Assembly: GCF_041081105.1 (NCBI RefSeq)
Contig: NZ_CP163528.1
Location: 1,674,001-1,738,000 of the forward strand
DNA length: 64,000 nucleotides
Origin: Promicromonospora sp. Populi
GTDB taxonomy: Bacteria; Actinomycetota; Actinomycetes; Actinomycetales; Cellulomonadaceae
Reading direction: 5' to 3'
The stretch's first letter is position 1, and each line of letters opens with the position of its first letter. A program made the translations under genes and the position numbers. Shown in pieces: positions 1 through 64,000 of the stretch. The notes under the pieces are model-generated. The model did no database searches. It had not been told where the DNA came from and was given only the letters and a program-made list of their open reading frames with translations.

Positions 1-818
1 TCTACAACAAGCAGATGTTTGACGAGGCCGGCATCGACGAACTCCCCACAACGTGGGCCGAGGTACGCGCTGCCGCTGAGACGCTCACCACCGGCGGCCG
101 CTACGGCATCTACCTGCCCATCGGCAGCAACGAATGGCCCGTCTACACCTGGCAGTCCATGCTGTGGAGCGCGGGAGGCGAGTTCCTCGACGAGGACAAC
201 ACCGAGGTTCGGTTCGACTCCCCTGAGGGCGTCGAAGCGCTCACCGTGTGGACGGACCTGGTCGAGGACGGCTACGCCTACCCTTCCAGCGCCGCCGACA
301 GCAACCAGCAGACCGGATTCCCCGCGTTCAACGCCGGACTCTTCGCGATGTTCATCGGTCAGCCCAGGGACGTCGCGCTGACAAAAGAGGCCCTCGGAGC
401 AGAAAACGTCGGCGTGTTCACCTTCCCGGAGGTCTCCGAGCCGGCAGCCAACACCGGAACCAATGTCTCCTACATCATCGACGGCACCGACGAGCAGGAG
501 GCCGGCTCCTACGCCTTCCTCTCATGGTTCCTTCAGCCCGAGCAGCAAACGGAGTGGGACATCGCCGCTAGTTACCTGCCGACCAACCTCGGAACCGCCG
601 AGACCGAAGCGTTCCGGGCCTACCTCGAAGCGAACCCGGACCTGCAGGTCTTCGTCGACCAGCTCACCTACGCCAAGTCGCGGCCGTCGATCCTGAACTA
701 TGCCGAGGTCAGCGCCGCGCTCGGGGCAGAACTCGAGCGCGCGATGCTCCTGCAGAAGTCACCCGCCGACGCCCTCCAGGACGCCGCAGCCCTCGGCCAG
801 CCCGCTCTCGACGACTAA
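1..818 (+). CDS. ABC transporter sugar-binding protein, C-terminal part (5' end outside window)
   Basis: The open frame enters from the left edge (first full codon at base 3) and encodes about 272 residues of a family 1 extracellular solute-binding protein. Visible hallmarks are a WAEVRAAAETL helix after the hinge, the SMLWSAGGEFLDED segment, a GVEALTVWTDLVEDG helix and a C-terminal helical tail with SPADALQDAA. Such lipoproteins capture oligosaccharides outside the cell and deliver them to a two-subunit ABC permease. The signal peptide and lipobox would lie upstream of the window. No permease gene follows, so this is the last gene of its unit, consistent with the hairpin just downstream. Confidence 0.85.
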   Translation, partial: YNKQMFDEAGIDELPTTWAEVRAAAETLTTGGRYGIYLPIGSNEWPVYTWQSMLWSAGGEFLDEDNTEVRFDSPEGVEALTVWTDLVEDGYAYPSSAADSNQQTGFPAFNAGLFAMFIGQPRDVALTKEALGAENVGVFTFPEVSEPAANTGTNVSYIIDGTDEQEAGSYAFLSWFLQPEQQTEWDIAASYLPTNLGTAETEAFRAYLEANPDLQVFVDQLTYAKSRPSILNYAEVSAALGAELERAMLLQKSPADALQDAAALGQPALDD

Positions 819-833
819 GTTGCACCAGCCCAT

Positions 834-866
834 GTGGGGTGAGCGGCACGTCGTCGCTCACCCCAC
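834..866 (+). terminator. Hairpin terminator after sugar-binding protein gene
   Basis: A perfect 12-bp stem (GTGGGGTGAGCG with CGCTCACCCCAC) encloses a 9-nt loop, starting 16 bp after the stop codon. Three further pairs (CAT/GTG, one wobble) extend the stem outward. There is no T-tract, as is common for terminators in high-GC actinobacteria. Confidence 0.75.
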
Positions 867-908
867 GTGCTTTCACCCGTCCGCGCATCGCTAGACGAGG
901 ACGCCACA

Positions 909-1739
909 ATGGTTCCCTTCTTCGAGCTTGTTGACCTGACACTCCGAATCCTGATCGCCATTGGGCTGGGAGCTGCGATCGGTCTCGAGCGGCAATGGCG
1001 CACTCGCGCCGCGGGCATCCGCACCAACGCCCTCGTCTCAGTGGGTTCCGCACTCTTCGTCATCGTCGGCGCAGTTGGTCTCGGAGCAGGCCCCGGCGCC
1101 GACCCCACCCGCGTGGCCGCACAGGTTGTCTCCGGAATCGGCTTCCTTGGCGCCGGCGTCATCCTTCGTGACGGGTTCAACATTCGCGGACTCACCACAG
1201 CAGCAACTCTGTGGTGTGCCGCCGCCGTCGGAACCCTCGCAGGTGCCGGTCTCGAAGACCTGGCGCTCGTCGGAACTGTCGCGATCATTGCCACCAACAC
1301 ACTCCTCCGGCCTCTGAGCAAGCTTGTCAACCGACGATTCGGGCGCGACCGCCACGAAACGACCGTCGGCGCAGAAGAAGCAGAAGACGACCTCAACAAC
1401 GACTACATCCTCGAAGTCGTGACGAGCGAAAAGAGCGAACCCCGTGTGCGGGCGCTCGTGCTCCAAGCGGTAGACCGACCCGAACTGACCCTCCACTCGC
1501 TCGACATTCGCCCAGGGAAGAGCGCACAAGTCAAGGTCCTGGCAGGCATAGCCTCCAACGGCCCAAAGGACATCACTGGTCTCGAACTCGCCGTCCAACG
1601 CATCAGCCTCGACCCCCGTCCACGGCTACTGGGTGCGCCTCTCCGGCCCTTGCCCGTCGACAGCCACAGTCACGGTCGATCTGCAGGCCTACGCGTGCAG
1701 CAGCATTGGCTGCATCTGGGTCACCCAGAACGCGGATAA
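909..1739 (+). CDS. MgtC/SapB family membrane protein with aberrant C-terminus
   Basis: MgtC family proteins are inner-membrane proteins linked to Mg2+ limitation and virulence. The N-terminal 140 residues show the family signatures: LGAAIGLERQWR, AAGIRTNALVSVGSALF, VVSGIGFLGAGVILR and RGLTTAATLWCAAAVGTLAG, in about four membrane segments. A soluble ACT-like domain follows up to VQRISLDP near residue 235. The ATG at 909 is preferred over a GTG at 867 because GAGGA lies just upstream. The last 40 residues, rich in Pro, His and Arg, do not look like the family; the same DNA in another frame encodes a fragment of a secreted protein. The gene therefore probably lost its natural stop by deletion or fusion. 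Confidence 0.83.
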   Translation: MVPFFELVDLTLRILIAIGLGAAIGLERQWRTRAAGIRTNALVSVGSALFVIVGAVGLGAGPGADPTRVAAQVVSGIGFLGAGVILRDGFNIRGLTTAATLWCAAAVGTLAGAGLEDLALVGTVAIIATNTLLRPLSKLVNRRFGRDRHETTVGAEEAEDDLNNDYILEVVTSEKSEPRVRALVLQAVDRPELTLHSLDIRPGKSAQVKVLAGIASNGPKDITGLELAVQRISLDPRPRLLGAPLRPLPVDSHSHGRSAGLRVQQHWLHLGHPERG

Positions 1740-1914
1740 GGGCACGTTCTCGCCTGGAAGTGGCACTGGTCGTTGGGCGACACCGCACAAGGCATGCGCA
1801 AGTACGGATTCGGTCGGATGGCGTGGTCGCGTGGACGTGGACCTTACGGGCAAGGTCGATCCGTTCGGCTATCAGTACTCGGTCGAGCGCGATCTCGAAT
1901 GTGCTCCGGCATGA
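1615..1914 (+). pseudogene. C-terminal fragment of a small secreted protein
   Basis: In the frame that ends at the TGA at 1912, translation gives PVHGYWVRLSGPCPSTATVTV followed by a Cys-rich, Thr/Ser/Gly-rich segment with CSSIGCIWVTQNADKG, TPHKACASTD, SWRGRVDVDL-like text and a final ERDLECAPA. This reads like the C-terminal half of a disulfide-bonded secreted actinobacterial protein. No signal peptide or start precedes it; the frame begins inside the 3' end of the MgtC-like gene. A GTG at 1633 could start a 93-residue product, but I read it as a truncated remnant. Its stop overlaps the next start (ATGA). Confidence 0.5.
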
Positions 1915-2393
1915 CCGGCGAGCGCGAACGGTCTCGCTACGCCCCGTTGCATGGAAGTCCGGGGGACGGCGAACCCCCTCAGCGTCTGCCGTTCGACCTG
2001 TCCGGCCTTCGTGCGATCGGGACGCTTGCCATCTGCGACGTCGACGAGACACCGACGACAGCCAACGTCGGGCCGAGCATCAGCGTCAATATCACGCAGT
2101 ACGTGCGACTGTCCGATGAGTCCTTGATCCGTCTCGACATGGACCGCGGCTTCACCGAGGTCAGGAACGGTGCCGGCGAGGACGTCTCCTGGAAGCGCAC
2201 AGCGGATGACTTGATCGCGGAGATCTTGGATCTGGTGCAGGGGGACGACCGCCACAACCCTGGTTCCCATCCGTGGGAGGACCTCGCGGAAGCGGCCCGG
2301 AGGCGGGGTGTCGACGTCGACGGCGCGACACTGCGCGAGCTGCCCTACCGGGTGCTGCTGACGGACGAGCTCACCGTCCTGTTCGAGTTCTGA
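1911..2393 (+). CDS. Hypothetical protein, 160 residues
   Basis: I do not recognise the family. The protein is acidic and has no signal peptide or membrane segment. It contains LSGLRAIGTLAICDVDETP, a Ser/Thr-rich strand SISVNITQYVRLSDESLIRLDMDRG and a C-terminal LPYRVLLTDELTVLFEF. The ATG overlaps the stop of the preceding remnant (ATGA), implying former translational coupling; the pair may once have been a secreted protein and a cytosolic partner. That is inference from spacing only. Confidence 0.62.
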   Translation: MTGERERSRYAPLHGSPGDGEPPQRLPFDLSGLRAIGTLAICDVDETPTTANVGPSISVNITQYVRLSDESLIRLDMDRGFTEVRNGAGEDVSWKRTADDLIAEILDLVQGDDRHNPGSHPWEDLAEAARRRGVDVDGATLRELPYRVLLTDELTVLFEF

Positions 2394-2491
2394 CCTCGTC
2401 TTCGGCAGGGACGTCTCGTGCGATGCGTCCCAGCGAGCCGGATCGGGCCGGCGCGGTACGGTCGTTACCCAGAGCACCACGGAGGCCAGCG

Positions 2492-2941
2492 ATGAGCACC
2501 GATATCCCGCGCCACACGGTCACCGCAACGACACACATCGCCGAGCCGCCCCAACGGGTCTGGGCCGAGCTCACCCACCCCGGGGCACGGTGGGTGCTGG
2601 GCGCCAACATCGAGACGGACTATCAGCCGGGCAGCCCGATCACGTTCGAGGGTCACTTCTTCGGCCGCGTGTTCGCCGACAAGGGCCAGGTCATCGCGGT
2701 CGACCGGCCACGGCTGCTGCACTTCACGCACTTCGCACCGACGAGCGGCCTCCAGGACCTCCCCGAGAACTACCACGAGATCCGCATCACCCTCGAGCCC
2801 GACGACGGCGGCACGCTCGTCACCGTCGTCCAGGACAACATCGACACCGACCGGCACGCCGGCGACGCCGAGCAACACTGGCGGGACGCACTCGCCACGC
2901 TCGCGCACCGCGACGACGGGACCCGCACGTCACACAGATAG
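2492..2941 (+). CDS. SRPBCC (AHSA1/START-like) domain protein
   Basis: The 149-residue protein has the START-like ligand-binding fold pattern: TATTHIAEPPQRVWAELTHP at the N-terminus, FEGHFFGRVFADKGQVIAVDRPRLL in the middle, then a strand with VTVVQDN and a C-terminal helix ending DALATLAHR. Members bind hydrophobic ligands or act as chaperone co-activators; the ligand here is unknown. GGAGG lies 7 nt before the ATG. The gene ends 2 bp before the convergent dinB stop. Confidence 0.85.
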   Translation: MSTDIPRHTVTATTHIAEPPQRVWAELTHPGARWVLGANIETDYQPGSPITFEGHFFGRVFADKGQVIAVDRPRLLHFTHFAPTSGLQDLPENYHEIRITLEPDDGGTLVTVVQDNIDTDRHAGDAEQHWRDALATLAHRDDGTRTSHR

Positions 2942-2943
2942 GC

Positions 2944-4200
2944 TCACAGATCGTGCTCGGCGAGCTCGCGGAACTCGTCGGGCACAGCCCCGCCGCGGCG
3001 CAGCACAACAGGCAGATAACCCACAGCATCCCCACCGAATCGCGTCCGGATCGCGTCCATCGACTCGTCGACGGCGCTCCGCGCCGCGCCAGGCGCGGAG
3101 CCGGGACGCCACGGGTCGGGCGGCTCAAGGTCGAGCTCGAGCTGGATCGCCCGCTGGTCCGCGAGGTTCGAGACGGAGACGCCGAGCAGCGTGATCTCGC
3201 ACGGTGCGGCGTCCTCGATCGCGGACCAGGCCAGCCGCTCGGCGACCTCGGTGAGCGTGAGCGTGGCCGCGGCCGGCACCGGCAGCGTGAGCGACCGCGT
3301 CGCCCGGCGCATGCCCGCGAAACGCACAGCGACCGTCACGGTGCGCCCGGCGCGCCCCTTGGCACGCAGCCGCCGCGACACCCGGTCGGAAAGGTGCGCC
3401 AGCACCGCCCGGACGTCGTCGGGCGCAGGACGGCGCCGGCTCAGGGCCGACTGTGCTCCGACCGAGCGGGCGCGGCGACTGGTGACCACCCGGCGAGGGT
3501 CCTCGTCCTGCGCCATCGACTTGAGCTTGTGGCCGACGGCCTCCCCGAGGATGTGCTCGACCGCCGACGACGGGGTCCGCGCCAGCTCACCGATCGTCCG
3601 GATGCCGAGGTCGGCGAGGCGCTGCTCGTTCACGGGGCCCACACCCCAGATCAGGGCGACGGGGAGCGGGTCGAGGAAGGACCGCTCAGCGCCGGGGTCG
3701 ACAACGACCAGGCCGTCCGGCTTGGCCACCTGGGAGGCGATCTTCGCGAGGTGCTTGGTCCGCGCGGCGCCGACCGAGATGGGGAGCCCCACCTCGGCGC
3801 GGACGCGCTCGCGGATCCGCGCACCGATCGCCACGGGCGGGCCGAACAGGTGCGTCGCGCCGGACACGTCGAGGAACGCCTCGTCGATCGAGATCCGCTC
3901 GACGGTCGGTGTGACGTCCGCCAGGACAGCCATCACGGCATCACCCAGCCGCTGATACTCCCCGAAGTGACCCCGGACGAACAAGAGCTCAGGGCAGAGC
4001 CGGGCCGCCCGCCAGCCGGGCATCCCGCCCTGCACCCCGTGGACCTTGGCCTCGTAGGAGGCCGCGAGCACCACGCCCCCGTGCGGCCCGCCACCGACGG
4101 CGATCGGCCGCCCGCGCAGGGCAGGGTCCAGCAGCTGCTCGACCGACGCGTAGAACGCGTCCAGGTCGGCGTGCAGGATCGTGGCCCCGGGCACGGACAT
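2944..4200 (-). CDS. dinB: DNA polymerase IV (Y-family translesion polymerase)
   Basis: This 418-residue protein is a complete Y-family polymerase. It shows the catalytic acidic residues D12 (HADLDAFYASVE) and D106/E107 (ISIDEAFLDVSG), the GVGAARTKHLAKIAS-type fingers/palm segment (here SVGAARTKHLAKIAS) and the helix-hairpin-helix around LIWGVGPVNEQRLADLGI. It replicates past damaged bases without proofreading. I chose the ATG at 4200 rather than 4221, because the upstream ATG lies inside a perfect LexA box. No clear ribosome site precedes 4200, so a leaderless or near-leaderless transcript is possible. The beta-clamp-binding tail usual for DinB was not clearly identified. Confidence 0.95.
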   Translation of the reverse strand: MSVPGATILHADLDAFYASVEQLLDPALRGRPIAVGGGPHGGVVLAASYEAKVHGVQGGMPGWRAARLCPELLFVRGHFGEYQRLGDAVMAVLADVTPTVERISIDEAFLDVSGATHLFGPPVAIGARIRERVRAEVGLPISVGAARTKHLAKIASQVAKPDGLVVVDPGAERSFLDPLPVALIWGVGPVNEQRLADLGIRTIGELARTPSSAVEHILGEAVGHKLKSMAQDEDPRRVVTSRRARSVGAQSALSRRRPAPDDVRAVLAHLSDRVSRRLRAKGRAGRTVTVAVRFAGMRRATRSLTLPVPAAATLTLTEVAERLAWSAIEDAAPCEITLLGVSVSNLADQRAIQLELDLEPPDPWRPGSAPGAARSAVDESMDAIRTRFGGDAVGYLPVVLRRGGAVPDEFRELAEHDL

Positions 4201-4213
4201 GGTTCGAGTGTAA

Positions 4214-4229
4214 TCGAACATACGTTCGA
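4214..4229. promoter_or_regulatory. LexA (SOS) box upstream of dinB
   Basis: TCGAACATACGTTCGA is a perfect palindrome matching the actinobacterial LexA consensus TCGAAC-N4-GTTCGA. It ends 14 bp before the chosen dinB start, so the polymerase should be repressed by LexA and induced by DNA damage. Confidence 0.87.
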
Positions 4230-4408
4230 TCTGCCAGGGTCACAGCACCCCGCACACGATCGGGCGCCGTTGGAACTTACTTGGCGCTTGACTGGCGAAA
4301 TATTAAGCGTTCATTTGTTAGACATTGTGCAGTATGGGTGAAACACCCTATAAATGGAGTGATCGGGTCACATCGGAGTGGCTCGACGGACCCTCGGGGG
4401 GCGTCCTC

Positions 4409-5428
4409 ATGAAGCAACGCCTGTTCCGCATCGTCGCCGTCATGGCAGCGACGAGCCTTGCCACGGTCGGGCTGGTGACGACTACGGCCCTGCCGTCGTA
4501 CGCCGCCGGCGAGTCCTACGTCGCCCTCGGCGACTCCTATTCCTCGGGCACCGGCACCAGGGCCTATATCAACGATGGCACCCAGTGCCTGCGCTCGGTC
4601 TACGCCTATGCCAGCCTCACCGCAGCGGCCAGGAGCTACACCCTCAACTTCCGGGCCTGCTCGGGAGCTGTCGTGGCCGACGTGACGAACACCCAGCTCA
4701 GCGCCCTGAGCTCGAGCACGAGGTATGTCACCATCACGGTCGGCGGCAACGACGCCGGATTCGCCGACGTGCTCACCGAGTGCGCCCTCCCGGCTTGGGC
4801 CAGCGACTGTGCCGGGACGGTCGCCGCGGCGCGTACGTTCATCTCCAACACCCTCCCGGGCCGGCTCAGCACGCTCTACACCGCCATCCGGACGAGGGCG
4901 CCCAACGCGAAGGTGGTCGTCGTCGGCTACCCGAAGCTCTTCAACGGTGAGGACTGCAACCTGGCCACCTTCTTCAGCCCGGAGGACGAGGCAGCACTCA
5001 ACAACGCCTCAGTGCTCATCAACTCGGTCACCGCGACGGCCGCCTCCGCCAGGGGGTTCACCTTCGTCAACCCGGTCAACGCGTTCACCGGCCACGCCGT
5101 GTGCGACTCGACCGAGTGGATCAACGGCTACTCGAACCCACAGCAGGAGTCCTTCCACCCCAACCGCCTCGGTCACGCCAACGGCTACACCCCGCTGGTC
5201 AGCGGCGTCCTGACCGGCACGAGCGTCAGCGTGACCAGCGAAGTGCTCGCCGAGGCCCAGGACAGCGCTGCGGCGCAGGCAGACCTACAGCGGAGGTACG
5301 CCGACGCCGACCGCAACATCAAGCCGAAGCTCTTCCAGCCCCCGACCAAGGCTGGTCTGGAAGAACTGGCCAAGGAGAGGGGCATCAACTTCGACGCGTG
5401 GTGGGCTCAGGTGCAGGCTCAGGCCTAG
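4409..5428 (+). CDS. Secreted SGNH/GDSL-family lipase or esterase
   Basis: The 339-residue protein begins with a Sec signal peptide (MKQRLFRIVAVMAATSLATV, cleavage likely after ALPSYAA). The SGNH blocks are present: ALGDSYSSG with nucleophile S43, GGND at 112-115, and SFHPNRLGH with catalytic H250, plus paired cysteines for disulfides. The enzyme should hydrolyse acyl esters outside the cell. After residue about 265 there is a 70-residue Ala/Gln/Lys-rich helical tail that is not part of the catalytic domain. The ATG at 4409 is preferred over 4325 because it starts directly at the signal peptide. Confidence 0.9.
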   Translation: MKQRLFRIVAVMAATSLATVGLVTTTALPSYAAGESYVALGDSYSSGTGTRAYINDGTQCLRSVYAYASLTAAARSYTLNFRACSGAVVADVTNTQLSALSSSTRYVTITVGGNDAGFADVLTECALPAWASDCAGTVAAARTFISNTLPGRLSTLYTAIRTRAPNAKVVVVGYPKLFNGEDCNLATFFSPEDEAALNNASVLINSVTATAASARGFTFVNPVNAFTGHAVCDSTEWINGYSNPQQESFHPNRLGHANGYTPLVSGVLTGTSVSVTSEVLAEAQDSAAAQADLQRRYADADRNIKPKLFQPPTKAGLEELAKERGINFDAWWAQVQAQA

Positions 5429-5442
5429 CCGCGCAACAGCTC

Positions 5443-5481
5443 GGGTAGGGCAGCGTCACGTGAACAGCGTCTGCCCTACCC
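5443..5481. terminator. Bidirectional hairpin between SGNH gene and efeB
   Basis: GGGTAGGGCAG (5443-5453) pairs perfectly with CTGCCCTACCC (5471-5481) around a 17-nt loop. It lies between convergent genes and covers the last codons of efeB, so it can terminate both transcripts. Confidence 0.6.
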
Positions 5482-6790
5482 AGCCGCCGGTTGCGGCACC
5501 CGGGGGTACTGCGAACACGGCTGACCCGATGTGCCGGATGTATTCGTTGAGGACGTCGGTAGCCAGGGACTTCTGCACGGTGACGAACCGGTCGGGGTCA
5601 CGCACGTACGCGAGGAAGAACAGGCCGGCATCCAGCCGGCCGAGCGGATTGGTCCCGTCGACATAGTTGTACCCGCGCCGCAGCATGCGCACTCCCCCGT
5701 TGGTGGTCGGGTGCGCGAGCCGCACATGAGCGGTCAGGTCGATCACGGGTGCGCCGTCGTGCTGGGCGGCGAAGTCGGGTTCGGTGAGCTCGACGCCACC
5801 GGACAGCGGGGCCCCCTGCGCCTTGTCGCGCCCGATCGTGGTGTCCTGCTCGGTCAGCGAGGTGCGGTCCCACGACTCCAGCAGCATCTCGATCTTGCGC
5901 GCTACGAGATAGGAGCCGCCCGTCATCCAGGCAGGGGCGTCGGCGGCGTCCACCCAGACGTGGTCGGCCAGGGCCGCGCCGTCGTCGGACAAGATGTTCG
6001 CGGTGCCGTCCTTGAAGCCGAAGAGGTTGCGCGGCGTGGCCTGGTCGCTCGTGGTGCGCGACGTCCGCCCGAAGCCCATCTGGGACCACCGCACCGCGGC
6101 ACGGCCGAACGCGATCCGGCTGAAGTTCCGGATGGCGTGCACCGCCACCTGGGGATCGTCGGCGCAGGCCTGCACGCACAGGTCGCCGTGCGACCACTCC
6201 GTGCGCAGCCGGTCGCCGACGAAGGGCGGCAGCGCCGCCAGCCCGGGCGGACGCCGGTCCGCGATCCCGAACCGGTCGACGCCGTCCTTCTCGAACAGGG
6301 TCGGGCCGAACCCGAACGTGATCGTCAGGTTGGACGCGCCCAGGCCGATCGCCTCGCCCGTGTCGTCCGGCGGGGCGTCGGGCGACCCGCTCACGGCGCC
6401 CGACGCGGACACGTCCAGCCCCTGCGTCAGCCGCGACGCGGCGTAGGACCACTCCTGCAGGAGCGCGATCAGCTCCTCGCGGGTGGTCCGCTCCGACAGG
6501 TCGAACGCCGCGAAGTGCAGGTGGTCCTGCACCGCTGTGGTGATCCCCGCCTGGTGCTCCCCGAAGAACGGGTGGGGCTCGGCCCCCGCCCGGCCCAGGG
6601 GCAGCGGTCCGGGGCCGGCGGCCGTCAGGCGTCCGGCGGCCGCCCCGGTGACACCCGCGGCTCCCGCCGCGCCGAGCGCGAGGCCCAGCACGGCCCGCCG
6701 CGAGACCCCGCCCCGCGCCTCGGGGCCAGGGGCCGGCGCGGCAGGCAGGTCGCCTTCCTGGCCCGGATCGGAGGGCAAGACGGCGGTCAC
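5456..6790 (-). CDS. efeB: EfeB deferrochelatase / DyP-type peroxidase
   Basis: This is the exported heme peroxidase of the EfeUOB iron system. A twin-arginine-type signal (GVSRRAVLGLALGAAGAAG) follows a 30-residue leader. The DyP GXXDG motif appears as GFKDGTAN near residue 258, and the proximal heme His is in AHVRLAHP near residue 355. In this family the enzyme oxidises Fe(II) or strips iron from heme in the periplasm-equivalent space. The GTG at 6790 is chosen; a TTG at 6799 is possible. It begins about 10 bp after the efeO stop, in one operon. Confidence 0.93.
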   Translation of the reverse strand: MTAVLPSDPGQEGDLPAAPAPGPEARGGVSRRAVLGLALGAAGAAGVTGAAAGRLTAAGPGPLPLGRAGAEPHPFFGEHQAGITTAVQDHLHFAAFDLSERTTREELIALLQEWSYAASRLTQGLDVSASGAVSGSPDAPPDDTGEAIGLGASNLTITFGFGPTLFEKDGVDRFGIADRRPPGLAALPPFVGDRLRTEWSHGDLCVQACADDPQVAVHAIRNFSRIAFGRAAVRWSQMGFGRTSRTTSDQATPRNLFGFKDGTANILSDDGAALADHVWVDAADAPAWMTGGSYLVARKIEMLLESWDRTSLTEQDTTIGRDKAQGAPLSGGVELTEPDFAAQHDGAPVIDLTAHVRLAHPTTNGGVRMLRRGYNYVDGTNPLGRLDAGLFFLAYVRDPDRFVTVQKSLATDVLNEYIRHIGSAVFAVPPGAATGGWVGQTLFT

Positions 6791-6800
6791 GGAGCCCAAC

Positions 6801-8030
6801 CTAGGCCAGGACCGTGCTCGTGAGCTGCGACAGCGGCTCGGCGAGCGCGTTGATGAGGTCGGCCAGGTCCTTCTTGTCCGCGTCGGTCAGCTCGGCGTAG
6901 GCGACAAAGCCGGACTCGAGGGAGCCGAAGTCGGCGAGCCGGTCCTCGAGCGCCGTGTAGCCCTCGTCGATCTGGCCGGCCAGCTCCTCGCCGTCGGCGC
7001 CCTGCTTCACTGTCAGGTCCCTGACCAGCGAGAACGCCATCTTGGAGCCTTCGACGTTTGCGGCGAAGTCGTACAGGTCGGTGCCGGACCACCAGTCCTC
7101 CTCGCCGGTGATCTTGCCGGTCGCGACCTCGTCGAGCAGGGCGATCGCGCCGTTGCTGATCCAGTCGACGCCCTGGTCGTCGAGGTAGGTGGTGAAGTCG
7201 TCGGAGTGGACGAAGTCATACAGCTCGGTCACGTCGTCGACAAGGAGGCCACCGAGCTCGGCGCGCTGCTCGGGCGTGGAGGGAGCCCAGTCCTCGTAGG
7301 CGTCGGTCTCGCCGTCCGAGTTCAGTGCGCCCTCCTCGGGCTGCCACAGGTCCTTCTCGATGCGGTGGAAGCCGGTCCAGTCCAGGCCCTCGGCGACGGC
7401 GTCGACCTCGCGGTAGTCGATGCGCGGGTCGAGGTCGCCGAGCGCCTCGGCGGCGGGCTCTATGCGCTCGTAGTAGGCGCGGACCAGCGGAAACGCGGCT
7501 TTGGCCGCGTCGTCCTCGCCCGCGATGTACTGGCCGGCGAACTCCTCGGTGGCAGGTAGGAGCTGGGCGACCTGCTCCTTCACGAACGCGGCGTACAGGT
7601 CGACGGCCTGCTGCTTGAGCTCGGCGTCGGGACCGGCGAGCTCAACGCGCTCACCGGTCACAGTGAACTCGGTATGGCCGACGCCGTCGCCGACCATGCC
7701 GGGCTTGCAGACGGTGGAGTACGTCCCGGGCTGAGCCGTGACGGTCAGGGTGCGGGACGCGCCGGGCGCGATGTTCTCGACCTCGCCGACGATCTGCAGG
7801 CCGTCGGCCGCCAGGAGGTAGAACTCGGTGACCTGGTCCCCGGAGTTGGTCACGTCGAACGCGAGCGTCCCGCTGGTCGCCTGCTCGGCGCTCACGTCGC
7901 ACGCCGACGCGGTGGACGTGACGGTGATGGCGCCGTCTGCGGCCGGCTCGTTTGGGACGCACGCGGTGAGGCCGACCACGATGGCGAGGGTCCCGCCAAG
8001 GCCGAGGACCGCACGGTAAGGGCTGGTCAT
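6801..8030 (-). CDS. efeO: EfeO iron-uptake lipoprotein (cupredoxin + M75 domains)
   Basis: The 409-residue protein has a lipoprotein signal with lipobox LTAC (C24), a cupredoxin-like domain at about 33-125 including TYSTVCKPGM, and an imelysin/M75 domain from about 135 on. The M75 HxxE metal motif is HRIE at 222-225. In EfeUOB, EfeO binds periplasmic iron and presents it to the permease EfeU. Its ATG overlaps the efeU stop (ATGA), so the two are translationally coupled. Confidence 0.95.
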   Translation of the reverse strand: MTSPYRAVLGLGGTLAIVVGLTACVPNEPAADGAITVTSTASACDVSAEQATSGTLAFDVTNSGDQVTEFYLLAADGLQIVGEVENIAPGASRTLTVTAQPGTYSTVCKPGMVGDGVGHTEFTVTGERVELAGPDAELKQQAVDLYAAFVKEQVAQLLPATEEFAGQYIAGEDDAAKAAFPLVRAYYERIEPAAEALGDLDPRIDYREVDAVAEGLDWTGFHRIEKDLWQPEEGALNSDGETDAYEDWAPSTPEQRAELGGLLVDDVTELYDFVHSDDFTTYLDDQGVDWISNGAIALLDEVATGKITGEEDWWSGTDLYDFAANVEGSKMAFSLVRDLTVKQGADGEELAGQIDEGYTALEDRLADFGSLESGFVAYAELTDADKKDLADLINALAEPLSQLTSTVLA

Positions 8031-8941
8031 GATGCTCCTTCGACGGCCGGTGCCTGCGCCCGCGCCGGGTTTGGCCGCGCGAAAGCGCGACGGACGAACA
8101 AAGTGCCGACGACGGCGATGTACCCGGCCCACACGACGACCTCGACCCAGGTCATGTCCGGGGAGAACCCGACAGTGCCTTTGAGCAGGACGCCGAGCAC
8201 GCCGTTCGGGGCGATCACGTCGGAGAGCTGGAACGCCCAGCCGAACGGGAAGGCCGCAAGGCCCACGGCAACCGCGCCAGTGGCGGGATCGATAGGAGCT
8301 GCCGCGGTGAAGGGACCGGGGACGAGCCCGGCCTCCTGCAGGTCGTGGAAGCCGTAGGCCAGGACCCCCGCCGCGACCAGGACGAGCGCGGCTCCGGTCC
8401 ACCGGAAGAACACGGCGAGATTGATCCGCACCATGCCGCGGTAGATCAGCCAGCCGAGCCCGACAGCACACAGCAGCCCTGCAACGGCGCCGACCACGGC
8501 TTCCGGTCCGGCGCCGAACGAACGGACCGTGGACCAGAGGAAGAGCGTGGTCTCGATGCCCTCACGTCCGACGGACAGGAAGCCGACGCCCACCAGTCCC
8601 CAGGCCGACCGGCGCACCGCGCGATCTACACCCGCCTCCAGCTCATGGCTCAGGCCGCGCGCCGCGCCGAGCATCCAGAACACCATCCAGGTGACCAGCG
8701 CAACGGTGACGATCGAGAGGGTCCCCCCGATGGCCTCCTGCGCCTGAAAGCTCAGCCCGTAGGCGCCGAACGTCAGGACCGCACCCAGGGCGAGGGAGCC
8801 GACCGTGGCGATGCCTACGCCCAGCCACAAGCGCGGTAGCACGTCGGCACGGCCGCTGCGATGCAGGTAGGCCACGAGGATGCCGACGACGAGCGCGGCC
8901 TCCAGCCCCTCGCGCAGACCGATGAGAAACGTGGCAAACAC
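8027..8941 (-). CDS. efeU: EfeU ferrous/ferric iron permease (FTR1/OFeT family)
   Basis: The 304-residue integral membrane protein carries the two REXXE iron-transport motifs of FTR1 proteins: LREGLEAAL near the N-terminus and GREGIETTL in the middle. About seven transmembrane helices are visible. It is the first gene of the efeUOB operon and starts with GTG at 8941. The iron-regulator-type box about 47 bp upstream implies repression when iron is replete. Confidence 0.95.
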   Translation of the reverse strand: MFATFLIGLREGLEAALVVGILVAYLHRSGRADVLPRLWLGVGIATVGSLALGAVLTFGAYGLSFQAQEAIGGTLSIVTVALVTWMVFWMLGAARGLSHELEAGVDRAVRRSAWGLVGVGFLSVGREGIETTLFLWSTVRSFGAGPEAVVGAVAGLLCAVGLGWLIYRGMVRINLAVFFRWTGAALVLVAAGVLAYGFHDLQEAGLVPGPFTAAAPIDPATGAVAVGLAAFPFGWAFQLSDVIAPNGVLGVLLKGTVGFSPDMTWVEVVVWAGYIAVVGTLFVRRAFARPNPARAQAPAVEGAS

Positions 8942-8987
8942 AGCTGCCCTTCCAGAGAACAGGCATCGGTGGCCAAGTGGTCACGCC

Positions 8988-9006
8988 TGAGGCTTGCCTA
9001 ACCTAA
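8988..9006. promoter_or_regulatory. IdeR/DmdR-type iron box upstream of efeUOB
   Basis: TGAGGCTTGCCTAACCTAA matches 16 of 19 positions of the IdeR/DtxR consensus TTAGGTTAGSCTAACCTAA, with a perfect right half. It lies about 47 bp before the efeU start, where a Fe(II)-bound repressor would block the promoter. Confidence 0.75.
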
Positions 9007-9039
9007 CCACCAGAACCTAGTGCTGGACCCCGTCGCCTG

Positions 9040-9297
9040 ACAAGCGCGACCCCGGAGCTTGACGATCCGTCCGTCGGCGACCGGTTCACCGGCAAGGAGC
9101 GCATCGCCGACTACTACCGGAGCTACTTCATCGGCTACAACACCACCACCCGCCTGGTCAGCATCGAGCCCATGGGTGACCACATCCACGTCGTCGTCGA
9201 TTTCACCGGGAATTTTCCCGGCGGGCAGACTGGCGGGATCTTCGACGTCACACTCGCCGGCGACAAGATCGCGTTCGTCCGCGCCGACCTCGCCTGA
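9040..9297 (+). pseudogene. NTF2/SnoaL-like protein, 5'-truncated remnant
   Basis: One frame ending at the TGA at 9295 reads DDPSVGDRFTGKERIADYYR, then a YNTTTRL strand, PMGDHIHVVVDFTGNFPGG and AFVRADLA. This is the C-terminal two-thirds of a SnoaL-like polyketide-cyclase-fold protein, starting in the usual '(D)PSVG..FTG' turn. The N-terminal helices are missing: the frame has no ATG, GTG or TTG between the in-frame stop at 9004 and the conserved part. It is best read as a decayed gene. Confidence 0.5.
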
Positions 9298-9342
9298 CCG
9301 GCCGGCACGCGACGGCACACGATCCGGGCCTCACCGTCGGCG

Positions 9343-11451
<2,109 letters not shown>

Positions 11452-11524
11452 ACCCCTACCCACGCGCCGGAACTGTCGCAGGTTGAGACGGTATCCGTTC
11501 TGCTGGAATGCGGGTCCGGGGTGG

Positions 11525-12112
11525 TCAGTGGGCGACGAGGCGCACGAGCGTCTCGACCCGCTCCTTCTGGTGCGCTGCCGGGAAGCGCCCGGCGCGCCCT
11601 AGGGCGACGACGCCGTGGATGGCGCCCCAGAGGACCTCCGCCGTCGCGGGGGCTTCGGCGGGCGGGTTGTCGAGGCGACGCAGCGTGCCCTCGATCGCCT
11701 CGAACCCGGCGCGCACGACCGCCGGGGTCTCGTCCGACGCGAACGGGATGAGGACGGGGAGCAGGAACATCGCGTCGTAGGTCGCGGGCTGACGCTCGGC
11801 GAAGTCGAGGTACGCGGTCACGAGCGCTCGGACGCGCTCGGCATCGCTTCCGGCGTCGTCGAGCGCCGACGGCGCGAGCGCGGCCGCCAGCTCCTCGAAG
11901 CCCTCGAGCGCGACAGCGGTGACGATCTGCGTCCGCCCCTGCGGGAAGTGCCCGTACAGCACCGGCTGGCTGTACTCGATCGCGTCCGCGAGACGGCGGG
12001 TCGTCACGGCCTCCCACCCCTGCTCCTCCGCGAGGGCGCGGGCCGCACCGACGATCCGCGACCGGCGTTCCTCGAGTTGGCGGGCTCGGCGTGCCGCGGC
12101 GGGAGTCGTCAT
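11525..12112 (-). CDS. TetR-family regulator, divergent from DUF1772 gene
   Basis: The 195-residue protein has a TetR helix-turn-helix at about 15-60 (RIVGAARALAEEQGWEAVTTRRLADAIEYSQPVLYGHF is its span) and a TetR_C-like ligand domain with ERQPATYDAMFLLPVL and VLWGAIHGVVALGRAGRFP. It is transcribed away from a small membrane protein gene. Two near-identical 13-bp palindromes in the shared promoter are the likely operators, so it probably represses both genes until an unknown ligand binds. Confidence 0.9.
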   Translation of the reverse strand: MTTPAAARRARQLEERRSRIVGAARALAEEQGWEAVTTRRLADAIEYSQPVLYGHFPQGRTQIVTAVALEGFEELAAALAPSALDDAGSDAERVRALVTAYLDFAERQPATYDAMFLLPVLIPFASDETPAVVRAGFEAIEGTLRRLDNPPAEAPATAEVLWGAIHGVVALGRAGRFPAAHQKERVETLVRLVAH

Positions 12113-12122
12113 GCAAGAGACT

Positions 12123-12167
12123 CTAGCACTGCTAGACGATCGCTGATATGTTTCCTAGCGCTGCTAG
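12123..12167. promoter_or_regulatory. Two TetR-type palindromic operators
   Basis: CTAGCACTGCTAG (12123-12135, perfect 6-bp arms) and CTAGCGCTGCTAG (12155-12167, one mismatch) are spaced 32 bp centre to centre in the divergent promoter between the TetR gene and the DUF1772 gene. They differ at one base only. Confidence 0.68.
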
Positions 12168-12221
12168 ATTCGCAGTGCCAGCGAAGAAGTCACAGCACCA
12201 ATGAAGAAGAAGGAGCGCGTC

Positions 12222-12662
12222 ATGGAGTGGTTGTCGATCGTCGCCGTGGTTGTTGTCGGACTGATGGTTGGGGTGGAGCTGTCGGTCGCGTTCGTCATGA
12301 ACCCGATCTTCGACCGGCTGCCCGAGGACGCCGGGATCGCCGCTCGCGGCGACGGCGGACGCATGCTCGGGCGGGCCATGCCGTTCTGGTACATCGGCTC
12401 GACGCTCCTGGTCGCCGGCACCGCGCTGGCGGAGCCCGCCGCCGCAGGGCCGGCCTGGACCGCGGTGGGGCTGCTGCTCGTCAGCGTGGTCATGTCCGTC
12501 GCGCTGCTGGTCCCGATCAACAACCGGTCGAAGACCTGGACCCCCGAGACGGTGCCGGCCGACTGGCGCGAGCAGAAGAGCCGCTGGGACCGCCTGCACC
12601 TGGTACGTCTCGCCCTGATCGTCGCCGCATTCGTCCTCGTGACCGTCGCCGCCACGCGGTGA
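12222..12662 (+). CDS. DUF1772 (anthrone-oxygenase-like) membrane protein
   Basis: The 146-residue protein has four predicted membrane helices, the DUF1772 N-terminal pattern with VGVELSVAFVMNPIFDRLP, and the loop VPINNRSKTW followed by WREQKSRWDRLHLVR. Fungal members include anthrone oxygenases; bacterial members are uncharacterised. I chose the ATG at 12222 because AAGGAG lies 6 nt upstream; an ATG at 12201 would place that sequence inside the gene. Regulation by the divergent TetR is likely. Confidence 0.8.
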   Translation: MEWLSIVAVVVVGLMVGVELSVAFVMNPIFDRLPEDAGIAARGDGGRMLGRAMPFWYIGSTLLVAGTALAEPAAAGPAWTAVGLLLVSVVMSVALLVPINNRSKTWTPETVPADWREQKSRWDRLHLVRLALIVAAFVLVTVAATR

Positions 12663-12759
12663 GCCGGCGAGAGGGTGAATTCAGATTTCGCCTCCTCTCG
12701 ACCAGACTCGGCTTCTACGTCCGACGTACCCTCCAAGTAGGGCAGAGGCCCGGGTCTCG

Positions 12760-12836
12760 ACTCGGGTCGGGACCCGAGTAGGGGGCTGGGCTCGTACTCG
12801 GGCAGGGGCTGGATTCCGGGCTGGGGCCCGGAATCC
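12760..12836 (+). other. Two GC-rich hairpins between DUF1772 and lacI genes
   Basis: The 208-bp gap holds two perfect hairpins: ACTCGGGTC/GACCCGAGT with a 2-nt loop (12760-12779), and an 11-bp stem GGATTCCGGGC/GCCCGGAATCC with a TGGG loop (12811-12836). The second ends 34 bp before the lacI start. They could terminate the DUF1772 transcript or form a structured lacI leader. No promoter elements were identified with confidence. Confidence 0.5.
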
Positions 12837-12870
12837 GGCCCCTTGGGCGTCCGGCACTAGGCTTGGCCGC

Positions 12871-13956
12871 ATGTCAGACCCCACGACGGCTGATCCCGTG
12901 GATCGCCATCGCGAGAGAGCGCCGGGAGATGATCCGGGCCGGGTTCCTGATGTGCCGACCCTCATGGAGGTCGCCGCCCGGGCGGGGGTCTCGCGGTCCG
13001 TCGCGTCCCGCGCGCTGAACAACGCCCGCAACGTGAGTCCGGCGAAGCGCGAGGCGGTCGCCCGTGCGGCGAGCGAGCTCGGCTACGTCCCGAACGCGAC
13101 GGCGCGAGCCCTGGCGACGAGCACGGTGGGATCGGTGGTCCTCGCGGTCTCAGGCGACGACCCAGCACTGTTCGGCGACCCGTTCTTCTCGCAGGTGCTC
13201 ATCGGTGTAGCCGGTGCGCTGGACCGGTCGGAGCTGGACCTGACGCTCATGCTCGCGTCCTCGGCGCGCGGCCAGGCCCGCCTTGAGCGGGTGCTGCGGT
13301 CGCGTCGCTCTGACGGGGTGATGCTCATGGCCCTGCGCGGGGACGACCCGCTGAACCGGGTCGCGGCGGCAACCGAGCTGCCGGTGGTGCTCGGCGGCCG
13401 GCCGCTGCACGGAGATGCCCGCTGGTACGTCGACGTGGACAACCGCGGCGGTGCCCGTCTCGCCACCGAGCATCTGCTGGGCTCGGGGTGCCGGCGTATC
13501 GCCACGATCAGCGGACCGGCGGACCTGCAGGCATCGGTCGCCCGGTACCAGGGATTTGTCGACGCCATGGCGGTGGGGCGCCTGCCCTCCGACTGGATCG
13601 AGCACGCCGACTTCAGCTACGAGAGTGGCGCCCGGGCGATGACGCGGCTTCTCGCCGCGCACCCCGACATCGACGGCGTCTTCGCCGCCTCGGACAACAT
13701 GGCCGCCGGGGCCCTGAGTGCCCTGAAGGCGGCTGGGCGCCGCGTTCCGGAGGACGTCGCCGTCGTCGGCTTCGACGACCTGGAGATCGCGCGCCGCACG
13801 GAGCCGGCGCTGACCACGATCAGCCAACCGATCCGTGGTCTCGGTCAGGAGATGGCCACGATGCTGGTGCGCCTGATCGACGGCGAGTCCCCGTCGCCGA
13901 TCATCCTGCCTACGCGCCTGGTGGTGCGGGGCTCGGCGCCCGGCGGGAGGGCGTGA
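12871..13956 (+). CDS. LacI-family transcriptional regulator
   Basis: The 361-residue repressor has a 30-residue leader, a LacI helix-turn-helix (TLMEVAARAGVSRSVASRAL), hinge helix ALATSTVGS and a periplasmic-binding-protein-like core. The effector domain shows FASDNMAAGAL-type text (FAASDNMAAGAL) and VVGFDDLEIARRTEPALTTI. It sits next to GH16 and GH6 glucanase genes, so control of beta-glucan use is plausible. Its recognition helix SRSVASRALN differs from the SRATVSRVIN type I recall for CebR, so it may not be the factor reading the CebR-type boxes seen elsewhere in the window. Confidence 0.94.
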   Translation: MSDPTTADPVDRHRERAPGDDPGRVPDVPTLMEVAARAGVSRSVASRALNNARNVSPAKREAVARAASELGYVPNATARALATSTVGSVVLAVSGDDPALFGDPFFSQVLIGVAGALDRSELDLTLMLASSARGQARLERVLRSRRSDGVMLMALRGDDPLNRVAAATELPVVLGGRPLHGDARWYVDVDNRGGARLATEHLLGSGCRRIATISGPADLQASVARYQGFVDAMAVGRLPSDWIEHADFSYESGARAMTRLLAAHPDIDGVFAASDNMAAGALSALKAAGRRVPEDVAVVGFDDLEIARRTEPALTTISQPIRGLGQEMATMLVRLIDGESPSPIILPTRLVVRGSAPGGRA

Positions 13957-13970
13957 CCCTCCCGCCGGGC
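13938..13970. terminator. Bidirectional terminator spanning the lacI stop codon
   Basis: GCCCGGCGGGAGGG (13938-13951) pairs perfectly with CCCTCCCGCCGGGC (13957-13970). The 5-nt loop CGTGA contains the lacI TGA stop. The convergent GH16 gene ends 12 bp further, so the hairpin can serve both. Confidence 0.75.
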
Positions 13971-13981
13971 GTCGGGTGCGG

Positions 13982-14794
13982 TCAGTACCGCGTGTACCGG
14001 ACCCAGTCGTAGGTGGCAGTCCGCTGTCCGGTGTAGTTGAACGGTCCGAGCCAGCCGTCGACGCCGATCCCCGGCCACAGGTTCAGCATGATGCGCTGCG
14101 GATGCGTGGGCAGCGGTCCGCGCGACCCGTTCTCCTGGTGGACCAGGCGGCCGTCGACGAACCAGTTGATCGTGCCCCCCTGCCACCACTCGATGGCGTA
14201 GTCGTGGTAGCCGGCCGCGGCGTCGAAGCCGAGGTTGATGATGGTCTCGTGCCCTCCGACTCCGCTGGTGAAGTAGTTGGTCTGCATCTGCCAGGTGTTC
14301 TTGCCCAGGATCTCGACGTCGATCTCGTCCCACGGCTGGCCGTCGCCCGGTCCGGTGTAGGTGAAGAACGAGGTGACGATCCCGGACCCGGCCGCGGCCT
14401 TCATGCGGACCTCGTAGCGACCGTAGGAGTACAGGTCGTTCGTGCGGTACTCGCCGGAGGCGTACGGCCTGCCCGAGCAGCCGCCCGGGCAGGAGGCGTT
14501 GTCCAGGTTAAGGCCCGTGACCCCACCGCTGTGCCAGACATGGTCGGCACGCCAGCCGGCGTTGAACATGCCCCCGTTGGTCCAGCCGTCGGCCTTGTGC
14601 CACCGACCGGTGTCGTACCCGTCGAAGTTGTCGACGAAGCTGCCGCCGATGGCGGCCTCGGCAGGGGGCGCCAGTCCCGGTGATGCCGCCAGGCCGAGCA
14701 GCACGGCCACGGTCAGGAGCCAGCGGTGCTTTGTCGAGCGGTGCTTCGTCGAGCGGTGCCCTGCCGAGCGGTGATGCGTCGTCATTGATCGCAT
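13982..14794 (-). CDS. Secreted GH16 endo-beta-glucanase (lichenase-type)
   Basis: The 270-residue enzyme has a His/Arg/Ser-rich N-terminus, a signal peptide (LLTVAVLLGLAASPGLAPP) and a single GH16 domain. The catalytic motif DEIDVEILG gives E157 as nucleophile, D159 and E161 as acid/base. TNDLYSYGRYEVRMKAA, WWQGGTINWFVDGRLVHQ and MLNLWPGIGVDGWLG match beta-1,3-1,4-glucanases. It should cut mixed-linkage or beta-1,3-glucans outside the cell. GGAGG sits 5 nt before the ATG at 14794, which rules out the ATG at 14806 (that one lies inside the ribosome site). Confidence 0.93.
   Translation of the reverse strand: MRSMTTHHRSAGHRSTKHRSTKHRWLLTVAVLLGLAASPGLAPPAEAAIGGSFVDNFDGYDTGRWHKADGWTNGGMFNAGWRADHVWHSGGVTGLNLDNASCPGGCSGRPYASGEYRTNDLYSYGRYEVRMKAAAGSGIVTSFFTYTGPGDGQPWDEIDVEILGKNTWQMQTNYFTSGVGGHETIINLGFDAAAGYHDYAIEWWQGGTINWFVDGRLVHQENGSRGPLPTHPQRIMLNLWPGIGVDGWLGPFNYTGQRTATYDWVRYTRY
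14722..14781 (-). repeat. Four 15-bp tandem units in the GH16 leader
   Basis: Units beginning AGCGGTG at 14722, 14737, 14752 and 14767 repeat with few changes (AGCGGTGCTTTGTCG, AGCGGTGCTTCGTCG, then two diverged copies). They encode the RSTKH repeats before the signal peptide core. Copy number could vary by slippage. Confidence 0.75.
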
Positions 14795-14872
14795 GAGTAC
14801 CTCCATTGGTACCGGTGGTGCACGGGACCCCGGACATCGAGCCGGGGCCTGGTCGCCCGTCGAGCCGGGTCG

Positions 14873-16177
14873 CTACCGCCTCCCCGGGCAATCGAGCTCC
14901 GGCCGGGCGAGCTCGATCAGCTCACGTGCCTGTTCGACGAACCACTGGCCGGCGGCCGGGTCGACCATGCCGCGCTCCGGGTCCTCGGGTCCCCCCAGGC
15001 CGCGGAAGCACTGCCCGTCGGACTCGCCCGGGATCTTGATCCACAGGAGGGCGTCGACGAGCTCGTTGCCGGTGTCGGTCGTCGGCCGCAGGCCCAGGCC
15101 GCGGTCCGGCGGGTTGCACCACGTCTCGGCGTCGGGATAGGCACCGGCCGGTGCGGCCCAGGGGCCCTGACCGTTGCGGCTGGTGTCGATGACGAAGTGC
15201 GTGGTGGGCTGGACGTCGCCGAGGACAAGGTCGTAGCGGGACTCGATGCCCGCGGTGTTCAACGCCGGGTCCGTTGCGGTCGGGCTCCAGATGCCCTGGT
15301 TCGACAGCGCCTGGCCGGTCCAGTCGTTCGCGGGACCGCCGCTCCAGTACTGGTTGCCGCAGCCCAGGAAGTCCCCGGGCACAACCTGTGTCACGTAGGC
15401 GATGCACTGGGAGATCCAGGTGCCAAAGGTGACGTTGTTCTCGGTGAACTCGTAGTTCGAGACGTTCAGGAAGAACCCGTCCGCGCGCTCGACGCCTGCC
15501 TTGACCAGACGGTCGGCGGATTCCCCAACGGCCAGCCAGGACGGACCTGTTCCGTCGAGGTACACGGCGGTGTTCGGCTGCTGCCCCAGGCGGTCGACCG
15601 CGTAGTTGAGCATCTCGAAGCGCTCAGCGGCGACGTCCCTGTCGGTGGTCGCGGGGTCAAGCTCCGGCGGCTGGCAGTGCTCAAGATCCCCGTTCAGCGT
15701 CGTGTACCAGGGGATGATCCCGAGCCCGTCCGGCTCGAGGACGACAGCAGCTTCCTCCTGTCCGATCCCGGCTGCGAAGCCGTCGATCCACGCCTTGTAC
15801 TCGTCGACGCCGGCGGCGCCACCAGCCGAGTAGAGCGCGCAGTCGCGGAACGGGATGTTGTACGCGACCAGGATCGGCACCTTGTTGCCCGTGCGCCCCA
15901 CGAGCTTCCGGACGTCGTTCTTCACCTCGGCAGGGCTGCCGTCCGTGAACCAGGTGGAGCTGGGGATCCTGCTGAGCTGGAGCGCGTCGCGCCTGGCCTG
16001 CCCGCGCAGAGCGTGGGCCGCCTCTTTGGTGGAGCTCTTGGGGTCGTTGAAGAGCACCGTCCCGGGGCTCAGGACGTCGTTGCCCGCCCAGGCTGGGCCG
16101 GCGCCGACCAGGGTCATGCCGAGAACACACACCGTCAGCGCGGCCACGAGCCGGCGCCGATAGGTAGGTCGTGTCAT
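14873..16177 (-). CDS. Secreted GH6 cellulase (endoglucanase/cellobiohydrolase)
   Basis: The 434-residue protein has a signal peptide (LVAALTVCVLGMTLVGAGPAWA) and one GH6 domain without a carbohydrate-binding module. Family signatures are VAYNIPFRDC (D112), the catalytic acid D150 in VLEPDGLG, HFVIDTSRNGQGPW, and WIKIPGESDGQC near the C-terminus. It hydrolyses beta-1,4-glucan with inversion. The ATG at 16177, preceded by GGAG, is chosen over 16207. A CebR-type operator 66 bp upstream suggests induction by cello-oligosaccharides. Confidence 0.93.
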   Translation of the reverse strand: MTRPTYRRRLVAALTVCVLGMTLVGAGPAWAGNDVLSPGTVLFNDPKSSTKEAAHALRGQARRDALQLSRIPSSTWFTDGSPAEVKNDVRKLVGRTGNKVPILVAYNIPFRDCALYSAGGAAGVDEYKAWIDGFAAGIGQEEAAVVLEPDGLGIIPWYTTLNGDLEHCQPPELDPATTDRDVAAERFEMLNYAVDRLGQQPNTAVYLDGTGPSWLAVGESADRLVKAGVERADGFFLNVSNYEFTENNVTFGTWISQCIAYVTQVVPGDFLGCGNQYWSGGPANDWTGQALSNQGIWSPTATDPALNTAGIESRYDLVLGDVQPTTHFVIDTSRNGQGPWAAPAGAYPDAETWCNPPDRGLGLRPTTDTGNELVDALLWIKIPGESDGQCFRGLGGPEDPERGMVDPAAGQWFVEQARELIELARPELDCPGRR

Positions 16178-16242
16178 GTGGGGGTCTCCAAGATCTGAAC
16201 GCGTCATTGCGGTTCGCTACGGTGAGCACGGACTGGAACATT

Positions 16243-16256
16243 GTGGAAGCGCTCCC
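16243..16256. promoter_or_regulatory. CebR-type operator upstream of the GH6 gene
   Basis: TGGAAGCGCTCCCA matches 13 of 14 bases of the palindrome TGGGAGCGCTCCCA known for the cellulose-utilisation repressor CebR. It is nested within a wider inverted repeat, CATTGTG (16238-16244) and CACAATG (16261-16267). Confidence 0.72.
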
Positions 16257-16343
16257 AGTCGCACAATGGTCTGGTCGATCAGGCAGCCGTGTCAAGGCTT
16301 GGCGCCGATGCGCCCTACCCGCCGCACCAGGCATGCTGTACCC

Positions 16344-16589
16344 ATGCCGAAGACCCTGCCCACTGGCCCCACCGTGATCAGCGACGACAGCGAGGTGCGC
16401 TTCGTCGCCGGAGCCGACCAGTTCGCGATCCGCCTCAAGGACGGGCACCTGCACGTGCGCGCGATAGACACCAGCGGCAACGAGGCTCAGCTCGCTGTGA
16501 TCCCGACCTCGCGCAGCACCGTCAACCTGCAGATCGAGCACCCCGTCGCACACGGGCCGGTGGCCGTGGAAGGGCCGACGCTGCGCTGA
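16344..16589 (+). CDS. Small hypothetical protein, 81 residues
   Basis: An ATG at 16344 opens a compact beta-rich frame with VRFVAGADQFAIRLKDGHLH, VRAIDTSGNEAQLAVIP and a hydrophobic strand STVNLQIEHP. Codon use fits a real gene (G/C at third positions). No family was recognised, there is no signal peptide, and the ribosome site is weak. It is transcribed divergently from the GH6 gene. Confidence 0.45.
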   Translation: MPKTLPTGPTVISDDSEVRFVAGADQFAIRLKDGHLHVRAIDTSGNEAQLAVIPTSRSTVNLQIEHPVAHGPVAVEGPTLR

Positions 16590-16613
16590 GCGTCCCAACC
16601 CGGGCGGCACCGC

Positions 16614-17014
16614 CTACGCGATCGCGCTGACACACCCCATCGCCGCGTCCGACGCAACCTCGCCCCCGGTGCGCTCCAGGTGCGCCTCACCCCAGACCCT
16701 GACTCCTTCGACGACGGGCAGCACAGTGGCCCCGTACGGAGTGAGCCGGTAGATGACGCGCGCCGGAACCGGCCCGGTCACCAGGCGTTCGACGAGTCCG
16801 TCGGCTTCGAGCTCGCGCAGCTGCTCGGCCAGCACCTTGGGCGTGATCGGCGCACCCCTGCGGCGCAGGCCGGAAAGTGGGTCTCCCCGTGGCCGAGCCA
16901 GTAGATCAGGGTCAGCTTCCATTTCCCGCCGATCGCCGTGAACGCTGCCGCCATCGGGCAGCCCGGCAGCGGGTTGGGACGAGAGGGGTTACCCGAAGGT
17001 GCCTTCTTGTTCAC
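16614..17014 (-). pseudogene. HxlR-family regulator broken by a frameshift
   Basis: The N-terminal part (GTG at 17014) reads CPMAAAFTAIGGKWKLTLIY then WLGHGETHF in one frame. The rest of the winged helix, GLRRRGAPITPKVLAEQLRE, LEADGLVERLVTGPVPARV and IYRLTPYGATVLPVV, continues in another frame. The switch lies between about 16857 and 16880 and is repaired by adding one base. HxlR proteins are MarR-like redox or aldehyde sensors with a conserved Cys near the N-terminus, present here. It diverges from a secreted-protein gene 27 bp away, its likely former target. A sequencing error is the alternative. Confidence 0.8.
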
Positions 17015-17041
17015 GGCGACGCTCCGCTCAATAGTCGAACC

Positions 17042-17638
17042 ATGACCATTCAATACCGACGAATTCCGTACCGGCGATTCCTGACCGTAGGCCTTTCCGC
17101 CCTCATGCTGCTTGCGACGGCGGCATCTGGCAACGCTGCACCCCCTCCCCCGGCATCGACGATCGCCGATGGCCAACGGGACTTCGACTGGGAGATCGGC
17201 ACCTGGCGCACCTCCGTGCAGGTCCTCGCCGACCCGCTCTCAGAATCTCCGGACGAGTGGCTCCAGTTCGCCGGCACCAGCACCGTGCGTCCGCTCCAGG
17301 ATCGGCGAGCCAACGTCGTCGAGTTCAACGTGTCGGGGCCGAACGGCCGGATCGACGCGCTCAACCTGCGGTTGTACGAGCCGCAGGCGCAGCGGTGGAG
17401 CCTGACCTTCGTCAACATGCGGGACGGTCTGCTCACCCCGGCGGTGTACGGCGGGTTCCGCGACGGCGTCGGCGAGTTCTACGGCGACGACCAGCTCGGC
17501 GGCCAGCCGATCAAGGTGCGGTTCCTCATCACCCGCACAAGCCGGGATGTGGCGAGGTTCGAGCAGGCATTCTCGGCCGACGGCGGGACGACGTGGGAGA
17601 CCAACTGGATTGCCGTGGACCGCCGGGTCCGAAGCTGA
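17042..17638 (+). CDS. Secreted protein of unknown function, 198 residues
   Basis: A signal peptide (FLTVGLSALMLLATAASGNA) is followed by a domain beginning FDWEIGTWRTSVQVLADPLS. It includes STVRPLQDRRANVVEFNVSG, a NLRLYEPQAQRWSLTF strand, YGGFRDGVGEFYGDDQLGG and WETNWIAVDRR. The pattern resembles lipocalin-like DUF1579-type proteins, an assignment I hold loosely. The promoter is shared with the broken HxlR gene. It ends before a strong hairpin. Confidence 0.75.
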   Translation: MTIQYRRIPYRRFLTVGLSALMLLATAASGNAAPPPPASTIADGQRDFDWEIGTWRTSVQVLADPLSESPDEWLQFAGTSTVRPLQDRRANVVEFNVSGPNGRIDALNLRLYEPQAQRWSLTFVNMRDGLLTPAVYGGFRDGVGEFYGDDQLGGQPIKVRFLITRTSRDVARFEQAFSADGGTTWETNWIAVDRRVRS

Positions 17639-17671
17639 CGGGCAAGTCACCTGAGCCTCGGCAACGAAGCA

Positions 17672-17716
17672 CGCCGCCGAAGTGCCACGCCTCGCGGACG
17701 CGGCACTTCGGCGGCG
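17672..17716. terminator. Strong bidirectional hairpin between convergent genes
   Basis: CGCCGCCGAAGTGCC (17672-17686) pairs perfectly over 15 bp with GGCACTTCGGCGGCG (17702-17716) around a 15-nt loop. Two further copies of GCGCTTCGGC follow at once, before the end of the esterase gene. Confidence 0.83.
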
Positions 17717-17737
17717 CGCTTCGGCGGCGCGCTTCGG

Positions 17738-18931
17738 CTAGGAGAGGTTCTCCTGCAGGAAGCTGACGATGGTCCCCACCACCTCCTGGGAGTCCCACTG
17801 GGTGGCCGCGGTCGGGTCGTCGAGCACGCTCAGGTCTCCGTGGCCGCCGTCCTGGACCACGTAACGGGTGCTGTCACCGCCCGCGGCCTGGACCGCGTCG
17901 TGCACCAGCAGCGTCTGGCTCGGGGAGACGAGGTTGTCGGCCGTACCGTGATAGAAGGCGTAGGCCGGGCCGGACGAGGTGACGTAGGTGCTGGGGTCGG
18001 CCGCGGCGACGGCGTCCGGGTTGTCCAGGACGGACTCCGTCGTGTCAGTGCCGATGGAGTACTGGGCGAGGAAGCTGCCCGGTGCGTACATCGCGTCCTG
18101 CATGGCGGTGTCGTAGTCGGCGGCGAGCTCGGCGAAGTTGGACGGGCCGAACTCGTCGACCACTGCCTGGACTGTGCTGTCCTGCCCCGGGTTGCCGGTG
18201 CCCTCGAACTCCTCCAGGCCGTTGGTGGCACCGGTCATCGCGGCCAGGTACCCGCCGGCGGACTGGCCCCAGACGGCCACCTGGTCGGGGTCGATCGAGT
18301 ATTCGCTCGCGTGTGCGCGCAGGTACCGGATGGCTGACTTCACGTCGGCGACCGTGTCCTGGTACGTGGCGCCGTCGCTGATGGTGCTGTACTCGATGCT
18401 GGCCACGACGAAGCCCTGCTCGGCGACATAGGTGCGCTGGTCCAGGTTGCCGGACTTGTTGTCGGACTGGAAGCCGCCGCCGGTGAGGTAGACCACCAGC
18501 GGCTTCGTGCCGTCCGTTTCGGGCACCTGGATGTCGAACCGCAAGGCCCGGCCGTCGTCGGTCTCGTCGTACTGAACGTCGGTCTCGGTGGTCAGGTCCA
18601 CCTGGCCGCACTCGATCGACGGGCCCGTGCCCTCGAGGATCGTGCTGGTGCTGTTGTCGCTGGGCGCGATAGTCGTCGCGCCAACAAGCTCCGGCATCTC
18701 GCCCTCACCTTCTGGAGCACCCTCTGGGGCACCCTCACCTTCCGTAGCGTCCGCGCCTTCCTGTCCGGGCGCGACCGCGGAGCTGGGGCACGCGGTCGAG
18801 TCCTCCGCGGCGGACGTCGAAGAGCTGCTCGGAGAGGCCGAGCTGGAGGTCGTGTCGGTGGCGGAGCACGCCGACAGGACTCCCAGCAGGGCAACGGCGG
18901 CGAACGAGGCGCCGAGCCATCTGAGTGACAT
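17738..18931 (-). CDS. Lipoprotein alpha/beta-hydrolase (BD-FAE/esterase family)
   Basis: The 397-residue protein has a lipobox LSAC after a short hydrophobic signal, a Ser/Thr/Glu/Pro-rich linker with GAPEGAPEGEGE repeats, and an alpha/beta-hydrolase domain. Catalytic features are the oxyanion strand VYLTGGGF, nucleophile motif GQSAGG, acid in HGTADNLVSP and His in DGGHGDLS. Relatives are acyl or feruloyl esterases. The ATG at 18931 starts the signal peptide; AAGGA lies 8 nt upstream. A perfect palindrome begins 21 bp upstream, pointing to repression by the divergent TetR. Confidence 0.88.
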   Translation of the reverse strand: MSLRWLGASFAAVALLGVLSACSATDTTSSSASPSSSSTSAAEDSTACPSSAVAPGQEGADATEGEGAPEGAPEGEGEMPELVGATTIAPSDNSTSTILEGTGPSIECGQVDLTTETDVQYDETDDGRALRFDIQVPETDGTKPLVVYLTGGGFQSDNKSGNLDQRTYVAEQGFVVASIEYSTISDGATYQDTVADVKSAIRYLRAHASEYSIDPDQVAVWGQSAGGYLAAMTGATNGLEEFEGTGNPGQDSTVQAVVDEFGPSNFAELAADYDTAMQDAMYAPGSFLAQYSIGTDTTESVLDNPDAVAAADPSTYVTSSGPAYAFYHGTADNLVSPSQTLLVHDAVQAAGGDSTRYVVQDGGHGDLSVLDDPTAATQWDSQEVVGTIVSFLQENLS

Positions 18932-18951
18932 GTGCTTGGTCCTTTCCCGGG

Positions 18952-19014
18952 TAAGTGGATACGTCTTATCCACTTACGGCACGCTAGCATAAGTGGATAA
19001 CTCGTATCCACTTT
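18952..19014. promoter_or_regulatory. Two TetR-type operators between esterase and TetR genes
   Basis: Arms TAAGTGGATA and TATCCACTTA with a 5-bp spacer form a perfect palindrome at 18952-18976. A second copy at 18990-19014 (TAAGTGGATA / TATCCACTTT, one mismatch) lies 38 bp away. The spacers differ while the arms are conserved, as expected for a protein-binding site. Confidence 0.75.
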
Positions 19015-19103
19015 GTGCCGGAGGTCACGCCTCGGCCGGCCCTGGCCCGAACTACGATGCGGTTGATCGAGGACGTTCCGAACAGCTGACGAGGTGACCC
19101 GAC

Positions 19104-19793
19104 GTGTCCACGGAGCAACCGCGGTTGCGCAAAGACGCCGAGCTCAACCGGCGCCGCATCATCGCGGCCGCGCGGGAGGTGTTCCGCGACCGCGGAGTGG
19201 CGGCGACCCTCAACGACGTCGCCCACCACGCGGGTGTCGGGGTGGGCACGGTCTACCGGCGCTTTCCCGACAAGGAGGCGCTGATCGATGCCCTCTTCGA
19301 CGACATGGTCAAGACCGTCGAGACCGCGACGGCCGGCGCGCTGGACGAGCCGGACCCCTGGGTGGGACTGACGGTCTGCCTGGAGAAGGTCTGCGAGGTC
19401 CAGGCGATGGACCGCGGGCTGCGCGAAGTCCTGCTCGGCACCGGCAGCGGTCCGCAGCGGCAGGCACAGATGCGCGACCGGGTAGTGCCGCTGCTGAACC
19501 AGCTCGTGGCACGGGCACAGGCACAGGGCGAGCTGCGGCAAGACGTACAGCCGCCCGACTTCGCGATCATCCAGATCATGCTCGGCGCGGTCACCGACCA
19601 CCTGGGCCAGCCCGACCTGTGGCGGCGCTACCTCCACCTGCTGCTGGACGGGATGCGCGCCAGGGACGGACTGGCGCCCCTGCCGAAGGGCTCCCTACCC
19701 GAGCCCCCGGGTGTGAACAGCCTGGTCGCCAGGAGCGAAGAGGACGCGAAGCAGCACGCTTCTAGCCGGCGAAGTGCCGGGAGCGGCTCATGA
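19104..19793 (+). CDS. TetR-family regulator divergent from the esterase gene
   Basis: The 229-residue protein has a TetR DNA-binding domain with RRRIIAAAREVFRDRGVAAT, LNDVAHHAGVGVGTVYRRFP and DKEALIDALFDD, then a ligand domain with helices LREVLLGTGSGPQRQAQMRD and PPDFAIIQIMLGAVTDHLG. It starts with GTG at 19104 after GAGGTGA. The paired palindromes upstream are its probable operators, giving autoregulation and control of the esterase. Its 3' end overlaps the convergent MFS gene by 32 bp. Confidence 0.9.
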   Translation: MSTEQPRLRKDAELNRRRIIAAAREVFRDRGVAATLNDVAHHAGVGVGTVYRRFPDKEALIDALFDDMVKTVETATAGALDEPDPWVGLTVCLEKVCEVQAMDRGLREVLLGTGSGPQRQAQMRDRVVPLLNQLVARAQAQGELRQDVQPPDFAIIQIMLGAVTDHLGQPDLWRRYLHLLLDGMRARDGLAPLPKGSLPEPPGVNSLVARSEEDAKQHASSRRSAGSGS

Positions 19794-21009
19794 CGGCCAG
19801 GCCGACGGCGGCCACCAGGCTGTAGGCGGCTGGCGCGAGGAACACGTGCGGCAGCCCGAGCGCAGCCACGCCGAGGCCGCCCGTCAGGCCGCCGAGGGCA
19901 CTGGCGATGGCGGTGGAGCCCATGAAGATTGCTGAGGCCGTGGCGACGGCGTCGGGCAGCAGGCGTTGGGCGACGATGATTCCCAAGCCGGCGAAGACAC
20001 CCCACACCCCGCCCATGAGGATCTGCCCGGCGAACATGCCGAGCGCGTTGCCGGTCAGGGCGAAGCAGAGATTGGCGCCGACGCCGAAGGCGGCGGCAAG
20101 GATCATCAGGCGCATCAGGCCGATCCGGCGTGCGACGACGACGGCGACCGGCATCAGGATCAGCTCGATGAAGGGCTGGATGCCGATCACGGCACCGCTG
20201 ACCGCCGTCGGCAGGTGCAGGTTGTTGTCCATGTAGATCATGAGGTAGCCGTACTTGATCGGCTCCCCCGCGTAGACGAGCACGTACAGCCCGGTGAAGG
20301 CCAGCAGGGGCAGCATGGTCCGCAGTGCCGGGCGTGGTCTGTGGGCTTCGGCCGCCTCCTGCCCGACGACGCCGGCGCCTGCCGGCCGTGCTGAGCGGAT
20401 GCCCCTGAAGCCCATCGGAACGATCTGCGCGAGCGTGCACAGCCCGGTGGCCGCGAACATCACGCGCGGCCCGGCAGCGGTGGCCAGCAGGGAGCCCGCG
20501 ACCGGGCCGACGATCCAGCCGGCCGTCAGCGCCATCCGCACTATCGAGACGATCCCGTCACCGGCCGGGGTGGCGGTGGCCTGCACCTCGTCATGGACCG
20601 CGGCGAACAGCTGCGACCCGGCGGCGCCCGCGAAGGCCAGGACCACTGCGCTGATCACGAACGGCATCCACACCTGGTCCGAGAGCGCTATGCCGATCCA
20701 GCCGAGGAACCCCGCCACGGCGGCCAGCCGGAAGAGCCCGAGCCGCTTCCCGGTGCGGTCCGAGCGGGCGCCGACCAGATATCCGGCAACCGGGGCGGTG
20801 ATGCTGGTCAGGTAGAACAGGCCGGCCGTCGTCAACGAGACGCCCAGCTCGTCCACCAGGAACAGGGTGATCTGCGGTGCGGCGGCCGAGGTGCCCAGTC
20901 CGGACAGGAACAGCGCGACGGTCGCTCCGCGGTAGAGCGGCGAGCCCCACACGGTGTGCATCGCGGACGGTGTGGGCGTGACGCCGTCGGCGACAAGTGC
21001 TCGTGACAA
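19762..21009 (-). CDS. MFS transporter, sugar-efflux (SET)-like
   Basis: The 415-residue protein has about 12 membrane helices. The segments ALFLSGLGTSAAAPQITLFL, VGARSDRTGKRLGLFRL after helix 2 and AGWIVGPVAGSLLA resemble sugar efflux transporters of the SetA type. It is the last gene on the strand carrying the Nit1C genes, 116 bp after the DeoR stop, and may export the cluster's product or a toxic intermediate. The substrate cannot be read from sequence. Its own upstream gap contains CGAACA/TGTTCG half-sites. Confidence 0.87.
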   Translation of the reverse strand: MSRALVADGVTPTPSAMHTVWGSPLYRGATVALFLSGLGTSAAAPQITLFLVDELGVSLTTAGLFYLTSITAPVAGYLVGARSDRTGKRLGLFRLAAVAGFLGWIGIALSDQVWMPFVISAVVLAFAGAAGSQLFAAVHDEVQATATPAGDGIVSIVRMALTAGWIVGPVAGSLLATAAGPRVMFAATGLCTLAQIVPMGFRGIRSARPAGAGVVGQEAAEAHRPRPALRTMLPLLAFTGLYVLVYAGEPIKYGYLMIYMDNNLHLPTAVSGAVIGIQPFIELILMPVAVVVARRIGLMRLMILAAAFGVGANLCFALTGNALGMFAGQILMGGVWGVFAGLGIIVAQRLLPDAVATASAIFMGSTAIASALGGLTGGLGVAALGLPHVFLAPAAYSLVAAVGLAVMSRSRHFAG

Positions 21010-21125
21010 GAAGGGGCTCCCAGGAGGGTGACTCAGACGCGGGAACGCTATCTTCGAACACTCCGAACGTCAATGCTGTTCGTAAGGCCGTCGCAGGGTC
21101 ACGCCGCCTGTTGGAATTGCGTCTG

Positions 21126-21884
21126 TCAGACCTGCTCGACCGTGACACCGGCGGTGCCGAGGCGGGAGACCTGGTCCTCGTCGGCGTCGGCGTCCGTGAC
21201 CACGGTATGGATGGACGAGGCCGGCGCGACGAAGGCCAGGGCCGTGCGGGAGAGCTTGGCGCCCTCGGTGACGGCGATGACGCGGCGGGAGGAGCCGATG
21301 GCGGTGCGTTTGACGGCGGCATCGTCCAGGTCGTAGGCGGTCAGGCCGTTGGTCGCGTCCAGCCCGCAGCAGCCGATGATCGCGGTGTCGAACCGGAGGG
21401 CGGCCAGGGACGCCAGGGTCAGCGGGCCGGTGAGGGCCAGCTCGCCTGCTCGCGGATGGCCGCCGGGGATCAGCAGGGTCACCTGCGGGGCCTCGGCCAG
21501 TGCGTTTGCGGCGTGCAGCGAGAGCGGCATCACCGTCAGCCTGCGGCCGGCCACGGCGCGGGCGACCTCCAGGCAGGTGGTGCCACTGTCGATGACCACG
21601 GACTCGCCGTCCGCGATCATCCGTGCGGCCGCGGCGGCGATGAGCCGCTTGTTCTCCAGACCGTCCTGGCTCCGCAGCGCGAAGGGCGGCTCCTCGCCAC
21701 GCAGCAGCAGGCTCCTGGCTCCCCCGCGATAGCGCTCGACGATCCCCTGGGCCGCCAGGACCTCCAGGTCGCGGCGGATCGTCATCTCCGAGGTGTCGGT
21801 GAGCTCGGCGAGCTCGGCGACGCTCATCCGTTCCGCCTTGCGCACGGCTTCGGTGATCTGCCTCAGTCGGTCGGTGCCAGCCAT
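21126..21884 (-). CDS. DeoR/GlpR-family regulator
   Basis: The 252-residue protein has an N-terminal DeoR winged helix (MSVAELAELTDTSEMTIRRD, LEVLAAQGIVERYRGGA) and a sugar-phosphate-sensing DeoRC domain with VVIDSGTTCLEVARAV, the FDTAIIGCCGLDATNGLT turn and ALAFVAPASSIHTVVTDADA. Family members are repressors released by phosphorylated sugars. It lies 50 bp after the AMP-ligase stop and before the MFS gene. Half-sites like ATGTTCG, the core of the GlpR operator, occur upstream of the radical SAM gene and of the MFS gene, so it probably controls this cluster. Confidence 0.92.
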   Translation of the reverse strand: MAGTDRLRQITEAVRKAERMSVAELAELTDTSEMTIRRDLEVLAAQGIVERYRGGARSLLLRGEEPPFALRSQDGLENKRLIAAAAARMIADGESVVIDSGTTCLEVARAVAGRRLTVMPLSLHAANALAEAPQVTLLIPGGHPRAGELALTGPLTLASLAALRFDTAIIGCCGLDATNGLTAYDLDDAAVKRTAIGSSRRVIAVTEGAKLSRTALAFVAPASSIHTVVTDADADEDQVSRLGTAGVTVEQV

Positions 21885-21934
21885 ACGTCACATTGAACAG
21901 AGTTTCTGTGCGAAAAGACGAATGGTGGGCACGA

Positions 21935-23377
21935 TCAGCCCCGCGCGGCGGATCGCCGGGCCTTGCCGGCGTCGTCGCGCACCGGCTCGTGCGTGACCCG
22001 GACCCGGACCGGGCGGCGGGCGGCATCCAGCCGGGCGGCCGCGAACCTGCGTAGCTCCTCGCCCGAGACGGCGGCCCCGGCGACGTCGGCCACCGCCTCC
22101 ACGTGCTGGCCCAGCTCGTCGTCGGGCACGCCGAAGGCCAGCGCGCCCCGCACCGCCGGGTGTTCCTCGAGCACCCGCTCCACCTCGACGGGATACACCT
22201 TCTCGCCGCCGCGCACGATGACGTCGTCGGCGCGGTCGGTCAGCCACAGCCATCCGTCGGCGTCGAGATGCCCCAGGTCGCCCAGGGTGTCCCAGCCGTC
22301 GGACCGGCGCAGGCTCGACGCCCCCAGGTACGCGTACGCCGGCTCGGCACCGCGCCGCAGCCAGACCTGGCCGGTCTCGCCCGGCGCGGCGTCCGTCCCG
22401 TCCTCGCGCAGCACCCGCACCTGAGTGCCACCCACCGGCCGGCCCACGCTGCCCGGGCGGGCCAGCCACTCGTCGCCGCGGATCATCGTGAGCCCGTTGG
22501 ACTCGCTGCCGGCGTACACCTCGACCACCCGCTCGGGGCCGAGCCAGTCCAGGACCGCTCGCTTGAGCGCAGGCGCGCACGGGGACCCCAGGTGCAGCAC
22601 CGTCTCCAGCGTGCGCAGCCGGTCCGGGGCACGCTCGCCGGCCGGCAGGCGCAGCAGGCGGTGCAGCATGGTCGGCACCAGCAGCGCCCACGTGACGCCG
22701 TGCCGCTCGATCGCCGCGAGCGCCACCCGCTCGTCGAACCGGTCGAGGAGCACCAGGGTGTGCCCGGTGAGCAGCCCGCGGAAGGCGTAGGTGAAGGTCG
22801 CCGAGTGGGTGAGAGGCCCGCTGACGAGCTGTGTGGCACGCAGCGGCAGGAACGGCGCGACTGGCCGCTCGGGGTCCAGGAGCGCGGGCGCGGTGGCCAG
22901 CACCACCTTCGGCCGGCCGGTGCTGCCCGACGACGTCGGGGCCTTCCATGACCGGGCCCAGGTGTCGGGCAGCCGGCCGGTCGGGGCAGCGGCGGCCGCT
23001 GGGCATGCGCCGTCCGGTCCGGGGCCTGGCAGGCTGGGGACGGCGTCTGCCTCGAACCCGATCACGAGCGCCGGGCGGGCGGTGGCGACGACGTCGGCCC
23101 GTTCGACCGGGGTAAGGCCCCGGGAGACCGGCTGAGGTGTGGCGCCCGCCTTCCAGATGGCCGCGCAGGCCACGAGCATCCCGAGCCCGTTGGGCAGGGA
23201 GACGGTCACGAGGTCGTCGCGGTGCACGCCGTGGTCCAGCAGCAGGCGTGCGTACCGGTTGCTCTCGGTGTCGAGGGCTGCGGCGGTGAGGCGCTGGTCG
23301 CCGGTGACGGCGACGACCCGGCCGGGATCATCCTCGGCGAGCGCGCTGATGATCCGTGAGATCGACCTCCTGGCCAT
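21935..23377 (-). CDS. AMP-forming acyl-CoA synthetase/ligase of the Nit1C cluster
   Basis: This 480-residue adenylating enzyme has the core P-loop TSSGSTGRPK, the YAGSESNGLT region, GDLGHLDADGWLWLTDRADD and IVRGGEKVYPVEVERVL, and the C-terminal catalytic Lys in DDAGKARR. It should activate a carboxylate as acyl-AMP, then pass it to CoA or an amine. AMP ligases recur in Nit1C neighbourhoods. GGGAGGTGACG precedes the ATG at 23377. The gene overlaps the glycosyltransferase by 50 bp, which implies coupled translation. At 480 residues it is slightly short for the family; the N-terminal domain around 130-160 is compact and Pro/Ala-rich. Confidence 0.9.
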   Translation of the reverse strand: MARRSISRIISALAEDDPGRVVAVTGDQRLTAAALDTESNRYARLLLDHGVHRDDLVTVSLPNGLGMLVACAAIWKAGATPQPVSRGLTPVERADVVATARPALVIGFEADAVPSLPGPGPDGACPAAAAAPTGRLPDTWARSWKAPTSSGSTGRPKVVLATAPALLDPERPVAPFLPLRATQLVSGPLTHSATFTYAFRGLLTGHTLVLLDRFDERVALAAIERHGVTWALLVPTMLHRLLRLPAGERAPDRLRTLETVLHLGSPCAPALKRAVLDWLGPERVVEVYAGSESNGLTMIRGDEWLARPGSVGRPVGGTQVRVLREDGTDAAPGETGQVWLRRGAEPAYAYLGASSLRRSDGWDTLGDLGHLDADGWLWLTDRADDVIVRGGEKVYPVEVERVLEEHPAVRGALAFGVPDDELGQHVEAVADVAGAAVSGEELRRFAAARLDAARRPVRVRVTHEPVRDDAGKARRSAARG

Positions 23378-24479
23378 CGTCACCTCCCACGCGCACGACG
23401 TGCTCGTAGAACCGCTCGTGTGCCCGGGCGGCCGTCGCCCAGCTGTGCCGCGCAGCCAGCTCCCGGCCCGCCGCGCCGTGCGTAGCCGGCTCGGCGTGCT
23501 CGACGGCGGTGGCGAGCGCCGCGGCGATCTGCGGCACGTCGGCGGCATAGGTGACGGTGTCCCCGAAGACCTCGCGGGTGACGGGCAGGTCGCGGGCCAC
23601 CACGGGCACACCGGCGGCGAGTGCTTCCATGGCGGCCAGGCCGAACCCTTCCTTGGTGGAGACGAAGCCCAGGACCGTGGCGGCGGCCACGAGGGTGGGC
23701 ACGTCGTCGTCGGCCAGCGTGCCGAGCACCACCGGCTCGATGCCGAGCTCCGCGCACCGCTTGTCGAACCGGGCGCGGTAGGGGCGGTAGTCGAAGAGGG
23801 TCTCTCCCCCGCCGAGCACGAGGCGCAGGTCCGGGTGGTCGGCGCGCAGCAGCGCGAAGGCGTCGAGCAGGTCGATGCTGCCCTTGCGCGGCTCGATGCC
23901 GCCCAGCGCGAGGACGTACCGGCCGAGCTCCGACCGCCACTGGCCGCGCGCGGGTGCGCCGTCGGGCCCGGCCGCGCGCGCGAACCGGGCGGCGTCCACG
24001 CCGTTGGGGATGACGGTGGGCCGTAGGCCGTAGCCGTCGCGCACCTCCTCGGCGACGGCGCGCGAGACGCACAGCCGCGCGATGGGCTCGGTGATCGCCA
24101 GGTGGTGGCACTCGATCAGCCGGGGCGTGGTGAACTCGTCGAGGTGGTGGATGGTGCGCACGCACGGGCCTACCGCGTTGGCCGAGATGCAGTCCTGTGC
24201 GTGCACGATGTCGTAGGCGACGGGATCGAAGGCGGCCGCCATGGTCTGGATGGACCGCTCGATGCGGTCGCCGACGCTCTCGTCGTCCCGGGCAGCAAAC
24301 GGGACGACGCGCACCTGGACCGCTGGGGCCACCGGCCGGAAGAAGGCGTCGTCCCCGTCCCGGCCCAGGGTCCAGACCGTGACGTCGTGGCCGCGGGCCG
24401 CGAGCGCCTCCGCGAGGGCGACGGTGTGCACCACGCCGCCGCGGGGCTTGGTCGAGTAGGTGACCTGGGCGATGCGCAC
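23328..24479 (-). CDS. Family 4-like glycosyltransferase, MSMEG_0565 type
   Basis: The GT-B enzyme begins MRIAQVTYSTKPRGGVVHTV, has an acceptor domain with HAQDCISANA and HHLDEFTTPRLIECHH, and a nucleotide-sugar domain with ALGGIEPRKGSIDLLDAFA and the EX7E motif in EGFGLAAMEALAAG. TIGRFAM describes an MSMEG_0565 glycosyltransferase family restricted to Nit1C-type clusters, which this resembles. I chose GTG at 24479 (GGAG 5 nt upstream) because residues added from the ATG at 24575 are Pro/Ala/Glu repeats. It probably glycosylates the cluster product; donor and acceptor are unknown. Confidence 0.88.
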   Translation of the reverse strand: MRIAQVTYSTKPRGGVVHTVALAEALAARGHDVTVWTLGRDGDDAFFRPVAPAVQVRVVPFAARDDESVGDRIERSIQTMAAAFDPVAYDIVHAQDCISANAVGPCVRTIHHLDEFTTPRLIECHHLAITEPIARLCVSRAVAEEVRDGYGLRPTVIPNGVDAARFARAAGPDGAPARGQWRSELGRYVLALGGIEPRKGSIDLLDAFALLRADHPDLRLVLGGGETLFDYRPYRARFDKRCAELGIEPVVLGTLADDDVPTLVAAATVLGFVSTKEGFGLAAMEALAAGVPVVARDLPVTREVFGDTVTYAADVPQIAAALATAVEHAEPATHGAAGRELAARHSWATAARAHERFYEHVVRVGGDDGQEVDLTDHQRARRG

Positions 24480-24525
24480 GGTGCTCCGTTCGTCCGGAGG
24501 TTCGGCCGGGAGTGCTGCCGGGGGC

Positions 24526-25410
24526 TCAGCCGGGGGTTCGGCTCGGCGTCGGCCGTTCGGTGAGGGTGTAGGCACCCTCGACGCGGTCCCGCAGGTGGTT
24601 CATGGTGCGGCGCGCGCGGGCGACGTCGGCCCCGACGTCCGCCGTCGCGATGGCGAGCCCGCCCTTGGCCCAGGTCTTGGCCACGATCTCCCCGGCCGGG
24701 TCCACGACCTTGGCCTGCCCGAGGAACCGCAGGCCGCCGAGCACGCCCGTCTGGTTGGAGGACACCACGTAGAGCTGGTTCTCCGCCGCCCGCGCGCAGT
24801 CGTACAGGTCGAACAGGTGGGCCTGCCGGTCGTTGCGCAGCCGGTCGGACCGGTCGGTGACGCTCGCGGGCCAGGCGCTGAGGCACGCGATGGTCTCGGC
24901 GCCGTCGAGGGCCAGCGAGCGGGCCGACTCGGGAAAGGTCTTGTCGAAGTCGATGAGCATGCCGAGCCGGCCGACGGGGGTGTCGAAGGCGTCGAAACCC
25001 GTTCCGGGCAGGTACGCCTCGGACTCGCCCAGCGGCAGGTGCACCTTGCGGTGCGTGCCGAGGATGCCGTCGCCGTTGACACACACAGCCGTGTTGTACC
25101 GCACGTCGATCTGATCGGCCTGTGCGCGTTCGGCGATGCCGAAGCAGACCACCATGTCCCCGGCCATCTGCTGGACCGCCGCGACCTCTGGTCCGTCGAG
25201 GTCGACGGCGGCCGGCAGCCCCTGGTCCGCAGGGTGGTACATGTCGTGGAGGTACCCGCCGATGGTGGCGTCCGGGAGCACGAGCAGGTCGACGCCGCGC
25301 TCGCGGGCCTGTTCGATGATCCCGGGGAGCTTGGCGAGTGTGCGATCGATGTCGCGGCCGAAGTGCGCCGCGACCGCACCCATGGTCGTCGTAGACATGT
25401 CCCACAGCAT
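24526..25410 (-). CDS. Nitrilase-superfamily paralogue lacking the catalytic Glu and Cys
   Basis: The protein aligns along its length with the neighbouring nitrilase: VDLLVLPDATIGGYL, THRKVHLPLGES, FDTPVGRLGMLIDFDKTFPE, LALDGAETIACLSAWPA and LGQAKVVDPAGEI. The catalytic triad is not conserved: the Glu is D47, the Lys remains (K122), and the Cys is D154. Codons at these sites are GAC, so no frameshift explains the change. Without the thiol nucleophile it cannot act as a normal nitrilase or amidase; a structural or regulatory pseudoenzyme, perhaps co-assembling with the active nitrilase, is likely. An ATG at 25398 is an alternative start. Confidence 0.88.
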   Translation of the reverse strand: MLWDMSTTTMGAVAAHFGRDIDRTLAKLPGIIEQARERGVDLLVLPDATIGGYLHDMYHPADQGLPAAVDLDGPEVAAVQQMAGDMVVCFGIAERAQADQIDVRYNTAVCVNGDGILGTHRKVHLPLGESEAYLPGTGFDAFDTPVGRLGMLIDFDKTFPESARSLALDGAETIACLSAWPASVTDRSDRLRNDRQAHLFDLYDCARAAENQLYVVSSNQTGVLGGLRFLGQAKVVDPAGEIVAKTWAKGGLAIATADVGADVARARRTMNHLRDRVEGAYTLTERPTPSRTPG

Positions 25411-25432
25411 GCCTCACCTGCCAGATCGTGCG

Positions 25433-26740
25433 TCATCGTGTTGCCACCGAGGACGGCGTGAGGGGGTCCTGCACGGGCCCGTCCCACGGGCCGCCGGCGT
25501 GCCAGTCCCGCACAGCGCGGGCGACGTGCGCCGTGTCCTGGGCGATGCCGAGGAACCGGCCCGAACCCCAGGTGTGCAGCCACGGCAGACCCACGAACGA
25601 CAGGCCGGGTGCCGGGCTCAGTCCGCGCACGTGCCGCGGGTGGTCCTCGTGGTCCAGCACCGCTGGTGCCAGCGTGTCGAGCCACGACCAGTCGGCCCGG
25701 AAGCCGACCGACCACACCACCGCGGCGATCTCGCCGAGGTCAAGCCGTTCCGGCTCGACCTCGGGTCGCCACACCGGGACGTACCGGTCCTCGGTGGGCG
25801 CTTCGATGCCCTGCGCCTCGATCCACCTGTCGATGTCGTCCTTGATGGACTCGGCCACCGAGTCGGCGTGGTCGAGGTCGCGGGCGAGCGTCGGGGCGAA
25901 CGTGAGGGTGCCGTCGACCACGCCGGCCGCTCGCCCGTACAGGTGCATCCCGCGGCGGGCGAAGTCCCGCAGGTCGATGTCCCGCCCGCCGTCGCGACCC
26001 GTGACGTAGTGGTTGGTCGACTCCCGTTTGGCCAGGCCGCGTGCGGCGACGGGCACGTCGTAGACACCCATCTCGGCCAGCCAGGTCATGCAGTCCTTGC
26101 CCCGGTAGCGGCGTGCCACGCGTGGCGCCCGCCCCGCAGCCAGGTGCACCTCGCGCCCCGCGAGGAGGAGGTCCTCGGCGATCTGCGTGCCGGACTGCCC
26201 GGTCCCGACCACGAGCACCGGCCCCGGGGGCAGCAGGCCGGGGTTGCGGTACTCGTGCGAGTGCACCTGGGTGACGCTGCCCGGTAGGGCGTCGGCCCAC
26301 CACGGCACCACGGGTTCGTGGTAGCCGCCCACGGCCGCCGTCACCGCGTCCGCGGTGACGGTACCGGCCGCGGTGGTCACCACGAACCCGCCGCCCGGTC
26401 GCGGCGCGAGCCGCGTGACGGCGACCCCCTCGGCCACCGGCGCGTCGAACGTGCCCGCGTACCGGACCACCCACTCGTACACCTCGTCCCGGCGCATGAA
26501 GCCCTCCGGTTCCGGGCCGTCGTAGGCGTAGCCGGGCAGCCGGCACTGCCAGTTCGGCGTGACCAGGGTGAACGCGTCCCAGCGGCCGTCGCGCCACTCG
26601 TGCCCCACGGTGTCCCGCTCCACCACGAGGTGGTCCACGCCGGAGCCGACCAGGTGGTTGCTCAGCGACAGCCCGGCCTGCCCGCCGCCGACGACCAGCA
26701 CCTCGTGATGGGCCCCGTCCACGACCCGCGCCCTCCTCAT
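25433..26740 (-). CDS. Flavin-dependent oxidoreductase, MSMEG_0569 family
   Basis: The 435-residue protein has an FAD Rossmann motif (VLVVGGGQAGLSLSNHL), the Baeyer-Villiger/FMO-like WRDGRWDAFTLVTPNW turn, a second dinucleotide site (VLVVGTGQSGTQIAEDL) for NAD(P)H, and VVWSVGFRADWSWLD near the end. TIGR04046 defines such flavoproteins in Nit1C clusters. It likely oxygenates or oxidises a cluster intermediate. Its ATG overlaps the nitrilase stop (ATGA), so the two are translationally coupled. Confidence 0.9.
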   Translation of the reverse strand: MRRARVVDGAHHEVLVVGGGQAGLSLSNHLVGSGVDHLVVERDTVGHEWRDGRWDAFTLVTPNWQCRLPGYAYDGPEPEGFMRRDEVYEWVVRYAGTFDAPVAEGVAVTRLAPRPGGGFVVTTAAGTVTADAVTAAVGGYHEPVVPWWADALPGSVTQVHSHEYRNPGLLPPGPVLVVGTGQSGTQIAEDLLLAGREVHLAAGRAPRVARRYRGKDCMTWLAEMGVYDVPVAARGLAKRESTNHYVTGRDGGRDIDLRDFARRGMHLYGRAAGVVDGTLTFAPTLARDLDHADSVAESIKDDIDRWIEAQGIEAPTEDRYVPVWRPEVEPERLDLGEIAAVVWSVGFRADWSWLDTLAPAVLDHEDHPRHVRGLSPAPGLSFVGLPWLHTWGSGRFLGIAQDTAHVARAVRDWHAGGPWDGPVQDPLTPSSVATR

Positions 26741-27594
26741 GCGGTGATCGCCCCGTACACGTCGGGGCGGCGGTCCCGCAGGTGGAACATCCCACCGCGC
26801 ATCGCACGGAACGTCTGCTCGACGTCTATCTCGGCCACGGCGAGGCCGGCGTCGAGCTGGGTCGTGGCCAGCACGTTCCCGCCCGGGTCGACCACCTTGG
26901 CGTTGCCCACGTAGCGCAGTGACCCGAACGTGCCCGCCTGGTTGGACGCGATCCAGAACACCTGGTTGTCGAGCGCGCGGGCGGCGTCGAACAGGTTGAA
27001 TCGGTAGGTCCACCGGTCCTGCTGCAGATCCTCGGCGGTCGCGGTGCGCGCCGCGGGCCACGCCGACAGGCTCACCACGATCTCCGCGCCGTCGAGGGCC
27101 AGCGCTCGCGCGGCCTCCGGGAAGGCCTTGTCGTAGCAGATCTGCAGGCCGACGCGCCCGACCGGCGTGTCGAACGCCTCGTAGGTGTCGCCCGCGGCGT
27201 ACGACATGTTCTCGCCCAGCGGCTGGTGCACCTTGCGGTAGGAGCCGTAGATCCGCTCCCCGTCCAGGCAGACGGCCGCGTTGTAACGGGTCTCGCCGTC
27301 CTCGTCGAGCTCGCAGAAGCCGATGCACACCACCGTCTGTCCCGCGAGCTCCTGCACCCGCCCGATCTCCGGGCCGTCGAGCCGGATCGCCGGCGGCAAC
27401 GAGCGCCGCGTGGTGCGCACGGTGTCCCCGTGGTTGCCGAGCGACGACAGGTAACCGCCGATGGACGCCTCGGGAAAGACGACGAGCTGCGCGCCCTCGG
27501 CACGCGCCTCGCCCAGGAGCTCCTCGATCAGGGCATAGTTCTGGTCGAGGTCACGGGTGAAGTTTGCCGACACGGCGGCGACGGTGATGCGCAC
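26737..27594 (-). CDS. Nitrilase, Nit6803/Sll0784 family (Nit1C)
   Basis: The 285-residue enzyme has the complete nitrilase triad: E42 (VVFPEASIGGYLS), K121 (SYRKVHQPLGE) and C153 (GLQICYDKAFPE). Relatives in Synechocystis (Sll0784, Nit6803) hydrolyse nitriles to acids and ammonia, and Nit1C clusters have been tied to cyanide assimilation and to nitrogen-starvation responses. The substrate here is not known. It is the only active-looking nitrilase of the two in the cluster and lies 41 bp after the MSMEG_0572-type gene. Confidence 0.93.
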   Translation of the reverse strand: MRITVAAVSANFTRDLDQNYALIEELLGEARAEGAQLVVFPEASIGGYLSSLGNHGDTVRTTRRSLPPAIRLDGPEIGRVQELAGQTVVCIGFCELDEDGETRYNAAVCLDGERIYGSYRKVHQPLGENMSYAAGDTYEAFDTPVGRVGLQICYDKAFPEAARALALDGAEIVVSLSAWPAARTATAEDLQQDRWTYRFNLFDAARALDNQVFWIASNQAGTFGSLRYVGNAKVVDPGGNVLATTQLDAGLAVAEIDVEQTFRAMRGGMFHLRDRRPDVYGAITA

Positions 27595-27635
27595 AGCAGC
27601 TGCTCCCTCCGGCCGTTTCCTACAGGTTGTATTTC

Positions 27636-28157
27636 CTACAGGTTGTAGGTGGAGTTGATGATCGCGCCCTTGCGCGCGTAGTGGATCACCGCGTCCTGCA
27701 CGTCCAGCGGGTGCGCCGGGATCACGCCCGCGATGAGGTCCTCCTCGCGGGCTCCGTGCAGCGACAGGCCGAACCGGCAGCAGAACACGGTGCCGCCCTC
27801 GCCGATGAACGTCTTGAGCGCGTCGTTGATGTTCTGCTCACCCGGGAACGCGCTGTCGCCCGTGGTCGGGAAACCGCGGGTGTCCAGCGCGTTGATCGCG
27901 CCGGGGCCGTAGAAGTAGATCGCCGACTCGAAGCCCTTCCGCAGCGCGCGCGTGGCCTGGAGGATCGCGACGAAGCTCACCGACGACTCGTGCGCGATGC
28001 CGTGCACCAGCGTGAAGTACGCCTGGCCGGGCTCCGCCTGGTAGTCGGGGAAGATCTTGGTCGAGCCGTAGAGGTTGCTGCCCTTGGGCAGCGACGGGTG
28101 CGGGATCTCCGCGAGCGACGTGTCGATGTTGGCCTGGATCTGCTCGTCGTAGGACAT
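27636..28157 (-). CDS. MSMEG_0572/Sll0783-family nitrogen starvation response protein
   Basis: The 173-residue protein matches the Sll0783/MSMEG_0572 family: FTLVHGIAHESSVSFVAILQ, AIYFYGPGAINALDTRGFP, the FCCRFGLSLHG Cys pair and DLIAGVIPAHPLDVQDAVIH. In Synechocystis loss of Sll0783 impairs polyhydroxybutyrate formation under nitrogen starvation. The fold resembles DsrE-like small cysteine proteins, which I infer from the pattern only. GGAGCCAAGGA precedes the ATG. It marks the locus as a Nit1C cluster. Confidence 0.92.
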   Translation of the reverse strand: MSYDEQIQANIDTSLAEIPHPSLPKGSNLYGSTKIFPDYQAEPGQAYFTLVHGIAHESSVSFVAILQATRALRKGFESAIYFYGPGAINALDTRGFPTTGDSAFPGEQNINDALKTFIGEGGTVFCCRFGLSLHGAREEDLIAGVIPAHPLDVQDAVIHYARKGAIINSTYNL

Positions 28158-28240
28158 GTTCCTTGGCTCCTTGTGGTGGTGGATGGTGCTGTCGTGCCGG
28201 GTGGGGCGGTCAAGCTGGTGGTGCGGTCTGGGTGGTGGTC

Positions 28241-29659
28241 TCAGGCAGGTCCGAAGCCCGTCGCGGCACCGGGGACCGCCACGGTGGTCACGCCGTCGGG
28301 CCAGCGCAGGCGGACGCCGGGCTCGGCGGTCAGCTCGCCGCACTCGGCAGTGGCCGCCAGCGGCGAGCTCATCCGCCCGGCACCGGACGGGTCCGCGGTG
28401 AGCATCGCGAAGCCCGGGAAGCAGGTGAGCCAGTCCCCCGGCGCGGCGTCGTCCGGCGCCGGTACGTCGGCGACGTCGATGGTGGCGCCCGTGCCCGATG
28501 CCTCGGCGAGCATCGCCGTCGTACCGACGATCCCGGCCATGCTCACGTCCTTGGCGGCGTGCGGGCGGGCCGCGCCGACGGTGCCGGCGAGGTGGCGCAG
28601 CTCGGCGGCCGAGCGCGACGACGTCGAGTCCCACTGCAGGCCCTCGAACCCCCGGCGCCAGCGACCCGAGAGATCCGCGGTCAGGGACAGGGCGTGCCCC
28701 GCCTGCCCGCCGCCGCCGGGGACCGGGTGGTCGGTGCGGCCGAGCGCGGTGACCGACAGCGACGCGGGCACACCGAGCTGGGTATGCCCGCCGAGCACCG
28801 GCACGCCCCACGCCTGGGACCCGCTGTGCAGCCCGTTGAGCACCCGGCGCGCGAACGACGCCGTCGGCGCGCCGACCGCGTCGGTCAGCCCGACGGCGTC
28901 GGCGCCCATCGCCGTGAGGTCGTTGACGTTGACGAGCACCGCGCACCAGCCGGCCCACTCGGGGTCGCGTTCGATCAGGGTCGGCAGGATCGCGTCGCAC
29001 GCGGCGACGACATCGGTGCCCGGCACCGGCGCGCCGTCGTCGCCCAGGAACCCGGCTCCGCCCAGCGCGGCAGGCCCGGTGTGCTCCAGCAGCGGCTCGA
29101 CGAGCCCGGCGAGCGCAGACTTGGTGGCGGCGACCAGGTCGGCTATCCGCGGCATCGGCCAGCGCATGAGCACGTGCGGCTGGCCCTGCACCTCGCGGGT
29201 GCCCGAGGGCAACCAGCCGAGCCGTTCGAACAGCACGCGGTTGCGCGTCTGCACAGTCGCGTCGAAGCGCAGCACACCGAGCTCGGCGACCCGGGCGCAT
29301 GCGGCTCGGACCAGCGCGGCACCGATCCCGCCGGCCCTGCGCGCACCGGGGGCGACGACCAGCCGGCTGCCGGTCCACCAGCCGATGTCGCGACCCGCCG
29401 CGTCGACCGCCTCGGGCGCCGGGGCGATGCGGACACCGCCCAGCACACGGTCGTCCGCGTCGAGGGCGACGAGCACCTGTGTGCGCTCGTCGTCGTCGAG
29501 GCGGTCCAGGTCCTGCCCCTTGAACAGCCCCTGCTCCACGACGAACGCGTCGCGGCGCAGCCCGCGGTAGGCAGCCAGGTGCCGCCCCTCGGCCGGGCGC
29601 ACCGTCCAGGGCGCGACGGGCGGCAGCGACCGGCCGGTGAGGGTGGGGACGTCGAGCAT
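28241..29659 (-). CDS. GNAT acetyltransferase fused to AIR synthase-like domain (MSMEG_0567 type)
   Basis: Residues 1-165 are a GNAT domain (FVVEQGLFKGQDLDRLDDDE, GGVRIAPAPEAVD, RLVVAPGARRAGGIGAALVR, RNRVLFERLGWLPSG). Residues 175-472 are an AIR synthase/PurM-like ATP-binding domain (NVNDLTAMGADAVGLTDAVG, VLGGHTQLGVPASLSVTALG, AAKDVSMAGIVGTTAMLAEA). In Synechocystis these are separate genes (sll0786 and sll0787); in mycobacteria they are fused, as here. The two activities may acylate and phosphorylate or cyclise a substrate. The ATG lies 1 nt after the radical SAM stop. Confidence 0.9.
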   Translation of the reverse strand: MLDVPTLTGRSLPPVAPWTVRPAEGRHLAAYRGLRRDAFVVEQGLFKGQDLDRLDDDERTQVLVALDADDRVLGGVRIAPAPEAVDAAGRDIGWWTGSRLVVAPGARRAGGIGAALVRAACARVAELGVLRFDATVQTRNRVLFERLGWLPSGTREVQGQPHVLMRWPMPRIADLVAATKSALAGLVEPLLEHTGPAALGGAGFLGDDGAPVPGTDVVAACDAILPTLIERDPEWAGWCAVLVNVNDLTAMGADAVGLTDAVGAPTASFARRVLNGLHSGSQAWGVPVLGGHTQLGVPASLSVTALGRTDHPVPGGGGQAGHALSLTADLSGRWRRGFEGLQWDSTSSRSAAELRHLAGTVGAARPHAAKDVSMAGIVGTTAMLAEASGTGATIDVADVPAPDDAAPGDWLTCFPGFAMLTADPSGAGRMSSPLAATAECGELTAEPGVRLRWPDGVTTVAVPGAATGFGPA

Positions 29660-29660
29660 G

Positions 29661-30728
29661 TCAGCCTCCGACCGTCGCGAGCGTGCTGCACGCCCCGCAC
29701 GCCGCGCAGCCCGCGGCCTGGTCGGAACCGCGCATCCCCGCGGCGACGAGCAGGCGGCCGACCCGCTGGGTGACGTCGGCGAGCACCGCGCGGTGCGGCG
29801 CCGGCACACGGTCGACGTCGGTCGCGAGGGTGCCGGCGAGCGGCCGGAACGGGACGACGAACGGGTACACGCCCATCTCGATGAGCTCCCCGGCGGACCC
29901 GACCAGCTCGTCGGGATCCTCACCGAGGCCCACGAGCAGGTAGGTGGAGACCTGGTTGCGCCCGAACACCCGCACTGCCTCCCGCCAGGCGGCGCGGTAC
30001 TCGTCGAGCGGGACGGTGGCCTTCCCCGGCATCCAGCGCCGGCGCACGGCGTCGTCCATCGACTCGACGTGGATGCCGATGGAGCGGGCTCCGGCGTCGT
30101 ACAGGTCCGTGATGGCCCGCAGGTCCGCGGGAGGCTCGCACTGCACCTGGACCTGCAGCTCCGGCACGGCCTTCTTGACCGCACGGACGCAGCGTGCGAG
30201 GTGCTTGGCTCCCCGGTCCCAGCCGTTGGAGGTGCCGGTGGTCATGACCATCTGCGAGACGCCGTCCAGCTCCCGGGCGGCCCTGGCCACCTCGGCGAGC
30301 ATGGCGGGCGTCTTGACGGCGATGGTCGTCCCGGACCGCAGCGACGACTCGATAGCGCAGAACCGGCAGCGCTCGCTCTCGTCGTAACGCACGCAGGTCT
30401 GCACCACCGTCGTGGCCAGGACATCCTTCCCGTGCAGCTTCGCGATCTTGTCGTACGGGGTCCCGTCCGCGGTGGTCAGGTCATAGAATCGCGGGCGGAC
30501 CACCGGTTCGACATCCATGCCGAGATCAGCACCGTCGAGGGTCAGCCGACCCTTCGACACGACATACGGGCTGTCGGGGTTGAGCGGTATCGCGGCCCCC
30601 GCACCACCGATGACGAAGTGTCCGTCGTCGCTCGGACCCGCACCACCCGCACGGCGGACCGGAGCATCGCTACGTACACCGAGGAGCGAGATGCTCACCC
30701 GGGTCGAGAGGTTGTCCGTCGGCGTCAT
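29661..30728 (-). CDS. Radical SAM protein, MSMEG_0568 family (Nit1C)
   Basis: The 355-residue enzyme leads the operon. Its SAM iron-sulfur motif is spaced CX8CX2C (C112, C121, C124 in VVQTCVRYDESERCRFCAIE), longer than the canonical CX3CX2C. VMTTGTSNGWDRGAKHLARC, VQCEPPADLRAITDLYDAGA and GIHVESMDDAVRRRWMPGK follow the radical SAM barrel. A second cysteine cluster (C341, C344, C347, in GCAACGAC) ends the protein and could hold an auxiliary cluster. TIGR04043 defines the family. The substrate is unknown. The 149-bp upstream gap is AT-rich and carries a GlpR-like half-site. Confidence 0.92.
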   Translation of the reverse strand: MTPTDNLSTRVSISLLGVRSDAPVRRAGGAGPSDDGHFVIGGAGAAIPLNPDSPYVVSKGRLTLDGADLGMDVEPVVRPRFYDLTTADGTPYDKIAKLHGKDVLATTVVQTCVRYDESERCRFCAIESSLRSGTTIAVKTPAMLAEVARAARELDGVSQMVMTTGTSNGWDRGAKHLARCVRAVKKAVPELQVQVQCEPPADLRAITDLYDAGARSIGIHVESMDDAVRRRWMPGKATVPLDEYRAAWREAVRVFGRNQVSTYLLVGLGEDPDELVGSAGELIEMGVYPFVVPFRPLAGTLATDVDRVPAPHRAVLADVTQRVGRLLVAAGMRGSDQAAGCAACGACSTLATVGG

Positions 30729-30877
30729 GAAGCCAAGTACAGGGGCCAGTTTTTACCGATTGGTTTCATTAGGAATACGAACATGTGACTTGGTGTTAAA
30801 ACTCGGCGTCGCGCCGAGATGATCGAGATGATGTCGGGCGGCGGTGCCATCGGGCGGCCCGTCGGTATGCTGCAGCG

Positions 30878-31543
30878 GTGGGTGCACCGCGGGTTCTGGT
30901 GGTGGAGGACGATGCCCGCCTGCTGGCGATGCTCACCGAGCTGCTGGAGGGCGCGGGCTACGACGTGACCGTCGCGCGCGACGGTCAGCGGGCCCTGCAC
31001 GAGGGCCTGACCGGCTCGTTCGACCTCATCCTGCTGGACCGCGGGCTGCCGGCCTTGGAGGGCCTCGACGTGCTGAACCGGCTGCGCCGCACCGGCATCA
31101 CCACGCCCACGCTGGTCCTGTCGGCGCTCGGCAACCCGGCCGACCGGGTCGAGGGCCTGGACCGCGGCGCGGAGGACTACCTGGCCAAGCCGTTCGACGT
31201 GGCAGAGCTGCTGGCCCGGCTGCGTGCCCTGCTGCGCCGGCACGAGCAGACGGCACCCGCCCTGCGGGTCCCGGGCGGTGTGCTGGACGTGACGGTGCGC
31301 GGCGTGCAGCTCGACGACGGCAGCGAGGTCGCGCTGTCCGAGCGCGAGTGCGACCTGCTCGAACACCTCGCCAGGCATCCGCGGCAGGTCCTGAGCCGCC
31401 ACGAGCTGCTCGCCGCCGTGTTCCCGGACGCCGACGACCAGGGCGTCGTGGACACCTACGTCCACTACCTGCGCCGCAAGCTCGGCCGGGCAACCGTCCA
31501 GACCGTGCGCGGGCTCGGCTACCGCCTGGGCGCACCCGCATGA
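30878..31543 (+). CDS. OmpR-family response regulator
   Basis: The 221-residue regulator has a receiver domain (VLVVEDDARLLAML) with phospho-acceptor D54 and conserved K104 (LAKPFD), and an OmpR winged helix (VALSERECDLLEHLARHPRQ to TVRGLGYRLG). It starts with GTG at 30878 and overlaps the sensor kinase start (ATGA). It likely drives the downstream redox genes. Confidence 0.95.
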   Translation: MGAPRVLVVEDDARLLAMLTELLEGAGYDVTVARDGQRALHEGLTGSFDLILLDRGLPALEGLDVLNRLRRTGITTPTLVLSALGNPADRVEGLDRGAEDYLAKPFDVAELLARLRALLRRHEQTAPALRVPGGVLDVTVRGVQLDDGSEVALSERECDLLEHLARHPRQVLSRHELLAAVFPDADDQGVVDTYVHYLRRKLGRATVQTVRGLGYRLGAPA

Positions 31544-32766
31544 ACGGCCGCGACGACGAGCAGGTCCGCCGCCCAGCACGCCGGCTGGCCGCCGTCCTCG
31601 CGCTGCTGATCGTCGTCCTGCTGGTCGGGGTCGCGGCGTCGGTGCTGGTCATCGTCGCCGGCAGCCAGGCGGACAGCAACCGCGACATCATCGGCGAGAC
31701 CGCGCGGACCGCGTCGGTCGACGACGTGCCGCAGGGCACGTACGTCGCGGTCGAGAGCGACGGCGAGCTGCTCCTCTCGCCCGGGATGCCGGACGGATTG
31801 CCCGACCAAGCGGCGCTGGACGAGGTCGCCCGCACCGGCCACTCGGTCGAAGGGACCACCGAGACCGACGGGGACCAGTTCCTGGTGCGGACCTCCATGG
31901 AGGGCGACCGCATCGTCCAGGTCGCCCTCGACCAGCACGACAACGCCGAGGAGCTGAGCCGGGTCGCCTGGGCGCTGGCGATCACCGGCGTGGTAGCCGT
32001 GGTGGCCGCCGCGCTGATCGCCGAGTGGATGGCCCGGCGGGCGATGGCACCCCTGGCCGCGTCGCTCGCGCTGCAGCGGCGGTTCATCGCCGACGCGAGC
32101 CACGAGCTGCGTACCCCGCTGACCCTGCTGCGCACCCGCGCGCAGCTGCTCCAACTACGCCTGCGCGAGCGGCCGGACCGGGACGAACACGTCGGCGCCG
32201 GCGTCGACGAGATCGCCGCCGACGCGCAGGGCCTCACCGACATCCTCGAGGACCTGCTGCTCGCCGCAGATCCACGTGAGGTGGTCGACGACGCCCCCGT
32301 GGACCTGGCCGCGCTCGCGGACGAGACCGTCCGCAGCCACCGCGCGGAGGCCGACCGGCGCGAGCTGCGGCTGGAGCGCACGGGGGCCACCACCCCGGTC
32401 ACCGTCCGCGGCTCACGCGTGTCGCTGGCCCGCCTCTGCTCGGCACTGGTCTGGAACGCGCTCGACCACGCCCGCACCACCGTCACCATCAACGTCACCA
32501 TCAACGTCACCACGGCAGCGCGCGACGCGGAGATCCGGGTGAGCGACGACGGGCCCGGGTTCGCGCCCGGCACGGAGCGGCAGGCCTTCGAACGGTTCGC
32601 CGGCGGCCGCCGGGCCGACGAGGCGCCCGGCCACCAGCGGCACTACGGCCTGGGACTGGCCCTGGTCGCCGAGGTCGCCCACCGCCACGGCGGAGACGTG
32701 CGCGCCGGCCGCGACCCGGCGACCGGTGGCGCGGTCGTCACCGTGCGGCTGCCACGTCAGGCCTGA
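31540..32766 (+). CDS. Sensor histidine kinase
   Basis: The 408-residue kinase has two membrane helices (about 16-41 and 144-162) flanking a 100-residue extracellular sensor, a short HAMP-like linker, the H-box DASHELRTPLTLLR with H188, and an ATPase domain with SALVWNALDHA, DDGPGFAPG and GLGLALVAEVAHRHGG. A small repeat, TINVTINVT, within the ATPase domain comes from a duplicated 12-bp segment (ACCATCAACGTC). It pairs with the preceding regulator. Confidence 0.95.
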   Translation: MNGRDDEQVRRPARRLAAVLALLIVVLLVGVAASVLVIVAGSQADSNRDIIGETARTASVDDVPQGTYVAVESDGELLLSPGMPDGLPDQAALDEVARTGHSVEGTTETDGDQFLVRTSMEGDRIVQVALDQHDNAEELSRVAWALAITGVVAVVAAALIAEWMARRAMAPLAASLALQRRFIADASHELRTPLTLLRTRAQLLQLRLRERPDRDEHVGAGVDEIAADAQGLTDILEDLLLAADPREVVDDAPVDLAALADETVRSHRAEADRRELRLERTGATTPVTVRGSRVSLARLCSALVWNALDHARTTVTINVTINVTTAARDAEIRVSDDGPGFAPGTERQAFERFAGGRRADEAPGHQRHYGLGLALVAEVAHRHGGDVRAGRDPATGGAVVTVRLPRQA

Positions 32767-32843
32767 CCGGCTCCAAGGATCCTGGAAGATTCGCGACCCA
32801 TCCTGGACTGAGCAGCACCAAGTCCCCCGGAAGAGGTCACTAC

Positions 32844-33134
32844 ATGGTTTCCCCAGCCAGCGGCCGACGCAGAGCCGCCACCACCACCGCAGCCATCGGC
32901 CTGACCAGCATTGCTGTCACCGCCGTCACCGCCACCGCTATATGGTCCGCGTCCACCCAGGCCGGCGACGCGGCCCTCGCCACCGAGTCCACCGTGCCGT
33001 CGGACACCGAGTCCAGCGCGCCCTCGGACACCGGGTCCGGAACCACGGACGACAGCACCGACAGCACCACCGGCACGTCCCCGGTGACGCCGGGACTGAG
33101 CACCGCGCCGCAGGCCCAGTCGTCAGGGTCCTGA
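32844..33134 (+). CDS. Small exported or membrane-anchored Ser/Thr-rich protein
   Basis: The 96-residue protein has one hydrophobic helix (AAIGLTSIAVTAVTATAIW) followed by a Ser/Thr/Asp-rich tail with repeats such as STVPSDTESSAPSDTGSG. No domain was recognised. It starts the redox unit, 1 bp before the ferric-reductase-like gene. Related clusters often carry an FMN-binding protein at this position; this one has no visible FMN site, so its role is open. Confidence 0.6.
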   Translation: MVSPASGRRRAATTTAAIGLTSIAVTAVTATAIWSASTQAGDAALATESTVPSDTESSAPSDTGSGTTDDSTDSTTGTSPVTPGLSTAPQAQSSGS

Positions 33135-33135
33135 C

Positions 33136-33690
33136 ATGGATGAGGCACTCTGGGCAGCCGGGCGGGCCAGCGGCATGACGGCCCTGGTGCTGCTGACGGT
33201 TTCGGTGGTGCTCGGCATCCTGACCCGGTCCGGCCTGCCGCTGCCGGGGCTGCCGCGGTTCTCCATCGTGCTGGTCCACCGGGACGTCGCGCTGGCGGGG
33301 ACCGTGTTCGTCGGCCTGCACGTGGTGACGCTGCTGCTCGACCCGCAGGCACAGCTCACGCTCCTCGACCTGGTGGTGCCGTTCCTGGGTGAGTTCCGGC
33401 CGCTGTGGCAGGGGCTGGGCACAGTGGCGCTCGACCTGCTGCTGGCCGTCGTCGTCACCGCTCTGCTGCGCCGGTGGGTGGGCCTGCGGACCTACCGGAC
33501 GGTGCACTGGCTGGTGTACGCCATGTGGCCCGTCGCGCTCCTGCACGCCATCGGCAACGGCACCGACGCAGCCACCGCCTGGTTCCTCGCGATCGCGGCG
33601 GTGAGCGTTGCCGCGGTGGCGGGCGCCGTCTGGTGGCGGTTGTCGCGCTGGTTCGTCGAGTCGTCCCGGGCCCGCCAGGAGGCGTCATGA
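33136..33690 (+). CDS. Ferric-reductase-like transmembrane (heme b) protein
   Basis: The 184-residue protein has about five membrane helices with His residues placed as heme ligands: VLVHRDVALAGTVFVGLHVV, then RTVHWLVYAMWPVALLHAIG. This is the ferric reductase-like/YedZ-type heme b core without a fused flavin domain. The adjacent NuoF-like and ferredoxin genes could feed it electrons, to be passed across the membrane. The ATGA overlap with the next gene supports a single complex. Confidence 0.85.
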   Translation: MDEALWAAGRASGMTALVLLTVSVVLGILTRSGLPLPGLPRFSIVLVHRDVALAGTVFVGLHVVTLLLDPQAQLTLLDLVVPFLGEFRPLWQGLGTVALDLLLAVVVTALLRRWVGLRTYRTVHWLVYAMWPVALLHAIGNGTDAATAWFLAIAAVSVAAVAGAVWWRLSRWFVESSRARQEAS

Positions 33691-34916
33691 GCACGGCGGA
33701 GACAACCGCACTCGACACGCGGCGGCGGGCACCGCTCGCCGGCGGGCAGCGCTTGTTCGTCGCCGGCGGCCAGGCCGGCCTCGCGGCCCACCTGGCCGCC
33801 TACGGGCCGCTCCCGGCGTCCGGCCCGGGAGCCGGGCTGGCTCACGAGCTTGAACTGTCGGGCCTGACCGGGCGCGGTGGCGCAGGGTTCCCCGTGGCGC
33901 GGAAGCTGGCCGCGACCGCGGCCGGGCGCCGCCCCGTGATCATCGGGAACGGTGCGGAAGGTGAGCCGCGCAGCCAGAAGGACGCCACTCTGCTGCAGCA
34001 CGCGCCGCACCTGGTCATCGACGGGCTGCTGGCCGCCGGCGGCGCCCTGGCCGCCGACCAGGTCTACCTGTATCTGCGCCCAGACAGCGCGGCCCCGGTC
34101 CAGCGTGCCCTGGCCGAGCGCCCGGACGGCGCCCGCGTCCAGGTCGTCCTCGCCGTGCACACATTCGTCTCGGGCGAGGCCAGCGCCGTCGTCAACGCAG
34201 TCGAGCACAGCATCGCGCTGCCCACCGACCGGACGCGCCGGCTCAGCGAGACCGGGCTGCGCGGCAGGCCCACCCTGGTGCAGAACGTCGAGACGCTCGC
34301 CCACGTCGCGCTGGTGGCCCGCTACGGCGGGGACTGGTTCCGCGGCGCCGGCACACCCGGCGACCCCGGGACCCGGCTGGTGACCGTCTCCGGTCACGTT
34401 CCCGCCGGCGGGGTCCTCGAGGTCGGCGGCGGGGTCCGGGTCACCGACGTGCTGGCGGCCTGCCACGCCGATCCGGCGCAGGTCTCGGCCGTCCTGGTCG
34501 GCGGGTACCACGGCCAGTGGCTGCCCGCTGCCGAGCTGGGCGCCGCGCTCTCGCCGTCCGGCGGGGCCACACCCGGAGCCGGCGTCATCGTCGTGCTCGA
34601 CAGGGGCCACTGCGGCCTGCGCACCACCGCGGAGTTCGTGCGCTACCTCGCCGACCAGTCCGCCGGGCAGTGCGGACCGTGTCTGTTCGGGCTGCCCGCG
34701 CTGGCCGGCGCATTCGACCTGCTCGCCGCCGGTCACCCACCCGCGGGCACCGCGGACCGGATCCGCCGGCTCGCCACCACCGTCGCCGGGCGCGGCGCGT
34801 GCCACCACCCCGACGGCACCAGCCGGCTCGTGCTCAGCGCCCTGGACGTCTTCGCCGACGACGCGGCCGCGCACGCCGTCGGCCGGTGCACCGTCGACCT
34901 GGAGAACCAGTTATGA
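33687..34916 (+). CDS. NuoF-like NADH:acceptor flavoprotein (FMN, Fe-S)
   Basis: The 409-residue protein resembles the NADH-binding NuoF subunit: GLTGRGGAGFPVARKLAA (NADH/FMN loop), IIGNGAEGEPRSQKDATLL, a SLBB-like domain with TVSGHVPAGGVLEVGGGVRV, and a C-terminal Fe-S site with AGQCGPCLFGLPA and a later Cys in GRGACHHPDG. It is not within a complex I operon. It probably takes electrons from NAD(P)H and hands them to the ferredoxin or membrane heme protein beside it. Confidence 0.88.
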   Translation: MSTAETTALDTRRRAPLAGGQRLFVAGGQAGLAAHLAAYGPLPASGPGAGLAHELELSGLTGRGGAGFPVARKLAATAAGRRPVIIGNGAEGEPRSQKDATLLQHAPHLVIDGLLAAGGALAADQVYLYLRPDSAAPVQRALAERPDGARVQVVLAVHTFVSGEASAVVNAVEHSIALPTDRTRRLSETGLRGRPTLVQNVETLAHVALVARYGGDWFRGAGTPGDPGTRLVTVSGHVPAGGVLEVGGGVRVTDVLAACHADPAQVSAVLVGGYHGQWLPAAELGAALSPSGGATPGAGVIVVLDRGHCGLRTTAEFVRYLADQSAGQCGPCLFGLPALAGAFDLLAAGHPPAGTADRIRRLATTVAGRGACHHPDGTSRLVLSALDVFADDAAAHAVGRCTVDLENQL

Positions 34917-34923
34917 GCCGCTC

Positions 34924-35169
34924 ATGAGCCGCGACGGACTGCACGTCGACTGGACCCGCTGCGACGGCCGCGGGCTCTGCGCGGAGCTGCTGCCCGGGCT
35001 CCTCACCCGCGACGAGTGGGGCTATCCCCAGCCGCACCAGGACACCCGAACCACTGCACCAGGCCGCACGCTCGTCGAGATCCCGTCCAGGCACGCCGCC
35101 GACGCCGAGCAGGCCGTCGCGCTGTGCCCCCTGCTCGCCCTGAGGCTGACCGGCCGGCCGGACACGTGA
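34924..35169 (+). CDS. Three-cysteine ferredoxin
   Basis: The 81-residue protein has cysteines C13, C19 and C68 in the arrangement CX5C...CP (DWTRCDGRGLCAELLP, ALCPLLALRL), typical of [3Fe-4S] ferredoxins of actinobacteria. The ATG at 34924 is used; an ATG at 34913 meets a stop within four codons. It lies 7 bp after the NuoF-like gene and is the last gene of the redox operon. Confidence 0.8.
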   Translation: MSRDGLHVDWTRCDGRGLCAELLPGLLTRDEWGYPQPHQDTRTTAPGRTLVEIPSRHAADAEQAVALCPLLALRLTGRPDT

Positions 35170-35309
35170 CCGGTCATGTGGGTCTCACGTATTGCGGCTG
35201 GACAAAGCGGACAGGTTAAATTCACCCGACGGTGGGGTCGCCGTCGGGTGCACGTCGACTTGGCGGGTCAGGATTCCCCCCGGCATTCCCAACCGAGAGG
35301 GAGATCATC

Positions 35310-35738
35310 GTGTCCGAGAAGGTGTCCGAGAAGAACCGCATCGTGTCCGGGCTGGTCAGTCTGCTCTTTGTCCTGTCCGCCATGGTCGGCGTCACCGCCG
35401 TCGACGTCTCCACCGCACCCGCTGCCGGGGCGGCCGTCTTCAACTCCTGCACGCACAGCGGCTGCGCGGAGGCGTACTCCTCGAGGTCGACCTGGAGCTC
35501 GCTGGGCTACCCGAGCACCCGCGGCTGGGTCAGCTGGCCGAACGGCCAGTGCAACTACGCGGGTGGTGTGCACCGCAACGCCGAGGGTCAGCTCCCGGCC
35601 GGCCACTCGTACCTCGAGTTCGACGTCACGCCGCGAGCCTGCGGCGCCGCTCGGCAGGCCTACCGGCTCATCCTGGACCAGACCACCGGGGTGACCTACT
35701 TCTCGCCCAACCACTACACCGACTTCTACCGGATGTGA
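35310..35738 (+). CDS. Secreted guanyl-specific ribonuclease (barnase/RNase Sa type)
   Basis: After a signal peptide (IVSGLVSLLFVLSAMVGVTA) the 142-residue protein has a mature domain ending in the microbial RNase signature: HRNAEGQLPAGHSYLEFDV with catalytic Glu, a central Arg in ARQAYRLILD, and His in FSPNHYTDFYRM. An upstream Cys pair and a Trp/Ser-rich segment precede it. GTG at 35310 follows GAGGGAG. A barstar-family gene comes 88 bp downstream, which supports the assignment. Confidence 0.8.
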   Translation: MSEKVSEKNRIVSGLVSLLFVLSAMVGVTAVDVSTAPAAGAAVFNSCTHSGCAEAYSSRSTWSSLGYPSTRGWVSWPNGQCNYAGGVHRNAEGQLPAGHSYLEFDVTPRACGAARQAYRLILDQTTGVTYFSPNHYTDFYRM

Positions 35739-35826
35739 CCCGGTCCCCTGCGCTGCGTCTCGCCCCGGTCAGCGGCCGGACGCAGCGCAGGGGCTCGGCC
35801 CTGAGCGAGACGGATAGCCTCGGACC

Positions 35827-36237
35827 ATGACTCGTGAACTGCCCGTGCTCATCGTCGACGGGACGCGGTTCAGCGACCTCGACGGCTTCGCCCGCGAGTT
35901 CTCCGGGCTGCTGAGCGGGTACACCTGGCGCGGGAACCTGGATGCTTTCAACGACGTGCTCCGCGGGGGGTTCGGCACCCCCGAGGACGGCTGGATACTG
36001 AGGTGGGTCGGCTCGGAGACGTCGCGGACGGCGCTCGGTCACGCGGAGACGGCCCGGCGGCTGGAGCGGCTCCTGCCCGGCGTCGACCCGTCTAACCGCG
36101 CTGCCTTCGAAGCGAGGCTCGACGACGCGCAGCGCGGCGAGGGCCCGACGCTGTTCGACGAGATCGTCGACATCATCCGCGACCACGGACCTGGCGGCCA
36201 GCAGTCGGCGGACGGGATCGTGCTCGAGCTGAGCTGA
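35827..36237 (+). CDS. Barstar-family ribonuclease inhibitor
   Basis: The 136-residue cytosolic protein matches barstar: VLIVDGTRFSDLDGFAREFS, TWRGNLDAFNDVLRGGFGTP and FDEIVDIIRDHGPGG. Barstar proteins bind and block barnase-type RNases inside the producer. Position just after a secreted RNase gene fits an immunity role. It converges on the helicase gene with a 3-bp gap. Confidence 0.87.
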   Translation: MTRELPVLIVDGTRFSDLDGFAREFSGLLSGYTWRGNLDAFNDVLRGGFGTPEDGWILRWVGSETSRTALGHAETARRLERLLPGVDPSNRAAFEARLDDAQRGEGPTLFDEIVDIIRDHGPGGQQSADGIVLELS

Positions 36238-36240
36238 GGC

Positions 36241-38400
36241 TCAGATCCCCTCGGCGTCGAGCGCGTCGGTGAGCAGCGCGACCAGGGCCTCGAGCTGAAC
36301 GTCCGTCGACGATGCGGCGTCGTCCTCCCCCGCCCCGTCCAGTGCCCTCGCGGCCAGCGAGGACTTGCTGTCGATCAGCTCGGCGATCTTGGCGTCGATG
36401 GTCTGCGCGGCGATGATCCGCCATGCGGTGACGGGCTCGGCCTGGCCGATCCGGTGGATCCGGTCGATGGCCTGGGTCTGCTCGGCGTACGTCCAGGACA
36501 GCTCGGCCAGCACCAGGTTGGAGGCCACCTGGAGGTTCAGCCCCACGCCGGCCGCCGTCAGGGAGCACACCGCTATCGACACGTCAGGATCGTCGGTGAA
36601 GGCGGCGATGTTCTTCTCGCGCGTCCTGGGCGTCTGGTCGCCGCGGATCGAGGCGTAGCCGATGCCGCGATCCGCGAAGGTCTGCTCGGCCTGGTCCATC
36701 ACGTCGACGTGCTTGGCGAAGAACACCACCTTGCCGACGTTCCGGGCGAGCTGTGCGGCGTAGTCGGCGGCCAGCCCGGCCTTGGCCTGGCCGATCCGCC
36801 GGACCATGGTGAACACGTTCTCGCCCTTGGCCTTCGAGCTCGAGTCCTTCAGCTCGGCGGCCGCCACACGGCGGGCGAGGTCGAGGTCGACCCCGTCCAC
36901 GACGACGTCGTCCACGACGGAGCTCTCGGCGCGCGCCGCCACGGCTGACCGGTAGCGACCGACCAGACGGCTGGCGAGCGCGGCCTCGGCGGCACGGATC
37001 GAGCGGCCCGCGGCGCCGTCGAGCTCGACCGGCAGGTCCGCCACCCGGCGGGCGGGGATGTCGGCGACGACGTCGGCCTTGCGGCGGCGCACGATGCCCA
37101 TGTCGATCACGCTGGTCCTGGCGGCCGGGTAGAACCCCGGGTCGGCCGGGGTGAGACCGTTGTCCTCGAGGGCGGCCAGCAGCGGGCCGAGCGGCTTCGC
37201 GTCGTCGATCCAGCCGAGGAACTGCCAGATCGCCCGGAAGTCCTCGATGTCGTTGATCAGCGGGGTGCCGGTGAGCGCCATCAGCAGCGGACGGGCGGTC
37301 CGCTCGCGGATGCGCTCGGAGGTGGCGAGCACGTGCTGGGAGCGCTGGGAGCCCTTGTTCTTGATGAAGTGCGCCTCGTCGACGATCATGCCGCGGAAGC
37401 CGAGGTCGCCGAGCCAGCCGACGTGCCGGTCCAGGATCTCGTAGTTCACGATGACGACGTCCGCGAACCCGTCGATCCGGTCGCCGTCGCCGTGGACCAC
37501 GGTCGGTGTACGCCGCGGCGTCCACATCTCGACCTCGTGCGCCCAGTTCGTCTTGACCACGTTGGGCGCCACGACCAGCAGCGGGTAGGCATCGGCCGCC
37601 TGGGCGGCGAGCAGTGCCTGGGCGGTCTTGCCGAGCCCGGGCTCGTCGGCGAGCAGGAAGGTGCGGTGCCCGCGGGCCGTGGCCTCGACGACCTGGGCCT
37701 GGTACGGCATCAGCTCGCGGCCCTGGGGAACGGACACCGAGCGAGGCTCGGGCAGCGGCATGCAGGCGGGCGCGCCGGGGCTCGCGTGCTCGAAGGAGCG
37801 GAAGAGCGGATCGAGCAGCTCCCAGCCGGCCAGCAGGCGGACCCGCGGAGCCTGCCGCTCGGCCGCGGCCGAGAAGTCCGGGGCGAGGAACGGGTTCGCC
37901 AGCTGGCGCGAGATCACCGAGCGGGGCACCACCCGCTTCTCAGCGCCGGGCGCCGGCGCGGCGGGCGGGGGCGGCGGGGGCTCCTCGGGCGGCTCCAGCC
38001 CGCCGGCGCGCATCATCGTCGCCTTGTACTCGCGCGCCGCGTCGGAGACCCGGGCATCCTCAGCGAGCAGCTCCAGCAGCGAGGTGTCCCGGGCGGCGAT
38101 CCTCGCCAGGAGCGTCCCCACCCCGTCGAGCCGCTTGAGCTGGTTGGCCCGCTGGGGCTCGGTCAGGTCGCCGTCGGCCCTTACCCGGGCCCGCTCCTCC
38201 CGCATGAGCAGCGCGACGACCTGGAACTTCGTGCGTACCGCCTGGCGCGTCGGCGGTCGCCGCACGGCGCCGTCGACCTCGCGGGCGACCTCCGCGAGCA
38301 CCGGGATGATCCCCTGCTCGGCGGGGCGCGGGGCGCGGCGGCGCTGAGCGCCGGAACCCGTCCGCGCGCGACCTGACCGGCGTTGGCCTGGTCGTGCCAC
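36241..38400 (-). CDS. SNF2-family DEAD/DEAH helicase
   Basis: The 719-residue ATPase has a Lys/Arg/Pro-rich N-terminus, Walker A in LADEPGLGKTAQALLAAQ, Walker B DEAH in MIVDEAHFIKNKGS, motif III MALTGTPLIND, and the C-terminal motifs SIRGDQTPRTREKN and QAIDRIHRIGQAEPV. SNF2 proteins move along duplex DNA and remodel bound proteins; some function in repair or phage defence. GGAGGAAAT precedes the GTG at 38400. No nuclease or methylase gene is adjacent, so a repair or chromosomal role is as likely as defence. Confidence 0.93.
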   Translation of the reverse strand: MARPGQRRSGRARTGSGAQRRRAPRPAEQGIIPVLAEVAREVDGAVRRPPTRQAVRTKFQVVALLMREERARVRADGDLTEPQRANQLKRLDGVGTLLARIAARDTSLLELLAEDARVSDAAREYKATMMRAGGLEPPEEPPPPPPAAPAPGAEKRVVPRSVISRQLANPFLAPDFSAAAERQAPRVRLLAGWELLDPLFRSFEHASPGAPACMPLPEPRSVSVPQGRELMPYQAQVVEATARGHRTFLLADEPGLGKTAQALLAAQAADAYPLLVVAPNVVKTNWAHEVEMWTPRRTPTVVHGDGDRIDGFADVVIVNYEILDRHVGWLGDLGFRGMIVDEAHFIKNKGSQRSQHVLATSERIRERTARPLLMALTGTPLINDIEDFRAIWQFLGWIDDAKPLGPLLAALEDNGLTPADPGFYPAARTSVIDMGIVRRRKADVVADIPARRVADLPVELDGAAGRSIRAAEAALASRLVGRYRSAVAARAESSVVDDVVVDGVDLDLARRVAAAELKDSSSKAKGENVFTMVRRIGQAKAGLAADYAAQLARNVGKVVFFAKHVDVMDQAEQTFADRGIGYASIRGDQTPRTREKNIAAFTDDPDVSIAVCSLTAAGVGLNLQVASNLVLAELSWTYAEQTQAIDRIHRIGQAEPVTAWRIIAAQTIDAKIAELIDSKSSLAARALDGAGEDDAASSTDVQLEALVALLTDALDAEGI

Positions 38401-38862
38401 ATTTCCTCCTTCGTCACACACCCAAACCGCGACAGCGGCGCTACGCGCCGTGTCACGCCCACACACCCGGGACCTGCCCGACGTCGGACAGCCGGCCCGT
38501 GCGGCAGGTAGCCCGGGCCAGGACGGTCGTCCGGCCGCCGGGTCACCGCGCAGCGTCCCCGCATGCGCCGCCCGCGGCCCCCGTGCTCATGCCGATAGTG
38601 ACACGCCGCCGGGTATCTCCGTGAATCACGGCGGGACACGGACGTTACCTTGCTCGATCCGTGGCCCTGCCTGATCTCCGGAGAAGCCGGAGTCTACCGC
38701 CGGACAACGGGCCCGTGCTGCCGCCCGCACCGGGACGCGGGCGACAGCGCCACCTCAGCTGGCGGCCGACGTACCAGCCGGGCGCAAATATCACCACAGG
38801 ACTTATGGGTGATTAATCCGATCCGGCTGGACAAAGCCTCCGGCCGGGGTGAGCATCAATAT
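38401..38862. other. Non-coding interval, divergent promoter region
   Basis: This 462-bp stretch separates the divergent helicase and membrane protein genes. I see no convincing gene, RNA or operator. Its last 130 bp are richer in A and T than the surroundings, and probably hold the promoter of the membrane protein gene. Confidence 0.5.
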
Positions 38863-39813
38863 ATGAGAAACAGCAATGGAGCTGTGAATTCACCCCCGCT
38901 TGACGCAGCAGCCAGCATTCTGGCGCGCGAGACGTACCGCCATTTGCGGCTCATGCTGGTAACGCTGCCGGCGCTGATGGTCCTGGCGATCCTGGTGCTT
39001 GCCGTCACCGCACAGTTCGAAGGGTCTATCAGCGCTTACTACCTTGGTCCGATCCGAGATATCTTTGTGGGCGCCATGGTGGGCACAGCCGTGTGCCTCA
39101 TCGTCTATCGGGGCTCGCCGCCGTTCGAGGACTACACGCTCAACGTCGCCGGTTTCTACGCGATCTTCGTGGCCTTTGTACCCACAGGCCTCGCGGAGAG
39201 CTTCGCCTCCCTGGGGTCCGCGGAACGGCAGGAGGCGGTAGGCGCGCTTCGCATCTCCATCGGTGCCGTCATCGCGATCGGCACAGTCTTTGTGCTGCTA
39301 GAGCGACGCTTTGGTCACTGGACTATTCCCAGCCTGCTGCAGCGGCAGGCAACCAAGTGGGTATTCAGGGTGACAAATGTGTTGGGTATCGGATTTCTCA
39401 TTCTCGTTATCATCACCGGATTCGTGGACGACAGTTTTCAGGGCGTCCATTTTGCGGCGTCCGTTCTATTCTTCGTGAGCCTGGCGGCCGCCGTGGCCAG
39501 CCACGCCTGGCCCGGTCCATTCGGCGGAAGCGAACCAGGCGTGGCGGCCTATCGCATAATATTCGGCCTGATGCTCGCTGGGATTCTGGTCGGCTTCATA
39601 CTCTTCCGCGTGGGATCGGATTACACCGCGCTCGTGCTCGAACTCTGGGAGATCGGGTTGTTCTGTGCCTTCTGGGTAATGGAGGCCAGGCGCACGTGGC
39701 CGGCGGTCTCCGCACCGGACGCACCGGACTCCCCACCGGACGAGCCGGTCTCCCCACCGGAATACCGGCCGATTCCGCGACACTCGACGACTGCTCCTGA
39801 AACGACGATCTAG
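38863..39813 (+). CDS. Unrecognised membrane protein, 316 residues
   Basis: The protein has about seven hydrophobic helices, for example LMLVTLPALMVLAILVLAV, IFVGAMVGTAVCLIVYRG and GIGFLILVIITGF, then a Pro-rich cytosolic tail (SPPDEPVSPPEY). The first loop, FEGSISAYYLGPIRDIFVGA, resembles loops in several uncharacterised bacterial membrane families, but no named family was recognised. Codons such as ATA, TTT and AAT are more frequent than in neighbouring genes, hinting at transfer. The stop overlaps the convergent methyltransferase stop. Confidence 0.75.
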   Translation: MRNSNGAVNSPPLDAAASILARETYRHLRLMLVTLPALMVLAILVLAVTAQFEGSISAYYLGPIRDIFVGAMVGTAVCLIVYRGSPPFEDYTLNVAGFYAIFVAFVPTGLAESFASLGSAERQEAVGALRISIGAVIAIGTVFVLLERRFGHWTIPSLLQRQATKWVFRVTNVLGIGFLILVIITGFVDDSFQGVHFAASVLFFVSLAAAVASHAWPGPFGGSEPGVAAYRIIFGLMLAGILVGFILFRVGSDYTALVLELWEIGLFCAFWVMEARRTWPAVSAPDAPDSPPDEPVSPPEYRPIPRHSTTAPETTI

Positions 39814-40568
39814 GTACGCGACACGACCGTCCACGCCGTAGCGGTCACCTCGAACGGGCCGTCCGGGAGCAGCTCGCGGCAGCGCACCTCGACCGCCCGT
39901 CGGGCATCGGACTCCAGGCCGGCGACGTAGTCACCGGCAGGCCCCACGCCAAGGGTGTACGGCTCCCACCACTCGGCGAATCCGGCGTACGACGACGTGA
40001 CGGCCAGCTCGTGGGATCGCAGGTCAACGAGCCCGGCCTCCTGGAACAGGCCCGCGAGATGTCCCGCACGCGCACCGGGAAGCGCCGACTCGTCGACCGC
40101 GTCCGGGGCGAGATCCCGGGCAGCGCGCCAGAAGGTAGACAGTGGCGCTCTCTCGCCGCCGAAGTCCCAGACGCTCGCGGCCACGGATCCGCCCGGACGC
40201 GTCACCCGGGCCATCTCCCGCAGCCCCGCTACAGGGTCGGTCATGAAGTGCACCACGAGCTGCGCGAGCGCCAGGTCGACGCTGTCGTCGTCGAACGGCA
40301 GAGCCTCGGCCACCCCCTCGCGGACGTCGACACCGGGGCACCGCGAGCGGGCCGCCTCGACAAACGGCGCGGAAGGATCGACGGCGACGACGGCGTCGGG
40401 CCCCAGCCGATGCGACAGCTGCTCGGTGACAGCGCCCGGACCGCACCCGACATCGAGCGCCCGCCGACCGGGCTGCGCGTCGACGAGGTCGACGAACTGA
40501 TCCGCCAATCGCTCCGCGTACCGGCCCATGAACCGTGCGTAAGCGTCGGCCGCGACGTTGAAGGCCAT
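39810..40568 (-). CDS. Class I SAM-dependent methyltransferase
   Basis: The 252-residue enzyme has motif I ALDVGCGPGAVTEQLS, motif II VVAVDPSAPFVEAAR and the acidic turn ALPFDDDSVDLALAQLVVHF, as in UbiE/Methyltransf_11 proteins. MARVTRPGGSVAASVWD completes the core. The substrate is not predictable. A 16-bp perfect palindrome begins 23 bp upstream and is shared with the divergent DUF2975 gene, so the XRE protein there may control both. Confidence 0.9.
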   Translation of the reverse strand: MAFNVAADAYARFMGRYAERLADQFVDLVDAQPGRRALDVGCGPGAVTEQLSHRLGPDAVVAVDPSAPFVEAARSRCPGVDVREGVAEALPFDDDSVDLALAQLVVHFMTDPVAGLREMARVTRPGGSVAASVWDFGGERAPLSTFWRAARDLAPDAVDESALPGARAGHLAGLFQEAGLVDLRSHELAVTSSYAGFAEWWEPYTLGVGPAGDYVAGLESDARRAVEVRCRELLPDGPFEVTATAWTVVSRT

Positions 40569-40590
40569 GGCCCAACTCTATGCCCTAGCG

Positions 40591-40627
40591 CGGTAGGCAT
40601 CTATCGATATACGATAGATGCCTACCG
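40591..40627. promoter_or_regulatory. Perfect 16-bp inverted repeat in a divergent promoter
   Basis: CGGTAGGCATCTATCG (40591-40606) and CGATAGATGCCTACCG (40612-40627) flank the loop ATATA. A further half-like ATCGATAGG follows at 40631. It sits midway between the methyltransferase and DUF2975 starts, about 23 bp from each, and is most simply an operator for the XRE regulator. Confidence 0.75.
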
Positions 40628-40650
40628 TTAATCGATAGGAGTTGGTTGCT

Positions 40651-41157
40651 GTGAACAGTCTTGCGACAGGCCTGCTGCGGGTGATGCTCGTCTTCATGTT
40701 CCTCGGCGTCCTGCTGACCCAGGTGTGGGTGCTCCCCGACATCTCCAGGTCGCTCGCCGACCAGTACCCGGAGGTTGCGCAGCTCCGTACGCCGATCCTG
40801 GTGACCTCGATCATCGGCCTGGCGGCAGCTCAGCTGGTCCTCGTCTGCGTGTGGCGGCTGCTCACCCTGGTGCGTCGCGACGCCGTCTTCTCGCCCGCAG
40901 CCTTCCGCTGGGTCGACGTGATCATCGCCGCCGCCGCTGGTGCCGGCGTGCTGGCCCTCGGTCTCCTGCTCTGGCTGAGCGGACAGACCGCGGAGACCGG
41001 CGTGCAGCCAGGTATCGCCCTCATGCTGATCGGAAGCTCGGTCCTCGCGGGAGGTATCGCGCTCCTCGTCGGCGTCCTGCGTTCCCTCCTTGCAAAAGCC
41101 GTCGGGCTGAAGGGCGAGGCGACCAACCTGCGAGCCGAGCTCGACGAGGTGATCTGA
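40651..41157 (+). CDS. DUF2975 membrane protein
   Basis: The 168-residue protein has four membrane helices (LLRVMLVFMFLGVLLTQVWV, ILVTSIIGLAAAQLVLVCVW, and two more) and the DUF2975 feature of a charged loop VRRDAVFSPAAFRWVDVI. These proteins are almost always encoded with a small XRE regulator, as here, overlapping by one base (TGATG). Function is unknown. GTG at 40651 follows AGGAG at 9 nt. Confidence 0.85.
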   Translation: MNSLATGLLRVMLVFMFLGVLLTQVWVLPDISRSLADQYPEVAQLRTPILVTSIIGLAAAQLVLVCVWRLLTLVRRDAVFSPAAFRWVDVIIAAAAGAGVLALGLLLWLSGQTAETGVQPGIALMLIGSSVLAGGIALLVGVLRSLLAKAVGLKGEATNLRAELDEVI

Positions 41158-41384
41158 TGCCGATCGTCATCGACATCGATGTCATGCTCGCACGCCGCAA
41201 GATGTCGGTCGGGGAGCTCGCGGAGCGGGTAGGGATCACGCCCGCCAACCTCGCCGTCCTGAAGAACGGCCGCGCCAAGGCAGTGCGCTTCACAACGCTG
41301 GACGCCCTGTGCAAGGTCCTCGACTGCCAGCCGGGCGACTTGATCCGCCACGAGCCGGAGGGCGCCGCAGACGTAGGGACCTGA
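41157..41384 (+). CDS. Small XRE helix-turn-helix regulator (YozG-like)
   Basis: The 75-residue protein is almost entirely a helix-turn-helix: MLARRKMSVGELAERVGITP, ANLAVLKNGRAKAVRFTTLD, ALCKVLDCQPGDLIRHEPEG. It is the standard partner of DUF2975 proteins and probably binds the inverted repeat upstream of its operon. Confidence 0.9.
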   Translation: MPIVIDIDVMLARRKMSVGELAERVGITPANLAVLKNGRAKAVRFTTLDALCKVLDCQPGDLIRHEPEGAADVGT

Positions 41385-41498
41385 ACCTGAGGGGTCGCCC
41401 GGCGATGTCCGGATCTGTGGGGTAGCGGTCCGTCCGGACGGTGTGACGTCGTCGTCCCGACCGAGAGCCTGGAGGCGACACCGAACGAGGAGACGCAC

Positions 41499-42137
41499 AT
41501 GCCTGAGACCGTCGCCGGGATCACCATCCCGGACACCGAGCTCGTCCGAGACGCGACCGCACTCGTGCACGACGCCGCCGACGACACCCTCTTCCACCAC
41601 TCGCGGCGGGTCTTCGTCTGGGGGATGCTCAAGGCGGCCGCGCGCGGGCTTGAGGTGGATCCAGAGCTCGCCTACGTGGGTGGGCTGTTCCACGATCTCG
41701 GTCTAACGACGGCCTACGGCACCAAGGACCGCCGGTTCGAGCTCGACGGCGCCGAGGCGGCGTACACGTTCCTGCGCGACCACGGCCGTTCGGCCGAGGA
41801 GGCGCGCAATGTCTGGCTCGCGATCGCACTGCATACGACGCCGGAGGTCCCGATGCACCTCGCGCCGGAGGTGGCAGTAGTGACGCTCGGCGTGGAGACC
41901 GACGTGCTGGGCCTCGGCCTCGACCAGATCGAGCAGTGGCAGCGCGCCGAGACGGTCGCCGCCCACCCGCGGCCGGACTTCAAGAACCGCATCCTGCAGG
42001 CGTTCTACGACGGTATGGCGGACCGGCCGCAGACCACGTTCGGCACCATGAACGACGACGTGCTCGCCGCGTTCGACCCAGCCTTCCGGCGGGAGGACTT
42101 CGTACGGATCATCCGGGACAGCAACTGGCCCGAGTGA
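41499..42137 (+). CDS. HD-domain metal-dependent phosphohydrolase
   Basis: The 212-residue protein shows the HD signature: H33/H34 (TLFHHSRRVFVWG), H65-D66 (VGGLFHDLGLT), H112 (IALHTTPEVPMH) and a later Asp. It resembles cyanamide hydratase/HDIG-type proteins of about the same length; GLFHDLGLTTAY is typical of that group. The substrate is unproven. AGGAGA lies upstream of the ATG. Confidence 0.9.
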   Translation: MPETVAGITIPDTELVRDATALVHDAADDTLFHHSRRVFVWGMLKAAARGLEVDPELAYVGGLFHDLGLTTAYGTKDRRFELDGAEAAYTFLRDHGRSAEEARNVWLAIALHTTPEVPMHLAPEVAVVTLGVETDVLGLGLDQIEQWQRAETVAAHPRPDFKNRILQAFYDGMADRPQTTFGTMNDDVLAAFDPAFRREDFVRIIRDSNWPE

Positions 42138-42214
42138 CACTCTTCTGGGCGTGCTTGAGTGGGCCGGGCGAGGCGTAGGTCTCGCCGAGCACGATCCGAC
42201 CTGGGGGTGAGCCG

Positions 42215-43168
42215 GTGGCGACGAAGCGAAGCGTCGTGTTCCTCGTGTTCGACGGCATGAAGATGCTCGACGTCTCCGGCCCCGCCGAGGTCTTCGCCGA
42301 GGCCCGCACGTTCGGTGCCGACTACACGCTGAGGTACGCCTCGGTGTCCGGGGAGCCGGTGCTCACCTCGATCGGTACACGCCTTTCCGTCGACGTCGCC
42401 GCTGCCGCGCTGGGCGACGTCGACACCCTCATCGTCTCGGGCGGGGACGCCCTCGTCGGCCGGCCGATTCCCCCCGAGCTGACCGACGCTGTCCGCGAGC
42501 TGGGGCCGCGAACCCGCAGGCTGGTCTCGATCTGCACCGGGTCGTTCGTCCTGGCCGCGGCCGGTGTGCTCGACGGGCGCCGCGCCACCACCCACTGGCG
42601 CCACGCACCCCTGCTCGCCCGGGCGTACCCCGGCATCGAGGTCGAGCTGGACGCGCTGTTCGTCGAGGACCGCGGCGTCTTCACCTCGGCCGGGGTCTCG
42701 GCGGGCATGGACCTCGCGCTCGCGCTGGTCGAGCGGGACCACGGACCCGACCTCGCCCGCGACGTGGCCCGCAACCTCGTGATGTTCATGCAGCGGCCCG
42801 GCGGCCAGTCGCAGTTCTCCGCGCCGCTGGAGCTGGCCAAGCCGCGTTCGCCGGCCCTGCGGGCCGTCGTCGACCTCGTGGCCGCACAGCCCGCACTAGA
42901 TCACACGACGACGTCGCTCGCCGCCGTCGTCGGTGTCACGCCGCGGCATCTCGCCCGCCTGTTCAAGGCCGAGCTCGGCATCTCCCCGGCTCGGTTCGTC
43001 GAGGACACACGTCTGGACCACGCCAAGACGCTGCTCAACGCGCGGCACGGCGTCACCGAGACGGCGAGCGCCGCCGGGTTCGGCAGCCCCGAGACGATGC
43101 GGCGGCGCTTCGTCGCGCGGCTGGGAGTGTCGCCGAGTCAGTACCGGACGCGGTTCGGCGCCACGTGA
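42215..43168 (+). CDS. GlxA-family AraC regulator with DJ-1/PfpI domain
   Basis: The N-terminal 180 residues form a DJ-1/PfpI-like domain (VVFLVFDGMKMLDVSGPAEV, SICTGSFVLAAAGVLDGRRA with the nucleophile-elbow Cys, TTHWRH). Residues 215-315 are an AraC helix-turn-helix pair (LAAVVGVTPRHLARLFKAEL, VTETASAAGFGSPETMRRRF). Such GlxA-type activators often control amine or choline metabolism. The start is GTG at 42215. Confidence 0.93.
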   Translation: MATKRSVVFLVFDGMKMLDVSGPAEVFAEARTFGADYTLRYASVSGEPVLTSIGTRLSVDVAAAALGDVDTLIVSGGDALVGRPIPPELTDAVRELGPRTRRLVSICTGSFVLAAAGVLDGRRATTHWRHAPLLARAYPGIEVELDALFVEDRGVFTSAGVSAGMDLALALVERDHGPDLARDVARNLVMFMQRPGGQSQFSAPLELAKPRSPALRAVVDLVAAQPALDHTTTSLAAVVGVTPRHLARLFKAELGISPARFVEDTRLDHAKTLLNARHGVTETASAAGFGSPETMRRRFVARLGVSPSQYRTRFGAT

Positions 43169-43178
43169 GGCGCGACCA

Positions 43179-44762
43179 TTACGGGCTCTGCTGCAGGGCT
43201 GAGCTTTGCCGGTACTCAATCGCCTCAGGGATCTCTTCGAACTGCAGCACGTCACCGGCTAGGTCACGAAGTTGCGCCAGCGCCTCGTGCGGAGTTGCAT
43301 AGAAAAACTCGCGTCGCAGATTGATGCGGTTCACGCGGCGATCGGCCAAGCGACGATGCATCTCTGCCTCGATCCCGACGGCGTCGTTAGCGAAGAAAAG
43401 TGAGTGGACGTCGAAGTTGAACGGGACGGAAGCGTCCCCCAGTTCCCGGACTCGGTCCATCGGGTCAAGGCGGCGAGTCATACCGACCTTGATCATGCGC
43501 TCACCGAACGCCCCGAGGTTCGAGATGACGTACACGTATCCGGCCCGGTGATTCGCCGCACGATAGTCCACGTCTTCGATCTTCTTGGCCACGTCCTCGA
43601 TCTGCTCGGCCAACCGGGCCGCACCTTCTGCGTCGCCGTTGGCAAGCAGCGCCGCTCTCACGTTCTCGTAGTGCTGGCGTTCTTTCTCCAGCTTCTCCTT
43701 CTCACGCTCAAGCTGCTGCTCAACTTTCCGCTCCTCGCGCAGCCGTGCCCGCTCTTCCTTCTCACGTTCCTTTTCGTCGGCCTGCTTGGCTAGGAAGTCC
43801 GCGGTGAGCTTGAGTTCCGCGACTCGCAGCCCGTGGTACTGGGGCGCGATCGCGATCTGCATCGACGCCCCGAGCTTCGCGATCAGCGCCACGGACTTGT
43901 TCAACTTGTCCAGACTCGCCTCCAGCCGGTACGGCCTCATGCCCCGAACCAGAGCATCAGCCTCACCGTTGTAGGCACGCAGCATCAGCTTCGACGTTTG
44001 GGTGATCATTCGGGTGCCCTCGGCCTTCGAGCCGTTCACCGTCCAGCCCTTCACCCCCGTAACAGCTCCACCGTCCTTCTTGGCCATCTCCTTGATCCGG
44101 ACCCGAATTGCATCGAGGCTCGCCCGGTAGGCGTCGGCGTTCTCCAGCGGATGCTGATACTCATAAATACCGACCTCCTGCAGCAGGAGGGTCTCCTCCA
44201 GCTGCGCCACCTGAGACTTCAACAGCACCGTCTCTGCCGCCAGAGCATCGCGCCGGGCAGTCAGCCCGCTAGCCTCCGCGGCGAACTTGTCCAGCGATGC
44301 TGAACGGCTCTGCTCCTGCTCGCGCTCTTGTGCCTGGAACAGTTGCTGCGCCGAAAGCCGTTCCGCCTCGATCTGGATGGCGTCCATGGCACCGACCCGC
44401 TCCAGCTCGGCACGCAACGCGGAAGCCTCAGCCCGCAACGAGTCGACCTCGGTACCTAGCTCACGAGCCACCCGCCGCGCACCGAACATCGGCACCTTGC
44501 CTCGGGCTGGACCCGCGTTCACTGGTGCAGGGCCTGACGGCGACTCGGGCGCTGACGGCGGCGGCGCGGAGACAGTCACAGGCGCGGGAGGCGCGACCGC
44601 TTGCACCACCACAGGGCTCGGAGCACCCACAGGTACCCAGAAGACCCAGTCCTGCGGTGCCGCGGGCCACGACGGGTCCGGCTTCCATCCCGGCTCGGGC
44701 CTCCAATTCGCGGGTGGTATCGGCCAGCCTGGAGGTGAGTTAAAACGAAGATCCTGTGCCAT
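43179..44762 (-). CDS. DUF4041 protein with T5orf172 GIY-YIG-type nuclease domain
   Basis: The 527-residue protein has an N-terminal Trp/Pro-rich stretch (FNSPPGWPIPPANWRPEPGW, then WPAAPQDWVFWVPV), a coiled coil at about 95-190, the DUF4041 domain, a charged helix (KEREKEERARLREERKVEQQ) and a C-terminal T5orf172/MUG113 domain: GYVYVISNLGAFGERMIKVG, then MTRRLDPMDRVRELGDA and EAEMHRRL. T5orf172 domains are GIY-YIG relatives found in phages and accessory DNA. A role in defence or phage biology is possible but unproven. Confidence 0.88.
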   Translation of the reverse strand: MAQDLRFNSPPGWPIPPANWRPEPGWKPDPSWPAAPQDWVFWVPVGAPSPVVVQAVAPPAPVTVSAPPPSAPESPSGPAPVNAGPARGKVPMFGARRVARELGTEVDSLRAEASALRAELERVGAMDAIQIEAERLSAQQLFQAQEREQEQSRSASLDKFAAEASGLTARRDALAAETVLLKSQVAQLEETLLLQEVGIYEYQHPLENADAYRASLDAIRVRIKEMAKKDGGAVTGVKGWTVNGSKAEGTRMITQTSKLMLRAYNGEADALVRGMRPYRLEASLDKLNKSVALIAKLGASMQIAIAPQYHGLRVAELKLTADFLAKQADEKEREKEERARLREERKVEQQLEREKEKLEKERQHYENVRAALLANGDAEGAARLAEQIEDVAKKIEDVDYRAANHRAGYVYVISNLGAFGERMIKVGMTRRLDPMDRVRELGDASVPFNFDVHSLFFANDAVGIEAEMHRRLADRRVNRINLRREFFYATPHEALAQLRDLAGDVLQFEEIPEAIEYRQSSALQQSP

Positions 44763-44873
44763 CTCGGTTCCCGTCCGTCTGCCACATCGGCAAGACCCGA
44801 CCGCAACGCCCTCATCGGCGGCAGCCGACGGCCACCTCGGCCGACAGATCGGCAACGATCTCCACTGCGAAGG

Positions 44874-45299
44874 CTACGAGCCATACGCAATCAATGCGCA
44901 GGTCAGAGCCCCGCTGACAACGGAGTCACCCGGGTGAACTCGTCGGACAGCCCCGCGGCAGGCCAGCTGGTGCCGGCCGGCGTCGGCGGTGATGACCTCG
45001 ACCCGGCCGCCCAGGCCGATCTGATCCAGGCCCGCCGTGGCCCGCGCCGTGACGCCCTGGTCGATGTCGACGGTGACGCTGACCACGTCGCGGATCGCGT
45101 ACGGCAGCTCGGCCGGCGTTCCCAGAGGTGCGAACGCCTCGCGCGGGACGGCGCGGAAGGCGGCCTCGATCGCCGGATCGTCGAGCATGCCCTCCTCGAT
45201 GAGCTGGTTGACCATCCGCCCGCGGAGCTCCTCGGGGCTGGGCTCGGGCGGGCCCGATGCGTCAGTCGGTTCTGCCGCGGCAAGTTCGGGCTGGGTCAT
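44874..45299 (-). pseudogene. Remnant of an isoaspartate-type (FxLD-system-like) methyltransferase
   Basis: The frame starts like the family (ELRGRMVNQLIEEGMLDDPA, IEAAFRAVPREAFAPLGTPA) but jumps from the N-terminal helix straight to VTVDIDQGVTARATAGLDQI and VEVITADAG. The SAM-binding motif I and about 60 residues between are absent, and the C-terminal half is lost after DAG. An internal deletion plus truncation fits best. No lanthipeptide gene is seen nearby, though methyltransferases of this type occur in FxLD systems. Confidence 0.6.
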
Positions 45300-45377
45300 T
45301 CAGGCCTTCTTACAGGTTGCATGGGCGGTCGCTATCCAGGATCTTGCCCGTGCTGTTGATCGGTGTCGCGGCATCGC

Positions 45378-46211
45378 TTACACGCTGAGTGCGTCGAGCG
45401 CGCTCGCGGCACCGTGTTGGTCGAGAGTTCCGGTGACCCCGTCCGCCATCTCGCGCACTCGGGCGGGCGCATGCCCCATCGCGACTCCGTGTGCGGCCCA
45501 GCGAAGCATCTCCAGGTCGTTCTCTCCGTCGCCGATTGCGGCAGTCCGCGACGGGTCTATGCCCAGGTTCGCCCGCACCTTCTCCAGGGCAGTCGCCTTG
45601 CTCAGGCCCGGTGCAGTGACGTCCACCCAGCCCGGTTCCAACAGGAGCGCAGTCAGACCTGCGGCGCGTACGGGGCCGGCCAAGCGCTCGACACCGGGCC
45701 CGCGCAGTACCAGCCGGGTCGTGGACCGCTCCCCCAGATAATCGGGCGAGACGATCTGCTGGGCGCCGTTGAGCTGCCCCGTCGGGAACAGGTGGGTGAC
45801 GTCGTATCCCCACCCGACTCGTTCAGCACCGATCTGAACGCCCGGGAACATGGCACGCGCTAGCCGCACCACCGGTCCCGGGTCGAAATTCTGCACGTCC
45901 TCCAGCTCGTAGCCGCGCAGTGCTCGCTGGTTCAGGCGTGCGGTGATCGCACCGTTGGAGGCGATCACCCACCCGTCGGTCAGGCCCAGGATTCGGGCGA
46001 TCGGCAGAACTCCGACCAGGGATCGGCCTGAGGCTAGGACCACGTGGTGCCCGGCGGCCCGGAAGCGGGACACTGCGTCCTGCACCGCGTGTGCGATCTG
46101 CATGGTGCCCGATGGCGCAAGGGTGCCGTCGATGTCGAGCGCGGCCAGAACCGTCCTGCTCTCCGAGATGCTTGTGGCCGCACTATCCAGCCTTGTCGCC
46201 TCCGATGTCAT
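45378..46211 (-). CDS. HAD-family phosphatase (Cof type)
   Basis: The 277-residue enzyme has motif I LAALDIDGTLAPSG (D26, D28), motif II VVLASGRSL, motif III Lys in GLSKATALEKV and motif IV AAIGDGENDLEMLR, plus a C2 cap. Cof-type enzymes dephosphorylate sugar phosphates or cofactors. The ATG at 46211 is divergent from the XRE gene, and the two share an 87-bp promoter. Confidence 0.9.
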   Translation of the reverse strand: MTSEATRLDSAATSISESRTVLAALDIDGTLAPSGTMQIAHAVQDAVSRFRAAGHHVVLASGRSLVGVLPIARILGLTDGWVIASNGAITARLNQRALRGYELEDVQNFDPGPVVRLARAMFPGVQIGAERVGWGYDVTHLFPTGQLNGAQQIVSPDYLGERSTTRLVLRGPGVERLAGPVRAAGLTALLLEPGWVDVTAPGLSKATALEKVRANLGIDPSRTAAIGDGENDLEMLRWAAHGVAMGHAPARVREMADGVTGTLDQHGAASALDALSV

Positions 46212-46267
46212 GCCACCACGGTCTCCCTCAGGCAAGCCAGGAACTAGATGCCTGCTGTCGCCCTGTC

Positions 46268-46287
46268 TGTAGGCCATGTGTAGGCCA
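46268..46287. promoter_or_regulatory. Tandem TGTAGGCCA repeats before the XRE gene
   Basis: TGTAGGCCA occurs at 46268-46276 and 46279-46287, one helical turn apart (11 bp) and 11 bp before the XRE start. Direct repeats in this spacing are a common operator form, so autoregulation by the XRE protein is likely. Confidence 0.48.
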
Positions 46288-46298
46288 GACTTGGACCC

Positions 46299-46955
46299 AT
46301 GGGGATCGGGGATCGGATTCGCCAGCGCAGGCTCGACCTTGGCTGGAGCCAGGACAGATTGGCTGCGGAGGTATGTCGAGCAGCAGGAGTGGAGATAGGC
46401 ACCCTGGGGCGCCAGGAGATCTATCGGTGGGAGAAAGCGAAACGGACACCGCGCGAGTGGCTGCCGTTCATAGCCAAGGCTGTGGGGGTAACTCAGGAAG
46501 AACTTGCGTCGCCGGACGCACCAGTGGCCTACGGAATGGCCCTCGGCGGCGTCTGGCACAGCTACTACACGTACGAGAGCACTGAGCGCGGACCTGTCAC
46601 GCGCCACCATTACGTGGTCATCCGCCAGGAGAACAACCGCCTGACCGTTGAGAGCCGCCCCAGCTCCAACGACTCCCCCGTGTCCCTGTCCCTCACCATG
46701 CGTGGGCCGATCGGAACAGGCACTTGGACCGAGCACACTGCCGTCAACGGCTACTACCAAGGCGCTGTGTACCACGGGGCGCTACAGGTAATCGTCGATC
46801 CCACTGGACGCAGCATGGCGGGCAAGTGGGTCGGATTCGACAAGGAGTTCCGCGTGGACTCGGGCCCCTGGGCACTCGAACTCGTGGACACCTCTACGGC
46901 CGACGCGACGCTTCACCGTTACGACAGAAGCCCGATCGAAGCTGGAGTTGACTGA
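46299..46955 (+). CDS. XRE regulator with C-terminal beta-rich sensor-like domain
   Basis: Residues 5-70 form an XRE helix-turn-helix (RIRQRRLDLGWSQDRLAAEV, QEIYRWEKAKRTPREWLPFI). From about residue 80 a beta-rich domain begins GGVWHSYYTYES and includes HHYVVIRQENNRL, GTGTWTEHTAVNGYYQGAVY, HGALQVIVDPTGRSMAGKWV and GFDKEFRVDSGPW. The same domain is encoded alone by the next gene. This architecture occurs in other actinobacteria as I recall; its ligand is unknown. Confidence 0.87.
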   Translation: MGIGDRIRQRRLDLGWSQDRLAAEVCRAAGVEIGTLGRQEIYRWEKAKRTPREWLPFIAKAVGVTQEELASPDAPVAYGMALGGVWHSYYTYESTERGPVTRHHYVVIRQENNRLTVESRPSSNDSPVSLSLTMRGPIGTGTWTEHTAVNGYYQGAVYHGALQVIVDPTGRSMAGKWVGFDKEFRVDSGPWALELVDTSTADATLHRYDRSPIEAGVD

Positions 46956-47060
46956 CGGCACGACGTGCGCTGCACAGATACCGATAGTGATCGAGGAACG
47001 CGGCGCGTTCAGGTACCGTGCGATGGGCCAGACAGACACCCAGCGGCGAAGGAGTCGGTG

Positions 47061-47480
47061 ATGGCGACGGACGAACCTAGCCTCGAAGGAATTTGGCTCT
47101 CGCGGTACAGGCATCGCAGTTCCAGCCGATCCGAGGAACAGGACTACGAGCACTACCTCGTGATCCGTCAAGAAGGTGACCGCCTGATCGGCACGAGCCT
47201 GCCGCACTCCTCAGGTTCGCGAGTCAGCCTCGAACTCACGCTTGAAGCACCGGTGGCTACTGGAACCTGGCGTGAAACAACGGCTCCGAACGGGGAGTAC
47301 CAGGGAGCTACCTTTCATGGCGCTCTACAACTGGTCATCGACCCCAGCGGGCACAGCATGGATGGGATGTGGCTCGGGTTCGGTCGCCAGCTCAACATGA
47401 ACACCGGCGAGTGGACGCTCACCTGGCAAGAGGGCTCGACAAGCGATGACACACAGCAGGCGTACACCGGGCGCGGCTAA
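47061..47480 (+). CDS. Stand-alone copy of the XRE regulator's C-terminal domain
   Basis: The 139-residue protein parallels the C-terminal domain of the preceding XRE protein: LEGIWLSRYRHRSSS, HYLVIRQEGDRLIGTSLP, ATGTWRETTAPNGEYQGATF, HGALQLVIDPSGHSMDGMWL and GFGRQLNMNTGEWTLTW. No helix-turn-helix is present. GAAGGAG precedes the ATG at 47061. It may compete with the regulator for its ligand or form heterodimers with it. It lies 105 bp downstream on the same strand. Confidence 0.83.
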   Translation: MATDEPSLEGIWLSRYRHRSSSRSEEQDYEHYLVIRQEGDRLIGTSLPHSSGSRVSLELTLEAPVATGTWRETTAPNGEYQGATFHGALQLVIDPSGHSMDGMWLGFGRQLNMNTGEWTLTWQEGSTSDDTQQAYTGRG

Positions 47481-47709
47481 GTCTCGAAAGGCGATGTTCG
47501 GTGATTGAGCACGAGCCTCGACGGGACCTCAGCTAGGTCCAGAATGCCGGACAACGCACTTCAGAATGCCCTCCCCGCCCGCCGGGATCGCTGATGCAAT
47601 TCACGTATGGACCAGTGCGCGAACGCCCTGTACCAGTCGCTGGGGGCATCAACGGGACTGATCGTGACCGTCATGCTGGCGCGCTCCGTCCGCGAGATCA
47701 TCCGAGAAC
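47481..47709. other. Intergenic stretch downstream of the duplicated domain gene
   Basis: This gap holds a weak hairpin, GGACCT-cagct-AGGTCC (47524-47540), that could end the XRE unit. A short frame opens at 47607 but looks unconvincing. Nothing else was recognised. Confidence 0.35.
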
Positions 47710-48072
47710 TCATGCCCCAGGGATCAGGAGACCGGCTCGCGCTATGGCAGTCGGCGCTTCGGCATCTTCGATCACTGCAACGCGAGCGCGAGTCACACCG
47801 CCAACCGAACGCAGTGGCGCCCGAAGAACAAGAGGACGATGCATCGACGCCGGGGTGTTGAAGCCGGGACCGGAGACGACCAACTCAGGCTTCGGCTTGG
47901 CCCCGCAGATACGCCCGAACGCCTGCCAGCAGAAGGTCGCACCTGCCGACTGTGGCCCCTTGGCGCGGAGCGCAACGATCTCGTGCCCACGCCCAGGATC
48001 CAACGCCCACTCCGAGGCGGGCACAGACGGGTCGGCAGCCGGTCGACCGTGCCGCACCAGATAGAGGCTCAC
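47710..48072 (-). pseudogene. Histidine phosphatase remnant
   Basis: The frame begins with a convincing phosphoglycerate-mutase-like N-terminus (MSLYLVRHGRPAADPSVPAS, with the RHG catalytic motif), but after EWALDPGRGHEIVALRAKG the expected second motif (SSP/EA..TA) and the catalytic Glu and His are missing. The remaining 60 residues look random. It starts with GTG overlapping the preceding gene's stop (GTGA). A 3' truncation or frameshift left an inactive stub. Confidence 0.62.
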
Positions 48073-48410
48073 CGAAACTCAGCAACGACCTCGATCTTGC
48101 CGACGATGTGTCGGTTGAACTCCTCCAGGTCCTCGGCAGGGATCCAGTACTCCAGAATGGTCTGCCCGCCCGCCTGCTGGACGTCGTACCAGTCGAGGAA
48201 CACCTTCTCGATCTCGAACCGGGTCACGAAGCCCACCCCGGATGCCTTGACGTTCCAGTCCCGCGCGATCCTGGTCGCGTAGTCCTCGTTGAGCACCGGA
48301 TAGAAGATCGGCTGATCGGCCAGGCGCGGCGGCCACGCCGTCCAGCCCGACTCCTCGACCAGCGCCAGCTCGGCTGGGCCGGTCGGCCGCCACAACGTCA
48401 CGGTGTTCAT
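48069..48410 (-). CDS. Crystallin J1-like small protein (function unknown)
   Basis: The 113-residue protein starts MNTVTLWRPTGPAELALVEE and contains SGWTAWPPRLADQPIFYPVL, NEDYATRIARDWNVKASGVG and ILEYWIPAEDLEEFNRHIVG. Homologues in actinobacteria are commonly labelled ADP-ribosylation/crystallin J1, although this sequence lacks a recognisable hydrolase domain. An ATG three codons upstream (48419) is an alternative start. It is translationally coupled to the phosphatase remnant. Confidence 0.75.
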   Translation of the reverse strand: MNTVTLWRPTGPAELALVEESGWTAWPPRLADQPIFYPVLNEDYATRIARDWNVKASGVGFVTRFEIEKVFLDWYDVQQAGGQTILEYWIPAEDLEEFNRHIVGKIEVVAEFR

Positions 48411-48464
48411 GGGCGTCATCGTGCCCGATGACGAGGCGTCGGCCCGCATCAATTCCACGACCCC

Positions 48465-49232
48465 TCAGCCAAACACCTCAGCCACTCGCGCGTTGAAGCT
48501 CTCTTCGATCTTGGTGATCTGCTCGAACATGTCGTCGACCCGAGCGGACTCGGCGGTGTCACCATCACCGACGTCGTCACCTCGTTCGCGCAGCTCGCGC
48601 ATCTCCTTGTCGACCTCCCAGATCAGTCCGACGTAACGCCACAGGAGGTCCAGTGCCTCGCGCTGAGCCGGTCGCGACGTGTCCCTCGCGGCCGCGTCGA
48701 GAAAGGTGATGACGTCATACACCGTATCTGGGGTATCCACGTCGTTTCCGTCGTCGTCGAGCATGATCCGTCGGACCGTTGGACTTTGCTCCCTGAATTC
48801 TCCGAGGGCATTCGTGGCCCGCTCGCCGGCTCGGCTACCGAGACGCCAGGCTCCTACTCCAAACCCGGCCAGCGCGACCCCGATGATCGACCCGTACCAT
48901 CGTTGCCCGTCAGCTATCGGCGCGAACAGGCTTTGACCGACCAGGCTCAGCCCCACAAAGACCGAGATGACTGCGATCGCGATCCAACGATCCTGGACCC
49001 GAAGCGCAGACCTTCGGGCCGCCTGCGCGGAGGCGATCCGCTCGTGCACCGCCCCCAAGCGGCTGCCCCGCAGCTCGGGATCGATCACATACAGCGCGGA
49101 GGCTTTGTCCGGGAAGTGGTGCCACTCGACCCCGGACCCTGCCAGCGGCCGCTGCTCACCGGTGATGACTACCCGCTCCGCGATCGCCCCGGCGCCCTGA
49201 GCACCGGTCGCTGAGACCTCGCTGTATGACAT
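48465..49232 (-). CDS. Hypothetical membrane protein, 255 residues
   Basis: Two membrane helices (about 83-105, WIAIAVISVFVGLSLVGQSL, and 114-133, SIIGVALAGFGVGAWRLGSR) separate an N-terminal domain from a C-terminal helical domain rich in Asp and Glu (EVDKEMRELRERGDDVGDGD). No family was recognised. It ends the accessory block and is on the same strand as the preceding small gene. Confidence 0.68.
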   Translation of the reverse strand: MSYSEVSATGAQGAGAIAERVVITGEQRPLAGSGVEWHHFPDKASALYVIDPELRGSRLGAVHERIASAQAARRSALRVQDRWIAIAVISVFVGLSLVGQSLFAPIADGQRWYGSIIGVALAGFGVGAWRLGSRAGERATNALGEFREQSPTVRRIMLDDDGNDVDTPDTVYDVITFLDAAARDTSRPAQREALDLLWRYVGLIWEVDKEMRELRERGDDVGDGDTAESARVDDMFEQITKIEESFNARVAEVFG

Positions 49233-49302
49233 AGGACGGGAGACTACTGCTCAGGCGCCGTCGTCGGCGGGGCCCCAACGGGCCTGCTGCAGAACCGATC
49301 AG

Positions 49303-49755
49303 TCAGGGCCCCACCGGGTAATGGCTAGCGACAGCGATCCGGTTCCAGCCGTTGTACGCGACCGCGAGCCAGGTCACGGCCGCGATCTGCGGTGCGGAGA
49401 GCACAGCCTCGATGTCGATCTGGGGCGCCGGCGCAGTGTGCTCGTCCGCGATCCGGGTGACCCGCTCCGCCAGGGTCAGCGCCGCCTGTTCCTGATCCGT
49501 GAAGTACTGCGACTCCCACCATGCCGGGAGCACCGCGAGCCGATCGGTCGTCTCGCCCGCGGCGACGGCGTCGCGGGTGTGCATCCGAAGGCAGTACGCA
49601 CAGCCGTTGAGCTGTGACACCCGGATCTTGATCAGCTCAATCAGGATCGCCGGCAGGCCCGCGGACGTCCCGGCCGCGTCGACCTGCTTGCCGAAGGCCA
49701 CGAAGGCCTTGTAGGGGTCAGCGAACTGCTTGCCGATGTTGACGTGCGGGAGCAT
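49303..49755 (-). CDS. Carboxymuconolactone decarboxylase / AhpD-like protein
   Basis: The 150-residue protein has the AhpD redox motif CAYCLRMHTRDA (CX2CX3H), preceded by LIELIKIRVSQLNG and followed by WWESQYFTDQEQAALTLAER and the terminal NGWNRIAVASHYPVG. Members act as thiol-dependent peroxidase partners. It diverges from the trp leader region. Confidence 0.9.
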   Translation of the reverse strand: MLPHVNIGKQFADPYKAFVAFGKQVDAAGTSAGLPAILIELIKIRVSQLNGCAYCLRMHTRDAVAAGETTDRLAVLPAWWESQYFTDQEQAALTLAERVTRIADEHTAPAPQIDIEAVLSAPQIAAVTWLAVAYNGWNRIAVASHYPVGP

Positions 49756-49907
49756 GGGATCGTCCTCTCAGGACCAGCTGATCGTGAAGGTGCCGAGCGG
49801 ACGCCGCATCGACGCTCCGAGTCTGGCACGGTGCTTGTCGGTGCGATCCGGTGAGTGATCTCACCGACCTGTGGACACCCCGCCCCGACCCGGCTAACGT
49901 TCCGGCC

Positions 49908-49952
49908 ATGACGTCGCACCTGATCTGCCTGGACTGGTGGCCCGCCGAGTAG
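49908..49952 (+). CDS. trpL: Trp attenuator leader peptide (14 residues)
   Basis: An ATG at 49908 encodes MTSHLICLDWWPAE and a TAG stop. Two adjacent Trp codons (49935-49940) lie just before the first arm of a set of competing hairpins. Ribosome stalling at these codons when Trp-tRNA is scarce would prevent terminator formation. It lies 115 bp before a fused anthranilate synthase gene. Confidence 0.83.
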   Translation: MTSHLICLDWWPAE

Positions 49953-49993
49953 GCGGGCTCGCGACGCATCCATTCACACGTCCACGACCGCCT
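49941..49993 (+). promoter_or_regulatory. Pause hairpin and antiterminator of the trp attenuator
   Basis: Segment CCCGCC (49941-49946) can pair with GGCGGG (49952-49957) to give the 1:2 hairpin overlapping the leader stop. AGGCGG (49951-49956) can pair instead with CCGCCT (49988-49993), which is the 5' arm of the terminator. The two pairings are mutually exclusive, the defining feature of attenuation. Confidence 0.72.
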
Positions 49994-50010
49994 CGCCCCG
50001 AGGCGGTCGT
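49984..50010 (+). terminator. Intrinsic terminator of the trp attenuator
   Basis: ACGACCGCCTCG and CGAGGCGGTCGT form a perfect 12-bp stem with loop CCC, followed by TTTCGTGTTGT. It lies between the leader peptide and the fused anthranilate synthase gene. Confidence 0.85.
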
Positions 50011-50067
50011 TTCGTGTTGTCACGAGACTTTCGGTCCGGGGCGGGCACCCCGAACCGAGAGGCTCCC

Positions 50068-52023
50068 ATGTCCGCCGTCCCCAGCTCCGCCTTCGCCTCA
50101 ACACCCACCAGCCATCCCCTCCTCGACCGGGTCCTGGCCTCCGACGGATCGCTCCCGTTCGCGCTCCTGCGCCGCGAGGGTGACACCGAGGTCGAGGTAC
50201 TTGTCGGCGACGTCGTCGACGCCGACCTGCTGCGCGACATCCCGCTCGACGGCGCCCCGGTGCTCGCCGTCGTCCCGTTCCGTCAGGCGCGCGAGCGCGG
50301 TTTCACCGTGCACGACGACGGCGTTCCCCTCCGCTGCATAGTCGTGCGCGAGTCGGAGCGGGTCCCGCTGTCCGACGCCGTCGCGGCGCTCCCGCCCGAG
50401 CCCGTCGCCGCCGAGCCGCTCGGCTTCGACATTCCCGACGACGAGTACGCGGGCACCGTGCGCCGCGTCATCGACGACGAGATCGGTCAGGGCGCCGGGG
50501 CCAACTTCGTAGTGATGCGCCGCTTCGAGGCCCGGACCGAAGCCGCGCCCGTTCCCACGCTGACCTCGTGGTTCCGTGCCCTGCTCACGCACGAGATCGG
50601 CTCGTACTGGACCTTCGCGGTGCACGCCCCGGCGCCTTCGGCGAGCGCCGGGCCGGCCGGGGAGCCGCTGTCTCTGGCCGGTGCCACTCCCGAGCGGCAC
50701 CTGACCGTGCACGACGGCGTGGCCCGGATGAACCCGATCAGCGGCACCTATCGCCACCCGGCGTCGGGCCCCACGCGCGACGGCGTCCTCGACTTCCTGA
50801 GCGACATCAAGGAGAACGAGGAGCTCTTCATGGTGGTCGACGAGGAGATGAAGATGATGAGCGCCCTGTGCCCCGACGGCGGGCGCATCGTCGGCCCGTA
50901 CCTCAAGCAGATGGCCCGCCTCAGCCACACCGAGTACCTCCTGGAGGGCCGCACCACGCTCGACCCGCGCGAGGCGTTGCGCCTGACAATGTTCGCGCCC
51001 ACCGTGACCGGGTCCCCCATGGAGAACGCCTGCACGGTCATCGCCCGTCACGAGACCCGCCCGCGCGGCTACTACTCGGGTTTCCTCGCCCTTTTCGAGC
51101 CCGACGGCGCGAGCTATTCGCTCGACGCCCCGATCCTCATCCGCACGGCTTATCTGCACGACGGCGGGCGGGTGTCCGTCCCGGCCGGAGCGACCCTCGT
51201 GCGCCACTCGGTGCCAGAGCACGAGGTCGCGGAGACGCGAGCGAAGGCGGCGGGGGTGCTCGCCTCGCTCGGGCTGGTGCCGCGTGGCGCCGGCCCCGAC
51301 GCCGTCGTCGACCTGAATGCGCAGCCCGGCGTCGCCGAGGCGCTGGCCGCGCGTAACGGCCAGCTCGCGGAGTTCTGGGTCCGTCCGCAGGAGGCCGAGG
51401 CCTCGCCGCTGACCGGGCGGAACGTCCTCGTGATCGACCATGAGGACCAGTTCACGAACATGCTCGCCCACCAGCTGCGCCATCTGGGCATGAACGCCCG
51501 CGTGGTCCGGTGGGACGCCGTCGACGATGTCCTTGCGGACGACCTCGTCGTCCTCGGACCGGGACCAGGCGACCCGCGCGACCACGAGGACCCGCGCATC
51601 GCCGCCATCACCCGGCGGATCCACGAGCGGGTGACCGCGGGCCGGCCGCTGCTCGCGGTCTGCCTCAGCCACCAGGTGCTCGCCGGGCTCGCGGGCTTCC
51701 CGCTCCGCGCGCTGCCCACTCCGCGTCAGGGTGTGCGGCTCGACGCCGACGTGTTCGGCACCACCGCCGCCGTCGGCTACTACAACACCTTCGGCGCGCA
51801 GCTCACGACCATTACTGCGGCCGACGCCGACAACCCCGTGGCACGGCTCGCCCTGGAACCGTCAGTGGACACGGACGGCGTGCTCACGGCGCTGCGCGGC
51901 CCCCGTGTCGCGTCGGTCCAGGGGCACCTGGAGTCGGTGCTCTCGGCCGACGGGCTAACCGTGCTCGACGCCCTGGCCCGGCATGTTCTGGAGGTCGGGG
52001 CAACATCCTCCCCAGCCCACTGA
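50068..52023 (+). CDS. trpEG: Anthranilate synthase, fused TrpE-TrpG (PhzE-like)
   Basis: The 651-residue protein has a chorismate-binding domain (GATPERHLTVHDGVARMNPI, SGTYRHPASGPTRDG, MKMMSALCPDGGRIVGPYLK, FAPTVTGSPMENA) and a C-terminal glutamine amidotransferase with VLGPGPGDPRDHEDPR, nucleophile C532 (LLAVCLSHQVLAG) and H620 with E622 (QGHLES, where most TrpG have QFHPE). It converts chorismate and glutamine to anthranilate, the first step to Trp. PhzE enzymes of the same layout make ADIC for phenazines; the Trp attenuator upstream argues for anthranilate synthesis. Confidence 0.92.
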   Translation: MSAVPSSAFASTPTSHPLLDRVLASDGSLPFALLRREGDTEVEVLVGDVVDADLLRDIPLDGAPVLAVVPFRQARERGFTVHDDGVPLRCIVVRESERVPLSDAVAALPPEPVAAEPLGFDIPDDEYAGTVRRVIDDEIGQGAGANFVVMRRFEARTEAAPVPTLTSWFRALLTHEIGSYWTFAVHAPAPSASAGPAGEPLSLAGATPERHLTVHDGVARMNPISGTYRHPASGPTRDGVLDFLSDIKENEELFMVVDEEMKMMSALCPDGGRIVGPYLKQMARLSHTEYLLEGRTTLDPREALRLTMFAPTVTGSPMENACTVIARHETRPRGYYSGFLALFEPDGASYSLDAPILIRTAYLHDGGRVSVPAGATLVRHSVPEHEVAETRAKAAGVLASLGLVPRGAGPDAVVDLNAQPGVAEALAARNGQLAEFWVRPQEAEASPLTGRNVLVIDHEDQFTNMLAHQLRHLGMNARVVRWDAVDDVLADDLVVLGPGPGDPRDHEDPRIAAITRRIHERVTAGRPLLAVCLSHQVLAGLAGFPLRALPTPRQGVRLDADVFGTTAAVGYYNTFGAQLTTITAADADNPVARLALEPSVDTDGVLTALRGPRVASVQGHLESVLSADGLTVLDALARHVLEVGATSSPAH

Positions 52024-52028
52024 ACATG

Positions 52029-52045
52029 CCGGGCCTAGCGCCCGG
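52029..52045. terminator. Short hairpin after trpEG
   Basis: CCGGGC and GCCCGG pair around CTAGC, 5 bp after the trpEG stop and 18 bp before the convergent GH81 stop. The stem is only 6 bp, so it is a weak candidate. Confidence 0.42.
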
Positions 52046-52062
52046 ACGTCCCGAGGTGCTCG

Positions 52063-54990
52063 TCAGCTCACCGCCGACGGCCCGAACGGCACCTCCAGCA
52101 CGGAGTTCGCGAGGTTCAGGAGGGAGGTCGCGTTGCCGAGCACGTTCCAGACCTCCACCTTGATCGTGCCGTTGGTGATGTCACCGAGGGTGCCCGCGGA
52201 GCTCTCCAGCGCGTTGTTCGTGGAGGTGTAGCGCTCGAAGCCGGGCACCGGATCCGTGGCGAAGTAGCGGTATGTCTCCACCCGGTCGAAGGAACCGTTG
52301 CCGTCGAGGTCGTAAGAGACGCGCAGGCGCGTGCCGTTGCCGACGTTCGTTCCTGCGTCCAGGCCGAGATCGAACGCCGTGCGCAGGCCGCCGAACTCGC
52401 CAGTGACGTGCTCGACGGTGGCGGTGAGCCCGGTGCTCGGGTCGCCGACCGCGTCAGGTCCCGAACGCGCGCCCAGCACTGCCGTGGCCGCAGAACCGGG
52501 GGCAGGGGTCAGGGCGCCGCCCGCGGTCAGGTAGAACGTCGTCGAAACGGGATCGGGTGGATCGGTCGGGTCCGTCGGGTCTTCGGGGCCGCTCGGCGCA
52601 CCGCCCCCGCTCCACGTATGCGCACCCGAGGTGACGGTCCTACCGACCGGCACCGCGAGCGAGGTTCCGTCCGAGAACCGGACCGTGAGGGGCGACCGCG
52701 TGATGTTCGAGGCTACGTAGGTGCGCTCCCCGTTCTTCGTGAACACGGCGGCCACGGGAGAGTCGGCGGTCACCGTCGAGTCGAGGGTGCCCAGCGCGGC
52801 GATGTTGGCGATCCAGTGATAGGTGTGCGCGCGGCTCTCGCCCTCCTCCACCGGGTACTGGCGGTCGGCGTCGAGGGCGGCGAGCGCCCGGTCGCCGTCG
52901 CCGAGCGCTAGGTAGGACCACAGGATGTCCTGCCAGACGGTCGGGTTGCCGTTGTTGACGTCGACCATCTCGTCGTAGTTGGCGACCACGTCGTCGGGGC
53001 GCAGGCCCAGGTAGAGGTGGCCGCCCGTGACCGGCAGGGTGTTGATGCCCTGGATCATCTCGGCCTCGCCGCTGAACCAGGTCGCGTAGGCGCCGCCGCT
53101 GCCCCAGATCATGCCCACGGTGGAGTGGCCGAATGCATCGGGCATCGCGCCGGACCCGTCGAACCAGTACTGCTGGATCGCCGCAGTCTGCGTGGCGTAG
53201 AGGTAGATCCCGGCGTCACGAGCGGCGTCGTCGCCGGTGGCCACACCCCACTGGATGAGGCCGTTCGCGAAGTTCTGGCCCTCCGAGCTCGACTCCTGGT
53301 TGTTGCCGTTGACGAAGGCGCCGTGGCCGGCCGCCCAGTCGTGGCCGGCGTAGATGTCGAAGTCCCGCAGGTACGGGTAGCGCGTGTCGGTGCGGTCGAA
53401 GTTGTTCGCGTCCGCGATCAGCTGGTCGACCATGCCGCCGAACTGCTGGTCGGTGGCCCAGGCCGGATCGAATCGCGCCAGAGTGGCGGCCGCGAGGATG
53501 AAGTACCCGTAGTGGAAGTGATGGTCGTTCAGCTCTCTGTCCGACCCGTACGCGGCGGGGAAGCCCACCAGGGTGCCCCAGTTCTGGTTGTAGGCGAACA
53601 CCTGCTCCGTCTCGCCGGGGCTCGCTGTGAACCAGTCCGTGAGCGCGGCCTCGATCTGTGCGAGCGCCGTGTCGCGGACGCCCGTGCGGTCGAGCTGGTC
53701 CGCGATCTCCGCGATGCGCACCGCGCGGCCGAGCGCCTTGCCGGTCCAGTAGGTGTCGGCGGCGTCGATGCTCATCGGGTCACCGGCCTCGGCGTCCAGA
53801 AGGGCATCAAGCCGCGCGTTCGCGTCGCCGTCCGCGGTAGCTACCGAGGGGACCTCCGGCAGCACACCGGTGAACGGGGTGTCGGTCGTGAACGACGTCG
53901 CTCCGATCAGCGTGGTCATCGCGCCGCGTGCCGACACGTAGTCGCGGTTGCCGGCTGCGCCGTCGCCCGGTCCGTCGCCGGCTGACCCCTCGAGGTACAC
54001 CTCTTGATGCGGGTAGAGCGCGACGATCGTGCCCTCGTTTGTGCCCTCGTGCGCCTCGGTCTCGAACGAGTACGTCGTACGGACGATGCTCGTCGCCTCG
54101 TCGTAGACGTAATCGGCGCGGGTCCCGGTCACCTCGACATAGGCATACGGCGTGAACGAGTTCGCCTGGGCGGTGCGCGCCGCGTCGTTGTCCGCCGGGG
54201 TCGTGGGAAGGGCGGCGACGGAGAGATAGCCCCTGCCATTCAGGTTGCTGCGCAACACGCTGCCCGACGTCGTCCAGGACGATCCGGTCGGCGCGAACGC
54301 GACGTAGTCGGCGCCGCCCGTGCTGAAGCCGATGCGGGCGCCGTCGCGGAGCCACACGCGCAGGTCCGACCCGCCGGTGAGGAGCGCGTCCCCACCCGCC
54401 ATCTCGAACCAGGTCATGGGTAGACCGTGCCCGATCGTCGCCGTCATGGAGCGTGCCCCGTCGCTCCACGACGGGGTGACGGTCCAGTCGCTCCAGTCCG
54501 CGACCTCGGCGACGGAGGCGTTCAGTCCCGCGACCCCGACGACGAGGTCCTGGCTGTACGGGTAGTGGAACTCCCCGATCCCGCCGGGTGTCCCGTAGAG
54601 GGTGGGCTGCTGCGTGTAGGAAAGGCCGAGGCCACCCGGCGTCGGTTTGTACGACACGGGGTGCGCGTGGAGTGGCTCGCTCATCGAGCAGTCGAACTTC
54701 TTGAAGCTCAGCGACGACCACCAGTCGTTCGTCGGCACGGCCCCTTGCGGCGCCGAGTCGGTGATGTACGCGCGAGCATCGGTTGCGAGCGGGGCGCACC
54801 CCTCGGGTGCTGGGCCGACCTGATCGGTCGTATAGCTCCCGGCCCCCTCGGGTATCGGGTCGGCCGCCACGGATGGAATGGCGGTGATCGTGGAGGCGAC
54901 GAGCACGACCGCTGTGAGGACGGCGATTCGCGCACGCCGCTCCCGGCCTAGTCGCTCCGTAGAACCTGTGCTGGCAAAGGGATGGAACAT
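52063..54990 (-). CDS. Secreted GH81 endo-beta-1,3-glucanase with C-terminal accessory domain
   Basis: The 975-residue enzyme has a signal peptide (IAVLTAVVLVASTITAIPSV), a GH81 N-terminal domain (PTNDWWSSLSFKKFD, FHYPYSQDLVVGVAG) and catalytic core with YGSDRELNDHHFHYGYFI (acid D489), HDWAAGHGAFVNGNNQESSS with E566 and E570, and IWGSGGAYATWFSGEAEM. A Pro/Asp/Thr linker then leads to about 150 residues (TFYLTAGGALTPAP onward) that look like a beta-glucan-binding module, possibly CBM56-like; that label is tentative. It degrades fungal-type beta-1,3-glucan. A CebR-type box lies 107 bp upstream. Confidence 0.95.
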   Translation of the reverse strand: MFHPFASTGSTERLGRERRARIAVLTAVVLVASTITAIPSVAADPIPEGAGSYTTDQVGPAPEGCAPLATDARAYITDSAPQGAVPTNDWWSSLSFKKFDCSMSEPLHAHPVSYKPTPGGLGLSYTQQPTLYGTPGGIGEFHYPYSQDLVVGVAGLNASVAEVADWSDWTVTPSWSDGARSMTATIGHGLPMTWFEMAGGDALLTGGSDLRVWLRDGARIGFSTGGADYVAFAPTGSSWTTSGSVLRSNLNGRGYLSVAALPTTPADNDAARTAQANSFTPYAYVEVTGTRADYVYDEATSIVRTTYSFETEAHEGTNEGTIVALYPHQEVYLEGSAGDGPGDGAAGNRDYVSARGAMTTLIGATSFTTDTPFTGVLPEVPSVATADGDANARLDALLDAEAGDPMSIDAADTYWTGKALGRAVRIAEIADQLDRTGVRDTALAQIEAALTDWFTASPGETEQVFAYNQNWGTLVGFPAAYGSDRELNDHHFHYGYFILAAATLARFDPAWATDQQFGGMVDQLIADANNFDRTDTRYPYLRDFDIYAGHDWAAGHGAFVNGNNQESSSEGQNFANGLIQWGVATGDDAARDAGIYLYATQTAAIQQYWFDGSGAMPDAFGHSTVGMIWGSGGAYATWFSGEAEMIQGINTLPVTGGHLYLGLRPDDVVANYDEMVDVNNGNPTVWQDILWSYLALGDGDRALAALDADRQYPVEEGESRAHTYHWIANIAALGTLDSTVTADSPVAAVFTKNGERTYVASNITRSPLTVRFSDGTSLAVPVGRTVTSGAHTWSGGGAPSGPEDPTDPTDPPDPVSTTFYLTAGGALTPAPGSAATAVLGARSGPDAVGDPSTGLTATVEHVTGEFGGLRTAFDLGLDAGTNVGNGTRLRVSYDLDGNGSFDRVETYRYFATDPVPGFERYTSTNNALESSAGTLGDITNGTIKVEVWNVLGNATSLLNLANSVLEVPFGPSAVS

Positions 54991-55096
54991 CGTCGTCCTC
55001 TCTGAACCGCCCCGTCATTGGGGTGTTCGGCTCACGTCGTTCCCGCGTCTTCGAGGGGTGGTGAGGGAGACTTGCGCGCGCCTGCCGGCCAGACCG

Positions 55097-55110
55097 TGGG
55101 AGCGCTCTCA
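55097..55110. promoter_or_regulatory. CebR-type operator upstream of the GH81 gene
   Basis: TGGGAGCGCTCTCA matches 13 of 14 bases of the CebR palindrome TGGGAGCGCTCCCA. It is oriented within the 319-bp interval before the GH81 start, which otherwise contains only the LexA-like site and promoter sequence. Confidence 0.68.
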
Positions 55111-55281
55111 CACCATGGCAGGTCGGCAGCCGGGCGTCAACCATGTGCGAGGCCGGATGGATCCGTCGCCGCATGGCAATCGCCGAAGCGCCTTGGCCAG
55201 TCGGTGGGTCCAGCCGGCGGGTCCAGCCGGCGGCGACCGTCGATTCTGCTCGTGGCAGACAGAACTGGTTCGACGAGCGAT

Positions 55282-55297
55282 ACGAACGTGTGTGCGA
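55282..55297. promoter_or_regulatory. LexA-like box upstream of the DUF222-HNH gene
   Basis: ACGAACGTGTGTGCGA differs from TCGAAC-N4-GTTCGA at two bases and ends 12 bp before the start. DUF222/13E12-type HNH genes are damage-inducible in mycobacteria, which supports the site despite the mismatches. Confidence 0.5.
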
Positions 55298-55309
55298 TAG
55301 ATTGATGTC

Positions 55310-57091
55310 ATGACGCGAACGGGTGTAGCGACGACTAGGGCAGGCGACGAGCCTGCCGAGTCGGTGCTGCCCGGCGGTAGTGCAGCATTCCGCGGGGTCG
55401 TCGACGTCGCAGGGGTGCGGGCGATGCGCCAGGTGCTGGCGGGGATGATCCTGCCAGGCGGTACCGACACAACGTCCTCCGTGTCGAGGCAGGTGCAGGC
55501 CGAGTGGGTGGATCTGCTGGGTGAGCTGGAGGCGGTGAAGAATGCTGCGACGGCGACGCAGGCGCGGCTGGCTGTGGCGCTGGAGGTGGCTACGAAGTCC
55601 GACGAGGCTGAGCAGAGCATTCGTGCCGAGCGGCGTGGTCGTGGTGTGCCGAGCCAGGTGGGTTTGGCGATGCGGTGCAGTCCGCATGCGGGTACCTCGT
55701 TCCTGGGTACCGCCCGGGTCTGGCTGACCGAGATGCCGCACACGTTCGACGCCCTGCGCACCGGGGTGCTGTCCCAGTGGCGCGCGACCCTGCTGGTGCG
55801 CGAGACCTCGCATCTCTCGACGGAGCACCGGGCGCGGATCGATGAGGAGGTCTGCGGCCCGGCGAACCTGGCCGTGCTGGCCCGGATGGGCACCCGGCGG
55901 CTGGTCGCCCGGATCAAGGAGCTGGCCGCCCAGCTCGATGTGCACGCGTGCGTGAAGCGCAACGCGCGAGCCGTATCGCAGCGGCGGGTCTCGGTGCGTC
56001 CCGCCCCGGACCTCATGGTGTACCTGACCGCGCTGGTGCCCATGCAGCAGGGCATCCAGGCGTACGCCCAGCTCAAGGCACACGCGGATGCGACCAAGGC
56101 GACGGGTGACGAGCGCGGCACGGGGCAGATCATGGCGGACACCCTGATCGAGCGGGTCACCGGCCGCGAACCCGGACACGCCGACGAGGTCCCGGTCACG
56201 ATCAACCTCCTCGTCTCCGACCAGGCGCTCCTGGCCGGCGAGCACCAGCCCCACAGCAACCAGCCCAACAGGAACCAGCCCGGCAGGAACCAGCCCGGCG
56301 GTGACCAGCCCGGCAGGAACCGGTCCGGCGAGCAACCCGGTGTCATCGTGGAGGGCATGCCCGCCGGGGCAGGTACCGTTCCGGCCCCGGTGGTGCGGAA
56401 CCTGGTCGCGCACGCGATCGACGCCGACGCGGCATGGCTGCGCGCGATCTACGTCGACCCGAACGGCCGGCTGCTAGCCACCACATCAACCTCACGGTTC
56501 CACCCGCAAGGCCTGGCCGCGCTGCTGCGCGCCCGCGAACAGGGCATCTGCGCCACCTCCTGGTGCGACGCACCCGTGCGACACATCGACCACGTCATCC
56601 CACACACCCAGGGCGGCGCAACCAGCCTCGACAACGGGCAAGGCCTGTGCGCCCGCTGCAACCACGCAAAACAAGCACCCGACTGGACGCAGAAAGCGAC
56701 GGATGTCGAGGGTCGGCAGGCCGTGGAGACGGTCACGCCAACGGGCCACACCTACACATCGGTCGCGCCCCGACCGCCCGAGCCCGTGCGAGAACCGGCT
56801 GCGCCCGTGCGGGAACCGGCTGCGCCCGTGCGGGAACCGGCTGCGCCCGTGCGGGAACCGGCCGAGCCCCCGCGAGAACCGGTCCAAGACCCGGGCAGGC
56901 AACCCGTACCCGAGTGGACCCCGGCCGTCGGCATGGGCGAACCCGGCGCTCGCGCGTCACGCAGCAGATACTCCATCGGCTGTCGGACGACGCCTGCCCA
57001 CGGCGCCATCGCCTACCGGCCCCGCCGAGACCGGGGCCCTGGGCGCCGACCGTCCCGACGGCCACGCCGGGCCGACCTCGCCTGGGCTTAG
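55310..57091 (+). CDS. DUF222 protein with HNH endonuclease domain (13E12 family)
   Basis: The 593-residue protein has an N-terminal DUF222 helical domain (WVDLLGELEAVKNAATATQA, AHTFDALRTG-like MPHTFDALRTGVLSQWRATL, ETSHLSTEHRARIDEEV) and an HNH nuclease domain with CATSWCDAPVRHIDHVIPHT and GLCARCNHAKQAPDW, in which paired cysteines bind zinc. Between them is a Asn/Gln/Pro/Gly repeat (NQPNRNQPGRNQPGG), and near the end a PVREPAA heptapeptide repeat. Such genes are multicopy in actinobacteria and often SOS-induced. The Arg/Pro-rich last 45 residues may derive from a late frameshift. Confidence 0.9.
   Translation: MTRTGVATTRAGDEPAESVLPGGSAAFRGVVDVAGVRAMRQVLAGMILPGGTDTTSSVSRQVQAEWVDLLGELEAVKNAATATQARLAVALEVATKSDEAEQSIRAERRGRGVPSQVGLAMRCSPHAGTSFLGTARVWLTEMPHTFDALRTGVLSQWRATLLVRETSHLSTEHRARIDEEVCGPANLAVLARMGTRRLVARIKELAAQLDVHACVKRNARAVSQRRVSVRPAPDLMVYLTALVPMQQGIQAYAQLKAHADATKATGDERGTGQIMADTLIERVTGREPGHADEVPVTINLLVSDQALLAGEHQPHSNQPNRNQPGRNQPGGDQPGRNRSGEQPGVIVEGMPAGAGTVPAPVVRNLVAHAIDADAAWLRAIYVDPNGRLLATTSTSRFHPQGLAALLRAREQGICATSWCDAPVRHIDHVIPHTQGGATSLDNGQGLCARCNHAKQAPDWTQKATDVEGRQAVETVTPTGHTYTSVAPRPPEPVREPAAPVREPAAPVREPAAPVREPAEPPREPVQDPGRQPVPEWTPAVGMGEPGARASRSRYSIGCRTTPAHGAIAYRPRRDRGPGRRPSRRPRRADLAWA
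56783..56887 (+). repeat. 21-bp tandem repeat inside the DUF222-HNH gene
   Basis: Five units of CCCGTGCGGGAACCGGCTGCG type (each 21 bp, encoding PVREPAA) run head to tail; the second and third are identical, the first differs by one base and the last two are diverged. Copy number is likely variable between strains. Confidence 0.8.
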
Positions 57092-57119
57092 AACCCGGTC
57101 ATCACCTAAGCGCCACGGC

Positions 57120-57602
57120 TCACCTCGCCAAGGCCTCCGCCAGCCGATCGACGAACACCGCCTGCGCGCTGACGACGAGACGGCTTGCCTCGTCCGGTCC
57201 GAACCAGGCGACGCGGTCGATCTCCGGGATCTCGATGCGTTTCCCTGACCGCGGCGGCCACTCGATCTCGACAGTGTTGCTCCGCGCCTCCGCCAGGTCG
57301 GTCCAGGGATGAGGCCACTCGCGCGCCCAGGCGACGACCAGCTTGCCCGTGCGCTGACGTACCTCACCGAGCTCGACGTCCGGCGCGGCCGACGTAGGTA
57401 GCTCCAGCCCGAGCTCCTCTCCGGCCTCACGCAGCGCTGCGGCGTGTGGCTCCTCGCCGGGTTCGAGCTCGCCCTTGAGCAGCGTCCACGCTCCAGCGTC
57501 CTTGCGGGCCCAGAACGGCCCGCCCATGTGGCCGAGCAGCACCTCGAGCCCGCCGTCGGGCAGGGTTCGGTAGAGCAGGAGCCCAGCACTCGTTTTCGCC
57601 AT
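57120..57602 (-). CDS. NUDIX hydrolase
   Basis: The 160-residue enzyme has a perfect Nudix box, GELEPGEEPHAAALREAGEE followed by LG, preceded by SAGLLLYRTLPDGGLEVLLG and WTLLKG. The C-terminal IPEIDRVAWFGPDEA matches small MutT/diadenosine-type proteins. It probably removes a nucleoside diphosphate derivative. It follows copCD by 37 bp on the same strand. Confidence 0.92.
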   Translation of the reverse strand: MAKTSAGLLLYRTLPDGGLEVLLGHMGGPFWARKDAGAWTLLKGELEPGEEPHAAALREAGEELGLELPTSAAPDVELGEVRQRTGKLVVAWAREWPHPWTDLAEARSNTVEIEWPPRSGKRIEIPEIDRVAWFGPDEASRLVVSAQAVFVDRLAEALAR

Positions 57603-57639
57603 GATGACCAGTGTCGACGATCGCGCCGTCCTGAACCCG

Positions 57640-59463
57640 TCAGGGCACCCGGAACGTCGCCGTGGCCACCGGGTTGTCGAACTCCGTGGTGCGCAGCGAC
57701 ACCTGCACCTCCCACTCTCCCGTGGTCGGCAGCACGACGTCGCCGGCGTAGACGCCCGGACCGAGCGAGTTGACCTCCACCGCTCCGAGGTCCACGTCGC
57801 CCGTCGTCAGGCTGAGCTGCGGGGCCTCGTAACCCTCGGCGGGCTCCCCGGCCTGGTCGGTCATCGTGATGGTGAGGGTGGCCGGGCCGACTCTCAGCGG
57901 GGCCAGGGTGACCTCCGCCGAGATGTCGTCCAGCTGCACCGACTCCTGGGCGCTCTCCCCCGCTCTGTCTACCGAGGTGACGGCCGCTTCAGGCTCGGGG
58001 CTCCGGTCCACCAGGAAGCCGGTGACGAAGAGGACGACGACCAGCACGCCCGCCTCCGCGAGCGCCGTGCGGACCAGCAGCTTGGTCGGGACCGCGCGGT
58101 CCCGGGGACGGGAAGCGCCGCGGAGGCGAGGAGCGTCACGGGTATGGGGCGCGTCGCGGAGGCGGGAAACGCCGCGGCGACGAGAAACGTCGCGGGCAGG
58201 GCGCGCGTCGCGGAGCCGCGGCAGCAGGGAGAACCGGTTCCACGCGGCGATCGCTATCGCGACCAGTACGGCGAGGATCTTGACGAGGAGCAGGGCCCCG
58301 TAGCCGGAGTCGAGGAGCGCGTCCCAGGATCCGGCGATCCGCCAGGCCAGGAACGTCCCGGCTACCACGAGCACCGCGAGCAGGCCGGCGGCCCAGGTCG
58401 AGAACCGGCCGAGCACGACGGCGCCGGAGTCGCCGCGCGCAGCATCCCCACGTACGAGGTCCCCGCCCGCAACATCCCCGCGCGCGAGGCCTCTGAGGAC
58501 CAGGGCGATCGCCACCAGGCCGCCCAGCCACAAGGCTCCCGCGGCCAGGTGCAGCACGTCGACGCCGACCACCAGGGCCTCGGGCGTGGCGGCCCGCGTG
58601 TGGCCGGTGAACGCCGGCGCGGCGACCGCCAGCACACAGCCGGTCAGCACGAGGGCGACCCTCGTCCGGTTGGGGGCTACCGCCGCCGGGAGTGACCACG
58701 CTGTCAGGGCGAGCCCCAAGACCACGACGGCGGGGACCGCATACTCGGCCGGCGCGAGCGACGACCAGGTCGAGCCCGCGAAGATCGCCGAGGCCGGCAG
58801 GCCGAGCTGGTAGAGCGCGACCAGCGGCACGGCGGCCAGCCAGCCGAGAGCCGCGACGCCTGCCGCCGCGCGGGCGACCGGACGCAGCCGGGCACGCGAG
58901 CGGTCGGCGCCGCGATCCCGGGGAAGGAACAGGACCGCGAAGGCCGCAACACCGGCGGCCAGGAGGAGGCCCACGTAGCCCAGCCCGCGGACCAGGCCGA
59001 GCAGGACGGGCGCGTCGGTGGCGGAGTCCGCACTGGTCGTCGGCACGTCCACGACGTCGCTGGGAGCGCCGACGGCGAAGCTCAGCGAGCCGCCGATCGG
59101 GTGCCCGTCCTCGGACACGAGCCGCCACAGGACCACCAGCGTGCCGTCGGCAACCTCCTCGTCAAGGTCGACGAGGAGCTGCGACTCACGGACCGAGGCT
59201 GAGGAGGCCACCTCGGTCCCGGTCGCATCGAACACCTTGATCCCCGCCGGGACGCCGATCACTGACTCGTTGAAACTGAACGTGACCCGCTCGGGCGCGA
59301 CGTCGAGCACCGCGCCCTCTGCCGGGTCGGTACTGACGAGGGTCGCGTGGGCCGCGGCGCTGCCTGCCGGGCCGAGGACGAGCGCGCAGACGACGGCGAA
59401 CAGGAGCAACCAGCTCGCGGCGCGCCCTCCCGGGCCCCGGCGCTTCACCTGGGTCGGCGTCAC
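57640..59463 (-). CDS. CopC-CopD fusion, copper resistance/uptake protein
   Basis: The 607-residue protein has a signal peptide, an exported CopC domain starting AHATLVSTDPAEGAVLDV (N-terminal His copper ligand) with EDGHPIGGSLSFAVG, then a CopD membrane domain of about eight helices (LGLVRGLGYVGLLLAAGVAA, DVLHLAAGALWLGGLVAIAL). Two charged insertions, one rich in RGD (LARGDVAGGDLVRGDAARGD) and one of R(L/R)RDA repeats, interrupt the CopD part and probably sit in cytosolic loops. A C-terminal beta domain ends the protein. The GTG at 59463 overlaps the ycnI stop (GTGA). Confidence 0.92.
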   Translation of the reverse strand: MTPTQVKRRGPGGRAASWLLLFAVVCALVLGPAGSAAAHATLVSTDPAEGAVLDVAPERVTFSFNESVIGVPAGIKVFDATGTEVASSASVRESQLLVDLDEEVADGTLVVLWRLVSEDGHPIGGSLSFAVGAPSDVVDVPTTSADSATDAPVLLGLVRGLGYVGLLLAAGVAAFAVLFLPRDRGADRSRARLRPVARAAAGVAALGWLAAVPLVALYQLGLPASAIFAGSTWSSLAPAEYAVPAVVVLGLALTAWSLPAAVAPNRTRVALVLTGCVLAVAAPAFTGHTRAATPEALVVGVDVLHLAAGALWLGGLVAIALVLRGLARGDVAGGDLVRGDAARGDSGAVVLGRFSTWAAGLLAVLVVAGTFLAWRIAGSWDALLDSGYGALLLVKILAVLVAIAIAAWNRFSLLPRLRDARPARDVSRRRGVSRLRDAPHTRDAPRLRGASRPRDRAVPTKLLVRTALAEAGVLVVVLFVTGFLVDRSPEPEAAVTSVDRAGESAQESVQLDDISAEVTLAPLRVGPATLTITMTDQAGEPAEGYEAPQLSLTTGDVDLGAVEVNSLGPGVYAGDVVLPTTGEWEVQVSLRTTEFDNPVATATFRVP

Positions 59464-60116
59464 CGGCGTCGTTGACGCCACAGGAGCGCTGCTCCGCCCG
59501 CTAGGACGCCAGCGGCCAGGACGCCGGCCGCACCGTACGTGACCAGGGGGTCGCGCGCCTCGGGGTCGCCGGAGGTAGCGCTGGTCTCCTCGGGGTCGCC
59601 GGTCGCCTCGGGTTCGCCGGTCGCCTCGGGTTCCCCGGCAGTCACGACCACGACCGGCGCCGGCCGGTCGAGCGCGTCGTGGCCCTCCGCGTGCTCGGCG
59701 ACCTCGGTCCAGGCGGCCTCGCCCTCCACGCACTGCTGGACAACCGGGAAGACGAGCGTCGCGCCGACGTCGTCGGGCAGGCGTACGGAGAACTCGACCT
59801 CGGCGTGCTCCCCGTCCGGGAGTGGCTCTTCGGTCGTCCAGGTCAGGCTGTCCGCGGTCTGGTCGACCGCCCAGCGGTCCGTGCCGGAGGCGGTCGCGTC
59901 CACGACCTCCTCGGGCATCCGGATGGAAATCGCGGTCGTGGCGGACTCCTCGCAGCCGTGCGGGATCTCGACGCTCAGGACGGCCGTTGCGCCCGCCGCG
60001 GTGGTGGACGGCGTGATCGTCACGTGGGCCATCGCCGACGTCGCCCCGAGAGCCACGAGGCCGGCTGCGGAGATCCCGGACAGGGTCACGCGGCGCACGA
60101 CAGTCCTGCGGTTCAT
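59460..60116 (-). CDS. YcnI/DUF1775 copper-binding exported protein
   Basis: The 218-residue protein has a signal peptide whose cleavage exposes AHVTITPSTTAAGATAVLSV, so the mature N-terminal His can bind copper as in YcnI. The domain continues with PHGCEESATTAISIRMPEEV and a Cys in VVQQCVEGEAAWTEV. A GEPEATGEPEATGDPEETSA linker and one C-terminal membrane helix anchor it. YcnI and CopCD form a copper-handling pair; translation is coupled through GTGA. Confidence 0.92.
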   Translation of the reverse strand: MNRRTVVRRVTLSGISAAGLVALGATSAMAHVTITPSTTAAGATAVLSVEIPHGCEESATTAISIRMPEEVVDATASGTDRWAVDQTADSLTWTTEEPLPDGEHAEVEFSVRLPDDVGATLVFPVVQQCVEGEAAWTEVAEHAEGHDALDRPAPVVVVTAGEPEATGEPEATGDPEETSATSGDPEARDPLVTYGAAGVLAAGVLAGGAALLWRQRRR

Positions 60117-60182
60117 GAACGACTCCCCGACGTTGGAGGTGGCTCGCACACCAAATCAGCCTGCTGAACCCCTGTCAAGAAT

Positions 60183-60240
60183 GTGAACTGGTATCTTGGT
60201 TCACGTCACTGAATCAAGGTCGCCTCCGTGAACTGATATC
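60183..60240. promoter_or_regulatory. GTGAAC half-site repeats in the ycnI/tautomerase promoter
   Basis: GTGAACTGGTATC (60183-60195) recurs as GTGAACTGATATC (60228-60240). GTTCAC (60199-60204) is the inverted half of the first copy, giving GTGAAC-N10-GTTCAC. The arrangement in this divergent promoter suggests a shared repressor; no CsoR-type copper box was seen. Confidence 0.5.
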
Positions 60241-60271
60241 TGTGCGGGGCGACCATCTCCGGAGGGAAGAC

Positions 60272-60496
60272 ATGCCCAACATCACCGTCGAGCTGCTTCG
60301 CGGCCGCACCGTCGAGCAGCGTCGCGACTTCGCCAAGGCCGTGGCGGACAGCGCCGTCGAGATCCTGGGCGCACGCCGCCAGGACGTCCGCATGGTCTTC
60401 CAAGAGATCACCCCCGACATCGTCGCCAACGGTGGCGTGCTCGCCAGCGAGGACGAGAGCCGCGCGGGCGTGGTCGCCGCGCTGGCCGACGACTGA
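60272..60496 (+). CDS. 4-oxalocrotonate tautomerase family protein
   Basis: The 74-residue protein begins MPNITVELLRGRTVEQRRDF, leaving Pro1 after Met removal as the catalytic base, and continues with AVADSAVEILGARRQDVRMV and FQEITPDIVANGGVLASEDE. It resembles YusQ-like 4-OT proteins. GGAGGGAAG precedes the ATG. It catalyses keto-enol tautomerisation of an unknown substrate. Confidence 0.88.
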   Translation: MPNITVELLRGRTVEQRRDFAKAVADSAVEILGARRQDVRMVFQEITPDIVANGGVLASEDESRAGVVAALADD

Positions 60497-60508
60497 CGGC
60501 CGACTCCC

Positions 60509-60570
60509 CTTCGAGACCTAGGTTTCTTCGCTTTGAGCGGGTCCAAAGCGAAGAAACCTAGGTCTCGAAG
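60509..60570. terminator. Perfect 27-bp inverted repeat, likely bidirectional terminator
   Basis: A 27-nt arm (60509-60535, starting CTTCGAGACCTAGG) and its exact complement (60544-60570, ending CCTAGGTCTCGAAG) flank the 8-nt loop AGCGGGTC. The arms are richer in A and T than the flanking DNA. It lies 12 bp after the tautomerase stop and 51 bp before the convergent LamG gene stop. Confidence 0.8.
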
Positions 60571-60621
60571 AGAAGGAAGGCGGCGGGGCCCGGAGGATTC
60601 CGGGCTCCCGCCGTCTTTCTG

Positions 60622-63600
60622 CTACTTCGGCCTGAGCGTCACCCTGGTCTCTGCCGCGAGCGCGAGCTCGCTGCCGAGGTAGGTCACCGTCAGCGTCAGG
60701 TCCTTCCCCTTGGGCTGGGCCACCTCGAACCGGGCTCGCCCGTTCTCGATGGTCCCGCGGAGGGTCTGGCCATCCTTGACCGCGAGCCGCACCTCCCCCG
60801 TCACGGGGACCTCGTACGGAGCGCTGAAGGACACGTCGACGATCGCCTTCTTGCCCGACCCCTTCTTCGCGGTGATCTCCATGGTGGGCACCACCTTCTC
60901 CACCACTACCCGCACCTTCGACGACGACGCCCGGTGATCGACGTCGCCCCCGTAGCGCAGGTTCAGGTCGTAGACCCCTGGCTTCAGCGAGGTGGCCGGC
61001 AGGACGAGGGTTCCTCGCCCGTCCGCGATGGTGGCCTCCGCGAGAGCGGTGCCGCCGTCGCTCAGTGTCACCGTCCCCGTGGCCGTGTCAGGTGACACCG
61101 CTACCGAGACCGTGCCCGCCGTGCCGTAGGTGATGGGCAGGGCGACCCCGGCCACCGCCGTCACGGCCGGTGACTTCACCGTGATGGTCACCGTGGCCGG
61201 CGCGGAGCGGTCCTGACCGTCGTCGGCCCGGTAGGTGAAGACGTCCCTGCCGGAGAACCCGTCCTCCGAGGTGTAGGTGAAGGACCCGTCCGCCGCCAGC
61301 GTGACCGTGCCGTTGGCGGGCTGGGTGACCCCGGTGGCGGTCAGCACGTTGCCGTCCGCGTCGGTGTCGTTGGCCAGGACTCCCGGCGCCGGGAGCGTCA
61401 GCGGCTGGCCGCCCACTGCCGCGTAGGCGTCGTTGCCCGCCTCCGGGGCCGTGTTGACCGGTGGCTGCTCCCCCTCCTCCACGGTGATGGTCACCGTCGT
61501 CGCCGCGGACGTCGCTGCGCCGTCGGACGACCGGTAGGTGAACGTGTCCGTGCCGAAGAACCCGGCGTCGGGTGTGTAGGTGAACGAGCCGTCCGCCTGC
61601 ATGACGACGTCGCCGTTGGCCGGCTGCGTGAGTCCGGTCGCCGTCAGGTCGTCGCCGTCGACGTCGGTGTCGTTGCCCAGGAGGCCCGGCGCCTCGATCT
61701 CCAGCCCCTCGTCCTCGACGGTGCCGTAGGCGTCGGCGGCGCCCACCGGGGCCGTGTTGGCCGCCGGCCCGGCGTGCAGATCGCCCACCTGCTCGGCGGT
61801 CAGCTCGTAGCCGAACATCCGGAAGTCGTCGACCAGCCCGTCCCAGCGGGCGTCCGGCCAGCTGGTGCCGCCGATGAGGTTGGTCGTCGTCTGGCCGCCC
61901 ACCCCGACGTCCCCGATGCTGATGGTGAAGTCGTCGCGCGTGGCCTGGAGCTCGCCGTCGAAGTAGATCTTCCCCACCGAACCGCTCTGGGTGAACACCA
62001 CGTGCGTCCACTCGTTCAGCGGCAGGTCGTTGCCCTGGCCCAGGACCAGACGCTCCTGGGCGCTGCCCGGGGTGCCCGGCGCCTTGAACGTCGCGGCAAA
62101 ACCGGTTGCCCCGCTGGTCTGGGTGTTGGACTGCAGCAGGAAGAACGTGTCGGTGCTGCTCCCGATCTGCAGCAGCGGCACCCAGGTGGGCAGCGCGTCC
62201 GGGCGGGCCCAGATCGAGACGCTGAAGTCCTCCTCCATCCCCGCCTCGATGTTGTCGGGCAGCTCGACCTGGTTGCCCGTCGCGGAACCGCCGCCCGGCA
62301 GGTTGACCGCCGCGCCGAACTGCCCGCCGGGGCTCCAGCCGGCCGACCCGGTGAGCGTCGCCGACCCTACGGAACTGTCCAGGCCGGTGTTGGCCGCCGT
62401 CGTGCCCGTGCCCTCGTCGAAGGCGTAGTGGATCGGTGTGCCCTCGCCCGGCGGCGGCCGCTCGACCGTGTGCTGCACGGTCTGTGCGGAGTCGCGCCAC
62501 CCGTCGTCGGCGAGGAAGCGAACCTCCAGGTCGTGCTCGCCTGGCGAGAGCGCGACGTCGGTGAACGACACCGCGCCGTCGGCTACGTCGACCTGCCCGC
62601 CGAAACGGGACCCGTCGACCCACAGCTCGGCTACCCCCGCAGGAGCCCCGCCGGAATCGGCCGCGATGGCGGCCGAGACGGTGACCGGCTCCGCGAACGG
62701 CGACGGGGAGCCCGGCTCGACGGTGACCGTCGTGGTCGTGGCGACCGCGCTGCCGTCGTCGTACAGCGCGGCGATGTCGGCGTCGCCGAGCGTCGAGGAG
62801 TAGACGCGGACGTCGTCCATCAGACCGTCGTAGGCCGGGTCCGGGTAGCCGTTGCGTCCCAGCCAGTTGTTGGCCGTCGGCCCGACGTCGGTCATGTCGA
62901 TCGTCAGGTCGTCGCGGGACGCTATGGGCTCGCCGTTGAGGTAGAGCGTGCCGGTGGCACCCTGCCGGGTGAACGCGACGTGGTTCCACTCGCCCGCCAC
63001 CACGTCCCGGGTGGGCGTGGCGTAGACCCGCTCCTGCAGGGCGGCACCCTTGGCCTTGAACGTCGCCGCCAGCCCGGTGGCACCGGCTGCATTGGTCTGC
63101 ATCTGGATCTGGAAGAAGCTGCCGGCTCCCTCCAGCCCGTCCCCGATGTGGAAGAGGCCGATCCAGTCCGCCTTGGTGTCGGGCCGCACCCAGAACGAAG
63201 TGGTGAAGTCCTCCTCGCCCTGGAGCAGGTTGTCGGGCAGGTCCACCGCGTTGGCGTTGGTTCCGCCGGTGAGGTCGACGGCGCCGCCGTGCACGCCGTT
63301 CTCGCTCCACCCGGTCGCGCCCGTAAGGGTGGCCGCGCCGACCGACGCGTCGGTGCCGGTGTTGGCGGCGCGGGCTCCGTCGCCGTCGTCGAACTCGTAG
63401 TGCACCGGCACGTCGGAGGCGCCGGGGTCGGAGCCGGTGATCACCAGGTCGTCGATCATGACGCCCGCGCCGGAGTCCCCGGCGGAGATGGTCAGGTCCT
63501 GCGACCGTGCGCCGGCGACGAAGGTGCCGACGTACTTGCCGAACCGGCTCTGCGACGAGAGGTCCGTCGCCGCCGTCAGGGTCGTCGACAGGTCACCGAC

Positions 63601-64000
63601 CGAGAGGTTGGCGGTGCCTGGTGCGGCGCCGGCGGACCGGCTGTCGCGGGCGTAACGCAGGGAGAGGCGGTACTCACGGCCCGGGTCGAGGCCCTCAACC
63701 TTGCGGGTCAGGCTGCCCGCGCTGCCCACACCGAGATGGTAACCGGTGCCGCCGAGGCCGCCCTGGCTGGGCGCCGCGGCGCGGACCAGCTGGACCTCGC
63801 TGTCGACCTCCCACGGGGACATCCGGCCGTTGCCGGGCTCGACGTCCACGACCGCAGGCGGGTTGGCCGAGCGCCACTCCGCGGGGATCCGTGGGTACTC
63901 GAGCTGGTCGACCAGGTGCGGGGCCCGGGCGTCCATCTCGACGGTCGGGTCGATCTGGACTATGTCGGCCACCGACGGTGTGCCGTCCTCGTCGAATACG
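60622..64000 (-). CDS. Large secreted LamG/Ig-repeat protein, 5' end outside window
   Basis: The visible 1,126 residues (reading enters from the right edge as VFDEDGTPSVADIVQIDPTV) contain, in order: a carbohydrate-binding-like domain (PGREYRLSLRYARDS, YVGTFVAGARSQDLTISAGD), two LamG domains separated by an Ig-like strand domain (VHYEFDDGDGARAANTGTDA and IHYAFDEGTGTTAANTGLDS start them), two cadherin-like/VCBS repeats (NDTDVDGDDLTATGLTQPAN, NDTDADGNVLTATGVTQPAN), and a final Ig-like domain ending ETRVTLRPK. The catalytic part, if any, lies upstream. The architecture fits an exported glycan-binding or glycosidase protein. Confidence 0.88.
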   Translation of the reverse strand, partial: VFDEDGTPSVADIVQIDPTVEMDARAPHLVDQLEYPRIPAEWRSANPPAVVDVEPGNGRMSPWEVDSEVQLVRAAAPSQGGLGGTGYHLGVGSAGSLTRKVEGLDPGREYRLSLRYARDSRSAGAAPGTANLSVGDLSTTLTAATDLSSQSRFGKYVGTFVAGARSQDLTISAGDSGAGVMIDDLVITGSDPGASDVPVHYEFDDGDGARAANTGTDASVGAATLTGATGWSENGVHGGAVDLTGGTNANAVDLPDNLLQGEEDFTTSFWVRPDTKADWIGLFHIGDGLEGAGSFFQIQMQTNAAGATGLAATFKAKGAALQERVYATPTRDVVAGEWNHVAFTRQGATGTLYLNGEPIASRDDLTIDMTDVGPTANNWLGRNGYPDPAYDGLMDDVRVYSSTLGDADIAALYDDGSAVATTTTVTVEPGSPSPFAEPVTVSAAIAADSGGAPAGVAELWVDGSRFGGQVDVADGAVSFTDVALSPGEHDLEVRFLADDGWRDSAQTVQHTVERPPPGEGTPIHYAFDEGTGTTAANTGLDSSVGSATLTGSAGWSPGGQFGAAVNLPGGGSATGNQVELPDNIEAGMEEDFSVSIWARPDALPTWVPLLQIGSSTDTFFLLQSNTQTSGATGFAATFKAPGTPGSAQERLVLGQGNDLPLNEWTHVVFTQSGSVGKIYFDGELQATRDDFTISIGDVGVGGQTTTNLIGGTSWPDARWDGLVDDFRMFGYELTAEQVGDLHAGPAANTAPVGAADAYGTVEDEGLEIEAPGLLGNDTDVDGDDLTATGLTQPANGDVVMQADGSFTYTPDAGFFGTDTFTYRSSDGAATSAATTVTITVEEGEQPPVNTAPEAGNDAYAAVGGQPLTLPAPGVLANDTDADGNVLTATGVTQPANGTVTLAADGSFTYTSEDGFSGRDVFTYRADDGQDRSAPATVTITVKSPAVTAVAGVALPITYGTAGTVSVAVSPDTATGTVTLSDGGTALAEATIADGRGTLVLPATSLKPGVYDLNLRYGGDVDHRASSSKVRVVVEKVVPTMEITAKKGSGKKAIVDVSFSAPYEVPVTGEVRLAVKDGQTLRGTIENGRARFEVAQPKGKDLTLTVTYLGSELALAAETRVTLRPK

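Follow-up and report, generated by a model that had tools for sequence, protein, structure and literature searches.

The window analysed here is a 64,000-nucleotide stretch of the genome of the soil actinobacterium Promicromonospora sp. Populi (NZ_CP163528.1, positions 1,674,001 to 1,738,000), to which all coordinates refer. Nine genes lie on its minus strand between positions 21126 and 30728, in the transcription order radical SAM (rSAM), GNAT-AIRS, 0572, nit1, flavoprotein, nit2, glycosyltransferase (GT), AMP ligase and DeoR. With the starts as chosen, the successive junctions measure +1, +83, +41, -4, +34, +46, -50 and +50 bp, which confirms the run of nine same-strand genes, overlapping or spaced by 1-83 bp, that the first-pass annotation described. 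A gene for an MFS transporter follows 116 bp past DeoR.

The rSAM protein of the MSMEG_0568 family (29661..30728, minus strand, as are all features described here) scored 508.1 bits against TIGR04043 (cut-off 303.7) and carries two cysteine motifs, CX8CX2C (residue 112) and CX2CX2C (residue 341). The next gene (28241..29659) encodes a fused GNAT acetyltransferase and AIR-synthase-like protein of the MSMEG_0567 family, matched by TIGR04050 (454.7 bits, cut-off 312.2) and TIGR04045 (89.2 bits, cut-off 68.45), with HypE (2z1e, E 1.5e-9) as the closest solved structure; its AIRS part stays under the TIGR04049 cut-off (171.8 against 321.3) because it belongs to TIGR04050. Curated cut-offs were also passed by the MSMEG_0572/Sll0783 family protein (27636..28157; TIGR04044, 248.6 bits, cut-off 109.85), for which a DsrE/YchN/TusD-like fold is predicted, by the flavin-dependent oxidoreductase of the MSMEG_0569 family (25433..26740; TIGR04046, 573.1 bits, cut-off 498.35), whose start shares 4 nt with the nit1 stop, no MSMEG_0570-type gene (0570) lying in between, and by the GT4-type glycosyltransferase of the MSMEG_0565 family (23328..24479; TIGR04047, 462.1 bits, cut-off 259.85), whose solved relatives are PimA and D-inositol-3-phosphate glycosyltransferase. 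Altogether, six NCBIfam models were satisfied on five genes (the MSMEG_0565, 0567, 0568, 0569 and 0572 families). The other members are two carbon-nitrogen hydrolase paralogues, nit1 (26737..27594; PF00795) and nit2 (24526..25398), an AMP-dependent acyl-CoA ligase (21935..23377; PF00501) closest among solved structures to bile acid-CoA ligase 4lgc (E 2.8e-64), and a DeoR-type regulator (21126..21884; PF00455/PF08220). The downstream MFS neighbour (19762..21009; PF07690) resembles sugar-efflux transporters, at 88.1 bits far under the TIGR00899 cut-off of 522.3. The family names first proposed (the TIGR04043-04049 group) held for rSAM, GNAT, AIRS, 0572, flavoprotein and GT, with the AIRS part moved to TIGR04050, and failed for both nitrilases, which reached 42.1 and 30.7 bits against the 502.6 set for TIGR04048.

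The two hydrolases differ at the active site. The product of nit1, of amidase type, has an intact E42-K121-C153 triad, and the E-K-C triad is present in 86/86 nit1 rows, the window included. Its nearest solved structures are PH0642, 3ivz and N-carbamoylputrescine amidohydrolase, with Nit6803 (3wuy) matching at only E 2.4e-4, and the active-site context reads CYDKAFPE as against CWEHYNPL in the Nit1C nitrilase. In nit2 (nitrilase-fold model, pLDDT 86.1) residue comparison places Asp43 at the first glutamate and Asp150 at the nucleophilic cysteine, with Lys118 and Glu125 retained, so that its initial description as a dead nitrilase is borne out as regards the missing nucleophile. Aspartate occupies the nucleophile position in 120/120 database proteins among the matches listed and in 79/80 aligned rows, the exception (L040) being a single-copy gene mis-called nit2; the first glutamate position holds Asp, His or Gly. 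Two rows, L040 and the nit1 row of L035, did not enter the residue comparison. The nit2 rows form one side of a single branch (SH-aLRT 94) in a tree built by a quick method from 88 nitrilase rows picked from the alignment, and pairwise counting estimates gave a dN/dS of 0.12-0.18 for nit2 vs 0.09-0.12 for nit1. The second paralogue is one conserved lineage under purifying selection, and wherever a second copy was seen, actinobacterial clusters of this type pair a predicted active hydrolase with an Asp-nucleophile sister. It could also catalyse another reaction through the aspartate.

The AlphaFold2 model of 0572 is of modest confidence (mean pLDDT 73.4), and its Foldseek matches are YchN, DsrEFH and TusBCD. 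Cys127 is present in 107/107 rows drawn from three cluster types. Together these point to a predicted DsrE/TusD-like fold with a conserved cysteine, which we take to sit at the DsrE/TusD active-site position, judging from secondary structure rather than from superposed residues. Against PDB sequences the 0572 profile matched only CCR4-NOT (E 4e-4 and 0.003); this likeness was taken as spurious and the fold search was used instead.

Gene order was compared across named actinobacterial loci, the best 80 among at least 533 that were confirmed. A locus was termed complete if it carried 0572, rSAM, GNAT-AIRS and GT (70 kept, 10 dropped), and absence of a gene denotes absence from the fetched stretch, which extended up to 10 kb per side and less on short contigs. 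Two strains occur under two handles each (L028/L086 and L033/L064). Within this set, nit1, nit2 and the flavoprotein gene occur together in 65/70 complete loci. The GT, initially regarded as an added gene, accompanies the remaining core genes in 70 of 80 named loci, although having the GT was a condition of that tally, and is recorded as early as 2005 in Nit1C clusters of Burkholderia and Rubrivivax (PMC1199592). The absence of a 0570 gene reported at first pass was confirmed by a profile search (TIGR04042) that returned 0 matches across the whole single-contig genome, which is 99.99% complete; two congeners (G005 and G007) carry one. As 0570 was likewise not found in the fetched stretches of 6/70 complete loci (4 Frankia, 2 Nocardia), it appears dispensable in this cluster type.

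The proposal that this is a Nit1C cluster is thus right in its homologues of 0572, rSAM, GNAT, AIRS and flavoprotein, which do cluster here, and wrong in that both the subfamily-1 nitrilase and 0570 are absent. No TIGR04048 (Nit6803 family) nitrilase exceeded 502.6 bits anywhere in the genome, nor in any of 25 actinobacterial cluster genomes at the curated cut-off. With the defining nitrilase missing, the suggested tie to cyanide is not transferable to the actinobacterial form.

Literature on Mycobacterium smegmatis connects the homologous cluster to nitrogen supply. It is strongly induced by GlnR under nitrogen starvation (PMC6039565), a GlnR ChIP peak lies at MSMEG_0572 (PMC3662644), and deletion of the cluster, named gpr, lowers NADPH/NADP and peroxide survival, which the authors of PMC6039565 attribute to redox balance and not to ammonia release. 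In the window, a GlnR-box-like site (GAAACCAATCGGTAAA, 30752..30767, minus strand), identified by weight-matrix score upstream of the rSAM gene, outscores 99.7% of 1470 in-gene control windows, with a shuffle p of 0.016 that is the floor of 60 shuffles. It does not contain a strict box, sits inside the best-conserved block of an upstream alignment of ten loci, and ends 23 nt ahead of the rSAM start as chosen, an unusual position for the binding of an activator. Strict GlnR-like boxes were found upstream of 24/91 clusters (the window not among them) vs 3.4 expected from shuffles, and weight-matrix matches at p <= 0.05 upstream of 59/91. Of the four nearest relatives, three (L026, L055 and L056) gave p values of 0.066-0.098, above 0.05, and one (L027) gave 0.033. 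A two-component pair at 30878-32766 was considered as a regulator and rejected: its relatives occur in only one of 10 loci (L026), there downstream of the ligase, so that the pair does not belong with the cluster.

It has been proposed that the UGA of MSMEG_0571 (nit1) is read as selenocysteine into the flavoprotein (PMC6039565). The nit1 stop is TGA in 85/85 locus rows, and in 74 of them this is accounted for by 8 nt that nit1 shares with the start of 0570, typically ATGCCTGAGATG (Met-Pro-Glu-Met). TGA also ends nit1 in 10 rows without 0570 and in L089, 11 rows in which the overlap explains nothing, and it is the common stop here (rSAM genes, 85/86). The frame past the nit1 TGA is open for > 500 codons in 33/85 rows and closes within 163 codons in 52/85, after 24 codons in the window, and no SelB scored over its cut-off in the genome. 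Across these 85 rows, which do not include M. smegmatis, the overlap with the 0570 start, the early frame closure and, for the genome of the window, the lack of a SelB over cut-off rule out read-through as a family-wide mechanism. The data offer a plain alternative to the published proposal.

A third cluster type was recognised elsewhere in the phylum, in other families or classes (L036-L039, L041, L043-L045, L140 and L142; 9 genomes with long contigs). Like the window, it carries 0572, rSAM and GNAT in 9/9, and AIRS and GT each in 8/9 fetched stretches, at approximately 34-50% identity. Unlike the window, it has an amidohydrolase between 0572 and rSAM in 8/9 (identified as PF04909 in two and by similarity in the others), with a carbamate kinase (8/9) and an AllG-like gene (8/9) nearby; the sole genome without the amidohydrolase carries a nitrile hydratase operon. 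Three short contigs (L137-L139), in which no amidohydrolase is seen at this position, do not enter the 8/9 counts. The hydrolase slot is exchangeable between cluster types, being filled by a Nit6803 nitrilase, an amidase-type pair or a PF04909 amidohydrolase, and perhaps, at one locus, by a nitrile hydratase; other C-N chemistry adjoins the core where the hydrolase differs. Constant in these widespread clusters are rSAM, AIRS, GNAT and a DsrE-like protein whose cysteine is invariant. Since the nitrilase does not belong to this set, cyanide is an unlikely candidate for a shared substrate. Neither the Cys-to-Asp nitrilase pair nor the third cluster type was found described in titles and abstract starts of the open-licence papers searched.

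We consider it probable, at roughly 60%, that the locus represents the gpr form (MSMEG_0565-0572), found in actinobacteria, of a wider family of 0572-rSAM-GNAT-AIRS clusters, and that it is an operon for nitrogen starvation and not for cyanide, processing an amide- or ureide-type metabolite around the DsrE-like core. The course of events that we infer would begin with nitrogen limitation, upon which GlnR or a similar regulator would switch the operon on. The DsrE-like 0572 protein may bear a group on its invariant cysteine, and the rSAM enzyme, the ATP-using AIRS domain with GNAT and the flavoprotein would modify a small metabolite, from which nit1 would cleave an amide or N-carbamoyl group to free ammonia. 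The nit2 protein would be a non-hydrolytic paralogue retained to assist nit1, in structure or regulation, within the nitrilase oligomer, and the GT, plus the CoA ligase in some lineages, would conjugate the metabolite.

An unlikely alternative is that the core builds the scaffold of an exported, acylated and glycosylated small molecule, with the CoA ligase activating the acyl group, the GT adding a sugar, the MFS protein exporting and DeoR sensing. The first-pass annotation had similarly read the ligase, GT and exporter as additions suggesting a secreted or glycosylated product. The ligase does recur: among the best 80 of 533 loci, an orthologue (matches < 45% identity excluded) is present in 18/70 complete loci at three positions (7 after the GT, 7 between flavoprotein and rSAM, 4 between flavoprotein and 0572), and acyl-type genes end some proteobacterial clusters, namely an AMP-binding protein in Pantoea, a Pnap_2097 family protein in Agrobacterium and an acyl-CoA/acyl-ACP dehydrogenase in Aquabacterium. 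However, 52/70 lack the ligase orthologue in the fetched stretch, among them the cluster of a close relative (L055), and the GT is core. In 10 related loci, neither DeoR nor MFS had a match within the stretch fetched, and at E <= 1e-40 DeoR matched only itself and one 40% paralogue in 29 genomes. They are apparently local neighbours, DeoR not being a conserved part of the cluster, and a secreted product is therefore without support from conservation.

Quite improbable is the making or recycling of a low-molecular-weight thiol or redox cofactor by an MshA-kind GT, GNAT, a SelD-like AIRS enzyme using ATP, a DsrE-like sulfur carrier, an rSAM protein with an extra Cys motif and a flavoprotein. The solved relatives of the GT, its sub-cut-off matches to the mycothiol MshA, bacillithiol BshA and selenosugar SenB models, the predicted fold and invariant cysteine of 0572, the reported peroxide and NADPH phenotype (PMC6039565) and a CoA-disulfide-reductase-like flavoprotein in the third cluster type, under its model cut-off, are consistent with this. 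Yet the GT and AIRS similarities are common to large superfamilies, the window flavoprotein next resembles the ArsO monooxygenase family and not disulfide reductases, and no result here points to sulfur in the product.

It is very unlikely that all these clusters run one shared pathway for a carrier-bound one-carbon nitrogen group. A carbamoyl or amide group on the 0572 cysteine would undergo AIRS/HypE-like, ATP-driven dehydration to a nitrile- or cyanate-like intermediate, followed by rSAM processing and unloading by the hydrolase of each lineage (Nit6803 nitrilase, nit1 with the Asp-for-Cys nit2, amidohydrolase or nitrile hydratase). If true, the cluster would be an undescribed nitrogen-handling cofactor or currency system and not a cyanide detoxification operon. 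Weakest is a true Nit1C for cyanide assimilation, in which cyanide and a keto acid give a 2-hydroxynitrile that the nitrilase converts to ammonia and an acid: the homologous rSAM, GNAT, AIRS, 0572 and flavoprotein families and the tie of NitC to growth on cyanide in Pseudomonas (PMC11049912) favour it, but nitrilases at 42 and 31 bits vs 502.6, the 0/25 genomes, the differing active-site context, nearest solved structures among amidases and carbamoyl hydrolases and the absent sixth Nit1C protein, 0570, make it highly improbable.

Both hydrolases share with the amidase-type nitrilase superfamily (PH0642, N-carbamoylputrescine amidohydrolase) the fold and the conserved Lys and second Glu, and nit1 the full triad; nit2 departs in having Asp for Cys and, where the first Glu would stand, Asp, His or Gly. 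With Nit1C (nit1C/nitBCDEFGH of proteobacteria and cyanobacteria) the window shares the five homologous families and, in some Nit1C, the GT, but its nitrilase is of another branch and doubled, one copy lacking the nucleophile, its GNAT and AIRS are fused, and 0570 is absent. Compared with gpr, the cluster here likewise has no 0570 counterpart, starts with rSAM where Mycolicibacterium loci start with 0572, and adds an acyl-CoA ligase, with DeoR and MFS adjoining. The closest known system is the GlnR-controlled gpr cluster MSMEG_0565-0572 of M. smegmatis: 7/8 of its genes have counterparts here (by family and Mycolicibacterium loci, not by the M. smegmatis sequence itself), a candidate GlnR-like box lies upstream, and the same content of GT, two C-N hydrolases, fused GNAT-AIRS, rSAM, flavoprotein and 0572 stands contiguous on a single strand.

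The window (1674001-1738000 of a single-contig 5.22 Mb genome) carries the nine genes of the cluster on its minus strand between 30728 and 21126, spaced -50 to +83 bp apart. They include two carbon-nitrogen hydrolases (PF00795), an intact-triad enzyme (nit1) and its Asp-for-Cys paralogue (nit2), as well as an AMP-binding ligase (PF00501) and a DeoR regulator, and an MFS gene comes next. Five of the genes together pass six NCBIfam models for MSMEG_05xx families, and the same-strand arrangement described in the first-pass annotation was judged correct. Among the matches listed, the closest named relatives for the cluster were Myceligenerans indicum and M. pegani, with 97% identity in the 0572 protein (MSMEG_0572 family), which places the genome within or near the Promicromonosporaceae.

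The naming of the locus as an extended Nit1C cluster with a link to cyanide did not hold, as nit1 and nit2 scored 42.1 and 30.7 bits on the Nit1C nitrilase model TIGR04048 against a cut-off of 502.6. No gene in 25 actinobacterial genomes carrying the 0572 marker exceeded this cut-off (best 248 bits), which was passed in one of 14 control genomes. In four clusters on proteobacterial plasmids (Aquabacterium, Pantoea, Methylorubrum and Agrobacterium), the slot is occupied by annotated Nit6803-family nitrilases, whose active-site stretch is ACWEHYNPLA versus ICYDKAFPEA in nit1. The CWE context is typical of nitrilases and CYD-like contexts of amidases. The solved relatives of nit1 are headed by amidases and N-carbamoyl hydrolases, with plant NIT4 at E 2.3e-18 and Nit6803 (3wuy) at E 2.4e-4. 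From the model scores, the CYD context and the order of solved relatives, we infer that nit1 is an amidase or carbamoylase. For clusters like this one in actinobacteria, the Nit1C name and the cyanide link should be given up; the more specific leads are a conserved Asp-for-Cys partner and an exchangeable hydrolase around a DsrE-rSAM-AIRS core.

Beyond the end of three proteobacterial clusters stand different acyl-type genes, namely an acyl-CoA/acyl-ACP dehydrogenase (Aquabacterium, L051), an AMP-binding protein (Pantoea, L052) and a Pnap_2097 family protein (Agrobacterium, L054). A 0572-like gene was present in 515 plasmid records, 374 of them from Klebsiella, and one Rhodococcus plasmid (L050) carries the entire cluster with IS256 transposases flanking both sides.

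The second nitrilase, called dead in the first-pass annotation, indeed lacks the nucleophile Cys. Asp occupies this position in 79 of 80 nit2 locus rows, the window included, and in all of the best 120 of 3454 database matches; the lone exception (L040) is a single-copy gene with an intact triad, labelled nit2 by best hit alone. The Glu-Lys-Cys triad is intact in 86/86 nit1 rows. In a tree of 88 nitrilase rows built by a quick method, the Asp type (40 rows) forms one side of one branch with an SH-aLRT of 94, slightly below the starred level. Only four positions conserved to 95% or more within each paralogue differ between the two (C153/D150, W195/Q192, R198/L195 and L208/A205, nit1/nit2). The dN/dS between the window and five relatives was 0.12-0.18 for nit2 and 0.09-0.12 for nit1. 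The nit2 protein retains the Lys and second Glu and is predicted to adopt the nitrilase fold (mean pLDDT 86.1). Far from decaying, nit2 is a specialised paralogue held under constraint, and we infer that it serves as a non-hydrolytic partner. Nevertheless, nit2 is not indispensable, since L057 and some further loci have a single intact nitrilase; in L058 and L094, nit2 is present and nit1 is missing from the fetched stretch.

A third cluster type was found in distant members of the phylum (L036-L039, L041, L043-L045, L140 and L142). Across its nine long-contig genomes, 0572, rSAM and GNAT are present in all, and AIRS and GT in eight each; in eight an amidohydrolase separates 0572 from rSAM (PF04909 for L036 and L044, the others assigned by similarity), with a carbamate kinase and an AllG-like gene nearby, each in 8/9. 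In most of these loci the 0572-rSAM-GNAT-AIRS-GT core is also accompanied by a regulator of the HTH-cupin type and a flavoprotein resembling CoA-disulfide reductase. Genome G222 (L041) is without the amidohydrolase, and at 14123-16645 its GT is followed by genes for a CbtA cobalt transporter, the beta and alpha subunits of nitrile hydratase and an activator-like protein; this is one locus and may be a coincidence. The predicted structure of 0572, a modest model (mean pLDDT 73.4), has the DsrE/YchN/TusD fold, with a TM-score to YchN of 0.80 by target and 0.56 by query, and its Cys127 is kept in 107/107 rows from all three cluster types. The nearest solved structure to AIRS is HypE. What the cluster types share is thus a DsrE-like protein bearing the Cys, together with rSAM, AIRS and GNAT; what changes between them is the C-N hydrolase.

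In the set of named loci (best 80 of 533, fetched with the 0572 alignment), 0572, rSAM, GNAT-AIRS and GT occur together in 70 loci, here termed complete. Since 65 of these 70 also have nit1, nit2 and the flavoprotein, the window is by gene content an ordinary member; in the other five, nit1, nit2 or the flavoprotein is missing from the fetched stretch. The distribution is patchy, the 0572 marker being present in 3/13 genomes of the genus, the window's own included. Two Williamsia loci (L120 and L126) hold small partial copies only (0572, nit1 and flavoprotein, with a ligase fragment in L120), and W. soli has a fuller cluster elsewhere (L093), without the flavoprotein.

The window's copy has its own peculiarities. 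As the first-pass annotation stated, an MSMEG_0570-type gene is absent, with 0 matches in the whole genome; it occurs in 10 of 25 cluster genomes, both cluster-bearing congeners among these, and was not seen in six of the 70 complete loci from the best 80 of 533 (four Frankia, two Nocardia). The nit1-flavoprotein junction in the window is an ATGA overlap. The nit1 stop is TGA in 85/85 rows, and in 74 of these the nit1 3' end overlaps the 0570 start, which would account for the codon more simply than the selenocysteine decoding proposed in the literature. The AMP ligase stands at the cluster end, and its orthologues occur in 18 of those 70 complete loci, at three positions. Neither DeoR nor MFS had a counterpart in the stretches fetched around 10 related loci, and across 29 genomes the only matches to DeoR at E <= 1e-40 were the protein itself and a single relative at 40%. 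A response regulator and sensor kinase (30878-32766), divergent from the rSAM gene, were not found at the corresponding place in the 10 related loci.

Upstream regions were searched with the GlnR consensus Gn2ACn6GnAAC, taken from PMC3662644. A strict site was present in 24/91 upstream windows versus 3.4 in shuffled ones. With a weight matrix built from the strict sites, each locus being left out when tested, 59/91 were significant at 0.05, including 38 of the 67 without a strict site, to which the window belongs. Its GlnR-box-like site, GAAACCAATCGGTAAA (30752-30767, p = 0.016), sits within the best-conserved upstream block of close relatives; the upstream regions of three of these (L026, L055 and L056) fall short of the 0.05 level. 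GlnR control of the window's cluster is likely rather than certain, since only 23 nt separate this candidate site from the start codon, a short spacing.

The closest known system is gpr (MSMEG_0565-0572) of Mycobacterium smegmatis, which the window resembles in 0572, rSAM, GNAT-AIRS, GT, nit1, nit2 and flavoprotein. According to PMC6039565, gpr is GlnR-induced in nitrogen starvation, and its deletion lowers the NADPH/NADP ratio and impairs peroxide survival. Other reports place a GlnR ChIP peak at MSMEG_0572 (PMC3662644) and list single gpr-cluster genes changed by nitrogen limitation (PMC4222082, PMC4617892).
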